Shown here: piece by piece, positions 1 through 45,204 of the stretch | Layout: each line of letters starts with the position of its first letter | How positions within the stretch are numbered: the first letter of the stretch is position 1 | From: a virus | IMG/VR virus record: IMGVR_UViG_3300034198_022109 | Location: 1-45,204 of that record | Direction: 5' to 3' (one strand) | Length of the DNA: 45,204 nucleotides | The notes under the pieces: model-generated | What the model saw: the letters and a program-made list of their open reading frames with translations, nothing else | What the model was told of the DNA's origin: nothing | Databases searched by the model: none | Translations under genes and position numbers: made by a program

Positions 1-1
1 A

Positions 2-418
2 GCTATCGGAGCATATGGTAATGATGGCGGTGGAATCAATAGCGGCCATGTTAGAGTTTACTCTTGGAATGGCTCAAGTTGGATTCAGCGAGGAGGAGAT
101 ATAGACGGTGAAGCTGCTAATGATGGTAGCGCATTTAGCGTTAGCCTCAACTCGACTGGAGATATATTGGCTATCGGAGCGTTTACTAACGATGGTGGCG
201 GAGCCGACAGCGGCCATGTTAGAGTTTACTCTTGGAATGGCTCAAGTTGGATTCAGCGAGGAGGAGATATAGACGGTGAAGCTGCTAATGATTATAGCGG
301 ACGTGACGTTAGTCTTAGTAGTGATGGTAACGTTCTTGCTATCGGAGCATACCTAAATGATGGAAACGGGGAAAATAGCGGTCATGTTAGAGTCTATCGT
401 AACTCCCTAATTACTTAA
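2..418 (+). CDS. Repeat-containing adsorption/structural protein, 3' end (5' end outside window)
   Basis: The frame is open from the first bases of the window to the TAA at 416-418, so this is the C-terminal end of a longer protein. It holds two full 56-residue repeats and the start of a third, each beginning AIGA and containing SGHVRVYSWNGSSW and GDIDGEAAND. Such SGxVRVY/DGxxLAIGA repeats are beta-propeller-like (FG-GAP type) and occur in surface or adhesin proteins. The last repeat ends abruptly in YRNSLIT. It lies just upstream of tail-fibre genes on the same strand, so a fibre or adsorption role is inferred. A TTG at 167 could be taken as a start, but the repeat clearly continues upstream of it. 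Confidence 0.8.
   Translation, partial: AIGAYGNDGGGINSGHVRVYSWNGSSWIQRGGDIDGEAANDGSAFSVSLNSTGDILAIGAFTNDGGGADSGHVRVYSWNGSSWIQRGGDIDGEAANDYSGRDVSLSSDGNVLAIGAYLNDGNGENSGHVRVYRNSLIT
2..418 (+). repeat. 168-bp tandem coding repeats (56 aa)
   Basis: Units begin at 2, 170 and 338 (GCTATCGGAGC). The first two share long identical DNA stretches, for example around 43-125 and 211-293. The last unit is truncated by the stop codon. The DNA identity suggests recent duplication or recombination between units. Confidence 0.85.
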
Positions 419-459
419 AAGAAATTCAAACAACTATAACTATATAAGAGTAAATACTA

Positions 460-2646
460 ATGAGCTATAATTATAAAAATTCTATTCTAGGTGACTATAT
501 TACTCCAAGTGGTAATAATCTAATAATAGAAACTCCGATTATTATTAATAGTGGTTCTATTGATAATACTAAAATAGGAGATCAAATACCATCTACTGGA
601 AAATTCACATCTCTACAGGTTAATGACACCAATATCAACAAGCCCTCTGGAGAATCTCGCACAGGTGCCATAGCTGTAACAAATTCCACAGAATTATTAA
701 TTGAAACTAAAAATGCAACCACTAGCAATCTATGGACATTTGGCATAGATGGCAGTACAATACTTCCCGAGAATACCTTAAAGGGCTATTGTTTTACCTC
801 TACTAATACGGTCACTAATTACATTCCACAAGCGGCATCATTTTTATATGCTGATAATCCAATACTACGTCTGATATTAAGCATAGGTGGATCATGGTAT
901 ATCAAAGGTCCGGGATTGGTTGGATGGAAACAGATAACGGCAGCACAGGACAATGGTGGAGTTTCTTTAATTTTAAGAATTGGTAGCGGGAGTACTCCAT
1001 TGCCAGATGGTTCAGAATTTCCTTCGGGCGGCGGCAATGTTTACACCATAAGTCAATACGTTGAATTTGATCTCAAGGTTGCTGACAAAACTTGGAAATT
1101 TAAAGAAGATGGTAATTTAACACTACCAGCTAGTGGTGATATTTTAGCTAGTAATGGAACATCAATTTTAAATAGTAAAGCCCCTCTTGATAGTCCAACA
1201 TTTACCGGTACCGTTGGCGGAATAACCAAAAGTATGGTTGGCCTAGACAATGTTGACAACACTAGTGACGCTAACAAGCCCGTTAGTACAGCACAGCAAA
1301 GTGCTTTAGACGGCAAGGCAGCATCAAGTCACACTCACACCAGCAGCAACATTACTGATTTTAATAGTAGCGTAAGCGGATTACTTCCTAGCGTTAGTGG
1401 TAGCGGATACGCCACAACATCATTCGCTAACAATGCTTATACGGTCAGCGTTACCGGTCTACAACCTAGCGGTAACTACAGCACAGTTGGTCATACCCAC
1501 ACCAGCAGCAACATTACTGATTTTAATAGTAGCGTAAGCGGATTACTTCCTAGCGTTAGTGGTTCAACATATATTACTAGTAGTTTGAGTAATAATATTT
1601 ATACTATTAGTACTACTGGTTTGCAGCCCAGTGGCAATTATAGCTTAACCGGACATACACATACGGTCTCTAATATTACTGATTTTAATTCTAGTGTAAG
1701 TGGACTACTACCAACTATTAGTAATAGTGGAGATAATAGGATATTAACTAGTACTGGAACATCTACTGGCATAAATGCTGAATCTAATATTACTTTTGAT
1801 GGTTCTGGCTTAAATATGGTATCTCCTTCTGGTTTTATTTTATCTAGTCTTGGAACCCCACCCCCAAATTACTCAGTACCAGATGATCCTTCGGGCAATC
1901 CAGCAACCAGAATAACTCTAGTACAAGAAAATTATTCCTCTGGACCACACGTAGAATTAAGATATGCTGGTCCAGCCTCTGATGCAACTTCTGGTGGATC
2001 GGGTGCTCCTAGATTAATCTTGGCAAAATCCAAGGGTTCATATATTTCTCCACAGCAATTAGATGGAAATGAAGCTATCGGCGTGATTAGAATAGAGGCT
2101 TCACCAGCACTAGTAGAATCGAGTCCTGGTGTTCGTAGGAGAACCTCTTCAAGAATAATAGTTATGGCTGATGGTGCTATGGGTGGAAGTAATGTTTATC
2201 AACCAAGTAAATTAGCGCTAGAAGTTAGTTCTGGATCTGACGTAATAGATAAAAATTTAACAATATCTTCTAATGGTGCAATTACAACAAATTGCTCATT
2301 GTCGGTTGATAATGGAGTTTCTTCTCCGGTTCCTATTTATACTCTTGGCACAGTAAGTGGAAATACAGCTATTAGCTTTGGTATTGATAGACAAATACAA
2401 AAACTAACACTAAATGGCACCAGTGTTAACTTTACAGAAGGTACCGGTTGGGATATAACTAATAGAAGCGTTGATGTTGTGTTAGAAATTACAGTATCAT
2501 CAACAACAACAGTTGCTTTTGATAGTAATTTTATAACAGATTGGTATGGTGATTTACCAACATTTACAACCGGTAAGTATTTAATATTATTAAGAAGCAT
2601 GGGAACTGGAGTGGTACAAGGTCATTATATAGGTATTAAAAACTAA
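460..2646 (+). CDS. Tail fibre protein with HxH repeats
   Basis: This 728-residue protein is probably a trimeric receptor-binding fibre. Residues about 240-285 hold the common phage fibre block SPTFTGTV...GLDNVDNTSDANKP. This is followed by three 54-residue repeats containing GHTHT/SHTHT and SNITDFNSSVSGLLP. HxH motifs in phage fibres (for example T4 gp37) bind metal along the fibre axis. The C-terminal part (about 480-728) is a non-repetitive, Ser/Gly/Thr-rich domain of unknown fold, perhaps the tip. There is no signal peptide. The start has only a weak ribosome site (AAGAG). The small structural genes that follow on the same strand are likely co-expressed. Role by family pattern, good confidence; receptor unknown. 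Confidence 0.85.
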   Translation: MSYNYKNSILGDYITPSGNNLIIETPIIINSGSIDNTKIGDQIPSTGKFTSLQVNDTNINKPSGESRTGAIAVTNSTELLIETKNATTSNLWTFGIDGSTILPENTLKGYCFTSTNTVTNYIPQAASFLYADNPILRLILSIGGSWYIKGPGLVGWKQITAAQDNGGVSLILRIGSGSTPLPDGSEFPSGGGNVYTISQYVEFDLKVADKTWKFKEDGNLTLPASGDILASNGTSILNSKAPLDSPTFTGTVGGITKSMVGLDNVDNTSDANKPVSTAQQSALDGKAASSHTHTSSNITDFNSSVSGLLPSVSGSGYATTSFANNAYTVSVTGLQPSGNYSTVGHTHTSSNITDFNSSVSGLLPSVSGSTYITSSLSNNIYTISTTGLQPSGNYSLTGHTHTVSNITDFNSSVSGLLPTISNSGDNRILTSTGTSTGINAESNITFDGSGLNMVSPSGFILSSLGTPPPNYSVPDDPSGNPATRITLVQENYSSGPHVELRYAGPASDATSGGSGAPRLILAKSKGSYISPQQLDGNEAIGVIRIEASPALVESSPGVRRRTSSRIIVMADGAMGGSNVYQPSKLALEVSSGSDVIDKNLTISSNGAITTNCSLSVDNGVSSPVPIYTLGTVSGNTAISFGIDRQIQKLTLNGTSVNFTEGTGWDITNRSVDVVLEITVSSTTTVAFDSNFITDWYGDLPTFTTGKYLILLRSMGTGVVQGHYIGIKN
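1339..1725 (+). repeat. 162-bp coding repeats of the tail fibre
   Basis: Three copies begin at 1339, 1501 and 1663. The first 63 bases of copies 1 and 2 (1339-1401 and 1501-1563) look identical. Copy 3 keeps the protein sequence but with different, more AT-rich codons. So one duplication is recent and the other older. Confidence 0.8.
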
Positions 2647-2662
2647 TTCAGGAAATTCAAAT

Positions 2663-2932
2663 ATGTATTATGATAGTAAAAATCAGATTTTAATAAATAA
2701 CCTACCTAAAAATAGCATAGGTTCAGATGGTAGTTTTTATATTGATTTTGATCAAGTGAATGATATTAATATATTGGCTAGTCATAATTATCTAACAGTA
2801 AGGAATGACACGCCCAGCAAACCATCAGATTACTATATTGAAGATGTAAAAGAAAGAGTTATAACTATTGACAGTCCTTATGTTGATGTTATTAGAACTT
2901 GGAAGATAGAGACTGATCGTTCAGATATTTAA
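2663..2932 (+). CDS. Small tail-fibre-associated protein, paralogue of the next gene
   Basis: An 89-residue soluble protein of unknown function. Its layout (short N-terminal strand segment, NDINILASHNYLTVRNDTP in the middle, then IEDV...SPYVDVIRTW) matches the first ~85 residues of the next gene, so the two are paralogues. The next gene has an additional C-terminal domain that this one lacks. A Shine-Dalgarno AGGAAA precedes the ATG. Its place between fibre genes suggests a fibre or baseplate accessory or an assembly factor; that is inference. Confidence 0.75.
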   Translation: MYYDSKNQILINNLPKNSIGSDGSFYIDFDQVNDINILASHNYLTVRNDTPSKPSDYYIEDVKERVITIDSPYVDVIRTWKIETDRSDI

Positions 2933-2955
2933 AAATTAAACGGAGATTCCTAATT

Positions 2956-3450
2956 ATGCTTTATAACATTAATAATCAAACACTATTATTTACTAATCCT
3001 TCAAGTGTAGTATTAGAAAATGGTACTTTAATTACTGGACCAATTAATGACATAGAAATATTGGCTAATGCAGGCTACTATACTGTGCGTAATGACGGTC
3101 CAGTTCAGCCAGAAAATACAATAGAAGATGTGAGTTTAAGAACTTTTACTTTAGACAAACCATATGTTGATATTACTAGAGTTTGGATCACTGCACCAAT
3201 AGTAGTACCAGAAAGTATTAGTCCAAGACAAATTAGACTCTGGTTTATTCAGAACAACATACCGTTATCAACAGTAGAAAACGCTATAAATAGTATAGAA
3301 GACGTTGTTCTAAAAGAAATCACTAGAGTTGAGTGGGAATATTCTCCTTATGTCGAAAGAAATCATCCCATGATAAATAATCTAGGGGCAATACTAGGAT
3401 TAACACCTGAACAAATAGATCAAGCTTTTATAATAGCGAGCACTCTATGA
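2956..3450 (+). CDS. Tail-fibre-associated/assembly protein
   Basis: A 164-residue protein in two parts. Residues 1-85 are the domain shared with the gene before it (IEILANAGYYTVRNDGP, PYVDITRVW). Residues about 88-164 are a helical domain with SPRQIRLWFIQNNIP, EWEYSPYVERNHP and ILGLTPEQIDQAF. A helical domain of this pattern (SxRQxRLxLxxxGI...EWEY...HPxI...LGLTxEQID) recurs in small phage tail-associated proteins. The next gene starts inside its stop codon (ATGA). The ribosome site is CGGAGA. Confidence 0.78.
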   Translation: MLYNINNQTLLFTNPSSVVLENGTLITGPINDIEILANAGYYTVRNDGPVQPENTIEDVSLRTFTLDKPYVDITRVWITAPIVVPESISPRQIRLWFIQNNIPLSTVENAINSIEDVVLKEITRVEWEYSPYVERNHPMINNLGAILGLTPEQIDQAFIIASTL

Positions 3451-4538
3451 GTTTTTACGTTTACAGGAATAATAGTTTATTATTATCTTCTCAAGTTTTT
3501 ACTTCGTCTCTAGATTGGCGATTTGTTGGAGCGTCTTACTGGTCTGCCTACCAACAGAGCATTGATCAGACAATTGCTACAACCAGTGTCAATAACGTTT
3601 TAACAACACCCAACGGAACATATCCGGGTAGTGCTTCATTTTTTGGCGGCGTTCTCTTGCCTGACGGCAGGGTGTTCTGTGTACCAAACAACAGCACCAC
3701 AGCCAGAATTTACAATCCCACAACAAACACGCTGACCACACCTAACGGAACATATCCGGGCAATACTGCGTTCGCGGGTGGTGTGCTCTTGCATGATGGT
3801 CGCGTATTTTGCGTACCCCGCTCCAGCACGACCGCCAGAATTTACGATCCTGCGACAGACACACTGACCACACCTAGCGGAACATATCCGGCTAATTCGT
3901 TATACGGTGGTGTTCTACTGCCTGACGGGCGCGTGTTCTGTGTACCAAACAAAATTTACAACCCAGTGACTGACACAGTGACCACCAGCGGAACATCTTT
4001 GATTGGATTATTAGGTGGTGTTCTACTGCCTGATGGTCGTGTATTTTGCGTACCATACACAAGCACCACAGCCAGAATTTACGACCCAGTGACTAACACA
4101 CTTACCACACCCAACGGAACATATTCGGGTAGTGTTCCATTCGCGGGCGGTGTTCTCTTGCCTGATGGCCGCGTTTTCCTTGTACCACACTTCAGTACCA
4201 CAGCTAGAATTTACAACCCCATAACAAACACACTTACCACACCCAACGGAACATATCCGGGTAGTGCTTCATTTTTTGGCGGCGTTCTTTTGCCTGACGG
4301 CAGGGTGTTCTGTGTACCAAATAACAGCACCACAGCCAGAATTTACGACCCAGTTACCGACACAGTGAGCACACCTAGCGGAACATATCCGGGTGTTGCT
4401 TCATTCGGGGGCGGCGTTCTATTGCCTGACGGTCGCGTATTTTGCGTACCCCGCTTCAGCACGACCGCCAGGATTTATGGCGGCGGTGGCGGATTCAATA
4501 TTAATGTGAGTTTAAGCTCCTACTACAACAAACTTTAA
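3447..4538 (+). CDS. Seven-repeat propeller-like (Kelch-type) fibre protein
   Basis: A 363-residue protein starting in the stop of the previous gene. After an N-terminal anchor-like segment (MSFYVYRNNSLLLSS) come seven repeats of about 44 residues, each with TTPxGTYPG, GGVLLPDGRVFCVP and STTARIYDP. Repeats 3 and 4 are shortened. Seven such units fit a seven-bladed beta-propeller (Kelch or galactose-oxidase-like). The C-terminus is glycine-rich (GGGGGFNINVSLSSYYNKL). Base composition is richer in GC than the flanking genes, which suggests acquisition. A receptor- or sugar-binding role is inferred from position and fold only. Confidence 0.8.
   Translation: MSFYVYRNNSLLLSSQVFTSSLDWRFVGASYWSAYQQSIDQTIATTSVNNVLTTPNGTYPGSASFFGGVLLPDGRVFCVPNNSTTARIYNPTTNTLTTPNGTYPGNTAFAGGVLLHDGRVFCVPRSSTTARIYDPATDTLTTPSGTYPANSLYGGVLLPDGRVFCVPNKIYNPVTDTVTTSGTSLIGLLGGVLLPDGRVFCVPYTSTTARIYDPVTNTLTTPNGTYSGSVPFAGGVLLPDGRVFLVPHFSTTARIYNPITNTLTTPNGTYPGSASFFGGVLLPDGRVFCVPNNSTTARIYDPVTDTVSTPSGTYPGVASFGGGVLLPDGRVFCVPRFSTTARIYGGGGGFNINVSLSSYYNKL
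3603..4476 (+). repeat. 132-bp tandem coding repeats (44 aa)
   Basis: Units marked by AACGGAACATA or AGCGGAACATA start near 3612, 3744, 3876, 4113, 4245 and 4377, at 132-bp spacing, with one shorter unit near 3978. Units 1 and 6 (about 3603-3700 and 4236-4333) are almost identical in DNA, closer to each other than to neighbours, which implies unequal recombination or gene conversion. Confidence 0.85.
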
Positions 4539-4604
4539 GAATATACTTTAATTACATTTATAATAGCGAACACTTTATGAGTTTTTACAGAAATAATAGT
4601 TTGC
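4539..4604 (+). repeat. Duplicated gene junction (copy of about 3424-3475)
   Basis: TTTATAATAGCGAACACTTT followed by ATGAGTTTTTAC at 4558-4588 repeats 3428-3458 with few changes. In the first copy this encodes the end of one gene (FIIASTL then stop) overlapping the next start. In the second copy the same frame still reads FIIANTL then TGA, but nothing codes upstream. It is a scar of a duplication. Confidence 0.75.
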
Positions 4605-4756
4605 TCATAGGCTCCAAAAAAGAGCAGCCAGATTTTCCTCCGGCGACTCCTTCTTTTGATTATGTTTACTATATTATGGCTTTGATATATGTTTCAGAAG
4701 TTAAAAATGATATTTATGGATTGCACTATGATCTTTTGGGAAGTGAAAGTGTATAA
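4577..4756 (+). CDS. Small protein (59 aa) with the N-terminus of the propeller-like gene
   Basis: It begins MSFYRNNSLLIGSKK, matching the start of the gene at 3447 (MSFYVYRNNSLLL), but has an unrelated short body ending DLLGSESV. The bases just upstream also copy the junction before the gene at 3447, so this gene arose by duplication of that start region with a new or lost C-terminal part. It may be a degenerate fibre module. There is no convincing ribosome site. The stop codon lies in a GTGTATAA sequence. Confidence 0.55.
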   Translation: MSFYRNNSLLIGSKKEQPDFPPATPSFDYVYYIMALIYVSEVKNDIYGLHYDLLGSESV

Positions 4757-4764
4757 TAAAATAT
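4749..4764 (+). promoter_or_regulatory. Possible promoter, variant of the GTGTATAAATAAAAT element
   Basis: GTGTATAATAAAAT lies 24 bases upstream of the gene at 4787. It differs by one missing A from GTGTATAAATAAAAT, found before the genes at 6629 and 9225. Weak on its own. Confidence 0.35.
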
Positions 4765-4786
4765 AAGACCCAACAGGAGAAAAAAT

Positions 4787-5146
4787 ATGGCTAACGTTAA
4801 TCTTAAAATTCTAACTACTGTACTAGGTGAAAATAGTAGTATAGCTGATATTCCTACTACTGCTAGTGGTATAGTAACTTGTCAAAACAACCAAGTGTTG
4901 AAAATAAATAGTCTTTATGTGACTAATATTGATGGTACAAATACCGCCACCATAACGGCCGACATACACAACGGAACCAACATATTAAGTTGGTTGGTAA
5001 AAGGAACTAGCGTGGGTGCTGGTGGCACGGTCAATATTGTTACTGCGGAAACTCCGATCTATGTTACCGAAGGTCAGAGTATTCGGTTAACAGCAAGCGC
5101 GTCTGGTGATTTGAGTGGTTTTGTGAGCTATGAGAGGATATCATGA
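4787..5146 (+). CDS. Small virion structural protein
   Basis: A 119-residue, beta-rich, Thr/Ser/Asn-rich protein with the pattern LKINSLYVTNIDGTNTATIT and a C-terminus ending GFVSYERIS. Short proteins with this internal pattern occur beside tail-fibre genes in marine and T4-like phages, so I infer a virion component. It has a strong ribosome site (AGGAG) and the next gene starts inside its stop codon (ATGA), so the two are probably translated together. No enzyme motif is visible. Confidence 0.75.
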   Translation: MANVNLKILTTVLGENSSIADIPTTASGIVTCQNNQVLKINSLYVTNIDGTNTATITADIHNGTNILSWLVKGTSVGAGGTVNIVTAETPIYVTEGQSIRLTASASGDLSGFVSYERIS

Positions 5147-6366
5147 GTAGAGGCGGAAGAATAAGACGAGTTGAACCTACAACCACAACTAATCTTAGTG
5201 GTTTGTGGACTCTTAATGAGATTGGGGATTATATAAGTGAGACTAAGTGGCCTCGCGGACCGATTGCCCCGACAGGACTCACGACAACGTCGGGCAACGG
5301 TCAACTCTCGCTGACTTGGACGGCACCAACAACCACACACGGCACGATCACCAACTACCTTGTGGAATACACTCCGTCAGGTGGCTCCGCTGTTACTGTG
5401 CTGACAGGCAGTACCAGCACTTCGTACACGCTCACGGGCCTGACCAACAACACGTCGCACAGCGTGCGAGTGGCTGCGGTGAACTTTACGGCGGGGGATT
5501 GGAGCACGACAGCGAGTGGGACGCCAGCCGCTTTGTCTTTATTTTCTATTGAATACCTTGTGGTGGGCGGCGGCGGCGGAGCCGGAGGCAATTTCAGCAG
5601 ATTGTGGGGCGGCGGAGGAGGAGCGGGAGGCTATAGAACCGGAACAGTTACCTCACACTCTTTGCTGACCGCCACGAATGTTAGCGTCGGGAGCGGTGGG
5701 CCAGGAGGTCTAGACCATATTGAAGTGGATGAGGATGGTGGCGTGGTTGGGCAGGGACTCACATATGCAACCAATGGTTCCAATTCTTCTTTGGGAAGCA
5801 TCGTGAGTTTGGGCGGCGGTGCAGGAGCCAATAGTTATGTTAGATTTGGCCTTTACCCTCTGAACAATGCTTCAAGCGGCGGCAGTGGCGGAGGGGGAGG
5901 GGGAACAACTCACCAGGGTTATATGAGCAACGGAGGCACAGGAACCGCCGGCCAAGGCTTCGCCGGCTCCTTTGGCTCAAACTACAATATTGTAGGAGGA
6001 GGAGGCGGAGCAGGGGGAGCAGGAAGCAGCGGCGGGGATTTAGCAATAGGCGGACCAGGAGTTTCAAATTCTATTACCGGCTTGTCAGTGGTTTATGCCT
6101 CCGGCGGGGCCTCCACTGATGCCGCTCCTGCTAGTGCTCAAAATGAAAATACCGGTAACGGTGGCACCACCAGAAGTGGCGAAGTACGAGGTGCTGATTC
6201 TTCAAAAAGAGGAAAGAAAGGAGTGGTTGTCTTGGCCTACCCCTCCTCAAACCCAGCTCTTACTTCCATTGGGGCCGGACTTACTTATACGGTCAGTACG
6301 TCATCAAGAACGGGATACAGGGTATACATATTTACCAATGGCAGTGGAGACATACAAATGGCTTAA
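5143..6366 (+). CDS. Fibronectin type III plus glycine-rich tail-fibre protein
   Basis: A 407-residue protein. Residues 1-40 form an N-terminal segment with LSGLWTLNEIGDYI, seen near the start of other phage fibre proteins. About 42-130 is an FnIII domain (PTGLTTTSGNGQLSLTWTAP...SYTLTGLTNNTSHSVRVAA). From about 135 on it is glycine-rich (EYLVVGGGGGAGG), like the glycine-rich adhesin tips of some phages. GC content rises sharply at about 5240, inside the gene, so the FnIII and glycine-rich part looks transferred onto a resident N-terminal anchor. The start overlaps the previous stop, with a good GAGAGGA site. Confidence 0.82.
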   Translation: MSRGGRIRRVEPTTTTNLSGLWTLNEIGDYISETKWPRGPIAPTGLTTTSGNGQLSLTWTAPTTTHGTITNYLVEYTPSGGSAVTVLTGSTSTSYTLTGLTNNTSHSVRVAAVNFTAGDWSTTASGTPAALSLFSIEYLVVGGGGGAGGNFSRLWGGGGGAGGYRTGTVTSHSLLTATNVSVGSGGPGGLDHIEVDEDGGVVGQGLTYATNGSNSSLGSIVSLGGGAGANSYVRFGLYPLNNASSGGSGGGGGGTTHQGYMSNGGTGTAGQGFAGSFGSNYNIVGGGGGAGGAGSSGGDLAIGGPGVSNSITGLSVVYASGGASTDAAPASAQNENTGNGGTTRSGEVRGADSSKRGKKGVVVLAYPSSNPALTSIGAGLTYTVSTSSRTGYRVYIFTNGSGDIQMA

Positions 6367-6582
6367 AGCCATGCTCAGTGGCTCACGACTCTCTTTACGC
6401 CAAAGGTCAAAGAAAAAAATAACCATGACCCTCTACTACGCCTTCCAAGACGAAGAGACGATCTACCTCTTCTGCCAGATTATGCAGACGCTGTGTCTGT
6501 GCTACCTCGTGTGGAGGCATCAATATTTATGTTCGGATTTGTTGTTGATAAAGATAGCTGGAATAATCAAAATGGTGTATAA
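6367..6582 (+). pseudogene. Open stretch after the fibre stop codon, possible gene remnant
   Basis: The frame of the preceding fibre gene stays open for 71 codons after its TAA and ends at the TAA at 6580-6582. It reads coding-like peptides such as DDLPLLPDYADAVSVLP and FGFVVDKDSWNNQNGV. There is no good start codon or ribosome site. It may be the tail of a gene cut by the inserted glycine-rich module, or a stop-codon change in the fibre gene. A second frame (from 6371) is also open here but gives a less natural protein. Confidence 0.3.
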
Positions 6583-6588
6583 ATAAAA
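6571..6588 (+). promoter_or_regulatory. Late-type promoter candidate, AATGGTGTATAAATAAAA
   Basis: TATAAATA at 6578-6585 equals the T4 late promoter -10 element. The same 18 bases occur again at 9175-9192. It lies 43 bases before the membrane-protein gene at 6629, a normal distance for a promoter and leader. Confidence 0.6.
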
Positions 6589-6628
6589 TATTGCCATAAA
6601 AATTGTATTATTTGGAAAGGGTTTATGT

Positions 6629-6991
6629 ATGATTAAACCAGGATATCGTACTTCTGAATTTTGGCTAACAGTTGTTAGTTTTGTTTTTAGCGGTCTGTAT
6701 TTAGTTGGATTATTAGATGACCACTCTCAAAAAGAAAATCTTATAGCAGAAACAAGTAGGGGTGTTGAGGCTGCTATTCTTGTACTTGGTCAATTAGTAG
6801 TACTCTTTCGATATATTAAAGGACGAACAGAAGTTAAAAAAGTTTGGTGGAATACAGCGAGTCCAGAAGAAAGAAAAATAGCAAATAAAGCGAATTCTAG
6901 GAGAAAAAAAGATGTCAATAGAAACAGTAAAACAACTAGTAAAACTAGAAGTAGAAAAACTAACAATACAAGCCAAACTATCTCTGAATGA
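6629..6991 (+). CDS. Small membrane protein, holin-like
   Basis: A 120-residue protein with two predicted membrane segments (about residues 10-29, EFWLTVVSFVFSGLYLVGLL, and about 45-61, AAILVLGQLVVLFRYIK) and a long, very basic, hydrophilic C-terminal tail. The N-terminus KPGYRTSEFW resembles small phage membrane proteins annotated as holins. Two membrane segments and a basic tail fit a holin, and a peptidase follows downstream, but no experiment-backed family is recognised. Its last 80 bases overlap the next gene in another frame. Ribosome site AAAGGG. Confidence 0.7.
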   Translation: MIKPGYRTSEFWLTVVSFVFSGLYLVGLLDDHSQKENLIAETSRGVEAAILVLGQLVVLFRYIKGRTEVKKVWWNTASPEERKIANKANSRRKKDVNRNSKTTSKTRSRKTNNTSQTISE

Positions 6992-7346
6992 AGTAAAAAC
7001 AGTAGCTTTAGCACAAGCTTGGAAAATACTACAATTAGCGGTAGCTAATACTATCCAAACAATAGAAAATACAGCTTTAGGTTTAGCTGGTAAAGACAAA
7101 AAAACTATAGCTATGGAATTATTAAACGATTTTTATGATAAGGTTTTTATAGTTGTGGATGTGCCGTTTGTTCCTAATCTAGTTGAGCCTATTATACATA
7201 AGTACATCAAAGCATTTCTTATGATTTTAGTAAGCAGTACTATTGACGCTATGGTAACTACATTTAGAAATACTGGCGTTTTTGTTGATCGTAGTATTGA
7301 GACAAATGCTTTTATGGAAGTTAGACCAAAGATTTCAGAAAAATAA
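6912..7346 (+). CDS. Protein of unknown function in the lysis-like cassette
   Basis: A 144-residue protein. The N-terminal third is a charged amphipathic helix. The middle (FVPNLVEPIIHKYIKAFLMILVSSTIDAMVTTF) is hydrophobic and may insert in the membrane. The start at 6912 is set by AGGAG eight bases upstream, although it lies 80 bases inside the preceding gene. No later Met would keep the helix intact. Function unknown; the position suggests it works with the neighbouring holin-like and peptidase proteins. Confidence 0.72.
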   Translation: MSIETVKQLVKLEVEKLTIQAKLSLNEVKTVALAQAWKILQLAVANTIQTIENTALGLAGKDKKTIAMELLNDFYDKVFIVVDVPFVPNLVEPIIHKYIKAFLMILVSSTIDAMVTTFRNTGVFVDRSIETNAFMEVRPKISEK

Positions 7347-7358
7347 AAGGGGCTTAAA

Positions 7359-7736
7359 ATGAATTTTACAGAAAGTTTTGAACAATTTAGCAGCAGATTA
7401 ACCACAACAGATTTAGCCTTATATGCTGGTTTAGGTTTAGTGTTGTGGGTTTTGTTTAAGGATAAGCTTAGTCCTGTACAAAAATTATTATCAGACTTGG
7501 TGAATAAAGCTAAGGGCTCGGTTAGTTCTACAAAGAATGAAGTTATTATTGCCGAAGTTAAACCAGTAGTAATCACAGAAGAGAATCAAGAAGACGTATT
7601 TTTTAAACTAGTTGTAAGCTGGAAACAAACACGAGATTTGGCCGTAAAGAGTGGTTGTGTTGAGGCCGTAAAAGTGGCCGACCAAATGTTTCCATTTTTA
7701 AGTCCTAATGTTTGTGGTAAGGAGTCAATCTTATGA
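7359..7736 (+). CDS. Small single-pass membrane protein
   Basis: A 125-residue protein with a membrane segment at about residues 20-36 (LALYAGLGLVLWVLFKD) and a soluble C-terminal part containing two Cys. Nothing matches a family I know. It has the ribosome site AGGGG and its stop overlaps the next start (ATGA), so it is translationally coupled to the next membrane protein. It probably belongs to the same envelope or lysis unit. Confidence 0.7.
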   Translation: MNFTESFEQFSSRLTTTDLALYAGLGLVLWVLFKDKLSPVQKLLSDLVNKAKGSVSSTKNEVIIAEVKPVVITEENQEDVFFKLVVSWKQTRDLAVKSGCVEAVKVADQMFPFLSPNVCGKESIL

Positions 7737-8233
7737 GTATCAAAAATATTGTATTATTAGTTGGGGCAGTTTTGGTGTTGGTTGGATTTTTAAAGCCCGA
7801 CCTGTCCAACATATTACCTAATTCTGGTCCAGCTACAGTGGATGTTATGTCTTTAACTGAACCAACAGATTCTTCTCTTAAAAAAGAGGCTGATGAAATT
7901 GTAGTATTATTAAAGACTATTAATGCTAAGTCAGATATAGTTAAATTTCGTAAGCTTAGAGATTTATATTTGGATTTAGCGAGGCTTGTTGAATTAGATG
8001 GTGAAGATACTGTAATTAAAACTACAGACGAAATTCGTCAAGCTAATAGCATATCTGGCGTAATGCTTCGTTTGGATATGAAGGATAAATATAAAGATTT
8101 GAAAAAAGAACTCAACGATGTCATATTAAAAGGCATAGGCGATGATTCTTTAAATGTATCATCAGAATTAAGAACCAAGAGCATTGACAGTTTTCTTGCA
8201 TTAGCCTGGGCTATTAATGAGGGTATAAAATAA
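7733..8233 (+). CDS. Membrane-anchored helical protein
   Basis: A 166-residue protein with an N-terminal membrane anchor (IVLLVGAVLVLVGFL, residues 5-19) that could also be an uncleaved signal, followed by a charged, mainly helical domain. It could face the periplasm. There is a strong AAGGAG site inside the previous gene, and its stop codon overlaps the start of the cysteine peptidase by one base (TAATG), so the two are likely made together. Family not recognised. Confidence 0.72.
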   Translation: MSIKNIVLLVGAVLVLVGFLKPDLSNILPNSGPATVDVMSLTEPTDSSLKKEADEIVVLLKTINAKSDIVKFRKLRDLYLDLARLVELDGEDTVIKTTDEIRQANSISGVMLRLDMKDKYKDLKKELNDVILKGIGDDSLNVSSELRTKSIDSFLALAWAINEGIK

Positions 8234-9159
8234 TGCCAAAATATTCTCCAAAAGAACTATACGATAATTATCGTCACGGATTCAGTGGATGTGTTTGGGA
8301 GGAACATATATTTAATCATTTAATGGAAACTTCTAAATATCCATTATTCGGAGATGCTAGTAAGAAAGTTTATGGAACAGGTAAAGGAAAGCTATCTACT
8401 CCTTATAAAAGCGTATTAAAGTTCGATAAAAACCCATATAATGAAAGACAAGTTACCGGAGATTGCGTATCTCATGCAACAAGAAATGCTTGTGATGTTA
8501 GTCGAGCAGTAGAAATTGATGTTCATGCAGATAGAGAGAGTTGGATAGCTAGGGGCGCAACAGAGGGAATTTATGGCTCTCGTGGACATGGTGGACAAGG
8601 CATGAGTTGTGCTAGAGCAGCCGAGTTTGTGAGTAAATATGGGGGTGTTTTAGTTAGAAAAAACTATAAAGGCGTTGTTGATTTATCTAAATACCAAGGA
8701 ATGTTAGGCGCGGGCTGGGGAGGTCGTGGACTACCAGATCCTGTAATAGATTTAGCCAATGACCATCAAATGAAAACAGTAAGTTTGGTTAGAACAATCG
8801 AAGAAGCAAGAGATGCTTTAGCTAATGGTTATGGTTTAAGCGTATGCTCTAATTATGGCTTTAGCAGTACCAGAGATAAAAAAGGATTTGCTAAAGTAAG
8901 CGGTAGTTGGGCTCATGCAATGGCATGGATAGCTTGTGATGATACTAATGGAGATTTAGTATTTTTGGTACAAAATAGTTGGGGTAAATGGAATGATGGT
9001 GGACATCCAGTTTGGGGACCAATACCAGATGGTTCCTTTTTAATACATTCCGATACTGCCGAGGGAATGATCAAACAAAATGCGGCTTATGCTTTTAGCT
9101 CTTTTGATGGATTCAAACCTCAAAAACTACCAGACTATGGATTCGGAGACTATCTATAA
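8233..9159 (+). CDS. Papain-like (C1-type) cysteine peptidase
   Basis: A 308-residue protein with the papain triad: Cys78 in TGDCVSHATRNA, His228 in SWAHAMAWIACDD and Asn248 in VQNSWGKW. The Asn-Ser-Trp-Gly block is diagnostic of the C1 fold. No signal peptide or propeptide is obvious. It sits among small membrane proteins, so it may cleave peptide cross-links during lysis (endolysin-like) or act in virion entry; a protein-processing role is also possible. The fold is well supported, the target is not. The start overlaps the upstream stop by one base. Confidence 0.82.
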   Translation: MPKYSPKELYDNYRHGFSGCVWEEHIFNHLMETSKYPLFGDASKKVYGTGKGKLSTPYKSVLKFDKNPYNERQVTGDCVSHATRNACDVSRAVEIDVHADRESWIARGATEGIYGSRGHGGQGMSCARAAEFVSKYGGVLVRKNYKGVVDLSKYQGMLGAGWGGRGLPDPVIDLANDHQMKTVSLVRTIEEARDALANGYGLSVCSNYGFSSTRDKKGFAKVSGSWAHAMAWIACDDTNGDLVFLVQNSWGKWNDGGHPVWGPIPDGSFLIHSDTAEGMIKQNAAYAFSSFDGFKPQKLPDYGFGDYL

Positions 9160-9174
9160 TTCTACAAATATTTA

Positions 9175-9192
9175 AATGGTGTATAAATAAAA
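9175..9192 (+). promoter_or_regulatory. Late-type promoter candidate, second copy of AATGGTGTATAAATAAAA
   Basis: TATAAATA at 9182-9189 is preceded by AATGGTG exactly as at 6571. It lies in the non-coding gap before the gene at 9225, 35 bases from its start, and no other function for this gap is apparent. Confidence 0.6.
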
Positions 9193-9224
9193 GTATCAAA
9201 ATATTTACGCTGTGAGAATATTTT

Positions 9225-9428
9225 ATGAATCTTAGAGAGCGTCTTCAAATAAGAGCTGTAGTTAATCTAATAGTTAGTGTTATAGAAAGACTAGTTAATT
9301 TAATCATTAAATTAAACCCAAAGTCGTCAAAACCTGAAGCCCCCGTAGTAGTTCCAAAACCTAAACGACCGCTTAAAAGAGTAGTTGATACTATAGACAA
9401 TATAGTACCATTACCCTGGAGAAAATAA
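9225..9428 (+). CDS. Small amphipathic basic protein
   Basis: A 67-residue protein. The first 33 residues form a hydrophobic or amphipathic helix (AVVNLIVSVIERLVNLIIKL). The rest is Pro/Lys/Arg-rich (VVPKPKRPLKRVV) and ends in PLPWRK. This could be membrane-associated and positively charged, as in some lysis accessory proteins, but no family is recognised. It is the first gene after a candidate late promoter, and the next gene starts two bases after its stop codon. Confidence 0.65.
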   Translation: MNLRERLQIRAVVNLIVSVIERLVNLIIKLNPKSSKPEAPVVVPKPKRPLKRVVDTIDNIVPLPWRK

Positions 9429-9429
9429 A

Positions 9430-9738
9430 ATGAATAAATTAGTTTGTTCGGTTCTATTGGCTGGAATTTTTTTTTCTGGTACCAATTACTATGGCTCGTC
9501 CACAGCCCCTGTAGTTGTTGCTGGAGGTATTATTAAAGCAAAACATCTGGAACCAGTTCAAGTAAAATATAAAAGAAAAGACTGTCCAGTTTGCAAAGGT
9601 AAAGGATGGTATATGAGTGGTGATAATATTAAAAAAATAGAATGTGTTTATTGTGAACCTGAAGATGGATCTAAATCAGCTAATCCTAACGTTGAGTGTG
9701 GCAAAGATTCATGCAAAACAAAGGTTATACGCAAATGA
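9430..9738 (+). CDS. Secreted zinc-finger-like protein
   Basis: A 102-residue protein with an N-terminal signal-like stretch (KLVCSVLLAGIFFSG) that has a Cys at residue 6 but no clear lipobox. The body carries CPVCKGKGWY and CVYC, the CxxCxGxG pattern of DnaJ zinc centres, plus a further CGKDSC. A secreted or periplasmic zinc- or disulfide-bound domain is likely; function unknown. Ribosome site GGAGA. The next gene begins at its stop (ATGA). Confidence 0.7.
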   Translation: MNKLVCSVLLAGIFFSGTNYYGSSTAPVVVAGGIIKAKHLEPVQVKYKRKDCPVCKGKGWYMSGDNIKKIECVYCEPEDGSKSANPNVECGKDSCKTKVIRK

Positions 9739-10130
9739 ATAATGAAAATCTTAAAAATATAGCTCAAAAAGTTATTGATAAAATTCCTAATAAAAATCAA
9801 GATCCAGAAAAATTTGGTAGTATTATTGCAATTTTAATGGTAATCAGTATCATTCTAACGGTAGTCAGAGTTATTCAAGAGTGTGAAAAAAGCAAACTAA
9901 AATTGTTCAATAGAACTCAGAAGTATGAATATTTTGGTGAACAAATTCGTACTTTAACTATGAAGCGTTCTTGGTTTACTCGTATGACTATTAAAAAAAC
10001 AATTAGAAGAGAACTATCTAAAGAAGACTATAAAGAATATGGTGGCTACCTAATGAATTCTATTTTAGATACAGGAGAAAATCTCACGGAGGATGAAGTT
10101 AAAACACTAGTGGAGGCAATCAATGTTTAA
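9735..10130 (+). CDS. Single-pass membrane protein
   Basis: A 131-residue protein; I chose the ATG at 9735 (MNNENLKN), which overlaps the upstream stop, over an upstream GTG at 9696. One membrane segment lies at about residues 29-46 (SIIAILMVISIILTVVRV), followed by a basic cytoplasmic-type domain. Not recognised. The end overlaps the next gene by eight bases, which supports a coupled operon. Confidence 0.65.
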   Translation: MNNENLKNIAQKVIDKIPNKNQDPEKFGSIIAILMVISIILTVVRVIQECEKSKLKLFNRTQKYEYFGEQIRTLTMKRSWFTRMTIKKTIRRELSKEDYKEYGGYLMNSILDTGENLTEDEVKTLVEAINV

Positions 10131-10374
10131 TATATTAGTATGGTCTGTTTATGGATTATTCGTTGGAGTTATAGCCAAAAGCATAGTTCCAGGTGAAGAA
10201 AATTTTGGTTTTATAAAAACTGTGGTGCTAGGGGTTGCGGGTTCATACGCAGGAGGTATAATAACCTATCTGCTCGGTATGAGTCCACTGGAACCATCTG
10301 GTATTTTTATGGGCATAGTAGGAGCAGTAGTAGCACTCATTTTTTACAATAAACTATCCCAAACCAAAGCATAA
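10123..10374 (+). CDS. GlsB/YeaQ/YmgE-family membrane protein
   Basis: An 83-residue protein with three membrane segments. The pattern GLFVGVIAKSIVPGEENFGFIKTVVLGVAGSYAGG matches the Transgly_assoc (YeaQ/YmgE/GlsB) family of small inner-membrane stress proteins of bacteria. The family's molecular role is unknown. A phage-carried copy beside other envelope proteins may affect the envelope during infection. It has a good GGAGG site inside the preceding gene. Confidence 0.8.
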   Translation: MFNILVWSVYGLFVGVIAKSIVPGEENFGFIKTVVLGVAGSYAGGIITYLLGMSPLEPSGIFMGIVGAVVALIFYNKLSQTKA

Positions 10375-10377
10375 GAT

Positions 10378-10845
10378 ATGCGTCCAAGCTGGACCAATTA
10401 CTTCCTTGGCTTAGCCAAGGTCGTTTCTCAACGCAGTCACGATATACACACACAGCACGGTTGTGTAATTACGGATAATAATCATAGGATTTTAGGAGTA
10501 GGATATAATGGATTTCCAAAGGGATTAAATGATATGGAACTTCCATTAAATCGTCCAGATAAATATCATTGGATGGTTCATTCTGAACGAAATGCTCTGT
10601 CTAACTGCGTCATTAGACCAGATAACGGTATCGCATATGTGACAGGACAATGTTGTAATGATTGTATTATAGCTCTATGGCAAGAGGGAATAAAAAAAGT
10701 TGTTATGATTAATGACCACGGAACAAAATTATTCGATAACGAAGCACAAAAAAGATTTGATACTTTTATTAATATGAGTGGTATGCAAATAGAAAAAGTT
10801 GAACCAGATCTTTCTTGGCTACGGCATATCAGCGGTGTATTATGA
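10378..10845 (+). CDS. dCMP deaminase
   Basis: A 155-residue zinc deaminase that would turn dCMP into dUMP, the precursor of dTMP. Zinc ligands and the catalytic Glu are visible: His68 and Glu70 in HSERNA, Cys93 and Cys96 in CCNDC. The nucleotide-binding pattern THGCVI-like (QHGCVITDNNHRILGVGYNGFPKG) is typical of phage dCMP deaminases. No thymidylate synthase is seen here. It begins four bases after the membrane-protein gene with no clear ribosome site, and lies before the ribonucleotide reductase gene. Confidence 0.9.
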   Translation: MRPSWTNYFLGLAKVVSQRSHDIHTQHGCVITDNNHRILGVGYNGFPKGLNDMELPLNRPDKYHWMVHSERNALSNCVIRPDNGIAYVTGQCCNDCIIALWQEGIKKVVMINDHGTKLFDNEAQKRFDTFINMSGMQIEKVEPDLSWLRHISGVL

Positions 10846-10957
10846 CTATAAGACTAAGAGATAATATTTAATTTTTATGGTAACAGTATAATGAATTCGA
10901 ATCACCTTTGTTACCTATCTAACTCGCACATTTAATTGTGAATACCTAGGAGATAAT
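10846..10957 (+). promoter_or_regulatory. Leader region of the ribonucleotide reductase gene, with a stem-loop
   Basis: This 112-base gap holds an inverted repeat GGTAACA (10879-10885) / TGTTACC (10909-10915) around a TATAAT (10887-10892). No matching -35 box, cobalamin riboswitch motif or NrdR box is visible. It might be a promoter with an operator or a regulatory hairpin. Confidence 0.35.
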
Positions 10958-13150
10958 ATGTCAGCCCTTCAAGAACTACAGAATTATGTTTTCGTTAGCA
11001 AATATGCCAGATGGTTAGAAGATAAAAATCGCAGAGAAATATGGAAAGAAGCTGTAGATAGGGTTAGAAATATGATGCATACTCGTTATGACTCTTTTGG
11101 TCTCGAACAAGAGATAGATTGGGCATACGACATGATGTACAAAAAGAAAGTTTTAGGTAGTCAAAGAGCATTGCAATTCGGCGGCGAGCCCATATTAAAG
11201 AGACACGCAAAAATATACAATTGCACCAGTTCTTATTGTGATCGTTTGAGATTTTTCCAAGAATGTTTCTGGCTTTTATTGTGTGGTAGTGGAACAGGAT
11301 TTAGCGTTCAAAAGCACCATGTTGCTAAACTTCCAGAACTAGAACATAATGTTCAACCCGGTATAGGAACCAAATATGTAATAGAAGATAGCATAGAGGG
11401 TTGGTCTGATGCTTTAGGTGTCTTGTTAAGTTCTTATTTTAGTGAGCCTATTGAAGAATTTAAGGAATATAAAAATACATATGTTGTATTTGATTATTCT
11501 AATATTCGTCCTAAGGGATCTAGTTTAAGTTCTGGTGTTGGCAAGGCTCCAGGATTTGAGCCTCTTGCTAATGGTCTAGAAAAAATTAGAACACTATTAG
11601 ATCGTTGTATTGCTAATGATCAAAATAAACTCAGACCAATAGACGCCTATGATATAGTAATGCATAGCAGCGATGCTGTATTATCCGGTGGTGTTCGTAG
11701 AAGTGCATCACTAGCATTATTTACTCCTAACGATGAAGAGATGGCAAAAGCTAAAACTGGTAATTGGTATATGGAAAATCCTCAAAGAGCAAGAAGTAAT
11801 AACTCAGCACTGCTTCTCAAAGACGATACTACTTTTGAAGAATTTGATACTCTAATGTCTAGTGTTAAAGAATTTGGAGAGCCGGGATTTATTTGGAGCG
11901 AATCCACTGAGATGATTTTTAATCCTTGCGTGGAAATAGGAATGTGGCCGATTGATGAAGCAAGTGGCAAGAGCGGATGGCAAGGATGTAATTTATCTAC
12001 CATTAATTGTTCTAGCGTAATAGACGAAGAAGATTTTTATGAAAGATGCAGAGCCGCAGCTATTATAGGAACACTACAAGCTGGATTTACTAAATTAGAA
12101 TATTTAGGAGAAACCAGTGAAAAGATTTTTGAAAGAGAAGCACTACTAGGTGTTTCTTTAACTGGTATTATGGAAAAACATGATTTAGTATTAACTGAAA
12201 AAGTTCTTAAGAATGGAGCTAAGATTGCAGTTGATATAAATAAACAAATAGCTAAAATCATTAAGATTAATCAAGCTGCAAGAGTAACTTGCTTAAAGCC
12301 AGAAGGAACCAGCAGTAGTATGCTAGGTACTAGTTCTGGTATTCATCCTCATCATGCAAAGAGATATATTAGACATGTACAGGCCAATATACTAGAAGCC
12401 CCATACCAACACTTCAAAAGAATAAATCCCCAAGCCTGTGAAAAGTCTTCTTGGTCTGCTAATGATACGGACGAAGTAGTTAAGTTTCCTATTGAGGTTC
12501 CGGATGGAGCTAAACTTAAGAATCAATTGCCTGCTATAGAGATGTTGGAGATTGTTAAGAATACTCAAAAAAACTGGGTATATTCTGGCAAAAATAAAAC
12601 ATTATGCACACAAGAGTATCTCAGTCATAACGTTAGTAATACTGTAACTGTCAAATCAGATGAATGGGCTGATGTTACTAAATACATTTATAATAATCGT
12701 AAATATTTTGCTGGGATATCTTTGATTCCACAAAGCGGAGACAAAGACTACCCTCAAGCACCATTTACTACCGTTTACACAAGCAGAGAGATTGTGAAAG
12801 AATACGGAGATGCCTCTTTATGGTGCTCTGGACTTATAGAATTAGGTTTAAATGCTTTTGACAATAATCTTTGGGCAGCTTGTGACTATGTAACATTAAA
12901 TCAGGCTAACAAAGATCACCATGAATCAAAACTAAAATTTGTTACTAAGATGGAAAACTTTGCTAGCAAATACTTTAATGGCGATGTAAGAAGACTAACG
13001 TACTGTATGAAGGATGTCTATAATTGGAAGATATACTGCGATCTGTTCAATAGTTTTAAACGAGTTGATTATACACAACTACTGGAAACAGAGGACAATA
13101 CTGTTGGTATAGAGGAAATTAGTTGTGCTGGCGGTGCATGTCTAATTTAA
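10958..13150 (+). CDS. nrdJ: Class II (adenosylcobalamin-dependent) ribonucleotide reductase
   Basis: A 730-residue reductase close in length to the monomeric Lactobacillus leichmannii ribonucleoside-triphosphate reductase (739). It makes deoxyribonucleotides using B12. Visible marks: NCTSS near residue 88 (active-site Cys), the catalytic Asn-Pro-Cys-Val-Glu at residues 322-326 (thiyl Cys324, Glu326), the loop KPEGTSSSMLGTSSG, and the C-terminal redox pair in CAGGACLI. No small radical subunit or activase is present beside it, as expected for class II, and the enzyme should work with or without oxygen. The start has a strong AGGAG. It relies on host B12. Confidence 0.9.
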   Translation: MSALQELQNYVFVSKYARWLEDKNRREIWKEAVDRVRNMMHTRYDSFGLEQEIDWAYDMMYKKKVLGSQRALQFGGEPILKRHAKIYNCTSSYCDRLRFFQECFWLLLCGSGTGFSVQKHHVAKLPELEHNVQPGIGTKYVIEDSIEGWSDALGVLLSSYFSEPIEEFKEYKNTYVVFDYSNIRPKGSSLSSGVGKAPGFEPLANGLEKIRTLLDRCIANDQNKLRPIDAYDIVMHSSDAVLSGGVRRSASLALFTPNDEEMAKAKTGNWYMENPQRARSNNSALLLKDDTTFEEFDTLMSSVKEFGEPGFIWSESTEMIFNPCVEIGMWPIDEASGKSGWQGCNLSTINCSSVIDEEDFYERCRAAAIIGTLQAGFTKLEYLGETSEKIFEREALLGVSLTGIMEKHDLVLTEKVLKNGAKIAVDINKQIAKIIKINQAARVTCLKPEGTSSSMLGTSSGIHPHHAKRYIRHVQANILEAPYQHFKRINPQACEKSSWSANDTDEVVKFPIEVPDGAKLKNQLPAIEMLEIVKNTQKNWVYSGKNKTLCTQEYLSHNVSNTVTVKSDEWADVTKYIYNNRKYFAGISLIPQSGDKDYPQAPFTTVYTSREIVKEYGDASLWCSGLIELGLNAFDNNLWAACDYVTLNQANKDHHESKLKFVTKMENFASKYFNGDVRRLTYCMKDVYNWKIYCDLFNSFKRVDYTQLLETEDNTVGIEEISCAGGACLI

Positions 13151-13174
13151 CCACTATTCGTTAAAGGGTAACCA

Positions 13175-13900
13175 TTGAGAAAAAACAATAAAATTAAAAA
13201 GAAAAAAGTAATAGACGCCACTAACAATCTAGCTCCTAATGCTTTTATTTATAGAAATAGATTAAAACCAAGAAGCGAAAATCAAAAAGAATATATTAGA
13301 ACTATAGCAGAAAATACTATTACTTTTTGTCAAGGTTTAGCTGGTAGTGGTAAAACCCACATTGCTATTGGTATGGCTCTGGAATATTTATTAGATACAA
13401 AAGTAAGTAGAATCATTGTTACTCGCCCAGTAATAGAAGCAGGAGAAAAAATTGGTTATCTACCCGGCACTGCTGAAGAAAAACTTCATCCATATCTACT
13501 TCCTATTTTAGATGAGATTAATCATTTTATTCCTATTGCTCAATACGTTAATCTTAAGACTAATAATAAGATAGAAATTGTGCCATTAGGCTTGATGAGA
13601 GGTCGTAATTTTCATAATTGTTTTATTGTAGCGGATGAATGTCAAAATGCATCATATGAACAATTAAAAATGTTAATAACCAGAGTTGGTAATAATAGTA
13701 AATTAGTATTAACAGGAGATATTGGACAATCTGACTTAGCTAGACATATTCAGGGAGGTTTTTTATCGTTGATTCACGCTCTAGAAGACATAGAAGGAAT
13801 AGGGTTTGGAAAACTAGAATCTACTGATATTGTTAGACATCCTATTATCGCCAAGATTTTAGGCAGGCTAGAGACTTACGAAAATGGATCCAAAACATAG
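13175..13900 (+). CDS. phoH: PhoH-like ATPase
   Basis: A 241-residue P-loop ATPase of the PhoH family, common in phages; its role (RNA- or phosphate-linked ATPase/helicase-like) is not settled. Walker A is GLAGSGKT at residues 54-61; Walker B is FIVADECQN near 150; the sensor region LTGDIGQSDL and the motif RPVIEAGEKIGYLPG are typical. The start is TTG at 13175 with AAAGGG eight bases upstream; the basic N-terminal tail (KKNKIKKKK) favours keeping it. It overlaps the next gene by 17 bases. Confidence 0.88.
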   Translation: MRKNNKIKKKKVIDATNNLAPNAFIYRNRLKPRSENQKEYIRTIAENTITFCQGLAGSGKTHIAIGMALEYLLDTKVSRIIVTRPVIEAGEKIGYLPGTAEEKLHPYLLPILDEINHFIPIAQYVNLKTNNKIEIVPLGLMRGRNFHNCFIVADECQNASYEQLKMLITRVGNNSKLVLTGDIGQSDLARHIQGGFLSLIHALEDIEGIGFGKLESTDIVRHPIIAKILGRLETYENGSKT

Positions 13901-14465
13901 TAGATGTCTATTAATGAATGCAGATTATGCTCCTCTCGCAATTATGTCTTGGCAGAGGGCTATGGTCTGGTCTATAAAATACGAAATTAATAATAAGTAT
14001 GGTATAGAAATAATAGATTTTTATAAAAATGACTATATTGTTGGAGTAGATAAAAAGATTCCTATTCCTGCTGTGGCAAAGACAAGACGATTTTTTAAAA
14101 TTAATACTCAGCCAGTAACTTTTTCTCGTAAGAATATTTTTATTCGAGATAATTATTGTTGTCAGTATTGTGGTATACGTTTTGATATTAGGGAATTGAC
14201 ATACGACCATGTGGTACCTAAATCTAAATGGAATGATTTGGGCCATTCTCCAACCAACTGGACTAATATCGTGACTGCCTGCGTATCCTGTAATCGCAAA
14301 AAAGGTAATAGGACTCCCAAAGAGGCGAACATGCCTCTTAAAAATAACCCAATCGTACCAAATAAGAGTCTTAGGTACTTGCCGGTGGTTCACAACTTGC
14401 GTAGAATAAAGGAAGACATCCCAGAGGAATGGAAAATTTATTTGCCTCCATCATTTAGCTTATAA
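13884..14465 (+). CDS. HNH endonuclease
   Basis: A 193-residue protein with a zinc-bound HNH domain in its middle: CQYCG (about residues 91-95), the catalytic DHVVPKS, and CVSCNRKKGNRT. The N-terminus (LMNADYAPLAIMSWQRAM) matches the usual leader of phage HNH proteins of the McrA/5-methylcytosine-specific type. It could be a free-standing homing nuclease or a nuclease for packaging or host-DNA attack. It overlaps phoH by 17 bases and the following zinc-ribbon gene by one base. Confidence 0.85.
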   Translation: MDPKHSRCLLMNADYAPLAIMSWQRAMVWSIKYEINNKYGIEIIDFYKNDYIVGVDKKIPIPAVAKTRRFFKINTQPVTFSRKNIFIRDNYCCQYCGIRFDIRELTYDHVVPKSKWNDLGHSPTNWTNIVTACVSCNRKKGNRTPKEANMPLKNNPIVPNKSLRYLPVVHNLRRIKEDIPEEWKIYLPPSFSL

Positions 14466-14851
14466 TGCCAACATATTCATATATTTGTAATAATTGTACT
14501 TGCAATTTTGAGTTGTTCTCTTATATAAAAAACTATATAGAGCATCCAAAATGTGTTCAGTGTCACAGCGATAATACCAATAGGGCCTATACCAAAGATG
14601 TAATGACTCAAAGTGCATCTATCAAAAAGTCCGATAGTGAATTAAAAACTATTGGAGATCTAGCAAAACGCAACTCCGATAAAATGAGCGAAGATCAAAA
14701 AATCTCCTTGCATCAAAAACATAATTCCTATAGAGAAGATGGTCCACAAAAAGAACTGCCACGAGGCATGAGCAGAATTAAAAAACAACCAAAACCCATT
14801 TGGCCCGGATCTAATGGTAAAACTAAAACTAAAAGGAAACCAAAAAGATGA
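14465..14851 (+). CDS. FmdB-like zinc-ribbon protein
   Basis: A 128-residue protein. The N-terminus MPTYSYICNNC...FELFSYI...PKCVQC is the FmdB putative regulatory zinc ribbon (two CxxC pairs within the first 40 residues). The remainder is a charged, lysine-rich, probably disordered tail. Phage copies of this family have no proven role. It is coupled to both neighbours (TAATG before, ATGA after). Confidence 0.8.
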   Translation: MPTYSYICNNCTCNFELFSYIKNYIEHPKCVQCHSDNTNRAYTKDVMTQSASIKKSDSELKTIGDLAKRNSDKMSEDQKISLHQKHNSYREDGPQKELPRGMSRIKKQPKPIWPGSNGKTKTKRKPKR

Positions 14852-15222
14852 GTGATATATTTGAAATCAATCCATTAAAAGACAAAAATATTTCTGAGTA
14901 TGAATATTATACAGTATTAGGTAGTCATAAATATATAGATGAAAATAAGAATCCTAGAACATCAGAACAACAAAAAGCATTAGCGTATACCAAGCAATCT
15001 GAAACAGATAGGCAATACTATATTAAGGTTGGTTTATATGGCAAAATTTATAATCCAATAGGACTATACTCTGAGGGTAGGGCTAATAAGTTTTTGTCCA
15101 AAGTGGGAAAGTCTGAGTATAATTTTACCAGAGTGAATCAAAAGGTGTTTGATATGTATCTTAATTTTTTGAGAACAAAAAACGTTGCGTGGTTAAATAA
15201 TGCAGAAAGGGAACTAGCATGA
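14848..15222 (+). CDS. Unknown protein in the replication operon
   Basis: A 124-residue soluble protein with no recognised motif; it has an acidic N-terminus and an aromatic-rich centre (SEYEYYTVLGSHKY, YYIKVGLYGKIYNP). The start lies in the preceding stop codon and its own stop in the next start. The fixed position in a chain of overlapping genes that leads to the RecA-like protein suggests a replication or recombination accessory, which is only inference. Confidence 0.7.
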   Translation: MSDIFEINPLKDKNISEYEYYTVLGSHKYIDENKNPRTSEQQKALAYTKQSETDRQYYIKVGLYGKIYNPIGLYSEGRANKFLSKVGKSEYNFTRVNQKVFDMYLNFLRTKNVAWLNNAERELA

Positions 15223-15581
15223 AAAAGAAAGACAATTCATTAATGTATGCTGCTCTATATTTAGAGAGTCAAAATATGTCTGTAGAAGATATTGGAGAGG
15301 AACTAAACTTAACAAACCAATCAGTTAGGAATCTATTAAAGAGTTCCAAGAAACCCAAAAAAGAAGTTCAAGAATCTAGTAACAAGAAAATAAAAACCAC
15401 CTCCGCTCCTGTTAATAGTAAGAATCTTATGATTACCAAAACAGAGAGTAAGAAGATTAATTCTGTTGCTATTATGACCAAAGCAGCATCAGAAGTAAAT
15501 GATGAGTTCAGGAAAGGACTTTCCGAAACTGTTTCTCGCACAAGTAAAGATGCTATATTTCGACCTAACCAGAATAAATGA
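15219..15581 (+). CDS. Possible helix-turn-helix DNA-binding protein
   Basis: A 120-residue basic protein. Residues about 9-37 (ALYLESQNMSVEDIGEELNL followed by TNQSVRNLL) fit a helix-turn-helix of the kind used in transposase or sigma-like DNA recognition. The remainder is Lys/Ser-rich and low in complexity. It may be a regulator or a DNA-bound accessory protein. ATGA overlaps on both sides. Confidence 0.6.
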   Translation: MKKKDNSLMYAALYLESQNMSVEDIGEELNLTNQSVRNLLKSSKKPKKEVQESSNKKIKTTSAPVNSKNLMITKTESKKINSVAIMTKAASEVNDEFRKGLSETVSRTSKDAIFRPNQNK

Positions 15582-15988
15582 AATACTTTTCTAAATACTC
15601 AAACGATAAAACTGTGACAGCGGCACAGTATATCACAGAGATTATTTGTGAAAACAAAGCTAAGAATGAAGGTAAAGATCTTCATTTTAGATTTTGGACA
15701 AATAAAGAGTGGTCCGCATATTATAGAAATCAGATAGCAACAGCTAATCAGCTAGTACAGAAATATCCGGAAAAAGCTATTATCAATGCTTTAAAAAACA
15801 AGAAGGCCGAAAAAATATATTCGTTGCGAGCGCCTCATCTAGTAGCTATCATAGAGCAAGAGATGGATATTCTGGAAACGGCTAATACTGAACTGTCAAA
15901 AGATTATGATCGTTCGGAACAGAAAACTTTTAAAAAATCAGCCGAACAAAAAAATAGTATCATATCAAAATTAAAGGAATTAGAATGA
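15578..15988 (+). CDS. Unknown helical protein upstream of the RecA-like gene
   Basis: A 136-residue protein, mostly helical and charged, with HFRFWTNKEWSAYYRNQIATA near the N-terminus and a likely coiled segment at the C-terminus (EQEMDILETANTELSKDYDR). No family is recognised. It is locked between two ATGA overlaps, directly upstream of the recombinase gene, so it may act with it. Confidence 0.68.
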   Translation: MKYFSKYSNDKTVTAAQYITEIICENKAKNEGKDLHFRFWTNKEWSAYYRNQIATANQLVQKYPEKAIINALKNKKAEKIYSLRAPHLVAIIEQEMDILETANTELSKDYDRSEQKTFKKSAEQKNSIISKLKELE

Positions 15989-17001
15989 GTTCTACAACAC
16001 TAAAAGATGATGTAATAAAACAATTTGGTTCTGATGTCATTCTTTCCGCTAGTGCTTTAATAGATCAAAATAGCATTATCATTCCTGTTAGTCCTTCATT
16101 GGATATTGTATTAAATGGAGGTATTCCAGAAGGAAGTTTTGTTATTCTAACAGGGCAACCGAAATGTGGAAAAACCACAACCTCTTTGGACTTTGCTAGC
16201 ACGGCACAAAAACCAGAGTATCAAGGCAAACTTAAAAAGCCACGACATGTGTACTACCTAAATATCGAAGGTAGATTGAAAAAGAGAGATTTGGAAGGTA
16301 TTCCTGGCTTAGACTTATCCAGATTTGATATTATAGGTAGCCAGCAAGGAAAGATTCTACACGCAGAAGAATATCTTCAGATTGGTGAAAGAATTATTAA
16401 TGAGGAACCTGGAAGTATACTCATTATTGATTCATACTCAGCACTATGTACAGAAGCAGAAATTACTAGCGACATGGATAAAATGCAGAGAGCAGATGGA
16501 GCAAAATTATTGGCTAAATTCTGTCGTAAAGTAGCTAATGTTATACCAGTGAATAAAAATATAGTGATAGGAATCACTCACCTTATGGGTAATCCCACAG
16601 GATATGGTGCAGAATTCAAAGAAAAGAGTGGACAGGCCATTGCTTATCAAACAGACATTAAGCTTAGAGCTAAAAGCTTTAAACCTTGGTTATTGGGGGC
16701 TGATAATACTCAAATAGGACAAGAGATAGAATGGCAAGTGGCATGTTCGGCACTAGGTCCACCAGGAGGAGTTATCACATCTTATATTAGGTATGGTCAA
16801 GGTATTGATAAGTATATGGAACTTATTAGCTTAGCTGTGGATTTAGGCTTGATTAATAAGGGTGGGGCGTGGTATGCTGTCGAGGGGGTTAAAGACAAAT
16901 TTCAAGGAACAGAAAAACTACGAACATATTTTCTGGAACATACTGAAGAATATGAGAAATTACTTAAGTCGGTCAAGGAAATGATGGGGACTAAGAATTA
17001 A
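15985..17001 (+). CDS. RecA/UvsX-like recombinase
   Basis: A 338-residue protein of the RecA ATPase superfamily, expected to form filaments on single-stranded DNA and drive strand exchange or recombination-dependent replication. Walker A is GQPKCGKT (residues 57-64). Walker B is SILIIDSYSAL near residue 150. The ITHLMGNPTGYGAEFKEKSGQAIAYQTDIKLR stretch holds the L2-like region. The length is close to bacterial RecA but identity appears low. The start and end are coupled to both neighbours. Confidence 0.85.
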   Translation: MSSTTLKDDVIKQFGSDVILSASALIDQNSIIIPVSPSLDIVLNGGIPEGSFVILTGQPKCGKTTTSLDFASTAQKPEYQGKLKKPRHVYYLNIEGRLKKRDLEGIPGLDLSRFDIIGSQQGKILHAEEYLQIGERIINEEPGSILIIDSYSALCTEAEITSDMDKMQRADGAKLLAKFCRKVANVIPVNKNIVIGITHLMGNPTGYGAEFKEKSGQAIAYQTDIKLRAKSFKPWLLGADNTQIGQEIEWQVACSALGPPGGVITSYIRYGQGIDKYMELISLAVDLGLINKGGAWYAVEGVKDKFQGTEKLRTYFLEHTEEYEKLLKSVKEMMGTKN

Positions 17002-17405
17002 TGCAAATTAAGACTTTAGATGGAAGTATTCAAAATTGGCAGTTGACAGGTTATACATCTAATGGTAGTATAGAGAGAAAGTCTTCTTTCCATCTGCTAG
17101 CAAGGACTTTGCTTAGGAATCAATATCCAACGCTACAAATTTTGGAAGAAGTTACTGTTCCTTTAAAAAGGTCAGAGGTAGTATATCTAGATTTTTATAT
17201 ACCTTTATCTAAAAAGGCTATAGAAGTTCATGGAGAGCAGCACTATAAATTTACGCCATTTTATCATACTAACCAATTAGCCTTTTTAAAAGCTCAAAAG
17301 AAGGATAGAGAAAAAAAAGAATGGTGCTTATTAAATTCTATTAGATATATTGAATTACCCTACAACGAAGAACAAGACAAGTGGATAGAGAGATTAATAG
17401 CATGA
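17001..17405 (+). CDS. PD-(D/E)XK nuclease-like protein (DUF559/Vsr-like)
   Basis: A 134-residue protein with the restriction-endonuclease core of the DUF559/Vsr-like group: an acidic residue in VVYLDFYIP, then AIEVHGEQHY, and the late helix FLKAQKKDREKKEWCLLNSIRYIELPY. The ExHGEQH core is close to the Asp-Glu-rich site of this fold. A nicking or resolving role near the RecA-like protein is plausible. One-base overlap (TAATG) with the recombinase gene. Confidence 0.72.
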   Translation: MQIKTLDGSIQNWQLTGYTSNGSIERKSSFHLLARTLLRNQYPTLQILEEVTVPLKRSEVVYLDFYIPLSKKAIEVHGEQHYKFTPFYHTNQLAFLKAQKKDREKKEWCLLNSIRYIELPYNEEQDKWIERLIA

Positions 17406-17899
17406 CACAAACACAAACTACTTCAGATCAGGTGGGATACTGGGATAATATTCTAGACGAATATGAAAGTGGCTTAGGACTACCTAAGTATAGTGTCAAT
17501 ACATTTTTAGATAGTGAATTAAACGAATATCTAACCATGGATAGATCTTCTATAGAAAAACTTTCTCCAGAAGATTGTGCTCAAATATCTTATAGATTAG
17601 GACAGTTCGCTTTTCATATTCAAAGAACAGCGAACAGAGAAATGGCTAGATTGAATTGGGCAGAAGAAAACATAAAAGAAGTTATTGCGGACGAACTAAA
17701 TAATTATAAGGGATATGGTTACGCCGAAAAATCCGCTCAGGCAATTAAACATAACGATAAAGCAACCTCTCTCAATAAAATCAAAAAGTACGCCAAGCAA
17801 AGATCGGATAGACTGTACTTTTTAGCATCGTCTGTTAAGAACTTATCAGATATTCTTATTTCTATACAAAGGACAAAGGTGAAACATCATGGATCTTGA
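17402..17899 (+). CDS. Unknown protein in the recombination block
   Basis: A 165-residue, mostly helical protein. I prefer the ATG at 17402 (MTQTQTTSDQ) because it overlaps the upstream stop as ATGA and has GAGAG before it; a GTG at 17381 is possible. The pattern includes WDNILDEYESGLGLPKYS, SYRLGQFAFHIQRTANREM and a central NYKGYGYAEKSAQAI. No family is recognised. It could be a structural partner of the helicase or recombinase. Confidence 0.68.
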   Translation: MTQTQTTSDQVGYWDNILDEYESGLGLPKYSVNTFLDSELNEYLTMDRSSIEKLSPEDCAQISYRLGQFAFHIQRTANREMARLNWAEENIKEVIADELNNYKGYGYAEKSAQAIKHNDKATSLNKIKKYAKQRSDRLYFLASSVKNLSDILISIQRTKVKHHGS

Positions 17900-18305
17900 T
17901 CCTACAAATCCAGAGCAAATAAAAATGCTTATTAGTATGCTACAGAGCATGCTACCCAATGATGATACGACAGTAGAATCTAATCCCAAAAAGATTAAGA
18001 AGACTAAGTCAAAAACTAGAAAAGTAGATGAGTTTGACAATCCTAATATCAAAACTAAAAGCACTAGGATGCTATCTCATAGGCAAAATAAGTTTTTAAA
18101 TATGCCCGAGATGAATATGCATAAAGCCGATACGGTAATAGATAAGAAGTTATCTGTACAACCTCCTTGTCCAAGAACAAGGTCTTTCGAGCCTGTGAAA
18201 GTGGTTTGTCGTTCGTGTAAAAAGACAGAAGAAGTCAACCCTGCTATCCTCGATTCCGCAGATAGATATAAATGTAACAAGTGCTCCACGATGGCGGGTG
18301 GTTAA
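17889..18305 (+). CDS. Small zinc-ribbon protein before the helicase
   Basis: A 138-residue protein with a charged, probably disordered N-terminal part rich in Lys/Ser/Thr (KKIKKTKSKTRKV) and a C-terminal four-cysteine ribbon: VCRSCKK at about residue 115 and CNKC at about 132. Such ribbons often bind DNA or protein partners. The ribosome site AAAGGTG is in the previous gene, which it overlaps by 11 bases. It may serve the neighbouring helicase and primase. Confidence 0.68.
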   Translation: MDLDPTNPEQIKMLISMLQSMLPNDDTTVESNPKKIKKTKSKTRKVDEFDNPNIKTKSTRMLSHRQNKFLNMPEMNMHKADTVIDKKLSVQPPCPRTRSFEPVKVVCRSCKKTEEVNPAILDSADRYKCNKCSTMAGG

Positions 18306-18311
18306 TAAATT

Positions 18312-19787
18312 ATGTCAACAATTTTAGCGGATCCTTCGGCAGAACGTGCTGTATTATCTGGTATTTGCAAGTACGGAGAAGAGGTATATTTAGATATTGC
18401 AGATATTCTACAGGACTCTTCTTTTACGATAGATAGTAATAGTATTATCTTTAAGTGCATTAAGGAGCTTTGCGAGAAACACAACTCTAAAAGAATAGAT
18501 ATTGCTTCTATTTATTCTGTTGCTCAAGAATTGGGTGTTGGTCATGTACTAGCTAGAAAAGATGAAGCACAACACCTAAAGGCCATCCTAGATTTTCCTG
18601 TTCACAAAGAGAATGTGCGAAAATTAGCAGCAAAAATACGTAAACTAGAGATAGCAAGACTCCTTAGAGAACAGCTAGAATTAGCACAAAATAAAATACT
18701 AGAAGTAAATGGCACCGAACCAGTATCATCAATTATTGGCTTGGCTGAAGACAGCATATTTAATTTTACATCACTACTAAGCGATTCCGATAGTGGTCCA
18801 GAAAAAATAGGCTCTGGTATTGAGGAATATGTAAAAGTCTTAGAAGAGAACAAAGTTGATCAAATTGGTATTCCAACAGGCTTTCCTGTTTATGATCAGT
18901 CTATTGGTGGAGGTTTAAGAAAAGGGACGGTCAATGTTATTGCTGCTAGACCAAAAACAGGCAAAACTCTATTGTCTGATAATATGGGTAGGAATATTGC
19001 TGCTAATGGTATTCCTGTTTTAAACATGGATACGGAAATGGCGAAGGAAGATCATATTAATCGTATCTTAGCTATGACAACAGAGATCGAAATTAACGCT
19101 ATTGAAACAGGCAAATTTACTGAAACTCCAGACAAAAAGAATAAGATATCAAAAGCAGTAGAGGAACTTAAAGAGTTAAAACTTTACCATAAGAGTATTG
19201 CAGGTAAACCATTCGAGGATCAACTAGCAATTATGAGAAGATGGCTAGTAAAAGAGGTTGGATTAAATAATGATGGAACAGCTAAGGATTGTGTTATATT
19301 TTATGATTATCTAAAGCTTATGGATAGCACTGGAATGAGTCAAGATATGAAAGAATATCAGGTTCTAGGCTTCATGATGACTGCATTACATAATTTTGCT
19401 GTAAGATATAGAGTGCCTATTGTTGCATTTATACAGTTAAATCGAGATGGTATTACCAAAGAAAGCACAGATACCGCATCTGGTTCAGATAGAATTATTT
19501 GGCTATGTAGTAACTTTAGTATCTTTAAAAGAAAAAGTGACGAAGAAATCGCAGAAGATGGTCCATCAGAAGGTAATAGAAAACTCATTCCTCTCATCAG
19601 TAGACATGGAGGAGGATTGGATGATAATGATTATATTAATTGCTATATGAAGGGTTGGTGTGCTAAGATTACTGAGGGTCGTACTAAACTAGAAATTGCA
19701 AATAATATTCGTAAAGACAAAAAGTCCAACGGATTTAATATTGAAGAAAACGATAATGGCAATACAGAAACAATTCCGTTCGTATAA
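18312..19787 (+). CDS. dnaB: Replicative DNA helicase, DnaB-like
   Basis: A 491-residue helicase with the DnaB layout: an N-terminal helical domain (ADPSAERAVLSGICKYGEEVY, residues 5-25) and a RecA-type core from about 180. Walker A is ARPKTGKTLLS (about residues 214-224). Walker B is VIFYDYLKLM, where the usual Q of DYLQL is K. It unwinds DNA 5' to 3' ahead of the polymerase. The primase gene overlaps its 3' end by 29 bases in another frame, so helicase and primase are probably made in a fixed ratio. Confidence 0.88.
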   Translation: MSTILADPSAERAVLSGICKYGEEVYLDIADILQDSSFTIDSNSIIFKCIKELCEKHNSKRIDIASIYSVAQELGVGHVLARKDEAQHLKAILDFPVHKENVRKLAAKIRKLEIARLLREQLELAQNKILEVNGTEPVSSIIGLAEDSIFNFTSLLSDSDSGPEKIGSGIEEYVKVLEENKVDQIGIPTGFPVYDQSIGGGLRKGTVNVIAARPKTGKTLLSDNMGRNIAANGIPVLNMDTEMAKEDHINRILAMTTEIEINAIETGKFTETPDKKNKISKAVEELKELKLYHKSIAGKPFEDQLAIMRRWLVKEVGLNNDGTAKDCVIFYDYLKLMDSTGMSQDMKEYQVLGFMMTALHNFAVRYRVPIVAFIQLNRDGITKESTDTASGSDRIIWLCSNFSIFKRKSDEEIAEDGPSEGNRKLIPLISRHGGGLDDNDYINCYMKGWCAKITEGRTKLEIANNIRKDKKSNGFNIEENDNGNTETIPFV

Positions 19788-20913
19788 TCAAAATCAACTT
19801 AAGGTAGTTTGCGATAAACTGTGTGATAATATCGAGGAACTATTAGAGTTTCTTGGGATATCTTCTGATATTAAGAATAATGGTAAAATGATGGTGGGCA
19901 AATGTCCTATTCATGACGGAGATAATATTACTGCTTTTAATATTTATCCAGAAGGTGACTATTATAGGGGGAACTGGAAATGCAGAACCCACAATTGCGA
20001 AAAGGTGTTCAAGGCATCTATTATAGGATTCATTAGAGGGGTATTGTCCAATAAGAAATATGGATGGTGCAAGTCGGGAGATCAAACAGTAACTTTTAGA
20101 GAAACCATAGAGTTTGTGGAGGGGTTTTTAGATCATAAAGTAGATGATGTTAAAGTAAACAGGTCCGAGATAGAAAAAGCTAAGTTTGCTAGTATAGTTA
20201 ATAATATTACTGCTCCACAGGACAAGTCTATTGCCACCATCAAACGGAATCAGGTCAGAAAAACATTGAAAATGCCTTGTGAATATTTTATGGGTCGTGG
20301 ATTCTCTAAAGAGATTCTAGATAGATATGATGTAGGATTTTGTAATAATCCCAATAAGGAAATGTTTGGTCGAGCCGTCGTTCCTATATATGATCACGAA
20401 TATAAATATCTGGTAGGATGTACGGCACGAAGCACTTGGGAAAAGTGTAGTGAATGTGGCACCCACCACAATCCAGCAGACCCGTGTCCAAGCACATCAG
20501 AAAAATGGAAATTTTCTAAATGGAAACATAACTATGAATTCAAAAGTCAAAACCATTTGTATAATTTCTGGTTTGCAAAACAGAATATATTAGAAAGTAC
20601 CAAGGTTATTTTAGTAGAAAGTCCGGGTAATGTTTGGAGACTAGAAGAAGCTGGTATACATAACTCTGTGGCTATGTTTGGATCTTCTTTGAGTGATAGG
20701 CAAAAAATCATACTAGACGGATCAGGAGCCATGAATATTATAGTCTTAACAGACAATGATGAGGCTGGACACAAAGCAGCGGAAACTATAAAAGATAAAT
20801 GTAAAAATACCTATAAGGTTAATAGAATAGTTATATCAAAATTAGATGTAGCAGAAATGTCTATTGATGAAATTCAGAATGAGATTAAACCCAAAATAGA
20901 AAGCATTATATGA
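19759..20913 (+). CDS. dnaG: DNA primase, DnaG-like
   Basis: A 384-residue primase; I chose the ATG at 19759 (MAIQKQFRSYNQ) rather than one at 19696, which would need a longer overlap with the helicase gene. The N-terminal zinc-binding region shows CPIHDGDN...KCRTHNC. A Toprim region follows with the acidic residues in VILVESPGNVW and VLTDNDEAGHKAAE. A second Cys/His set (CSECGTHHNPADPC, about residues 233-246) is unusual and may be another metal site. Makes RNA primers with the neighbouring helicase. Confidence 0.85.
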   Translation, partial: AIQKQFRSYNQNQLKVVCDKLCDNIEELLEFLGISSDIKNNGKMMVGKCPIHDGDNITAFNIYPEGDYYRGNWKCRTHNCEKVFKASIIGFIRGVLSNKKYGWCKSGDQTVTFRETIEFVEGFLDHKVDDVKVNRSEIEKAKFASIVNNITAPQDKSIATIKRNQVRKTLKMPCEYFMGRGFSKEILDRYDVGFCNNPNKEMFGRAVVPIYDHEYKYLVGCTARSTWEKCSECGTHHNPADPCPSTSEKWKFSKWKHNYEFKSQNHLYNFWFAKQNILESTKVILVESPGNVWRLEEAGIHNSVAMFGSSLSDRQKIILDGSGAMNIIVLTDNDEAGHKAAETIKDKCKNTYKVNRIVISKLDVAEMSIDEIQNEIKPKIESII

Positions 20914-21497
20914 CTAAGATTATAGCGTTTTCTGGAAGAAAACAATCCGGCAAAAGCACTGCTGGAGAATTTGTCAGTTCTTTTATCGATAATAATAATA
21001 TCACACTATCTCATAAAATATATAGTTTTGCCGACCCATTAAAGCAAGACATATGTATTAATATTTTAGGTATGACCCATACACAATGTTATGGTTCTGA
21101 CGACGATAAAAATACCATGACTGATTTGTTGTGGAACGGCGAAGAACTAACTGCCAGAAGAGCTATGGAGGTTATTGGCACTAATATCTTTAGACAGATT
21201 AAGACTCGGGTTTGGGTGGAAGCTACTCTAAACAAGATATTTAGAGAAAAGTTTGATTTAGCTATTATTGTGGACTGTAGATTTCCTAACGAGTCTGATG
21301 CCATATTAGATAGTGGGGGATACGTTATTAGGCTTGATCTAAATCCTTTTGATTCTGATTCGGATAGTGAAAAGGCTCTAGATCCAGAATATTACGACTG
21401 GTCTAAATTTAGTTATATTATACATAATAGCTATTTGACCAATGAAGAAAAAAATAATAGAATACTCAAATTTTTAACAAGAAACAGAATACTATGA
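20910..21497 (+). CDS. Deoxynucleoside monophosphate kinase
   Basis: A 195-residue P-loop kinase of the type found in T4 (gene 1), which converts dNMPs to dNDPs. The P-loop is AFSGRKQSGKST near residue 8; an Asp-Pro pair in FADPLKQD and the pattern TARRAMEVIGTNIFR...VWVEA are characteristic; a later DCRFPNESDAI fits the substrate and lid region. It fits with dCMP deaminase and ribonucleotide reductase as a nucleotide-supply set. Overlaps primase and nuclease genes (ATGA on both sides). Confidence 0.82.
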   Translation: MTKIIAFSGRKQSGKSTAGEFVSSFIDNNNITLSHKIYSFADPLKQDICINILGMTHTQCYGSDDDKNTMTDLLWNGEELTARRAMEVIGTNIFRQIKTRVWVEATLNKIFREKFDLAIIVDCRFPNESDAILDSGGYVIRLDLNPFDSDSDSEKALDPEYYDWSKFSYIIHNSYLTNEEKNNRILKFLTRNRIL

Positions 21498-22537
21498 TAA
21501 TTACATACCTCCGATCATCTAGCTATGGTACACACTCTATGTGCGAACAGCAATTTTTTATCGAGTATATTCTAGGTCATCGCTCCCCATCCAATAAAAA
21601 GGCTGATAAAGGCACAATTTTCCATAAGGTTATGGAGATATTAGCTTATGTTAAACTTACTCAACAAAACAATAAGAAATCCTTTGTAGACGATATTGTT
21701 GGAGAAGTTAATGTAGACAAATATAATCTTAATACTCTTATAGAAAAAGTTTATTATTATTATACTAGTCGATTTACCCACCATGAATGGGAGGTTAAAG
21801 ACTATAAAGACTGTCATGCGTGGGTTAATAGAGCATTGGAATACAATAATGGTATGTTTGATCCAAGAAACAGCAATATTTTACAGCCAGAACAACATTT
21901 CGATATTGAGATAGTTAAGCCTTGGTCAAAATATAAGTTTGATACTCCAGAAGGTGTTCTGGAAGGACATCTTGCTATTAAGGGAACCATAGACTTAATT
22001 ACTAGGGTGAACGACAACACTATAGAAATTGTTGATTATAAAACTGGTCGTAGATTAGACTGGGCGACGGGACAGGAGAAGACCCTAGAAAAATTACAAA
22101 ACGATCCACAATTAAGAATATACCATTATGCTATTAGTCATCTATATCCAAACATGGAGCATTGTATGGTGTCTATATATTTTGTGAATGATGGTGGTGC
22201 ATTTTCTGTATGTTTTGATAAGCCAGATCTTGCCCAAACCGAAAATATGTTAAGGCAAAAGTTTGAAGTTATAAAGAATAGTCAAAGACCAAAACTAAAT
22301 AAAACATGGAAATGCAATAAGTTGTGTCATTTTGGTAAAAGCACATTTGAGAACTCTAATATACTACCTATTCTCGAATATAGAGACGGACAGGTTTGTG
22401 ATAAAGATAAAACAATGACCAAATGCGAACAAGTTAGACACGATATTGAACTCAAAGGCATGAAGAATGTTGTTGACGAATACACTGTCCAGGGGTATAG
22501 TGTTGGAAAATACAAGGCGCCTGGAAGTGCAGAATGA
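21494..22537 (+). CDS. RecB/Cas4-type PD-(D/E)XK nuclease
   Basis: A 347-residue nuclease of the RecB superfamily. The start SSSYGTHSMCEQQFFIEYILG is typical of the RecB/Cas4 N-terminus. The core is IEIVDYKTGR with Asp181 and Lys183, and the QxxxY motif is in QLRIYHYAI. A Cys near residue 17 plus the late CNKLC and CDKDKTMTKC are placed like a Cas4/AddB Fe-S cluster, which is an inference. A role in DNA end processing for recombination is likely. Coupled to the kinase and the polymerase genes by ATGA. Confidence 0.8.
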   Translation: MIITYLRSSSYGTHSMCEQQFFIEYILGHRSPSNKKADKGTIFHKVMEILAYVKLTQQNNKKSFVDDIVGEVNVDKYNLNTLIEKVYYYYTSRFTHHEWEVKDYKDCHAWVNRALEYNNGMFDPRNSNILQPEQHFDIEIVKPWSKYKFDTPEGVLEGHLAIKGTIDLITRVNDNTIEIVDYKTGRRLDWATGQEKTLEKLQNDPQLRIYHYAISHLYPNMEHCMVSIYFVNDGGAFSVCFDKPDLAQTENMLRQKFEVIKNSQRPKLNKTWKCNKLCHFGKSTFENSNILPILEYRDGQVCDKDKTMTKCEQVRHDIELKGMKNVVDEYTVQGYSVGKYKAPGSAE

Positions 22538-24414
22538 AAAACTATATACCTCTACATTGTCATTCTATGTACTCTTTGCTAGATGGCCTTAGTAAGTCTT
22601 CTAAAATAGCCGAGAGATGTGTAGAAATTGGAGCTAGTGCCTGCGCCTTAACGGATCACGGCAATATAGCAGGATCTGTTAAGTTCTTTAAAGAGATGAA
22701 GTCTGTGGGGGTAAAGCCTATATTGGGGTGTGAGCTTTATCTATGTGATCAAAACGTGGAAATCAAAGATAAGTCTAATAAAGAATTGACCCATTTTATT
22801 GTATTGGCCAAAAACCTCAAAGGGTGGCAAAATCTCATTCGTTTAGTCTCAGAGTCCAACAGGCCAGACTTTTATTATCACAAGCCTAGACTAACGCTAG
22901 AGGCCCTAGCAGAGTTTTGTGATGGCAATATGCTTGGAATGTGCGGTCACCTGGGATCATTATTAGCCGATCAAATAGTTGACAATAATCAGATAAATCC
23001 AGACTGGAAAAATATCGGTGTCGAAAAGATTGGTAAATTAAAAGATATCTTTGGGGCAGAGAATTTTATTCTTGAGGCTCAGTTGATGGATTGTGATAAT
23101 ACTCCTATACAAAAGCAATTAACGGATGTTGTTAGGGCTTTGGGTAAGTATACGAATACTACAGTGGTATGTACTCCGGATGCCCATTATGTTAGAAAAG
23201 AAGATGCTTCCGATCAAAGAATTCTTTTATGTAACAATCTAAAGACCACAATGCCGGAAATTAGTAGAAAAATTAATAACAACGATCCACTGCCTATGGG
23301 TTGTTTTTTTACTTCGGATAATTTTCATATACTTTCTCAGGAAGAAATGAGTTCTTTACACACGGAGGAGGAAATAGAAAATACTAATATAGTAGCAGAT
23401 ATGTGTGAGGAATATGATATTACTAGTAGACCCAGACTTCCTCCTTTTGGGTGTGAATCTCCAGACGAATATCTTAGACAATTATGTAGAGATGGTTGGA
23501 GACAAAAGATACAAGATCGTATACCAAAAGAACAACAAGATCAATATGTTGAAAGAATTAAGTATGAGCTAGGAGTATTACAGGGGGCTGGCTTATCTAG
23601 TTATTTTTTAATTGTACAAGATATTGTCAATTATGTGAGATCAAACGATTGGCTACCTGGACCAGGAAGAGGTTCTGCTGCCGGATGTTTGGTATCTTAT
23701 TTAATTGGTATCACGGGTATTAATCCGCTACAATATGGTTTAATTTTTGATAGATTTTATAACTCTGGTCGTAACACCAAGGACCGAGTAAGTATGCCAG
23801 ATATTGATGTGGACGTTCCAATTAACAAAAGAGAAAATGTAATATCCTACATTAAAAATAAGTATGGGGATAGTCAGGTTTCTCAAATGGTTACGTTTAA
23901 TACCATTAAGGGTCGCGGAGCAATTAAGGATGTTCTTAGAGTGTATGGCAATATTAGTTTTGATGAAATGAATAATATTACTAGAAACATACCAGATGAA
24001 GCTAAAATTGCAGACGAATTACAAGAGATGAAGGATGAGACTGGAGACGCATCTATCATACGATGGGCATTAGAAAATCAAGCAGATAAGCTAAAAGAAT
24101 GGTGTTATATTGATGAAAATAATGAATTACAAGGACCTCTTGCCAAACGTTTTGAACAGGCTATAAGATTAGAGGGCACAAAGGTTAATCAGTCAAAACA
24201 CGCTGCTGGCGTTGTTATCGCTGATAGCGACCTTGCCACCATCTGTCCTATGATATATGACTCTAAAACAAAAACAAGGATTGCCGGAATGGAAATGGAA
24301 GACCTTGAATCCATTGGTGTGGTAAAGTTCGACATTCTTGGCGTGGCTATGTTAGATAAAATCATGTTCATTTCCGAATATCTTAAGAAGGGGGTTTCTA
24401 ATGAAATTTCATGA
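22534..24414 (+). CDS. dnaE: DNA polymerase III alpha subunit, N-terminal piece (PHP and palm)
   Basis: A 626-residue half of a bacterial-type replicative polymerase. The PHP domain begins LHCHSMYSLLDG; the palm shows GPGRGSAAGCLVSYLIGIT (about 376-394), the catalytic Asp423 and Asp425 in PDIDVDV, and the third Asp600 in VVKFDILGV. These match E. coli DnaE residues 401, 403 and 555. The protein stops soon after Asp600, so the fingers are missing; these are encoded by the gene at 25262. No intein blocks are seen at its end. The two proteins must join to form an active polymerase. Confidence 0.92.
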   Translation: MKNYIPLHCHSMYSLLDGLSKSSKIAERCVEIGASACALTDHGNIAGSVKFFKEMKSVGVKPILGCELYLCDQNVEIKDKSNKELTHFIVLAKNLKGWQNLIRLVSESNRPDFYYHKPRLTLEALAEFCDGNMLGMCGHLGSLLADQIVDNNQINPDWKNIGVEKIGKLKDIFGAENFILEAQLMDCDNTPIQKQLTDVVRALGKYTNTTVVCTPDAHYVRKEDASDQRILLCNNLKTTMPEISRKINNNDPLPMGCFFTSDNFHILSQEEMSSLHTEEEIENTNIVADMCEEYDITSRPRLPPFGCESPDEYLRQLCRDGWRQKIQDRIPKEQQDQYVERIKYELGVLQGAGLSSYFLIVQDIVNYVRSNDWLPGPGRGSAAGCLVSYLIGITGINPLQYGLIFDRFYNSGRNTKDRVSMPDIDVDVPINKRENVISYIKNKYGDSQVSQMVTFNTIKGRGAIKDVLRVYGNISFDEMNNITRNIPDEAKIADELQEMKDETGDASIIRWALENQADKLKEWCYIDENNELQGPLAKRFEQAIRLEGTKVNQSKHAAGVVIADSDLATICPMIYDSKTKTRIAGMEMEDLESIGVVKFDILGVAMLDKIMFISEYLKKGVSNEIS

Positions 24415-24577
24415 AGTCGCGGTTGGTGAAATATTTAAGTTCAATAATCAAGAATATGTAAAGATTCCAGAAGTAAGAGTTAGTTGCTGTAAGATTCAGC
24501 AAAATGCCCAAATATTAGGTAGTGAGGAAAAGGTTGTTCTCAAACCTTTAGATGAAGTAGAAAAGATTATTAAATAA
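24401..24577 (+). CDS. Small protein inside the split polymerase locus
   Basis: A 58-residue protein (MKFHEVAVGEIFKFNNQEYVKIPEV...) starting inside the end of the polymerase N-piece gene, with the ribosome site AAGGGGG placed eight bases before it, and ending one base into the exonuclease gene. Phage small proteins of the form MKFxxVxVGxxFxxNGxxYxK are widespread with no known role. It could be a small regulator of, or linker for, the polymerase pieces. Confidence 0.7.
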   Translation: MKFHEVAVGEIFKFNNQEYVKIPEVRVSCCKIQQNAQILGSEEKVVLKPLDEVEKIIK

Positions 24578-25272
24578 TGCTAAGTAAAAAAATATGCGTA
24601 TTTGATATGGAAACAGATGGCTCGGACCCAAATTTTTGTAGTCCGGTCCAAATATCTGCTGTGATAGTCGATCCAGTAAAACTGGAAGTTGTACCTGGTT
24701 CAGAATTTAATATTTTCTGTAAGCCAGAAGTAATGGAAGAAACGGCAGATTATAAGTATGAAACAGATATTTTAAGTTTTCATGCCAAGGTACGTGGATG
24801 CTCAGAAGAGGAGATCTATAAACAATGGCAAGAATATCCTGCTCAAGAAGTTGCTTGGAAGTCTTTTGTATCATATTTAGAAAAATACCACTGTTTTGGA
24901 GGCAAGAAAAAGAGTATGTTTTCTGCTCCAATCGCCGCTGGTTATAATATACATAGATTCGATCTAAAAATAGTAAATAGGCTTTGTCTTAAGTATAAAA
25001 ACTATGAACCAAAAGAGAAGAATAGTAATATTTTTCATCCTAGGGACGTTTTGGATATTATGAACTTGGTTTTTTATTGGTTTGAAAGCACTAACCTGAA
25101 AAGCTATTCATTAGATAGTATTAGAGAATATATGGGTATATCCAAAGAGGGCGCTCACGATGCTTTAAAAGATGTGCAGGATTGCGCAAAAATATTGATT
25201 AGATTTTTAAAGCTTCATAGAAATCTTTCTCAGAAGGTTAAATTTAAGGATTCTTTTATAAATGACAATTAA
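24577..25272 (+). CDS. dnaQ: DnaQ-like 3'-5' proofreading exonuclease
   Basis: A 231-residue DEDDh-family exonuclease. ExoI is DMETDG with Asp10 and Glu12; ExoII is in NIHRFDLKI; ExoIII has His194 and Asp199 in HDALKDVQD. It would proofread for the polymerase pieces on both sides of it. Placement between the two halves, with overlaps at both ends, makes a physical complex probable. It has no polymerase or PHP part. Confidence 0.87.
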   Translation: MLSKKICVFDMETDGSDPNFCSPVQISAVIVDPVKLEVVPGSEFNIFCKPEVMEETADYKYETDILSFHAKVRGCSEEEIYKQWQEYPAQEVAWKSFVSYLEKYHCFGGKKKSMFSAPIAAGYNIHRFDLKIVNRLCLKYKNYEPKEKNSNIFHPRDVLDIMNLVFYWFESTNLKSYSLDSIREYMGISKEGAHDALKDVQDCAKILIRFLKLHRNLSQKVKFKDSFINDN

Positions 25273-26866
25273 TTTTGACTGCGGATGCTCATTTCCTACC
25301 CAAAAGGTATCTGGTCTACTATCTATAGATTTTGATATTAGTCAGATTAATTTTGAGTGTCCTAAAACTTGGGAACTAATATCATCTGGTAATACTAAGG
25401 GGTGTTTTCAGCTAGAGTCTCGTTTGGGACAAAGTATGTCCAAGAAACTCATGCCAGAAAATATAGAGCAATCATCTGCTTTAATTAGCATTATGAGACC
25501 GGGGTGTTTGGAAGCTGTTCGTGATGGTAAAACAGTTAGTAACCATTATATAGACAAAAAGAATGGTCTAGAGTCTGTAGATTATTTCCATAAGTCATTA
25601 GAGCCTGTTTTAAAAAATACTTATGGCGAAATGGTATATCAAGAACAAGCTATGGAAATAACCAAAGAGATTGCTGGGTTTGATCTACAAGAAGCAGATA
25701 TGCTTAGAAAAGCTATTGGCAAGAAAAAGCCAGAAGAAATGGCCAAGGTTAAATCAAGATTTTTAGAGGGTACAAAACATCTTGGTATAGTAACAAACGA
25801 TGAGGCAGAACAGATATTTGGATGGATTGAAAAAAGTCAAAGATATTCATTTAATAAATCACATGCTATAAGTTACGCTGTTAATGGATACATATCTGCT
25901 TATGCTAAAGCACATTTCCCGAAGATCTTTTTTTTATCATATTTGCGTCTAGCAAAAGATAAAATAGATCCTCAACAAGAAATCTCGGAGCTGATTAGCA
26001 ATGCTAGAGATATGGATATTGGTGTGTTTGGTCCTAGCCTTAGACTTAAAAATAAAGAGTTTGAGATAGTTGATACAAAGATATATTTTGGGCTTACTAA
26101 TATCAAAAACGTAGGAGAGTCTGTTTATGCAAAGCTTATTGTATTACTAGATAAGTATGATTTGTCAAAGATGTCTTGGATAGAGATATTAACTAAGATA
26201 TTAGTGAATATTAATTCGGCCGCTGCGAAATCTCTTATTTTATCAGGAGCTATGGATTATCTGAAAATTAGTCGTAATAAAATGGTATTTGATCTGAACC
26301 TAATTAGTGAACTAACAGCTAGAGAATTAGAGAAGTGTTTAGAAATACTAAATGATGGAAATACAAAAGACCTAACTAGTCTTTTAAGACGTTTACTAGA
26401 AAAAACTAAAATTACCAAAAATAGACAACCAAAGATATTAAGCATAATTAATCAAACAATAAATCCTCCGTATTCTTTAGTTGATGAACCAGAATGGATT
26501 TCAAATAATGAAAGAGACTTACTTGGCGTATCTATTACAATTACAAAAACAGATCTGTATGACTCATCTTATGCAAATACGGATTGTAAAGATCTTAAAA
26601 CATTTCCCAACAATAAGCAGTTTTTTATTGTGGCAGAAATAGCTGATATGAGCGTGATTGTGACAAAACGTGGAAAAACTCCGGGACAGGAAATGTGTTT
26701 TTTGAGACTTTCTGATTCATTTGGCAGTTTAGATTCTATTGTATTATTTCCAGAAGAGTTTGCACAGTACAAGGATCTATTAGAGGCGGGACGAGTTTTA
26801 ATGTTTAATGGCCAAAAGTCTGGCAAGAACAGTACGCCAGTGGTTAAAAAGTGTTTCGTTGTTTAA
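25262..26866 (+). CDS. dnaE: DNA polymerase III alpha subunit, C-terminal piece (fingers, thumb and OB domain)
   Basis: A 534-residue protein. After a short N-terminal segment (INFDCGCSFP) it continues the alpha subunit where the N-piece stops: GCFQLESRLGQSMSKKLMP, IMRPGCLEAVRDGK, MVYQEQAMEI, GKKKPEEMAKVKSRFLEGTK and YSFNKSHAISYA. A C-terminal OB-like domain (FFIVAEIADMSVIV...FLRLSDSFGSLDSIVLFPEEF) is present. With the N-piece the total is about 1160 residues, the length of E. coli DnaE. The YSFNKSH site, where cyanobacteria have their split intein, is intact here. Confidence 0.92.
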   Translation: MTINFDCGCSFPTQKVSGLLSIDFDISQINFECPKTWELISSGNTKGCFQLESRLGQSMSKKLMPENIEQSSALISIMRPGCLEAVRDGKTVSNHYIDKKNGLESVDYFHKSLEPVLKNTYGEMVYQEQAMEITKEIAGFDLQEADMLRKAIGKKKPEEMAKVKSRFLEGTKHLGIVTNDEAEQIFGWIEKSQRYSFNKSHAISYAVNGYISAYAKAHFPKIFFLSYLRLAKDKIDPQQEISELISNARDMDIGVFGPSLRLKNKEFEIVDTKIYFGLTNIKNVGESVYAKLIVLLDKYDLSKMSWIEILTKILVNINSAAAKSLILSGAMDYLKISRNKMVFDLNLISELTARELEKCLEILNDGNTKDLTSLLRRLLEKTKITKNRQPKILSIINQTINPPYSLVDEPEWISNNERDLLGVSITITKTDLYDSSYANTDCKDLKTFPNNKQFFIVAEIADMSVIVTKRGKTPGQEMCFLRLSDSFGSLDSIVLFPEEFAQYKDLLEAGRVLMFNGQKSGKNSTPVVKKCFVV

Positions 26867-26869
26867 TTC

Positions 26870-26897
26870 TTGACACAGGCGACACACTTCGTATAAT
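26870..26897 (+). promoter_or_regulatory. Sigma70-type promoter for the SSB gene
   Basis: TTGACA (26870-26875) and TATAAT (26892-26897) are perfect boxes with a 16-base spacer. An inverted repeat ACTTC/GAAGT (26886-26890 and 26898-26902) surrounds the -10 box and may be an operator. The predicted start of RNA is about 26904, 40 bases before the SSB start. Confidence 0.85.
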
Positions 26898-26945
26898 GAA
26901 GTATATTGTGACTCTTAACTTTGAAAACTTGAAGGAGACTTTGAA

Positions 26946-27311
26946 ATGAATATTGTGTTACTAAAAGGAAATCTAACTCGTGACCCTGAACTACGAGTTG
27001 TTAACAGCGGCGAGAAGCAAACTTCTGTTGTTTCATTTACCGTTGCTGTATCCAAGGACTTTACAAGAGCAAACGGAACTCGGGATAAGATTGTTTCGTA
27101 TATTCAGTGTGAAGCGTGGGATAGTGGGGCCGAAGTAATCGGTTCTTCTTTCCGCAAGGGCGATCTAGTAATGATCGAAGGAAGTTTGCGTAACGATAGT
27201 TGGGAAAAGGATGGTGTTAAGCATTCTACACTCAAGGTAAGAGTGAATAATTTTTCCAAAGTAACTAAGATAAAGAAGCAAGAATCAGTAGAAGAAACAG
27301 TTGCTTTCTAA
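26946..27311 (+). CDS. ssb: Single-stranded DNA-binding protein
   Basis: A 121-residue OB-fold protein: MNIVLLKGNLTRDPELRVV, VSFTVAVSKDF, YIQCEAWDSGAEVI and KGDLVMIEGSLRNDSW are the usual SSB blocks. The C-terminal tip is acidic and ends in a hydrophobic pair (EETVAF), like the DDDIPF tip of bacterial SSB that recruits partners. It has its own strong promoter, a good AAGGAG site and a terminator, so it is expressed as a separate transcript, with codon and base use more GC-rich than its neighbours. Confidence 0.92.
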   Translation: MNIVLLKGNLTRDPELRVVNSGEKQTSVVSFTVAVSKDFTRANGTRDKIVSYIQCEAWDSGAEVIGSSFRKGDLVMIEGSLRNDSWEKDGVKHSTLKVRVNNFSKVTKIKKQESVEETVAF

Positions 27312-27331
27312 AACTATTCTGAGATATATAC

Positions 27332-27365
27332 AAACTTGGGGCACTCACACTGCCCCTTGTTTTGT
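27332..27365 (+). terminator. Rho-independent terminator after ssb
   Basis: GGGGCA (27338-27343) pairs with TGCCCC (27351-27356) across a 7-base loop, followed by TTGTTTTGT. AAAC/GTTT can extend the stem past a small mismatch. It separates ssb from the sugar-transfer genes. Confidence 0.8.
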
Positions 27366-27383
27366 ATTATAATAGGAAAACCT

Positions 27384-28991
27384 ATGAATAAAAAACGTAT
27401 CTTAATGTGTGCTGAGTATCACGGGGTTAATTCTGGTTTTGGTCGATACACAAAAGAAATTTTAACAGCATTACATAAACGACCAGATTTTGAAATAGCG
27501 GAATTTGCTTCTTATCGTAAAGAAGGTCTTCCGAATAATGATGTTCCTTGGAGAGTCTATGCTAATGAACCATTAGATGGTACACCAGAAAAAGAAGCAT
27601 ATAAAAACAACCCAATCAATCAATTTGGTCAGTGGAGATTTGAAAAAACAGTTCTGCATTTCAAACCCGATATTGTCTTTGATATTAGAGACTATTGGAT
27701 GTTTGCATACCAAGAAACTTCACCTCTTAGAAAATACTATCATTGGGTAGTAGCCCCGACTATAGATTCTATACCACAAAAGCCAGAATGGCTCAAAACC
27801 TACGAGAACGCCGATGTGGTTTTAACTCACACAGACTGGGCTGAAAACTATTTAAAACAACAAAATAGGCCAATAAACATCCAAGGCTGTGTAACGGATT
27901 CTGTTGACCCAACAATATTTAAACCAGTGGGTCACACAAAATCATACCATAAAATGAAATACGGCCTACCTTCAGACGCTATTGTTATAGGGTCTGTTAT
28001 GCGTAACCAAAAAAGAAAACTTATTCCAGAACTATTCAGGTCTCTGCAACAATTATTGAACGATGTGGGTAGGTCACAAAAGATATTCTTGTATTTACAT
28101 ACTTCTTTTCCAGAAACTCACGGATGGAATATTCCAGAGTTATTGCAGGAATTTGGGGTGTCTAATAATGTACTATTTACATATTATTCACCACATAAAA
28201 AAGATATTATTATTTCTCCGTATAAGGGACCTAAAATTGTACACACAGACGGATCGAGAGATGCGTTTTACGTATTTCCTAATGTTATACATGGTGTCTC
28301 TAATAAACAGTTGAGCGATATTTATAACTGCTTTGATATTTATGTTCAGTATGCTATCTGTGAAGGTTTAGGTATTCCTCAACTAGAAGCAGCCTCTTGT
28401 GGGATCCCAATTTTCTCTGTTAATTATAGTGGCATGGAAGAGATTACCAATAAAGTAAATGGTATTAAAATTAATAATAGATTATGCAAAGAGTTAGAGA
28501 CGGGGGCGGAAAGAGCGATACCAGATAATAATCATTTAATATCTGAGATCAAGAAATGGATGTCTCTGGATAAAAAAGATAAAAGTGCTCTTAGCAAAAA
28601 AACTAGAGAGTTATTAGTAGAAAACTATAGCTGGGAAAAAACAGCAAATAAAATGATCGAAATTTTTGACTCTTTGCCGCCAAAAAATATATGGGATCAG
28701 CCGATGACCACCAATGCTACGGCAAAAGTGCCAGATGGATTATCTAATAGGGATTTTGTCTATTGGATTGTTAATAATATTATACAGTCTCCTGAGCTAA
28801 TCAAGACATCTCTCATCCAAAACATTATTAAAAATATGGATGAAGGATATGCTTCTACTGATGGCGGCATAGGTAATTTTGATCACAAAGCTTCTGTACA
28901 AGTACTGGAAACATACCTAAATAATAAAATTTTCTGCGAAAAAATACGCAATAATGAAATAGAAATGAAAGATAACTTTCTTAATAGATAA
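27384..28991 (+). CDS. Glycosyltransferase (GT4-type)
   Basis: A 535-residue GT-B type transferase; I chose the ATG at 27384 (MNKKRILMCAEYHG) over a TTG in the terminator. N-terminal Rossmann-like domain: GVNSGFGRYTKEILTALHKR. C-terminal donor-binding block: YVQYAICEGLGIPQLEAASCGIPIF, with the E-x7-E of GT4 enzymes. The last ~100 residues extend past the usual length of the family. The sugar and acceptor are unknown; phage DNA or virion proteins are possible targets. Confidence 0.82.
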   Translation: MNKKRILMCAEYHGVNSGFGRYTKEILTALHKRPDFEIAEFASYRKEGLPNNDVPWRVYANEPLDGTPEKEAYKNNPINQFGQWRFEKTVLHFKPDIVFDIRDYWMFAYQETSPLRKYYHWVVAPTIDSIPQKPEWLKTYENADVVLTHTDWAENYLKQQNRPINIQGCVTDSVDPTIFKPVGHTKSYHKMKYGLPSDAIVIGSVMRNQKRKLIPELFRSLQQLLNDVGRSQKIFLYLHTSFPETHGWNIPELLQEFGVSNNVLFTYYSPHKKDIIISPYKGPKIVHTDGSRDAFYVFPNVIHGVSNKQLSDIYNCFDIYVQYAICEGLGIPQLEAASCGIPIFSVNYSGMEEITNKVNGIKINNRLCKELETGAERAIPDNNHLISEIKKWMSLDKKDKSALSKKTRELLVENYSWEKTANKMIEIFDSLPPKNIWDQPMTTNATAKVPDGLSNRDFVYWIVNNIIQSPELIKTSLIQNIIKNMDEGYASTDGGIGNFDHKASVQVLETYLNNKIFCEKIRNNEIEMKDNFLNR

Positions 28992-28996
28992 TTTTA

Positions 28997-30112
28997 ATGA
29001 GTAATATTTTATACATAGGGCCGTATAGAGAGTTTAGTGGTATGGGTAATGCTGCCCGTAGATACATACAAGCCCTACACAGAGCTGGTCATAACGTTAG
29101 TATCAGGCCAATTTATAACGCATTTAAAATCTATCCGGAAGCTGAGATAGAATCAGAAATTTTAGAACTGGAGCATAACAGGAGTAACTCTTATCATGTA
29201 TGTATACAACATTGCTATCCTCATCAGTTTCATTATACAGGTAAATCTGGAACTATAATTGGTGTGGTACATCTAGAGTCATATAATTATCGCAATGATA
29301 TGGCTCAATACTTGAGTTTACCAGATGAACTACTAGTAGGTTCACAATCTTGTAAAAGAACAGTTCTTGGATGTGGAATTACAGACAAACCAATTCATGT
29401 CATACCAGAACCAATAGATTTGAAATTAGTGTCTAGCTTTATAGAACTTAATCCTCCACCTAAAAAAGATTTGTTTACTTTCTATACGTTAGGAGATTTC
29501 TCTTCTAGAAAAAATATACTCACAACAATGCTTGCTTATTCAATAGTATCTTCAAAATATGATCATATCAATATGATTATTAAAACTAAGCATAAAAACT
29601 TAGCGGAATTATCTGTTCCAGATTCATACATAAAAGAATGCACTGATATTAATAACTCAATATTTCCTTTATATAAAAAAAATAAAACACAACCTAGGGT
29701 TATTATTGGAGACACAACATATAAAAATATTCTAAAATTACATCACAAAGGAGATTGTTTACTAGATGTCTCTTCAGGGGAAAGTTTTGGTTATGCTGCT
29801 TTAGAAGCAATCGCTTTTGAAAACAATCTTATAGTTAACGAGAAAACTGGAACAGAAGACTTAATAGAAGATGGCTGTGGGTTAGTTGTTTCATCATCTA
29901 GTGAGCATTGTGAAGATTCTCATAAGCAGTATTTTTTATATAATACAGTATTTCAAACATGGCAAAAACCTAGCTTAGAGGATCTAGTAAGAAAGATGGA
30001 AATAGCTATACTAGAATCAAATACCGAGAAGCAAATGAGACAAGAAAAACAAAGAATTAAAGCTATTAAATGTTCTATGGAATCTGTATCTGAAATGTTG
30101 AGGGGTTTATGA
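28997..30112 (+). CDS. Second GT4-like glycosyltransferase
   Basis: A 371-residue protein. The start ILYIGPYREFSGMGNAARRY is the typical glycine-rich acceptor side. The donor block is LDVSSGESFGYAALEAIAFE with the ExFGxxxLEA pattern. It lies five bases after the first glycosyltransferase gene and overlaps the next gene by four bases, so this is one transcription unit for sugar transfer. Substrates not visible. Confidence 0.82.
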   Translation: MSNILYIGPYREFSGMGNAARRYIQALHRAGHNVSIRPIYNAFKIYPEAEIESEILELEHNRSNSYHVCIQHCYPHQFHYTGKSGTIIGVVHLESYNYRNDMAQYLSLPDELLVGSQSCKRTVLGCGITDKPIHVIPEPIDLKLVSSFIELNPPPKKDLFTFYTLGDFSSRKNILTTMLAYSIVSSKYDHINMIIKTKHKNLAELSVPDSYIKECTDINNSIFPLYKKNKTQPRVIIGDTTYKNILKLHHKGDCLLDVSSGESFGYAALEAIAFENNLIVNEKTGTEDLIEDGCGLVVSSSSEHCEDSHKQYFLYNTVFQTWQKPSLEDLVRKMEIAILESNTEKQMRQEKQRIKAIKCSMESVSEMLRGL

Positions 30113-30576
30113 TACTATCATCTATTTTGCATAGAGAGTATATCGTAGATAATGATACGATTAATATCTTATGGACCCCTACAGATAACAGCTCTTTTAA
30201 ATATTTTATATCTGAGTGTTTTGTTAACGTTAACTTTTATGAGTTTGATCACACGTACTTTGGTTTTGCAGATATAGATGTTGTGATATGTAACAATAGA
30301 ATAACACATCTAGAGAAATGTACAGAACTAGCAAAATATTTACATTGTCCATTACTGATAATAGACCATGATTTCCGTCCTAGTAATATTACATTAGATA
30401 ATAATATTATTCCTATATCCTCTGTAGAACAAATTTCTCTTAACAAAGGCATTCAATTATCTTGGAAGAATACTAGCAGCAAAATTCTTCCATATGATAT
30501 AACCCAGACCACATCTAAGGAAGCGTGGAAAGACATGATATATTCCCTAATTAAATCTGTATCAATTATTAAATAA
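30109..30576 (+). CDS. Unknown protein in the glycosyltransferase operon
   Basis: A 155-residue protein without a clear family. Alternating beta and alpha segments (DTINILWTPTDNS, ADIDVVICNNRITHLEKC, CPLLIIDHDFRP) look like a Rossmann-type N-terminal half of a GT-B glycosyltransferase lacking the donor-binding half. It may be a partner or a truncated paralogue of the enzymes upstream. The ATGA overlap with the previous gene supports co-expression. Confidence 0.65.
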   Translation: MILSSILHREYIVDNDTINILWTPTDNSSFKYFISECFVNVNFYEFDHTYFGFADIDVVICNNRITHLEKCTELAKYLHCPLLIIDHDFRPSNITLDNNIIPISSVEQISLNKGIQLSWKNTSSKILPYDITQTTSKEAWKDMIYSLIKSVSIIK

Positions 30577-30578
30577 TT

Positions 30579-31019
30579 ATGACAACAACTACAACAAAAA
30601 CGCACAAATATTTTATTTACCATTCCGAGATGCCTTTAGTACCATCCGAATGGCAATATATTAACTATACAAAGATTAGCAAAATTAAAAAAGCAAAAGA
30701 GATCTTTCTTTTTGACTTATTAGACTTTATAGATACTATGCAGCAAAAGTCTCTGTTAGAAAACATTAAGAATTGTTTGGCTAATGATGGTATCATACAC
30801 ATACAAGCAGCAGATATCCATAGTATAAGTTCTGCTATTTTGAATAATCAAATAGATATAGAGACATATAACAATCTAATTTTTTCACCCTCACGAACAC
30901 GTATTAATAGTATGGGTCGGATGATAACTCTGCTCAAAGAGGTGGGATTTTCTATATTAGAGGCCAAGTTCATTAACGGTGTTCAGTATTCTTTAAGGTG
31001 TGGCAAACCAAATGAGTAA
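30579..31019 (+). CDS. Methyltransferase-like protein lacking the SAM-binding start
   Basis: A 146-residue protein. The middle (EIFLFDLLDFIDTMQQKSLL and CLANDGIIHIQAADI) and end (LLKEVGFSILEAKFINGVQYSLRC) resemble the second half of class I methyltransferases (LEH...LLKPGG...GF). The glycine-rich SAM motif that should come first is absent, so it is probably not an active methyltransferase by itself. It overlaps the next gene by eight bases. Confidence 0.55.
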   Translation: MTTTTTKTHKYFIYHSEMPLVPSEWQYINYTKISKIKKAKEIFLFDLLDFIDTMQQKSLLENIKNCLANDGIIHIQAADIHSISSAILNNQIDIETYNNLIFSPSRTRINSMGRMITLLKEVGFSILEAKFINGVQYSLRCGKPNE

Positions 31020-31680
31020 AGTAACATATGTTATACTGGCTTGTAATATAGATAAAGGAATGAAATCTTTTGGTTCTAAAGGTTTAATGGTATTTCAGAA
31101 TAAAAAACTTTTAGATTATCAAATTACATGGATAAAAAAACAAAAACCAAAAGGGGCTGAAATAATAGTGGTAGCTGGTTTTGATTTTATCAAGATACAA
31201 AAAAGTTTTGATAAAAACGCTAAGATTATAAAGTCTGATCAAAATAACCCCATATACTCCGCATGTGTAGAAGCAAAAAACGATAATGTATATTTTATAG
31301 ATTATGGATGTTTATTCAATCCTCAAGTTATTCCGTGTATAGACAACTTGGATACCTCTACTATTATAACTACAGAGAAATCAGCAGATCTCTGTGTAGG
31401 ATGTATAACAAAAGAAAATCAAATAGAGCATATGTTTTTGGATCTACAGCAGCACAAGTTTTGTAATATGTTCTATCTTGTCAAAGAAGATATTATTAAA
31501 ATCAAAACTGATCCATTTTATCAAAGACATAATATATTGAATTTTGAAATCATTAATAAGTTGGTAGACACAGGATCCACAATTAACCGAGCTAATATTA
31601 GTCCAAAAGACTTTGTTTACTTTCACAATATGAGACAAAAAAATGTCATCTCCAAATTCATTAAAAAACATGCCTATTAA
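31012..31680 (+). CDS. Nucleotidyltransferase-like protein
   Basis: A 222-residue protein with the layout of sugar-nucleotidyl transferases: VTYVILACNIDKGMKSFGSKGLMVFQNKKLLDYQI and a following EIIVVAGFD. The canonical GxGxRM is changed (NIDKGM), though the Lys of SKGL is present. ATG at 31012 overlaps the previous stop; a GTG at 31000 is a weaker choice. It may activate or modify a sugar or other phosphate donor for the glycosyltransferases. Low-to-moderate confidence on activity. Confidence 0.6.
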   Translation: MSKVTYVILACNIDKGMKSFGSKGLMVFQNKKLLDYQITWIKKQKPKGAEIIVVAGFDFIKIQKSFDKNAKIIKSDQNNPIYSACVEAKNDNVYFIDYGCLFNPQVIPCIDNLDTSTIITTEKSADLCVGCITKENQIEHMFLDLQQHKFCNMFYLVKEDIIKIKTDPFYQRHNILNFEIINKLVDTGSTINRANISPKDFVYFHNMRQKNVISKFIKKHAY

Positions 31681-32032
31681 TATCTCACTATATTTTAACC
31701 AGATCAGTAAGGAGTCTTTACAAGACTCAAGATTTGTAGATCTACAAAATATATTATCAAACCCAGATAATTTAGATAAATATACATACTCTTTATATTC
31801 TGATAATAATTTATTAGCAGAAAATATTTTTATGCCTATATTTCATTCCGCATACTTGGCTTCCGGAGTTACTAATGTTATACTAGAAATAGAGGCAGAT
31901 ATATGGCTAACTGAAGCTTTTCCTAATAATAGATATTTTTATATGACCAAAGAAGATCCACCAATTACTATAGTAAATAATCCTAGAATTAGAGTTATAA
32001 CTTCAATACAAGATATAGGCAGTACCTTATGA
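31643..32032 (+). CDS. Unknown protein at the end of the glycosyltransferase operon
   Basis: A 129-residue protein, rich in Asn/Ile/Tyr, with hydrophobic strand-like segments (VILEIEADIWLTEAF, NRYFYMTKEDPP). No family is seen. The start at 31643 overlaps the preceding gene by 38 bases; another ATG at 31670 would reduce this. The end overlaps the endonuclease gene by four bases (ATGA). Confidence 0.55.
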   Translation: MSSPNSLKNMPINISLYFNQISKESLQDSRFVDLQNILSNPDNLDKYTYSLYSDNNLLAENIFMPIFHSAYLASGVTNVILEIEADIWLTEAFPNNRYFYMTKEDPPITIVNNPRIRVITSIQDIGSTL

Positions 32033-32823
32033 AATACGATAATCTTTCTAACGACGAAAAAAAACAGATAATTGAAAATCTCTATTGTATAAATAAGAAA
32101 TCTTTTCAACAAATTGCTGCCGACTATGATACATATGCGAATAAAATTCGTAGAGACGCCAAAAAATTTAAAATTCAGATACGAGACAAAAGCGAGGCCC
32201 AAAAAAATGCTCTGTCCACAGGCTCCCACAAGCATCCTACGAAAGGATTGAAACGTTCGGAACAAACCAAAAGAAAAATTGGTTCTGGTGTTTTGACCAA
32301 TTGGGAAAATATGAACGAAGAGGAATTAGATCGTCGCAAAGAAAAGGCCAGGCAACACTGGCAAGAATTATCCGAAGAAGAAAAAGCAAATATGATTAAT
32401 GCTGCGAATAAGGCGGTAAGAAACACAAGCAAAACAGGATCTAAGCTAGAAAAATATTTATATGCAGAATTAATCAAATCTGGTTTTAAAGCGGAATTTC
32501 ATAAGGAACAATCTATACTAACAACCAAGCTACAAATAGATATATTCGTTACATCATTAAATGTGGCTATAGAGGTAGATGGTCCATCACACTTTTTACC
32601 AGTTTGGGGAGAAGACGCACTCAATAGAAATGTAAAATATGACAACAAGAAGACCGGTTTACTTCTTGGCAAGGGGTGTGTTTTGATTAGAATAAAGCAG
32701 ACCAAGGATTACTCGCCCACCAGAGGCAAAATGATTTGGGATCAGGTATATCAAACCTTAAAACAAATTGAAACGAAATTTCCAGATATTGATCATAGAC
32801 TTATTACTATAGGAGACTGCTAA
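32029..32823 (+). CDS. Homing-endonuclease-like protein (PD-(D/E)XK, Vsr-like, with NUMOD3-like motif)
   Basis: A 264-residue protein. An N-terminal part with a helix-turn-helix-like segment (KSFQQIAADYDTYANKIRRD) leads to NUMOD3-like sequence (HPTKGLKRSEQTKRKIGSG), typical of homing nucleases. The C-terminal domain carries LQIDIFV, AIEVDGPSHF and a late LIRIKQT, as in Vsr-like/EDxHD homing endonucleases. It may be a mobile gene inserted beside the glycosyltransferases. It could also act on DNA during recombination. Confidence 0.72.
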   Translation: MKYDNLSNDEKKQIIENLYCINKKSFQQIAADYDTYANKIRRDAKKFKIQIRDKSEAQKNALSTGSHKHPTKGLKRSEQTKRKIGSGVLTNWENMNEEELDRRKEKARQHWQELSEEEKANMINAANKAVRNTSKTGSKLEKYLYAELIKSGFKAEFHKEQSILTTKLQIDIFVTSLNVAIEVDGPSHFLPVWGEDALNRNVKYDNKKTGLLLGKGCVLIRIKQTKDYSPTRGKMIWDQVYQTLKQIETKFPDIDHRLITIGDC

Positions 32824-33536
32824 TGGCCGATAAAGGAAAAGAGACAAAAGAAATAAAAGATATAAAGGAATCTAAGGAAAAAAAGATTACTTATCATGAT
32901 CTGGAATGGAGCGATTATGTTTTGGGACTTTTGAGTGATGATGAGAAAATAGAGGGTAATCCTACTACCGATGGTTTACGTCGAGTTTTCGAAATAGCTA
33001 TGAATTGTGAGATTATAGATTCTCTCTCTGAGGTTGTGCAGTCTCCTTCTATAGATAATGAGAAAAGGGCCACAGTTGTACACATGCTATCCTATATCGT
33101 AAACGGAGATAAAGAACGAAATACTAAAACTGTTAGTGGTGCCGCGGATGTTTATTGGGGAAATTGTGATAAGATTTTTAGAAATCACCCGGTAGCTGTT
33201 GCGGAAACTAGGGCAGAAGGTAGGGCTCTTCGAAGAGGATTAAGACTAAGGAAAGTTGTTACCGCTGATGAATTATCTAGAGAAATAGAAGATAATCCAG
33301 ACGGTGATTCTGTCACCAAAATAAGTAATAACCAACTTAATTTTATGGATGTTTTAGCCAAACGACTTGATATAAACATGGTGAAATTACTAGAAAAAAG
33401 TGGACACAAAGATAAAAACATCTATAATATAGAGCATAGTGTCGCTGTTGACATTATCAAAAACTTGTCATCTTACCAACAAAATACTGATACTATACCT
33501 AGTGAGTCTAAGGGTTACGACAGTCATTGGAAATAA
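32823..33536 (+). CDS. Possible ssDNA-annealing/recombination protein
   Basis: A 237-residue protein with a lysine/glutamate-rich N-terminal tail. The central block VAVAETRAEGRALRRGLRLRK resembles the AETRAxGRALR helix of phage annealing proteins (Rad52/Erf-like), and NPTTDGLRRVFEIA precedes it. This link is from a motif only and is not certain. The following small zinc-ribbon gene comes 12 bases later and may be its partner. The start overlaps the endonuclease stop (TAATG). Confidence 0.6.
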   Translation: MADKGKETKEIKDIKESKEKKITYHDLEWSDYVLGLLSDDEKIEGNPTTDGLRRVFEIAMNCEIIDSLSEVVQSPSIDNEKRATVVHMLSYIVNGDKERNTKTVSGAADVYWGNCDKIFRNHPVAVAETRAEGRALRRGLRLRKVVTADELSREIEDNPDGDSVTKISNNQLNFMDVLAKRLDINMVKLLEKSGHKDKNIYNIEHSVAVDIIKNLSSYQQNTDTIPSESKGYDSHWK

Positions 33537-33548
33537 TGGAGATATATT

Positions 33549-33872
33549 ATGAAAGTCATTTATAATGTTAATAGTAAGCTAGCATTTGAGCTTGAAGGAT
33601 CTGGTCAAAAAGAAATTTTTAAGGAACTGGCACTAATCCAAGAAATCTTTGGAGAAGAATACTGCGGCTTGTGCAATAAAGATAATCTGCGTTTTGTGGT
33701 AAGAAATGTAGAAGGTAATGATTACTATGAGCTAAGGTGTAACGATTGTGGAGCTTTACTAGCTTTTGGCCAGCACAAAAAAGGAGGCACCTTATTTCCA
33801 AAAAGAAAAGACGATGAGAACAACTATTTACCCCATAAAGGTTGGCATAAATATTCTAAGGAAAAATCTTGA
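33549..33872 (+). CDS. Zinc-ribbon protein next to the annealing-like gene
   Basis: A 107-residue protein. The N-terminal part holds KLAFELEGSGQKEIFKELAL. Then CGLCNKDN and CNDCGALL form a four-Cys zinc ribbon, followed by the pattern LAFGQHKKGGTLFPKRKDD. No named family is recognised, though a compact small protein with this GQHKKGGTLFPKRK run seems phage-typical. A helper in recombination is inferred from its place. Confidence 0.68.
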   Translation: MKVIYNVNSKLAFELEGSGQKEIFKELALIQEIFGEEYCGLCNKDNLRFVVRNVEGNDYYELRCNDCGALLAFGQHKKGGTLFPKRKDDENNYLPHKGWHKYSKEKS

Positions 33873-33943
33873 TTAGTTTTACTGTTAAAGAAGATAAACT
33901 AATTCTTAAGAACTGCACTCTTTTAATAGGAGCAGCAAAATAA
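33869..33943 (+). CDS. Very short reading frame, resembling the start of the next gene
   Basis: A TTG-started 24-residue frame (MISFTVKEDKLILKNCTLLI) overlaps the previous stop codon by four bases and ends four bases before the next gene. It resembles the start of that gene (MLTLIDGKLRIFNGALVL): a short strand, KL.I, N., AL. So it may be a decayed copy of the N-terminal anchor, or a leader peptide. Confidence 0.3.
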   Translation: MISFTVKEDKLILKNCTLLIGAAK

Positions 33944-33946
33944 ATT

Positions 33947-34519
33947 ATGCTTACTCTTATAGATGGTAAATTGCGAATATTTAATGGGGCTCTTGTTCTT
34001 TCTGATTCGGCAGACGATCCATGCTGCTGTGACCCGTGCCGTTACGTAGTTTGCATTTCCGTTATTGACGAAGACAGCAGCAATGAGTTTTTCAGAGATG
34101 ATGATTGGGCGGCGTTTAGAGCCGCGTGGCCTGATAGAAAGTTTTTTTTGTTAAAACCGTCTCCGCAGCCTGTGCCGTTACTTACGCCCGCTGGTTGGGA
34201 TGGGACTGGGCCAATTAACGTGGCAAGAGACGGCGGCAATGCCGGGGAGGCGACAGACTGGTACGACGTTTGTAATCTCGATAACAATTTATCTTTTGGC
34301 GGTAAAATTGCGTTATTCATAGACCAATCAGGAAGTATGGATCTGGGCACGGTACAAGCATCTTACGACTTGTTTTTAACTCGGCTTAATGATCGCGTCC
34401 AAAACGGCCGGCCAGACCCGGTCACCGTAGCAAACGGCCGTTTGATACTTGTTTTTAATGGCAACGAACGGTGGATTTTGCCACACATATCTTTTGAAGA
34501 CTGCCCAACGACTGCATAA
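33947..34519 (+). CDS. VWA-like protein with a Cys-rich N-terminus
   Basis: A 190-residue protein. It begins with the anchor-like LIDGKLRIFNGALVLSDSAD and a cluster DPCCCDPC. The later KIALFIDQSGSMDLGTVQAS contains Asp-x-Ser-x-Ser-type MIDAS residues (DQSGS) of von Willebrand A domains, though the domain is shorter than the usual ~180 residues. VWA domains bind proteins via a metal ion, so an adhesion or virion role is likely. GC content is much higher than in flanking genes, which suggests recent gain. It is the last + strand gene. Confidence 0.7.
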   Translation: MLTLIDGKLRIFNGALVLSDSADDPCCCDPCRYVVCISVIDEDSSNEFFRDDDWAAFRAAWPDRKFFLLKPSPQPVPLLTPAGWDGTGPINVARDGGNAGEATDWYDVCNLDNNLSFGGKIALFIDQSGSMDLGTVQASYDLFLTRLNDRVQNGRPDPVTVANGRLILVFNGNERWILPHISFEDCPTTA

Positions 34520-34526
34520 ACAATTA

Positions 34527-37500
34527 TTAGGGAGAACCAGAGGGTGGTATACCAGAATTTGCTTCGTCACAAGTTGCAACCTCAATAATATCAGACTCAG
34601 CATCTTGTCCTTCTACGAAAATATGTACTTTTTTCTTTTTAAACTCTAGTCCATTATCACCTAAAGCCGCTTCATATATCATTTCCTCTTTGTTCACTTT
34701 CCACCACTTTGCACACCCATTTTCATTCACTAACACTTCAACACTGTCTCCCATTGTAATATCTTTTAGGGCGGACTCTGCATCAAATTCAGAGGCTATC
34801 AAACCAGCATCCATAGAGTCATCACAATTTCCACCAAATCCAATAACAATATGAAAAGATAATCCTATATCTGCAATCACACACCAAGTTTCTGATCCAT
34901 CTTTAGGTTTAACTTTTCTCAAAAGATTCAATGCTTTTACTGGCTCATATTCTGCGTCCCCCTCTAAATTAGCTTTCTGAGGATTTGTTTTATGATCAAC
35001 ACCATCAACATCTTTTACTTTATATGCATTTACTGTTTTAGCTTGATCCTTACCCCATTCCCCCGTATATTTTGCTATCTTAATAACACTACCACCACCT
35101 TTAGGTATTGCTAAATATTTATCATCATTATATACAGCATAAATTAATTCACCACTAGGAATAGTAACTTTATCTAAAAAGTTATAGACCGTAATATATT
35201 GATCCTCTATGTTATCCATGATGGATTCTCCAAACGACCCCCAAACATTATAATTAGAATGAAAGGACGGGTCTGCATTACCTGGTTCACAATCGGGTGG
35301 CATTAGAGTATTATTTACTAAGTAAGCCGTAGCACATCCCTCAGCTTTAAGTTCCCCGTCTAATTTAGCTAATAATATTCTATCAGGAGGAGGACAAACC
35401 CACACACCCCGATCTCTATCAAATCTTAGATCTACTGGACCCACAGGCCATGTCTCAGGTTTGGATAGCCAATGATACATAAATCTATCTTTAAGGTTTT
35501 CGTGTTCAAATTCACCCACAGCGGCTTTGTTTGGATTATCTACCCAGTTTGGGATAGGCTTGTTCTCGGTATCATACCCCCAAGCCTGTAATACTAATGG
35601 ACCTCTTAGAGAATAAAAGCCAAAGTCTGTTTCGTTATCATATTTATTTTTAATATCACCACCATAAATATCTTCATCTACAGTATTAGTTCCAAATCCA
35701 AGAACCTGAATAGTAGTACTATTAGGCGCTATTACTCTATTTTGCCACTCACTCAACATACTAGCACTCAGAATAGGATTTAAAAACGTTTGATTAATAG
35801 GAAAAGCATTTGCCTCATCATTTTGTTCGTTATTTAATGGAGGCATAGATGGTCGAGTTTTCCTAGATAAATTACCCCTCTCATATTTAAAATTAACCAT
35901 ATATCTAGGTAAAGAACCACCACGACCTTTAATAGAAACGGGGGTGAATAATCCATCCAAAGACATAATAGCTAACTTTTGAAAGTTGTCGCCCTGTATA
36001 GATGTTTCATATTCTTTTTTCGAATTAAGTCCAATTTCTATAACGTTTATTTCGTTATCAACACCAATATTACTATGATAGCCACCAACTAATACATTTC
36101 CAGGAGAAGCAGTATTGAGGTTGGATCTGTTGTCAAAAGCATTGATAGAAGTAGACTTGCTAAAAGAGCTTCTCATACTATTTACTAATGCTAAAGTTCT
36201 ACGTCTTTGTTCTTTAGCAAATGTAAAAATTTCATTTCTAGCTTTCATAGACTTTTGTACATTATCAGACAAAGCCTTGCCGTACTGTCCAAATTTTGAA
36301 CTATAGCTTTGAAAATTATAGCTTGTTGTAGCCCCACCACTATTATAATTTACATTAATACTATTAATAACAACACCAGCGCTTAAAAAGTACTGAATAC
36401 TATAACCTGGTGGTTCTACAAGAGTCATACTTCCTGATTCTGTTTTATTTGCTACTCTTAGCGCATTACCTGCTAATGCTTGTCCTACAGTATTCATAAC
36501 CCTCTCATTACCATAGTTCCAAGGACTTAGATTTGTCTGAAGTACCTCTGTAGATCCTATTGCTCCTGCGCTAGATGTCCAAGGACCATAAACATAAACA
36601 TTACTTTTCATGGGAATACTAGCAAAATCAAAACCTGCTGTAGCAAAGCCCATTTTGTATATATTAGAGCTAGTAATATCACTATAGCCAATGTTTCTTT
36701 GTTCCATGTTCTTGAGTGTTCCTTCATCCATCAAACAAGCAAGTGCTGTGAGACCGAACGAAAGCAAATTCTCGTTTAATCTGGGAGTCATTCCGATTAA
36801 TGGAGTAGTAATTAAAACCTCTGCTTGTCTACCATTTCTATATACTCTTCCTGCATCAGTATCAATTTTAATATAAGCTAAATTACCTTTAATAAAAAAG
36901 TCTCCAGAAAGTCCGTCCGGACTCAGCCTAAAAGGAATATCTTTGCCATATATATTACGAGATATAGATTCTGATACGGGTACCACAATAAAACCACTAA
37001 GCTTATTATCAGAAGACTCAAAAATAGTAGTATCTATCCCATAGGTTAATCCTAATAAATTAGCTTGATTAGGCCAACCAGCATCTACCGGAAAATCAGA
37101 TAAATAATAAGAACCACCCTCAGATACCACATTACTAGTTGCGGCAGGATAAACGCAAAAAGAATTAATGGGTATAAGCCATTTCCTACCATACCATTCA
37201 CTAATCCACGAGCTAAACCATTCGTATGCCATATTATATAATACTGCTTTTGGTGATTTAGCAGCAAATCTGGGGGATCTATTTAAGGTGTTAAGATCGG
37301 ATGCTGCTTGATCATTCCCTGCTTGTTGTAGTCTCTGGAAAGCCTGAAGAACAGTTTTCATATTTTGAGCAATACCTAGTTTTTTTTGCAAAAGTGCGGA
37401 TAAGCTATTGGGTTGGATAGTGCCATATAATTTCCATAATTCTACCGAACCAGCACATAAAATCTCTTGCTCCTCTACAGGAAACTCGCGTGGCAAAGCA

Positions 37501-38534
37501 ATATTTGCTAGTATACCCATACTATCAGCTAAAGGAGATATATTAATATAAGCTCTAAAATTAGGACCAACAGCTCTATTTGGTTCACCAGCAGGATCAT
37601 AACCAAGCATCAAGGTTGGCGTTACGGATGCTCTGGGTCTGGTTCTTACAGTGGTCATATAGCTAACTTTTTCGCCAACAACTACTCTATTAGAATTTTC
37701 ATATAATTCTTCTTCTCCTATTTCTCCAGATAACAGGGTTCCATTATTTTGAGCAGTATCAATAATTTGTCTTATTAAACCAAAACTAGGCTGTATTGTT
37801 CTATCTATAGTCCAAACCGTAATGGTCGAACCCTCTAAGGTCACAGTAAAATCACAGGCTCCCTCATCGCAAGCTTGAGATATTAAACTTAGTAATGAAG
37901 CACTAGATGCCTCGGTAACAGCATAAAATGGACACGCAGCAAGTACATTGCCTAAATTCAATGTTAGTGGCTCTCCTATGGTAGTATAAACTGTTGAGGT
38001 TCTCTGTATAGCCTGAAGAGCAGATACTAAATTGGTTCCATTGTCACCACCTGATCTAGCGAAATTTACACAACTACCTATTCTTGGCCAGTTTTGTGTG
38101 TCTATTCCGGGAGGACAAACAGCAACTCCTCTCTCTAGTATAGATGCTACATTAATAAAATTAGGTGCTTCCAAAGGACAATAGTAATCTTTTAGCATCA
38201 CGGATACATTTTCTAAAATTTTACGAGGATCTATAATTTTAAATTTATATGAGAACCCATTACTAGTTTCAGAATATGTGCGACTATTAATAATTCCACC
38301 AAAAGATAGTTGTCCACAAGAGAATCTTACAGCACGACCTATAGGTGGTATGGTAATACCATTGGAACCTCCGCAATTATCGTAAACTAATTCTAGATCT
38401 AAATTTGAAGATGAAGACCCTATACCAAGAGTTAAACTAAAATTACTTAGCTTGATATTTCCAGCTATTACAGGTCCTCCCTGTACATATGTAAAAGATA
38501 TTGGAGTATTAATATTTTGGCATATAGTGGTCAT
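34527..38534 (-). CDS. Large virion/baseplate-hub-like protein (1335 aa)
   Basis: A 1335-residue protein on the minus strand. The first ~110 residues (ISFTYVQGGPVIAGNIKLSN... and LSFGGIINSRTYSE...YKFKIIDPRKIL) look like the beta-rich start of a tail hub or baseplate protein (gpD/gp27-like folds), with FGGIINS...IDPR as the marker. The remainder is long, Asn/Ser/Gly-rich and beta-rich with no enzyme motif. It ends in an acidic and Pro/Gly tail (ESDIIEVATCDEANSGIPPS). Likely a virion protein; the exact place is not clear. It lies two bases after the next upstream gene on that strand. Confidence 0.72.
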   Translation of the reverse strand: MTTICQNINTPISFTYVQGGPVIAGNIKLSNFSLTLGIGSSSSNLDLELVYDNCGGSNGITIPPIGRAVRFSCGQLSFGGIINSRTYSETSNGFSYKFKIIDPRKILENVSVMLKDYYCPLEAPNFINVASILERGVAVCPPGIDTQNWPRIGSCVNFARSGGDNGTNLVSALQAIQRTSTVYTTIGEPLTLNLGNVLAACPFYAVTEASSASLLSLISQACDEGACDFTVTLEGSTITVWTIDRTIQPSFGLIRQIIDTAQNNGTLLSGEIGEEELYENSNRVVVGEKVSYMTTVRTRPRASVTPTLMLGYDPAGEPNRAVGPNFRAYINISPLADSMGILANIALPREFPVEEQEILCAGSVELWKLYGTIQPNSLSALLQKKLGIAQNMKTVLQAFQRLQQAGNDQAASDLNTLNRSPRFAAKSPKAVLYNMAYEWFSSWISEWYGRKWLIPINSFCVYPAATSNVVSEGGSYYLSDFPVDAGWPNQANLLGLTYGIDTTIFESSDNKLSGFIVVPVSESISRNIYGKDIPFRLSPDGLSGDFFIKGNLAYIKIDTDAGRVYRNGRQAEVLITTPLIGMTPRLNENLLSFGLTALACLMDEGTLKNMEQRNIGYSDITSSNIYKMGFATAGFDFASIPMKSNVYVYGPWTSSAGAIGSTEVLQTNLSPWNYGNERVMNTVGQALAGNALRVANKTESGSMTLVEPPGYSIQYFLSAGVVINSINVNYNSGGATTSYNFQSYSSKFGQYGKALSDNVQKSMKARNEIFTFAKEQRRRTLALVNSMRSSFSKSTSINAFDNRSNLNTASPGNVLVGGYHSNIGVDNEINVIEIGLNSKKEYETSIQGDNFQKLAIMSLDGLFTPVSIKGRGGSLPRYMVNFKYERGNLSRKTRPSMPPLNNEQNDEANAFPINQTFLNPILSASMLSEWQNRVIAPNSTTIQVLGFGTNTVDEDIYGGDIKNKYDNETDFGFYSLRGPLVLQAWGYDTENKPIPNWVDNPNKAAVGEFEHENLKDRFMYHWLSKPETWPVGPVDLRFDRDRGVWVCPPPDRILLAKLDGELKAEGCATAYLVNNTLMPPDCEPGNADPSFHSNYNVWGSFGESIMDNIEDQYITVYNFLDKVTIPSGELIYAVYNDDKYLAIPKGGGSVIKIAKYTGEWGKDQAKTVNAYKVKDVDGVDHKTNPQKANLEGDAEYEPVKALNLLRKVKPKDGSETWCVIADIGLSFHIVIGFGGNCDDSMDAGLIASEFDAESALKDITMGDSVEVLVNENGCAKWWKVNKEEMIYEAALGDNGLEFKKKKVHIFVEGQDAESDIIEVATCDEANSGIPPSGSP

Positions 38535-38536
38535 AG

Positions 38537-41500
38537 TTAATAATTTTCTTTTGTAACGAATAATCTATTGGCGTATGAGAAAAATTCTATAATTTGTGTA
38601 ATAGAGGTATTCTTATCTATAATAACCCTATATTCATTTTGATACAAGTTTTTATTTTTTAAGTCTTCTGTTTCTCCTATTATCTTATAAATTCCTGGTA
38701 CAACATTAATAAAATTAGTATCTCCAATGAAAGCATATTGATAGTTTTTAGGACCATACAGAATACACTTAGTATTAGTAGGAAATACTTTAACTACTAA
38801 AGAACTTGTATTAGATGTATCTTTAGAAATTTCCACTATCGGAATATTATTGGTATTATTGGGTTGTGGCAAATTGGGTGGGATTGGAGATACTGGACTA
38901 GGATCGAGCGGAGCTGGAGCATTTTCTTCCGGATTCAATATTGGAATATAGATTAGAATATCGCCATAAAGAAAATCATTAATAATATTAGAATTAATCT
39001 GTTGAATAATTTGTTGACTTTTTACAAAGTGTTCATCATATGTAACTATAGAACTATTTTCATATATAATAGAATTTGGGGAATTATTATAGTTATCTTT
39101 AATTCTAGCAATGACATATCTAGAGTCTATACCTCCCAAAACACCAACATTTTTAACTTCTTGATTATTCAGAACAAATTTAGATATATGATTACTTTTT
39201 TGGTCAAATGTAAAATATTCTGTAGTATAGCTATTCTCTACATTCCCATTTTCTGTTAAGATAGACGTAGCAATATTAGCAAAACAATTTAATTGCCCAG
39301 TAGAAGTTATATTTTTAGCATTAAATAAATAGATATTACCAATATTATTCCAATTATTAATAGTAACTAATAAGTTTTTGATATTTACCAAATACTTATA
39401 GTCTTCGGGCAATGTGTTACAGGCAGTTTGGGATATCGTTACGTATTCATTTAATATACTCATATTTTCTAAGAAATTAATGGCTGTTACTATACCTGCA
39501 TTATAGATATTTCTTAGTTGTGTTTTTTTAATATTTTCTATAGTAAAATCATTTTTCGCTTCACCAATATCGTTCACACCCACAGAAATGTTAGCGGAAA
39601 AACCACTAATTAAGTCTGGAAAAGTCACCCCATTTAGTAGTATGCTTCCTCTAATCAAACTCGGATGATCTTGCTCTAACTGACCATCTTCAGACAAGCC
39701 CAAAACAATATCGAACAAAACTGAACCGTCGATGGTTCCGATTTTGATACTGGCTCCCATAAATTCTGGGTTAGTGGTTAAGTTAATTGATGGGGCGATA
39801 TACAGATAGAAATACCAGTCTAAGGATGTATTACCAAGTTTTAATATTTCAATTTTATTTTCATCTAAACAATATTTATCTAGCATAGTTCTTACAACTC
39901 TAAATTCATATCTTTCATTATTGATATAAATATAAATATAATCTTTAAGATTATAGTTTTTAATAAGCTGCCATAATTCTGAATTATTCTGAATATAGTG
40001 ATATGGTATTAAAAGAGTATCAAAAATATCTAAACTTAATAATGGACTATTAATAATGATTGGGTTATCGGGAATGACAGATATGTTAACAGACATTGCT
40101 TGTGCGTTAGGTATCGTTATATTCTCCACGATACTACATCCTTTATTATCTATAATAATTGCTTCATATTCACCAGGGGTTAATAAATCGTAAATTTTAT
40201 ATGAATATGTATGATCAGATTTACTAACTAGATATTTGGTGTCAAATGCTGGTATTTCTATGCGTTCTCCGGTATCTTTTATAAAAATCATAGAAAATGG
40301 TAGTTTACATGTGACAGATAGATTGAGTATACCGAAGGAATCTAGTAGTGTCGGGGCATAAATATTATTAATAGTGGCTTCTAGAATATTATCCTCTATA
40401 ACAACTGTTGTGGGAAACAGAATAACAGTATTTGTGCTATCAATAACTACAATATCATAGTCTCCAGCAGCTAATCCCGTAAACTTGTGGTTGCGATCAG
40501 ATGTAGTGAATGAGATAGATCCTATAGTATATCTGAAAGGTGGTAATCCACCACCTATACTAATAGATATATTTCCATTATTTCCGCAGTTACTATCCGC
40601 AAATGATACTTTGTCAATATATACCTGAGGCTGTATATCTAATGATGAGACATTATTTGATAAATTTGGATCAGTTAATCCAGATACTATTGGCAAACTA
40701 ATATAACTATCTATTTCTATTGGATATATAATCCCACTATCCGCAATACTATCTATTCCATAAATAGCATATCCACTACTAGCTAAATAAAAGCTACTAT
40801 TAATATTTCCTGATCCCCCAACCGGTCCATTACCACTAACATAAGCCGCCCCCCATCTAAGATTAGAAATTCCTGTTGGAATATATGAGATTAGATTAAT
40901 GCCACTTACAGCATTAGGACTATTATTATTGACTATTATATTATAAGTTAATCTTTGTCCATCTTTATAAAATGAGTCTCCGCTCATACTGACTGAAATA
41001 TCCACAGGAGATAAATTAATAGGAGTATTAATATATACGTTATTATTTTCATCACTATCTGTGAGAGGATTTTGTGGAGATACTGTTGCAGTAATTCTAA
41101 GAGGCTCTAAACTAGCAACACTGGGAATATATGAAATTTGAAAAGTAGCCGAACCACTATTTGCTAAATTTATTCCACTAGTAATAAGATTTCCAACACC
41201 AGACATAGGACCAGAGCTACCACTACTATAGACAGACGACCAATTAAGAGCAGAATATGAGGCTCCACTAAAAGATACATTTAATTGAGTAGACGGACTA
41301 TATTGACCTGTATTTTGAATTTCTACTACGACAGGTATTGGTAGTTTTTGAGTATAGGTGGATGGGGCAGATACGCTTACTTTTAAGTCCGTTGGTCTGA
41401 TAGTTGTGACTAATGATGAAGTATTATTGGATAGATCTGTATCTGATATACCAGAAGGCATTATCAACTCAGCATTAAGTATCAAATTTTGTATGGTTGT

Positions 41501-43822
41501 TGCGGATGGTACGACACTGATTGTATATGTCGCTTCTCCGCTGGGTACAATATTACTCAAAGAAGTATATAAGACATTAGTACCTGATAGTTCTCCACTA
41601 GAGCCAGTATAATTAGCTGACCAAACAAAAGAATCTAATAAAGCTCCAGAATGAGAGAGTAAAACATCAACATTATCTATATAATAATTTCCAATATTTT
41701 TTACTGATAAATAATAAGTTAAATTTTCTAATTGAGAATATTCTAATGGTCCATCTAGCTCAATGCTTAGATTAGTGGGTTTAGAATTAATAATTAAGCT
41801 AGTGGAATTATTAGTAATATTGGTGTCATAAAATATTGCAGGCGGATTAATTGTGGCTGTAAATAATATTGGTACAGTAGTATTCTCAATAGTTTTAATA
41901 GTAAATACATACACAACAGATTCACCAGATCCCAGACTAACTTGTGTACGAATAGATTTTGAAAGTCCGCTAGACGGTGAGGATGATGTAGATGGGTACG
42001 ATGCGGTCCAAGATAAAGACTCTAGTTCTGGACCAGATATATCCACAGACAGATTATTTTCATCGACGCTGTGCGATGAATTATTTAGAATAGTTAGAGT
42101 GATGGTTACTTCTTCGTTTTGAATATATTCAATAGCACTAGCAATAGATGATACTCTAATATCTCCTTCCAGTATGCTACCAAATAAACGAAAACCAATA
42201 CCTTCATTAGCGTTTGAGTGAGGAGCATTATTCGCTCCTCCTATTATAAATGAAGATGAAGTCAAAATCATCTCTGATGAGTCACCACTATCAAACGCCC
42301 CACCCATATATAAGTATTCTGTGGAGACGCCAGACAAAAGCACCATCTCACGAACATTACCATTCATGTCGAAAAGATCATACGCTGATGGTGCCCCGTT
42401 GGTGCCAACGGTTGTTGGTCCGTATCTAACAGCAGAACCATCGCCATAAATGGGATCCCAAAAAGCACTCTGCTGATAATTAAAACTATTATCATATATT
42501 AAAGATTGCCCATTTCCCGTAATCATATCTGCCACTGTTACGGATGGCGTGACAGAATATTGATTAGCGTAAGAATAATAAGTGCCACTTAAACTACCAG
42601 CAGAATAATAAGCAGCTTTTAACCATTCTTCAAATAATGGTAGTCTAAATTTAGCTGCTGAATTTGGCGCGGATATGGATCCTTGCTGCCACCAATACAT
42701 CGGAGATATAATATCATAAACTCCACTATTTTGAGGAGCAGAATCGCTGGAGCTTGTGGTACTATAACTTAATGCTCCATTATGTAACCAATTACAGTAT
42801 CTGGCCGCAGAGAAACAGGTCACATAATTAACAGGCTTATTACCCATATTAGGCTTAACGCTATACTTTAATCCATTAATAGGTAAATTAGAGTATGATA
42901 TTCCTCCTAAACTATCATCATTCATTCTATTATCGTACACATCGTTTGGATTAAGTCCTTCTGGATCGATAGCATTTAAAAAGGTAGTATATTCTATGTT
43001 AGTAATTTCATATTTACTCATTAAGTAATTGTAGGGTATAGATGCTAAAGGTACTGTTCCTGAAAATGGCACATTAGATGGGTCTCCTATCACAGAGAAT
43101 GAGTTGGGGCTAATAGAATTCCATCCACTAGCATTAGCAAATCTTTGGGTATAATTACTAGCATTATTCACACTAGCAAAAATAGTTGTCGAAAACATAG
43201 AAGTATACATCGGAGCAAATTGTTCGTTTAGCAATAGCTCAATACTTAAAACAATAGAAGAAGTAGCTAATGGACTAATCTCGGATACCATATTAATGGT
43301 AGCATATGATGAGGGCCCGAGTATTAAGTTGCCAGATGGAATACCAGAACCACTAAGTATGCCAGACGAGCCAACTCCGTAAGACACTATCCAAGTGTTG
43401 GAAGTAATTTTTGGATCCAAAGAAGAATTAAAGTCCATCTCTACTGGAAATAATTCATCATTAGTAATACTAATAGAATGATTTAATTGATTTCCGGCAG
43501 AATAAAACTTTGGTCCCTGAAAAGACACCATTAAATTAGTATAGTCTTTTCCTACAATTCTAAAGCCCAGTCCAGCAGATGCTGCTGTTGATGTATCTAT
43601 GATTAAGCCAGATGGAATAACTAAACCACTTGCAGAATCAGCATATGAGCCACCTAAAGAATAGCTATTAGCAACCCATTCATCAACATTTCCTGCCTGA
43701 TCATATGTACCATATGCGCTCGGACCACCATTAGCACCAACCGTGGTTACATTTCCTGTTGCTGCGTTCCAAATAGCACAATTATTAAAATTTGCCGTAT
43801 TAAGTCCTGCTTGATAAACCAT
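38537..43822 (-). CDS. Giant multi-domain adhesin: two FGE-sulfatase-like modules, CARDB/DUF11 repeats and an SprB-like repeat
   Basis: A 1761-residue protein. Residues about 1-92 and 231-545 are related lectin-fold (FGE-sulfatase/SUMF1-type) modules: both carry GTxGAPSAYxxxDxxGNVxE and end GxGFRxxG. The first module lacks its N-terminal half. About 560-1065 are repeated CARDB/DUF11-like Ig-type domains (GN-x-V-YTI, SDxDLSNNxSSL at each end). About 1075-1150 resembles an SprB repeat (LPPFRYTIG...FTGLAAGDYDIVVIDS). A Pro-rich stretch follows near 1640. These domains serve attachment in secreted or phage tail proteins. No signal peptide. Likely a receptor-binding or virion-surface protein. Confidence 0.8.
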   Translation of the reverse strand: MVYQAGLNTANFNNCAIWNAATGNVTTVGANGGPSAYGTYDQAGNVDEWVANSYSLGGSYADSASGLVIPSGLIIDTSTAASAGLGFRIVGKDYTNLMVSFQGPKFYSAGNQLNHSISITNDELFPVEMDFNSSLDPKITSNTWIVSYGVGSSGILSGSGIPSGNLILGPSSYATINMVSEISPLATSSIVLSIELLLNEQFAPMYTSMFSTTIFASVNNASNYTQRFANASGWNSISPNSFSVIGDPSNVPFSGTVPLASIPYNYLMSKYEITNIEYTTFLNAIDPEGLNPNDVYDNRMNDDSLGGISYSNLPINGLKYSVKPNMGNKPVNYVTCFSAARYCNWLHNGALSYSTTSSSDSAPQNSGVYDIISPMYWWQQGSISAPNSAAKFRLPLFEEWLKAAYYSAGSLSGTYYSYANQYSVTPSVTVADMITGNGQSLIYDNSFNYQQSAFWDPIYGDGSAVRYGPTTVGTNGAPSAYDLFDMNGNVREMVLLSGVSTEYLYMGGAFDSGDSSEMILTSSSFIIGGANNAPHSNANEGIGFRLFGSILEGDIRVSSIASAIEYIQNEEVTITLTILNNSSHSVDENNLSVDISGPELESLSWTASYPSTSSSPSSGLSKSIRTQVSLGSGESVVYVFTIKTIENTTVPILFTATINPPAIFYDTNITNNSTSLIINSKPTNLSIELDGPLEYSQLENLTYYLSVKNIGNYYIDNVDVLLSHSGALLDSFVWSANYTGSSGELSGTNVLYTSLSNIVPSGEATYTISVVPSATTIQNLILNAELIMPSGISDTDLSNNTSSLVTTIRPTDLKVSVSAPSTYTQKLPIPVVVEIQNTGQYSPSTQLNVSFSGASYSALNWSSVYSSGSSGPMSGVGNLITSGINLANSGSATFQISYIPSVASLEPLRITATVSPQNPLTDSDENNNVYINTPINLSPVDISVSMSGDSFYKDGQRLTYNIIVNNNSPNAVSGINLISYIPTGISNLRWGAAYVSGNGPVGGSGNINSSFYLASSGYAIYGIDSIADSGIIYPIEIDSYISLPIVSGLTDPNLSNNVSSLDIQPQVYIDKVSFADSNCGNNGNISISIGGGLPPFRYTIGSISFTTSDRNHKFTGLAAGDYDIVVIDSTNTVILFPTTVVIEDNILEATINNIYAPTLLDSFGILNLSVTCKLPFSMIFIKDTGERIEIPAFDTKYLVSKSDHTYSYKIYDLLTPGEYEAIIIDNKGCSIVENITIPNAQAMSVNISVIPDNPIIINSPLLSLDIFDTLLIPYHYIQNNSELWQLIKNYNLKDYIYIYINNERYEFRVVRTMLDKYCLDENKIEILKLGNTSLDWYFYLYIAPSINLTTNPEFMGASIKIGTIDGSVLFDIVLGLSEDGQLEQDHPSLIRGSILLNGVTFPDLISGFSANISVGVNDIGEAKNDFTIENIKKTQLRNIYNAGIVTAINFLENMSILNEYVTISQTACNTLPEDYKYLVNIKNLLVTINNWNNIGNIYLFNAKNITSTGQLNCFANIATSILTENGNVENSYTTEYFTFDQKSNHISKFVLNNQEVKNVGVLGGIDSRYVIARIKDNYNNSPNSIIYENSSIVTYDEHFVKSQQIIQQINSNIINDFLYGDILIYIPILNPEENAPAPLDPSPVSPIPPNLPQPNNTNNIPIVEISKDTSNTSSLVVKVFPTNTKCILYGPKNYQYAFIGDTNFINVVPGIYKIIGETEDLKNKNLYQNEYRVIIDKNTSITQIIEFFSYANRLFVTKENY

Positions 43823-43848
43823 ATTAGTCCTTTATCTATCAACACATA

Positions 43849-45021
43849 TTAGGAAGCGACACCTAAATTTTTAATACCAATTTGCATATTATCAATGTCG
43901 TTTACCGTCCAAGGATTGCCTGTTATTGGATTTGTGATAATATAATCAGAATTGGTATGTGAGTAGTTAGTTGATGTTACCGTATACTCAGAGCCTAGAT
44001 CTACTTCTGCTCCACCATTATTATTCATCACATTAATAAATTTAGCATTATTAGTAGTGCTCGTTTTACGTACTATATTTATAGGTTTTACAATAATACT
44101 TAAGTCTCCAGATGGAACAGAAGGTAAATTGGACATAGCATATGTAGACACTAAACCACTTTGACTAAGAGAGGCGTATGCGTAGTTAGCATCTCCATCA
44201 TTATTATTCAAATTCAAATATTGGGAATTTACATTATTTGTTGTCCATTCTGTTTTGCTACCATTAGCACTTAAAGTTAATCTATGTATTCTTGTGCTAG
44301 ACCCCAAATAGCATTCTTCTTCAGTATCCCCCTTAGAAAAATATAAGTCATCTAAGGTTGTGTTTCCAGACGTGTTAGTGTTTTTGCTAAACCAAGTAAC
44401 AGAACCTAGAGAAGAAAATCCTGAGATGCTGGTTTCTTGTGTATTATTAGAGTTTAATAAGTACCCATGTATTGTTCCTCCATCTTCGCTAACCCTAATA
44501 GACATTTTATTTTGGTCTTTAGCATCTATAAAAAATTCTAAGTATACTCGCTCATTAATCACTGGATTAGTAAAAACGGTCCAACTACGACCTACATAAC
44601 TAGAAAAGTCATATACTGTTACGACAGCACCACCTTGTTCTACTTCTAATCCAAGGCTAGTTACTCCACTATATGTAGTTGTAATCAAATTAAATTTCAA
44701 TACAGTGTTATTGCTATCATCTTTAAACTCAATATATGGAATTCTAAACGGTGATGTGCCGGAGATCGCTGAACTCAACACGGTAACAGAGAAACCAGAA
44801 GCAAAACCATTATTTGTTAACAAAGGGTCGCTAAAATTGCTTAATGTTAAAGTATTGTAATTTAACGAACCAGCGGCATGATTAGCTATCACAATTTGAC
44901 TATTGGTTCTTCCACTAGTGTAAGATATACTACTACTATTATTAGTAGTCCAATAATTTGGATCAATTTTTACAACATCTGAATCTGAATAATTAAAACC
45001 TTCATATAAAATAATAGCCAT
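43849..45021 (-). CDS. LamG-like structural protein
   Basis: A 390-residue protein starting at ATG 45019-45021 (MAIILYEGFNYSD); upstream TTG at 45033 is less likely, as a GAGG site lies just before the ATG. Its first ~230 residues have the beta-jelly-roll pattern of concanavalin/LamG domains (DSNNTVLKFNL, RVYLEFFIDAKDQNKMSI, TLDDLYFSKGD). The end (TNPITGNPWTVNDIDNMQIGIK) is a common phage structural-protein segment. Probably a head-decoration or tail protein. Confidence 0.75.
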   Translation of the reverse strand: MAIILYEGFNYSDSDVVKIDPNYWTTNNSSSISYTSGRTNSQIVIANHAAGSLNYNTLTLSNFSDPLLTNNGFASGFSVTVLSSAISGTSPFRIPYIEFKDDSNNTVLKFNLITTTYSGVTSLGLEVEQGGAVVTVYDFSSYVGRSWTVFTNPVINERVYLEFFIDAKDQNKMSIRVSEDGGTIHGYLLNSNNTQETSISGFSSLGSVTWFSKNTNTSGNTTLDDLYFSKGDTEEECYLGSSTRIHRLTLSANGSKTEWTTNNVNSQYLNLNNNDGDANYAYASLSQSGLVSTYAMSNLPSVPSGDLSIIVKPINIVRKTSTTNNAKFINVMNNNGGAEVDLGSEYTVTSTNYSHTNSDYIITNPITGNPWTVNDIDNMQIGIKNLGVAS

Positions 45022-45047
45022 TTTAAACCTCAAAATTGTAGTTTGAT

Positions 45048-45065
45048 AATACGTTATACACCATT
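45048..45065 (-). promoter_or_regulatory. Promoter candidate on the minus strand, AATGGTGTATAACGTATT
   Basis: Read on the minus strand, AATGGTGTATAA (45065 to 45054) repeats the core of the elements at 6571 and 9175, here followed by CGTATT. It lies about 33 bases before the LamG-like gene at 45021, matching the spacing seen before the plus-strand genes (35 and 43 bases). Confidence 0.5.
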
Positions 45066-45077
45066 GCTCGTACCTAG

Positions 45078-45204
45078 TTAATCTTCAGTGCGAATCAACA
45101 CATCGCAAGAAAGTTGAGAACTTGACAGAAACTCTACTCCAGATGATCGGACCAAAGTATCAGATACCAGAACCGAACTTGACAGAAACTCTACTCCAGA
45201 TGAT
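45078..45204 (-). CDS. 3' end of a repeat protein (start outside window)
   Basis: A minus-strand frame is open from the window end to a TAA at 45078-45080 and encodes 41 residues. It holds one 19-residue repeat (SSGVEFLSSSVLVSDTLVR), most of a second (SSGVEFLSSS), and a tail QLSCDVLIRTED. A repetitive fibre or virion protein is likely, in line with the neighbours on this strand. Confidence 0.65.
   Translation of the reverse strand, partial: SSGVEFLSSSVLVSDTLVRSSGVEFLSSSQLSCDVLIRTED
45118..45204 (-). repeat. 57-bp coding repeat (19 aa), two copies
   Basis: A 30-base segment is identical at 45118-45147 and 45175-45204, with 27 bases between. The period of 57 is a whole number of codons in the minus-strand frame. 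Confidence 0.8.

What the first reader, a model, noticed from the sequence alone, without database searches (positions are those of the whole stretch)
22534..26866. DNA polymerase III alpha subunit split in two genes, with a DnaQ-like exonuclease and a 58-aa gene between the halves
Direct reading: the N-piece (626 aa) ends about 26 residues after the third catalytic Asp (Asp600), and the C-piece (534 aa) starts with the fingers (GCFQLES). Together they give about 1160 residues, the size of E. coli DnaE, with all motifs present. The break is not the cyanobacterial split-intein site, because YSFNKSH in the C-piece is intact, and no intein blocks or intron are seen. All genes overlap by 1-14 bases, so the layout looks selected rather than decayed. 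It implies a polymerase built from two chains with a separate proofreading subunit, perhaps joined by the small protein.
Basis: partly seen in the sequence, partly recalled or inferred. Interest (0 to 1): 0.78.

Follow-up and report, generated by a model that had tools for sequence, protein, structure and literature searches.

The report
Phage replicase split into two genes
A large group of uncultivated phages makes its only DNA-copying enzyme, a bacterial-type DNA polymerase III alpha, as two separate proteins cut exactly between the catalytic palm and the fingers, with the gene for a proofreading enzyme lodged between the two halves; the cut is old, kept by selection and has arisen independently in at least one other phage group.

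Summary
In detail: PHP-palm-thumb (626 aa), a 58-aa protein, a DEDDh exonuclease (231 aa) and fingers-HhH-OB (534 aa) lie in four overlapping genes. It is neither an error nor decay. Every relative recovered from IMG/VR or MAG contigs (214 loci passing length criteria; 101 non-redundant; down to 38% identity) has the same split, always with the exonuclease between the halves; none is single-chain. Polymerase and exonuclease catalytic residues are invariant in the 101. In 14 long relatives (53-233 kb) this is the only polymerase: one fingers domain, no PolA, PolB or beta clamp. Although not adjacent, N and C show the most congruent histories of six neighbouring genes. No intein or intron lies at the break, though both are detected in relatives that carry them. 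Best explanation: a two-chain DnaE replicase with a separate proofreader. The same cut recurs in mycobacteriophages Cuke, Fowlmouth and MrMiyagi, whose 68%-identical relative Indlulamithi is single-chain, and in Rossellomorea phage phiT1. The 58-aa protein is not a general linker: it is often replaced or absent and looks like a common small SH3-like phage barrel. Split Pol III alpha has precedents, so this is a new variant. Physical assembly is untested.

The parts
22534..24414 (+). DnaE N-piece, 626 aa: PHP domain + palm/thumb; catalytic D423, D425, D600, GRGS motif 378-381
   Evidence: PHP 7-183 and DNA_pol3_alpha 312-603; palm residues invariant in 101 relatives
24401..24577 (+). 58-aa small protein (S58), predicted small SH3-like barrel; conserved C29-C30; not universal in the clade
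   Evidence: pLDDT 95.8; weak Foldseek match to EF-P domain I; many small phage proteins
24577..25272 (+). DnaQ-like DEDDh 3'-5' exonuclease, 231 aa (D10, E12, D129, H194, D199)
   Evidence: (phrog_192 'DNA polymerase exonuclease subunit' 3.8e-24); always between N and C in the clade
25262..26866 (+). DnaE C-piece, 534 aa: lineage-specific head (C7, C9, C33), fingers, HhH, weak OB region; no room for tau-binding CTD
21494..22537 (+). PD-(D/E)XK nuclease, conserved neighbour upstream of N
26946..27311 (+). single-stranded DNA-binding protein, conserved neighbour downstream of C
19756..20913 (+). Toprim (DnaG-like) primase, replication module
20910..21497 (+). deoxynucleotide monophosphate kinase
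18312..19787 (+). DnaB-like helicase

Best explanation
The phage replicase is a C-family (DnaE) polymerase made as two polypeptides. The N chain carries the PHP domain, the thumb and the whole catalytic palm. The C chain carries the fingers, the HhH region and an OB-like region. A third chain, a DEDDh exonuclease encoded between them, supplies proofreading. The four genes overlap, so they are probably co-translated and assemble non-covalently by the same palm-fingers contacts that hold one-chain DnaE together (inferred). The break sits at a domain boundary that appears to tolerate cutting, since the same cut arose separately in other phages. Shown: the anatomy, antiquity and universality of the split in the clade, invariant active sites, purifying selection, absence of inteins/introns at the split, absence of another phage polymerase, and N-C phylogenetic congruence. 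Inferred: physical assembly, exonuclease partnership and activity.
For: Same split and intervening exonuclease in every clade locus found by searching with C alone; 101 non-redundant members with minimum C identity 38%. Palm D423/D425/D600, R379-G380-S381, fingers R149/K154/K155/H201 and exonuclease catalytic residues are invariant apart from one gapped exonuclease. dN/dS about 0.04-0.09 for N and C where dS is measurable. One fingers domain per genome and no PolA, PolB or beta clamp in 14 long relatives. Among six genes N-C has the highest distance correlation (0.83), most shared strong splits (25) and few conflicts (5 of 38), versus 17 of 33 for adjacent PDDEXK-N and 13 of 38 for N-EXO. Same cut in Cuke, Fowlmouth, MrMiyagi and phiT1, cultured phages; single-chain sisters Indlulamithi and Butterscotch.
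Against: No complex model could be made: the tool folds single chains only, and the one attempt on C without an alignment was meaningless (pLDDT 35). No biochemistry exists. Congruent histories show joint inheritance, not contact. The exonuclease is less congruent with N (13 of 38 strong splits in conflict), so its partnership is less certain than N-C.
Confidence: 0.86

Rival explanations
1. The halves are joined after translation by a split intein, or at RNA level by a trans-spliced or removed intron, so the working enzyme is one chain as in cyanobacteria.
For: Split inteins with homing endonucleases, cis inteins and LAGLIDADG genes do occur elsewhere in this polymerase in relatives, and split DnaE inteins are classical in cyanobacteria (PMC3919608).
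Against: N ends 12-26 residues after the third Asp with no intein block and C starts with its own conserved head; Pfam finds no intein here but does in L050 and L021; no Rfam intron in the window, while L191 is detected as a control; the intervening exonuclease is itself a conserved gene.
Confidence: 0.04
2. Decayed or mis-assembled dnaE; the phage uses the host polymerase.
For: No sliding clamp is encoded in long relatives, so some dependence on the host is likely; a few relatives carry broken N ORFs (L058, L092).
Against: Identical split in 101 non-redundant members from many samples, invariant active sites, purifying selection, conserved replication module, no other phage polymerase.
Confidence: 0.03
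3. N and C act as independent proteins with new roles (for example N as a PHP nuclease), not as one polymerase.
For: PHP metal ligands are largely kept: H8, H10, D17, H42, E67, H87, H139, D216 and H218 in most of 101 members.
Against: Palm aspartates in N and the fingers motifs in C are both invariant, which neither half would need alone; N and C are the most congruent pair of genes.
Confidence: 0.05
4. Two-chain polymerase in which the 58-aa protein is an obligatory linker subunit of the halves.
For: Present at this place in 81 of 101 members by BLAST, conserved C29-C30 and confident fold; small SH3-fold proteins next to phage polymerases are reported for group 1 jumbo phages (PMC7824862).
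Against: Replaced by an unrelated 71-aa protein in the L176 group, and no room for it in about five members (N-EXO gap -23 to 54 nt), which keep the split; similar small phage proteins are widespread.
Confidence: 0.08

Closest known systems
Two-gene DnaE of mycobacteriophages Cuke, Fowlmouth and MrMiyagi (annotated in the records, not discussed in any paper found here)
   Same: Cut at the same palm/fingers boundary; 601 + 477 aa in Cuke, 4-nt overlap
   Different: No gene between the halves, no exonuclease there; about 25-28% identical; a recent independent split, since the 68% relative Indlulamithi is single-chain
Two-gene DnaE of Rossellomorea phage phiT1 (gp20/gp19/gp18)
   Same: Same boundary, with a 49-aa gene between halves of 573 and 469 aa
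   Different: No exonuclease between, unrelated small gene, no CGC head; outside the clade in the tree but with weakly resolved placement
Split minimal Pol III alpha of group 2.2 jumbo phages (Iyer et al. 2021, PMC7824862)
   Same: Pol III alpha made as two proteins thought to reconstitute the enzyme
   Different: As described there: minimal, without the other Pol III domains, genes far apart, alongside a family B polymerase; here PHP-bearing, one operon, only polymerase
Cyanobacterial split DnaE with split intein (cited in PMC3919608)
   Same: dnaE in two genes
   Different: Halves are ligated by protein trans-splicing at the YxFNKSH site (own knowledge); here that site is intact and no intein is found
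E. coli Pol III core alpha-epsilon
   Same: DnaE plus separate DEDDh exonuclease
   Different: alpha is one chain with a C-terminal tau-binding domain; here two chains without it

Membership tests
C-family DNA polymerase III alpha (DnaE) | PHP domain followed by Pol-beta-like palm with three Asp | tested here: met
C-family DNA polymerase III alpha (DnaE) | fingers domain and HhH region | tested here: met
C-family DNA polymerase III alpha (DnaE) | OB fold after the HhH region | tested here: inconclusive
   PF01336 hit below its curated cut-off (18.1 vs 27 bits)
C-family DNA polymerase III alpha (DnaE) | all domains in one polypeptide | tested here: not met
   two ORFs in the window and in all clade members
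C-family DNA polymerase III alpha (DnaE) | polymerase activity | not testable with these tools
   needs purified chains
DnaQ-like DEDDh exonuclease | D-x-E, N..D and H....D catalytic motifs | tested here: met
   invariant in 101 relatives apart from one gapped sequence; PF00929 and phrog_192
DnaQ-like DEDDh exonuclease | binding to the PHP domain of the polymerase | not testable with these tools
   conserved C-terminal F223 and F227 only
Split-intein DnaE (cyanobacterial type) | intein halves at the break | tested here: not met
   positive controls in L050 and L021
Split-intein DnaE (cyanobacterial type) | break inside the YxFNKSH region | tested here: not met
   YSFNKSH intact at C 195-201
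Split minimal Pol III alpha of jumbo phages (PMC7824862) | no PHP or other Pol III domains; distant genes; co-resident PolB | tested here: not met
   PHP present, one operon, no PolB in 14 long relatives
Two-gene DnaE of Cuke/Fowlmouth and phiT1 | break at the palm/fingers boundary | tested here: met
Two-gene DnaE of Cuke/Fowlmouth and phiT1 | common descent of the split | tested here: not met
   tree: Cuke/Fowlmouth nested with single-chain phages (support 1.0), our clade monophyletic (0.80); phiT1 outside the clade but placement poorly supported

The most novel reading that the evidence does not exclude
A distinct replicase architecture: an obligate N-exonuclease-C hetero-oligomer in which the exonuclease, made between the halves, helps bring palm and fingers together, so that polymerisation and proofreading assemble as one step, in a widespread phage lineage with no other polymerase and no clamp of its own.
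Probability: 0.25. Interest if true: 0.75.

Novelty: new variant of a known kind. Interest (0 to 1): 0.56.

Why it matters
Replicative DnaE is nearly always one chain; even in cyanobacteria the two genes are spliced back into one protein. A whole phage lineage that apparently runs on a permanently two-chain DnaE gives a natural test of whether palm and fingers can work as separate subunits, and the repeated cut at the same boundary marks a natural module junction. It also offers a ready-made split polymerase, and Cuke versus Indlulamithi gives a cultured before/after pair in which to test the cost or benefit of splitting.

Tried and rejected
Sequencing or assembly frameshift: rejected, same split in 101 non-redundant relatives. 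Intein or intron at the break: rejected, with positive controls. Zinc site shared between the C-head cysteines and the 58-aa protein's CC: no support, because members lacking the C-head cysteines (L106-L111) keep the 58-aa protein and vice versa. MAG labels as host evidence (Chitinophagia, Flavobacteriales, Alphaproteobacteria, Lokiarchaeota): inconsistent, probably mis-binned phage contigs. Structure of C from a single sequence: pLDDT 35, discarded. Search for a single-chain member at the edge of the clade (L176 and L279 queries): none found; nearest single-chain phages are about 33-35% identical. Literature: no paper describing this layout was found in the held library, which lacks most subscription journals.

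Full report
What is there. N (22534-24414, 626 aa) holds a PHP domain and the Pol III alpha palm/thumb region; C (25262-26866, 534 aa) holds the fingers, an HhH region and a weak OB hit; between them lie a 58-aa gene (24401-24577) and a DEDDh exonuclease (24577-25272). phmmer places the end of N at E. coli alpha residue 574 and the start of C at 584, just after the palm and at the start of the fingers (domain limits from own knowledge of the E. coli alpha structure). GCFQLES is at C residue 47, behind a head with conserved cysteines. There is no room for the tau-binding C-terminal domain. The window is an IMG/VR virus record of 45,204 bases, a fragment to judge from relatives of up to 233 kb.

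Not an error, not decay. Searching IMG/VR with C alone gave 217, 497 and 170 relatives in three scans, the best 80 of each being fetched, and 149 matches in GTDB genomes, most of them ordinary cellular DnaE. Every locus of this clade has N and C as separate ORFs with the exonuclease between them. After length filtering 214 loci remain, 117 with distinct C, 101 at 95% non-redundancy, with minimum pairwise C identity 38%. Primase, nuclease and SSB are also conserved neighbours. In the 101, the palm aspartates D423, D425, D600, the GRGS motif, the fingers residues R149, K154, K155 and H201 and the exonuclease D10, E12, D129, H194 and D199 are invariant except for one gapped exonuclease; most PHP metal ligands are also kept. 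Synonymous sites are near saturation while dN is 0.04-0.28, so dN/dS is well below 0.2 for all four genes.

Only polymerase. In 14 long relatives (53-233 kb) there is one DnaE fingers domain each and no PolA, PolB or bacterial beta clamp, with working controls. The records may be incomplete, but fourteen concordant absences argue that the split enzyme is the phage's replicase and that it works without a clamp or with the host's.

N and C behave as one unit. For 65 loci with six intact genes, trees of primase, nuclease, N, exonuclease, C and SSB were compared. N-C has the highest distance correlation (0.83), the most shared strongly supported splits (25) and few conflicts (5 of 38). Nuclease and N, which are adjacent, conflict in 17 of 33; N and the exonuclease conflict in 13 of 38. 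Genes in this region thus recombine, yet the two polymerase halves keep together across the gene between them. This is evidence for functional coupling, not proof of contact.

No splicing at the break. N ends within about 12-26 residues of the third Asp and C starts with its own conserved head. No intein is detected in either piece, nor an Rfam intron in the window. The methods do detect such elements where present: a split intein with a nuclease gene between its halves at RG|S381 (L050, L045, L154), cis inteins with HNH at RPG|C82 of C (L021, L329), and a group II intron in a Clostridiales dnaE (L191).

The small protein. AlphaFold2 with 54 homologues gives a confident small barrel (pLDDT 95.8); Foldseek matches are weak but point to EF-P domain I (SH3-like), and many small uncharacterised phage proteins look alike; PHROG matches are to families of unknown function. 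It is missing or replaced by an unrelated 71-aa protein in several members. It is therefore an accessory at most, not a required linker.

The same cut elsewhere. Mycobacteriophages Cuke, Fowlmouth and MrMiyagi have two adjacent genes (601 + 477 aa in Cuke, 600 + 463 aa in the others) with a 4-nt overlap; Indlulamithi (68% identical in N) and Butterscotch are single-chain, and the tree nests the split pair with them at support 1.0: an independent and recent event. Rossellomorea phage phiT1 has 573 | 49 | 469 aa at the same boundary; it falls outside the clade but its placement is poorly supported, so independence is probable rather than shown. Other phages cut dnaE elsewhere: PHP/palm in LittleFella, Potty and Send513, and between GRGSAAG and PDID in PhiSepi-HH3, Satyr, Jayan and CB457P2.

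Mechanism. Most likely N and C fold separately and assemble non-covalently into a DnaE active site, the exonuclease joining as epsilon does in E. coli. Overlapping genes suggest balanced, local synthesis. Assembly, activity and the exonuclease's partner are inferred.

Comparison and novelty. Iyer et al. 2021 (PMC7824862) reported a minimal split Pol III alpha in jumbo phages (distant genes, alongside PolB, without the other Pol III domains); cyanobacterial split DnaE is spliced back together. The present system is PHP-bearing, is the only polymerase found, is encoded in one operon and is ancient in its clade: a new variant of a known kind. No description of it was found in the held literature. 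Interest is moderate to fairly high because cultured phages with the same cut make a direct test possible.

Noticed in passing
L050 2056-5145, L045 2038-5114, L154 2053-5113 (also L051, L115, L147, L164): Fractured-gene split intein inside the N-piece at GRG|S381, the active-site GRGS motif, with a free-standing, probably PD-(D/E)XK-like endonuclease gene between the intein halves; the polymerase of these phages would come from three genes.
   Followed up: partly
L021 6001-8340, L020 4145-6484, L329 6001-8391: Cis-splicing intein with HNH domain in the C-piece at RPG|C82, in distant members of the clade.
   Followed up: partly
L175 3230-4081; L295-L304: LAGLIDADG endonuclease gene interrupting the palm just before the PDID motif; no group I intron reached Rfam's threshold.
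   Followed up: partly
L061 3581-4564, L062 3794-4867, and contigs of L092 and L093: DUF1559 (PF07596) prepilin-like genes in relatives, a family typical of Planctomycetota (own knowledge): a hint that hosts of at least part of the clade are Planctomycetota.
   Followed up: partly
L191 5119-7940: Chromosomal dnaE of a Clostridiales MAG interrupted by a group II intron with reverse transcriptase immediately after the third palm Asp.
   Followed up: partly
window 25262-25360 (C residues 7, 9, 33): Lineage-specific head of the C-piece with a CGC motif and a third Cys replacing the usual Asp of the IPLDD motif; perhaps a metal site; absent in 6 of 101 members.
   Followed up: partly
window 38537-43822 (-): 1761-aa protein with FGE-sulfatase-like and CARDB/DUF11 repeat domains, and a 1335-aa protein without Pfam match next to it (34527-38534), both on the minus strand.
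   Followed up: no
window 10958-13150: Divergent B12-dependent ribonucleotide reductase-like protein; its Pfam hits sit at or just below the curated cut-offs.
   Followed up: no
L082, L084, L171; L085-L088: Cultured phages cut dnaE at two further recurrent places: PHP/palm, and between GRGSAAG and PDID; Send513's N-terminal half is annotated as a sliding clamp, apparently wrongly.
   Followed up: partly
L058 3205-4933; L092 3403-5137: N-piece ORFs broken by deletion or frameshift in two contigs whose near-identical relatives are intact; probably assembly errors.
   Followed up: no
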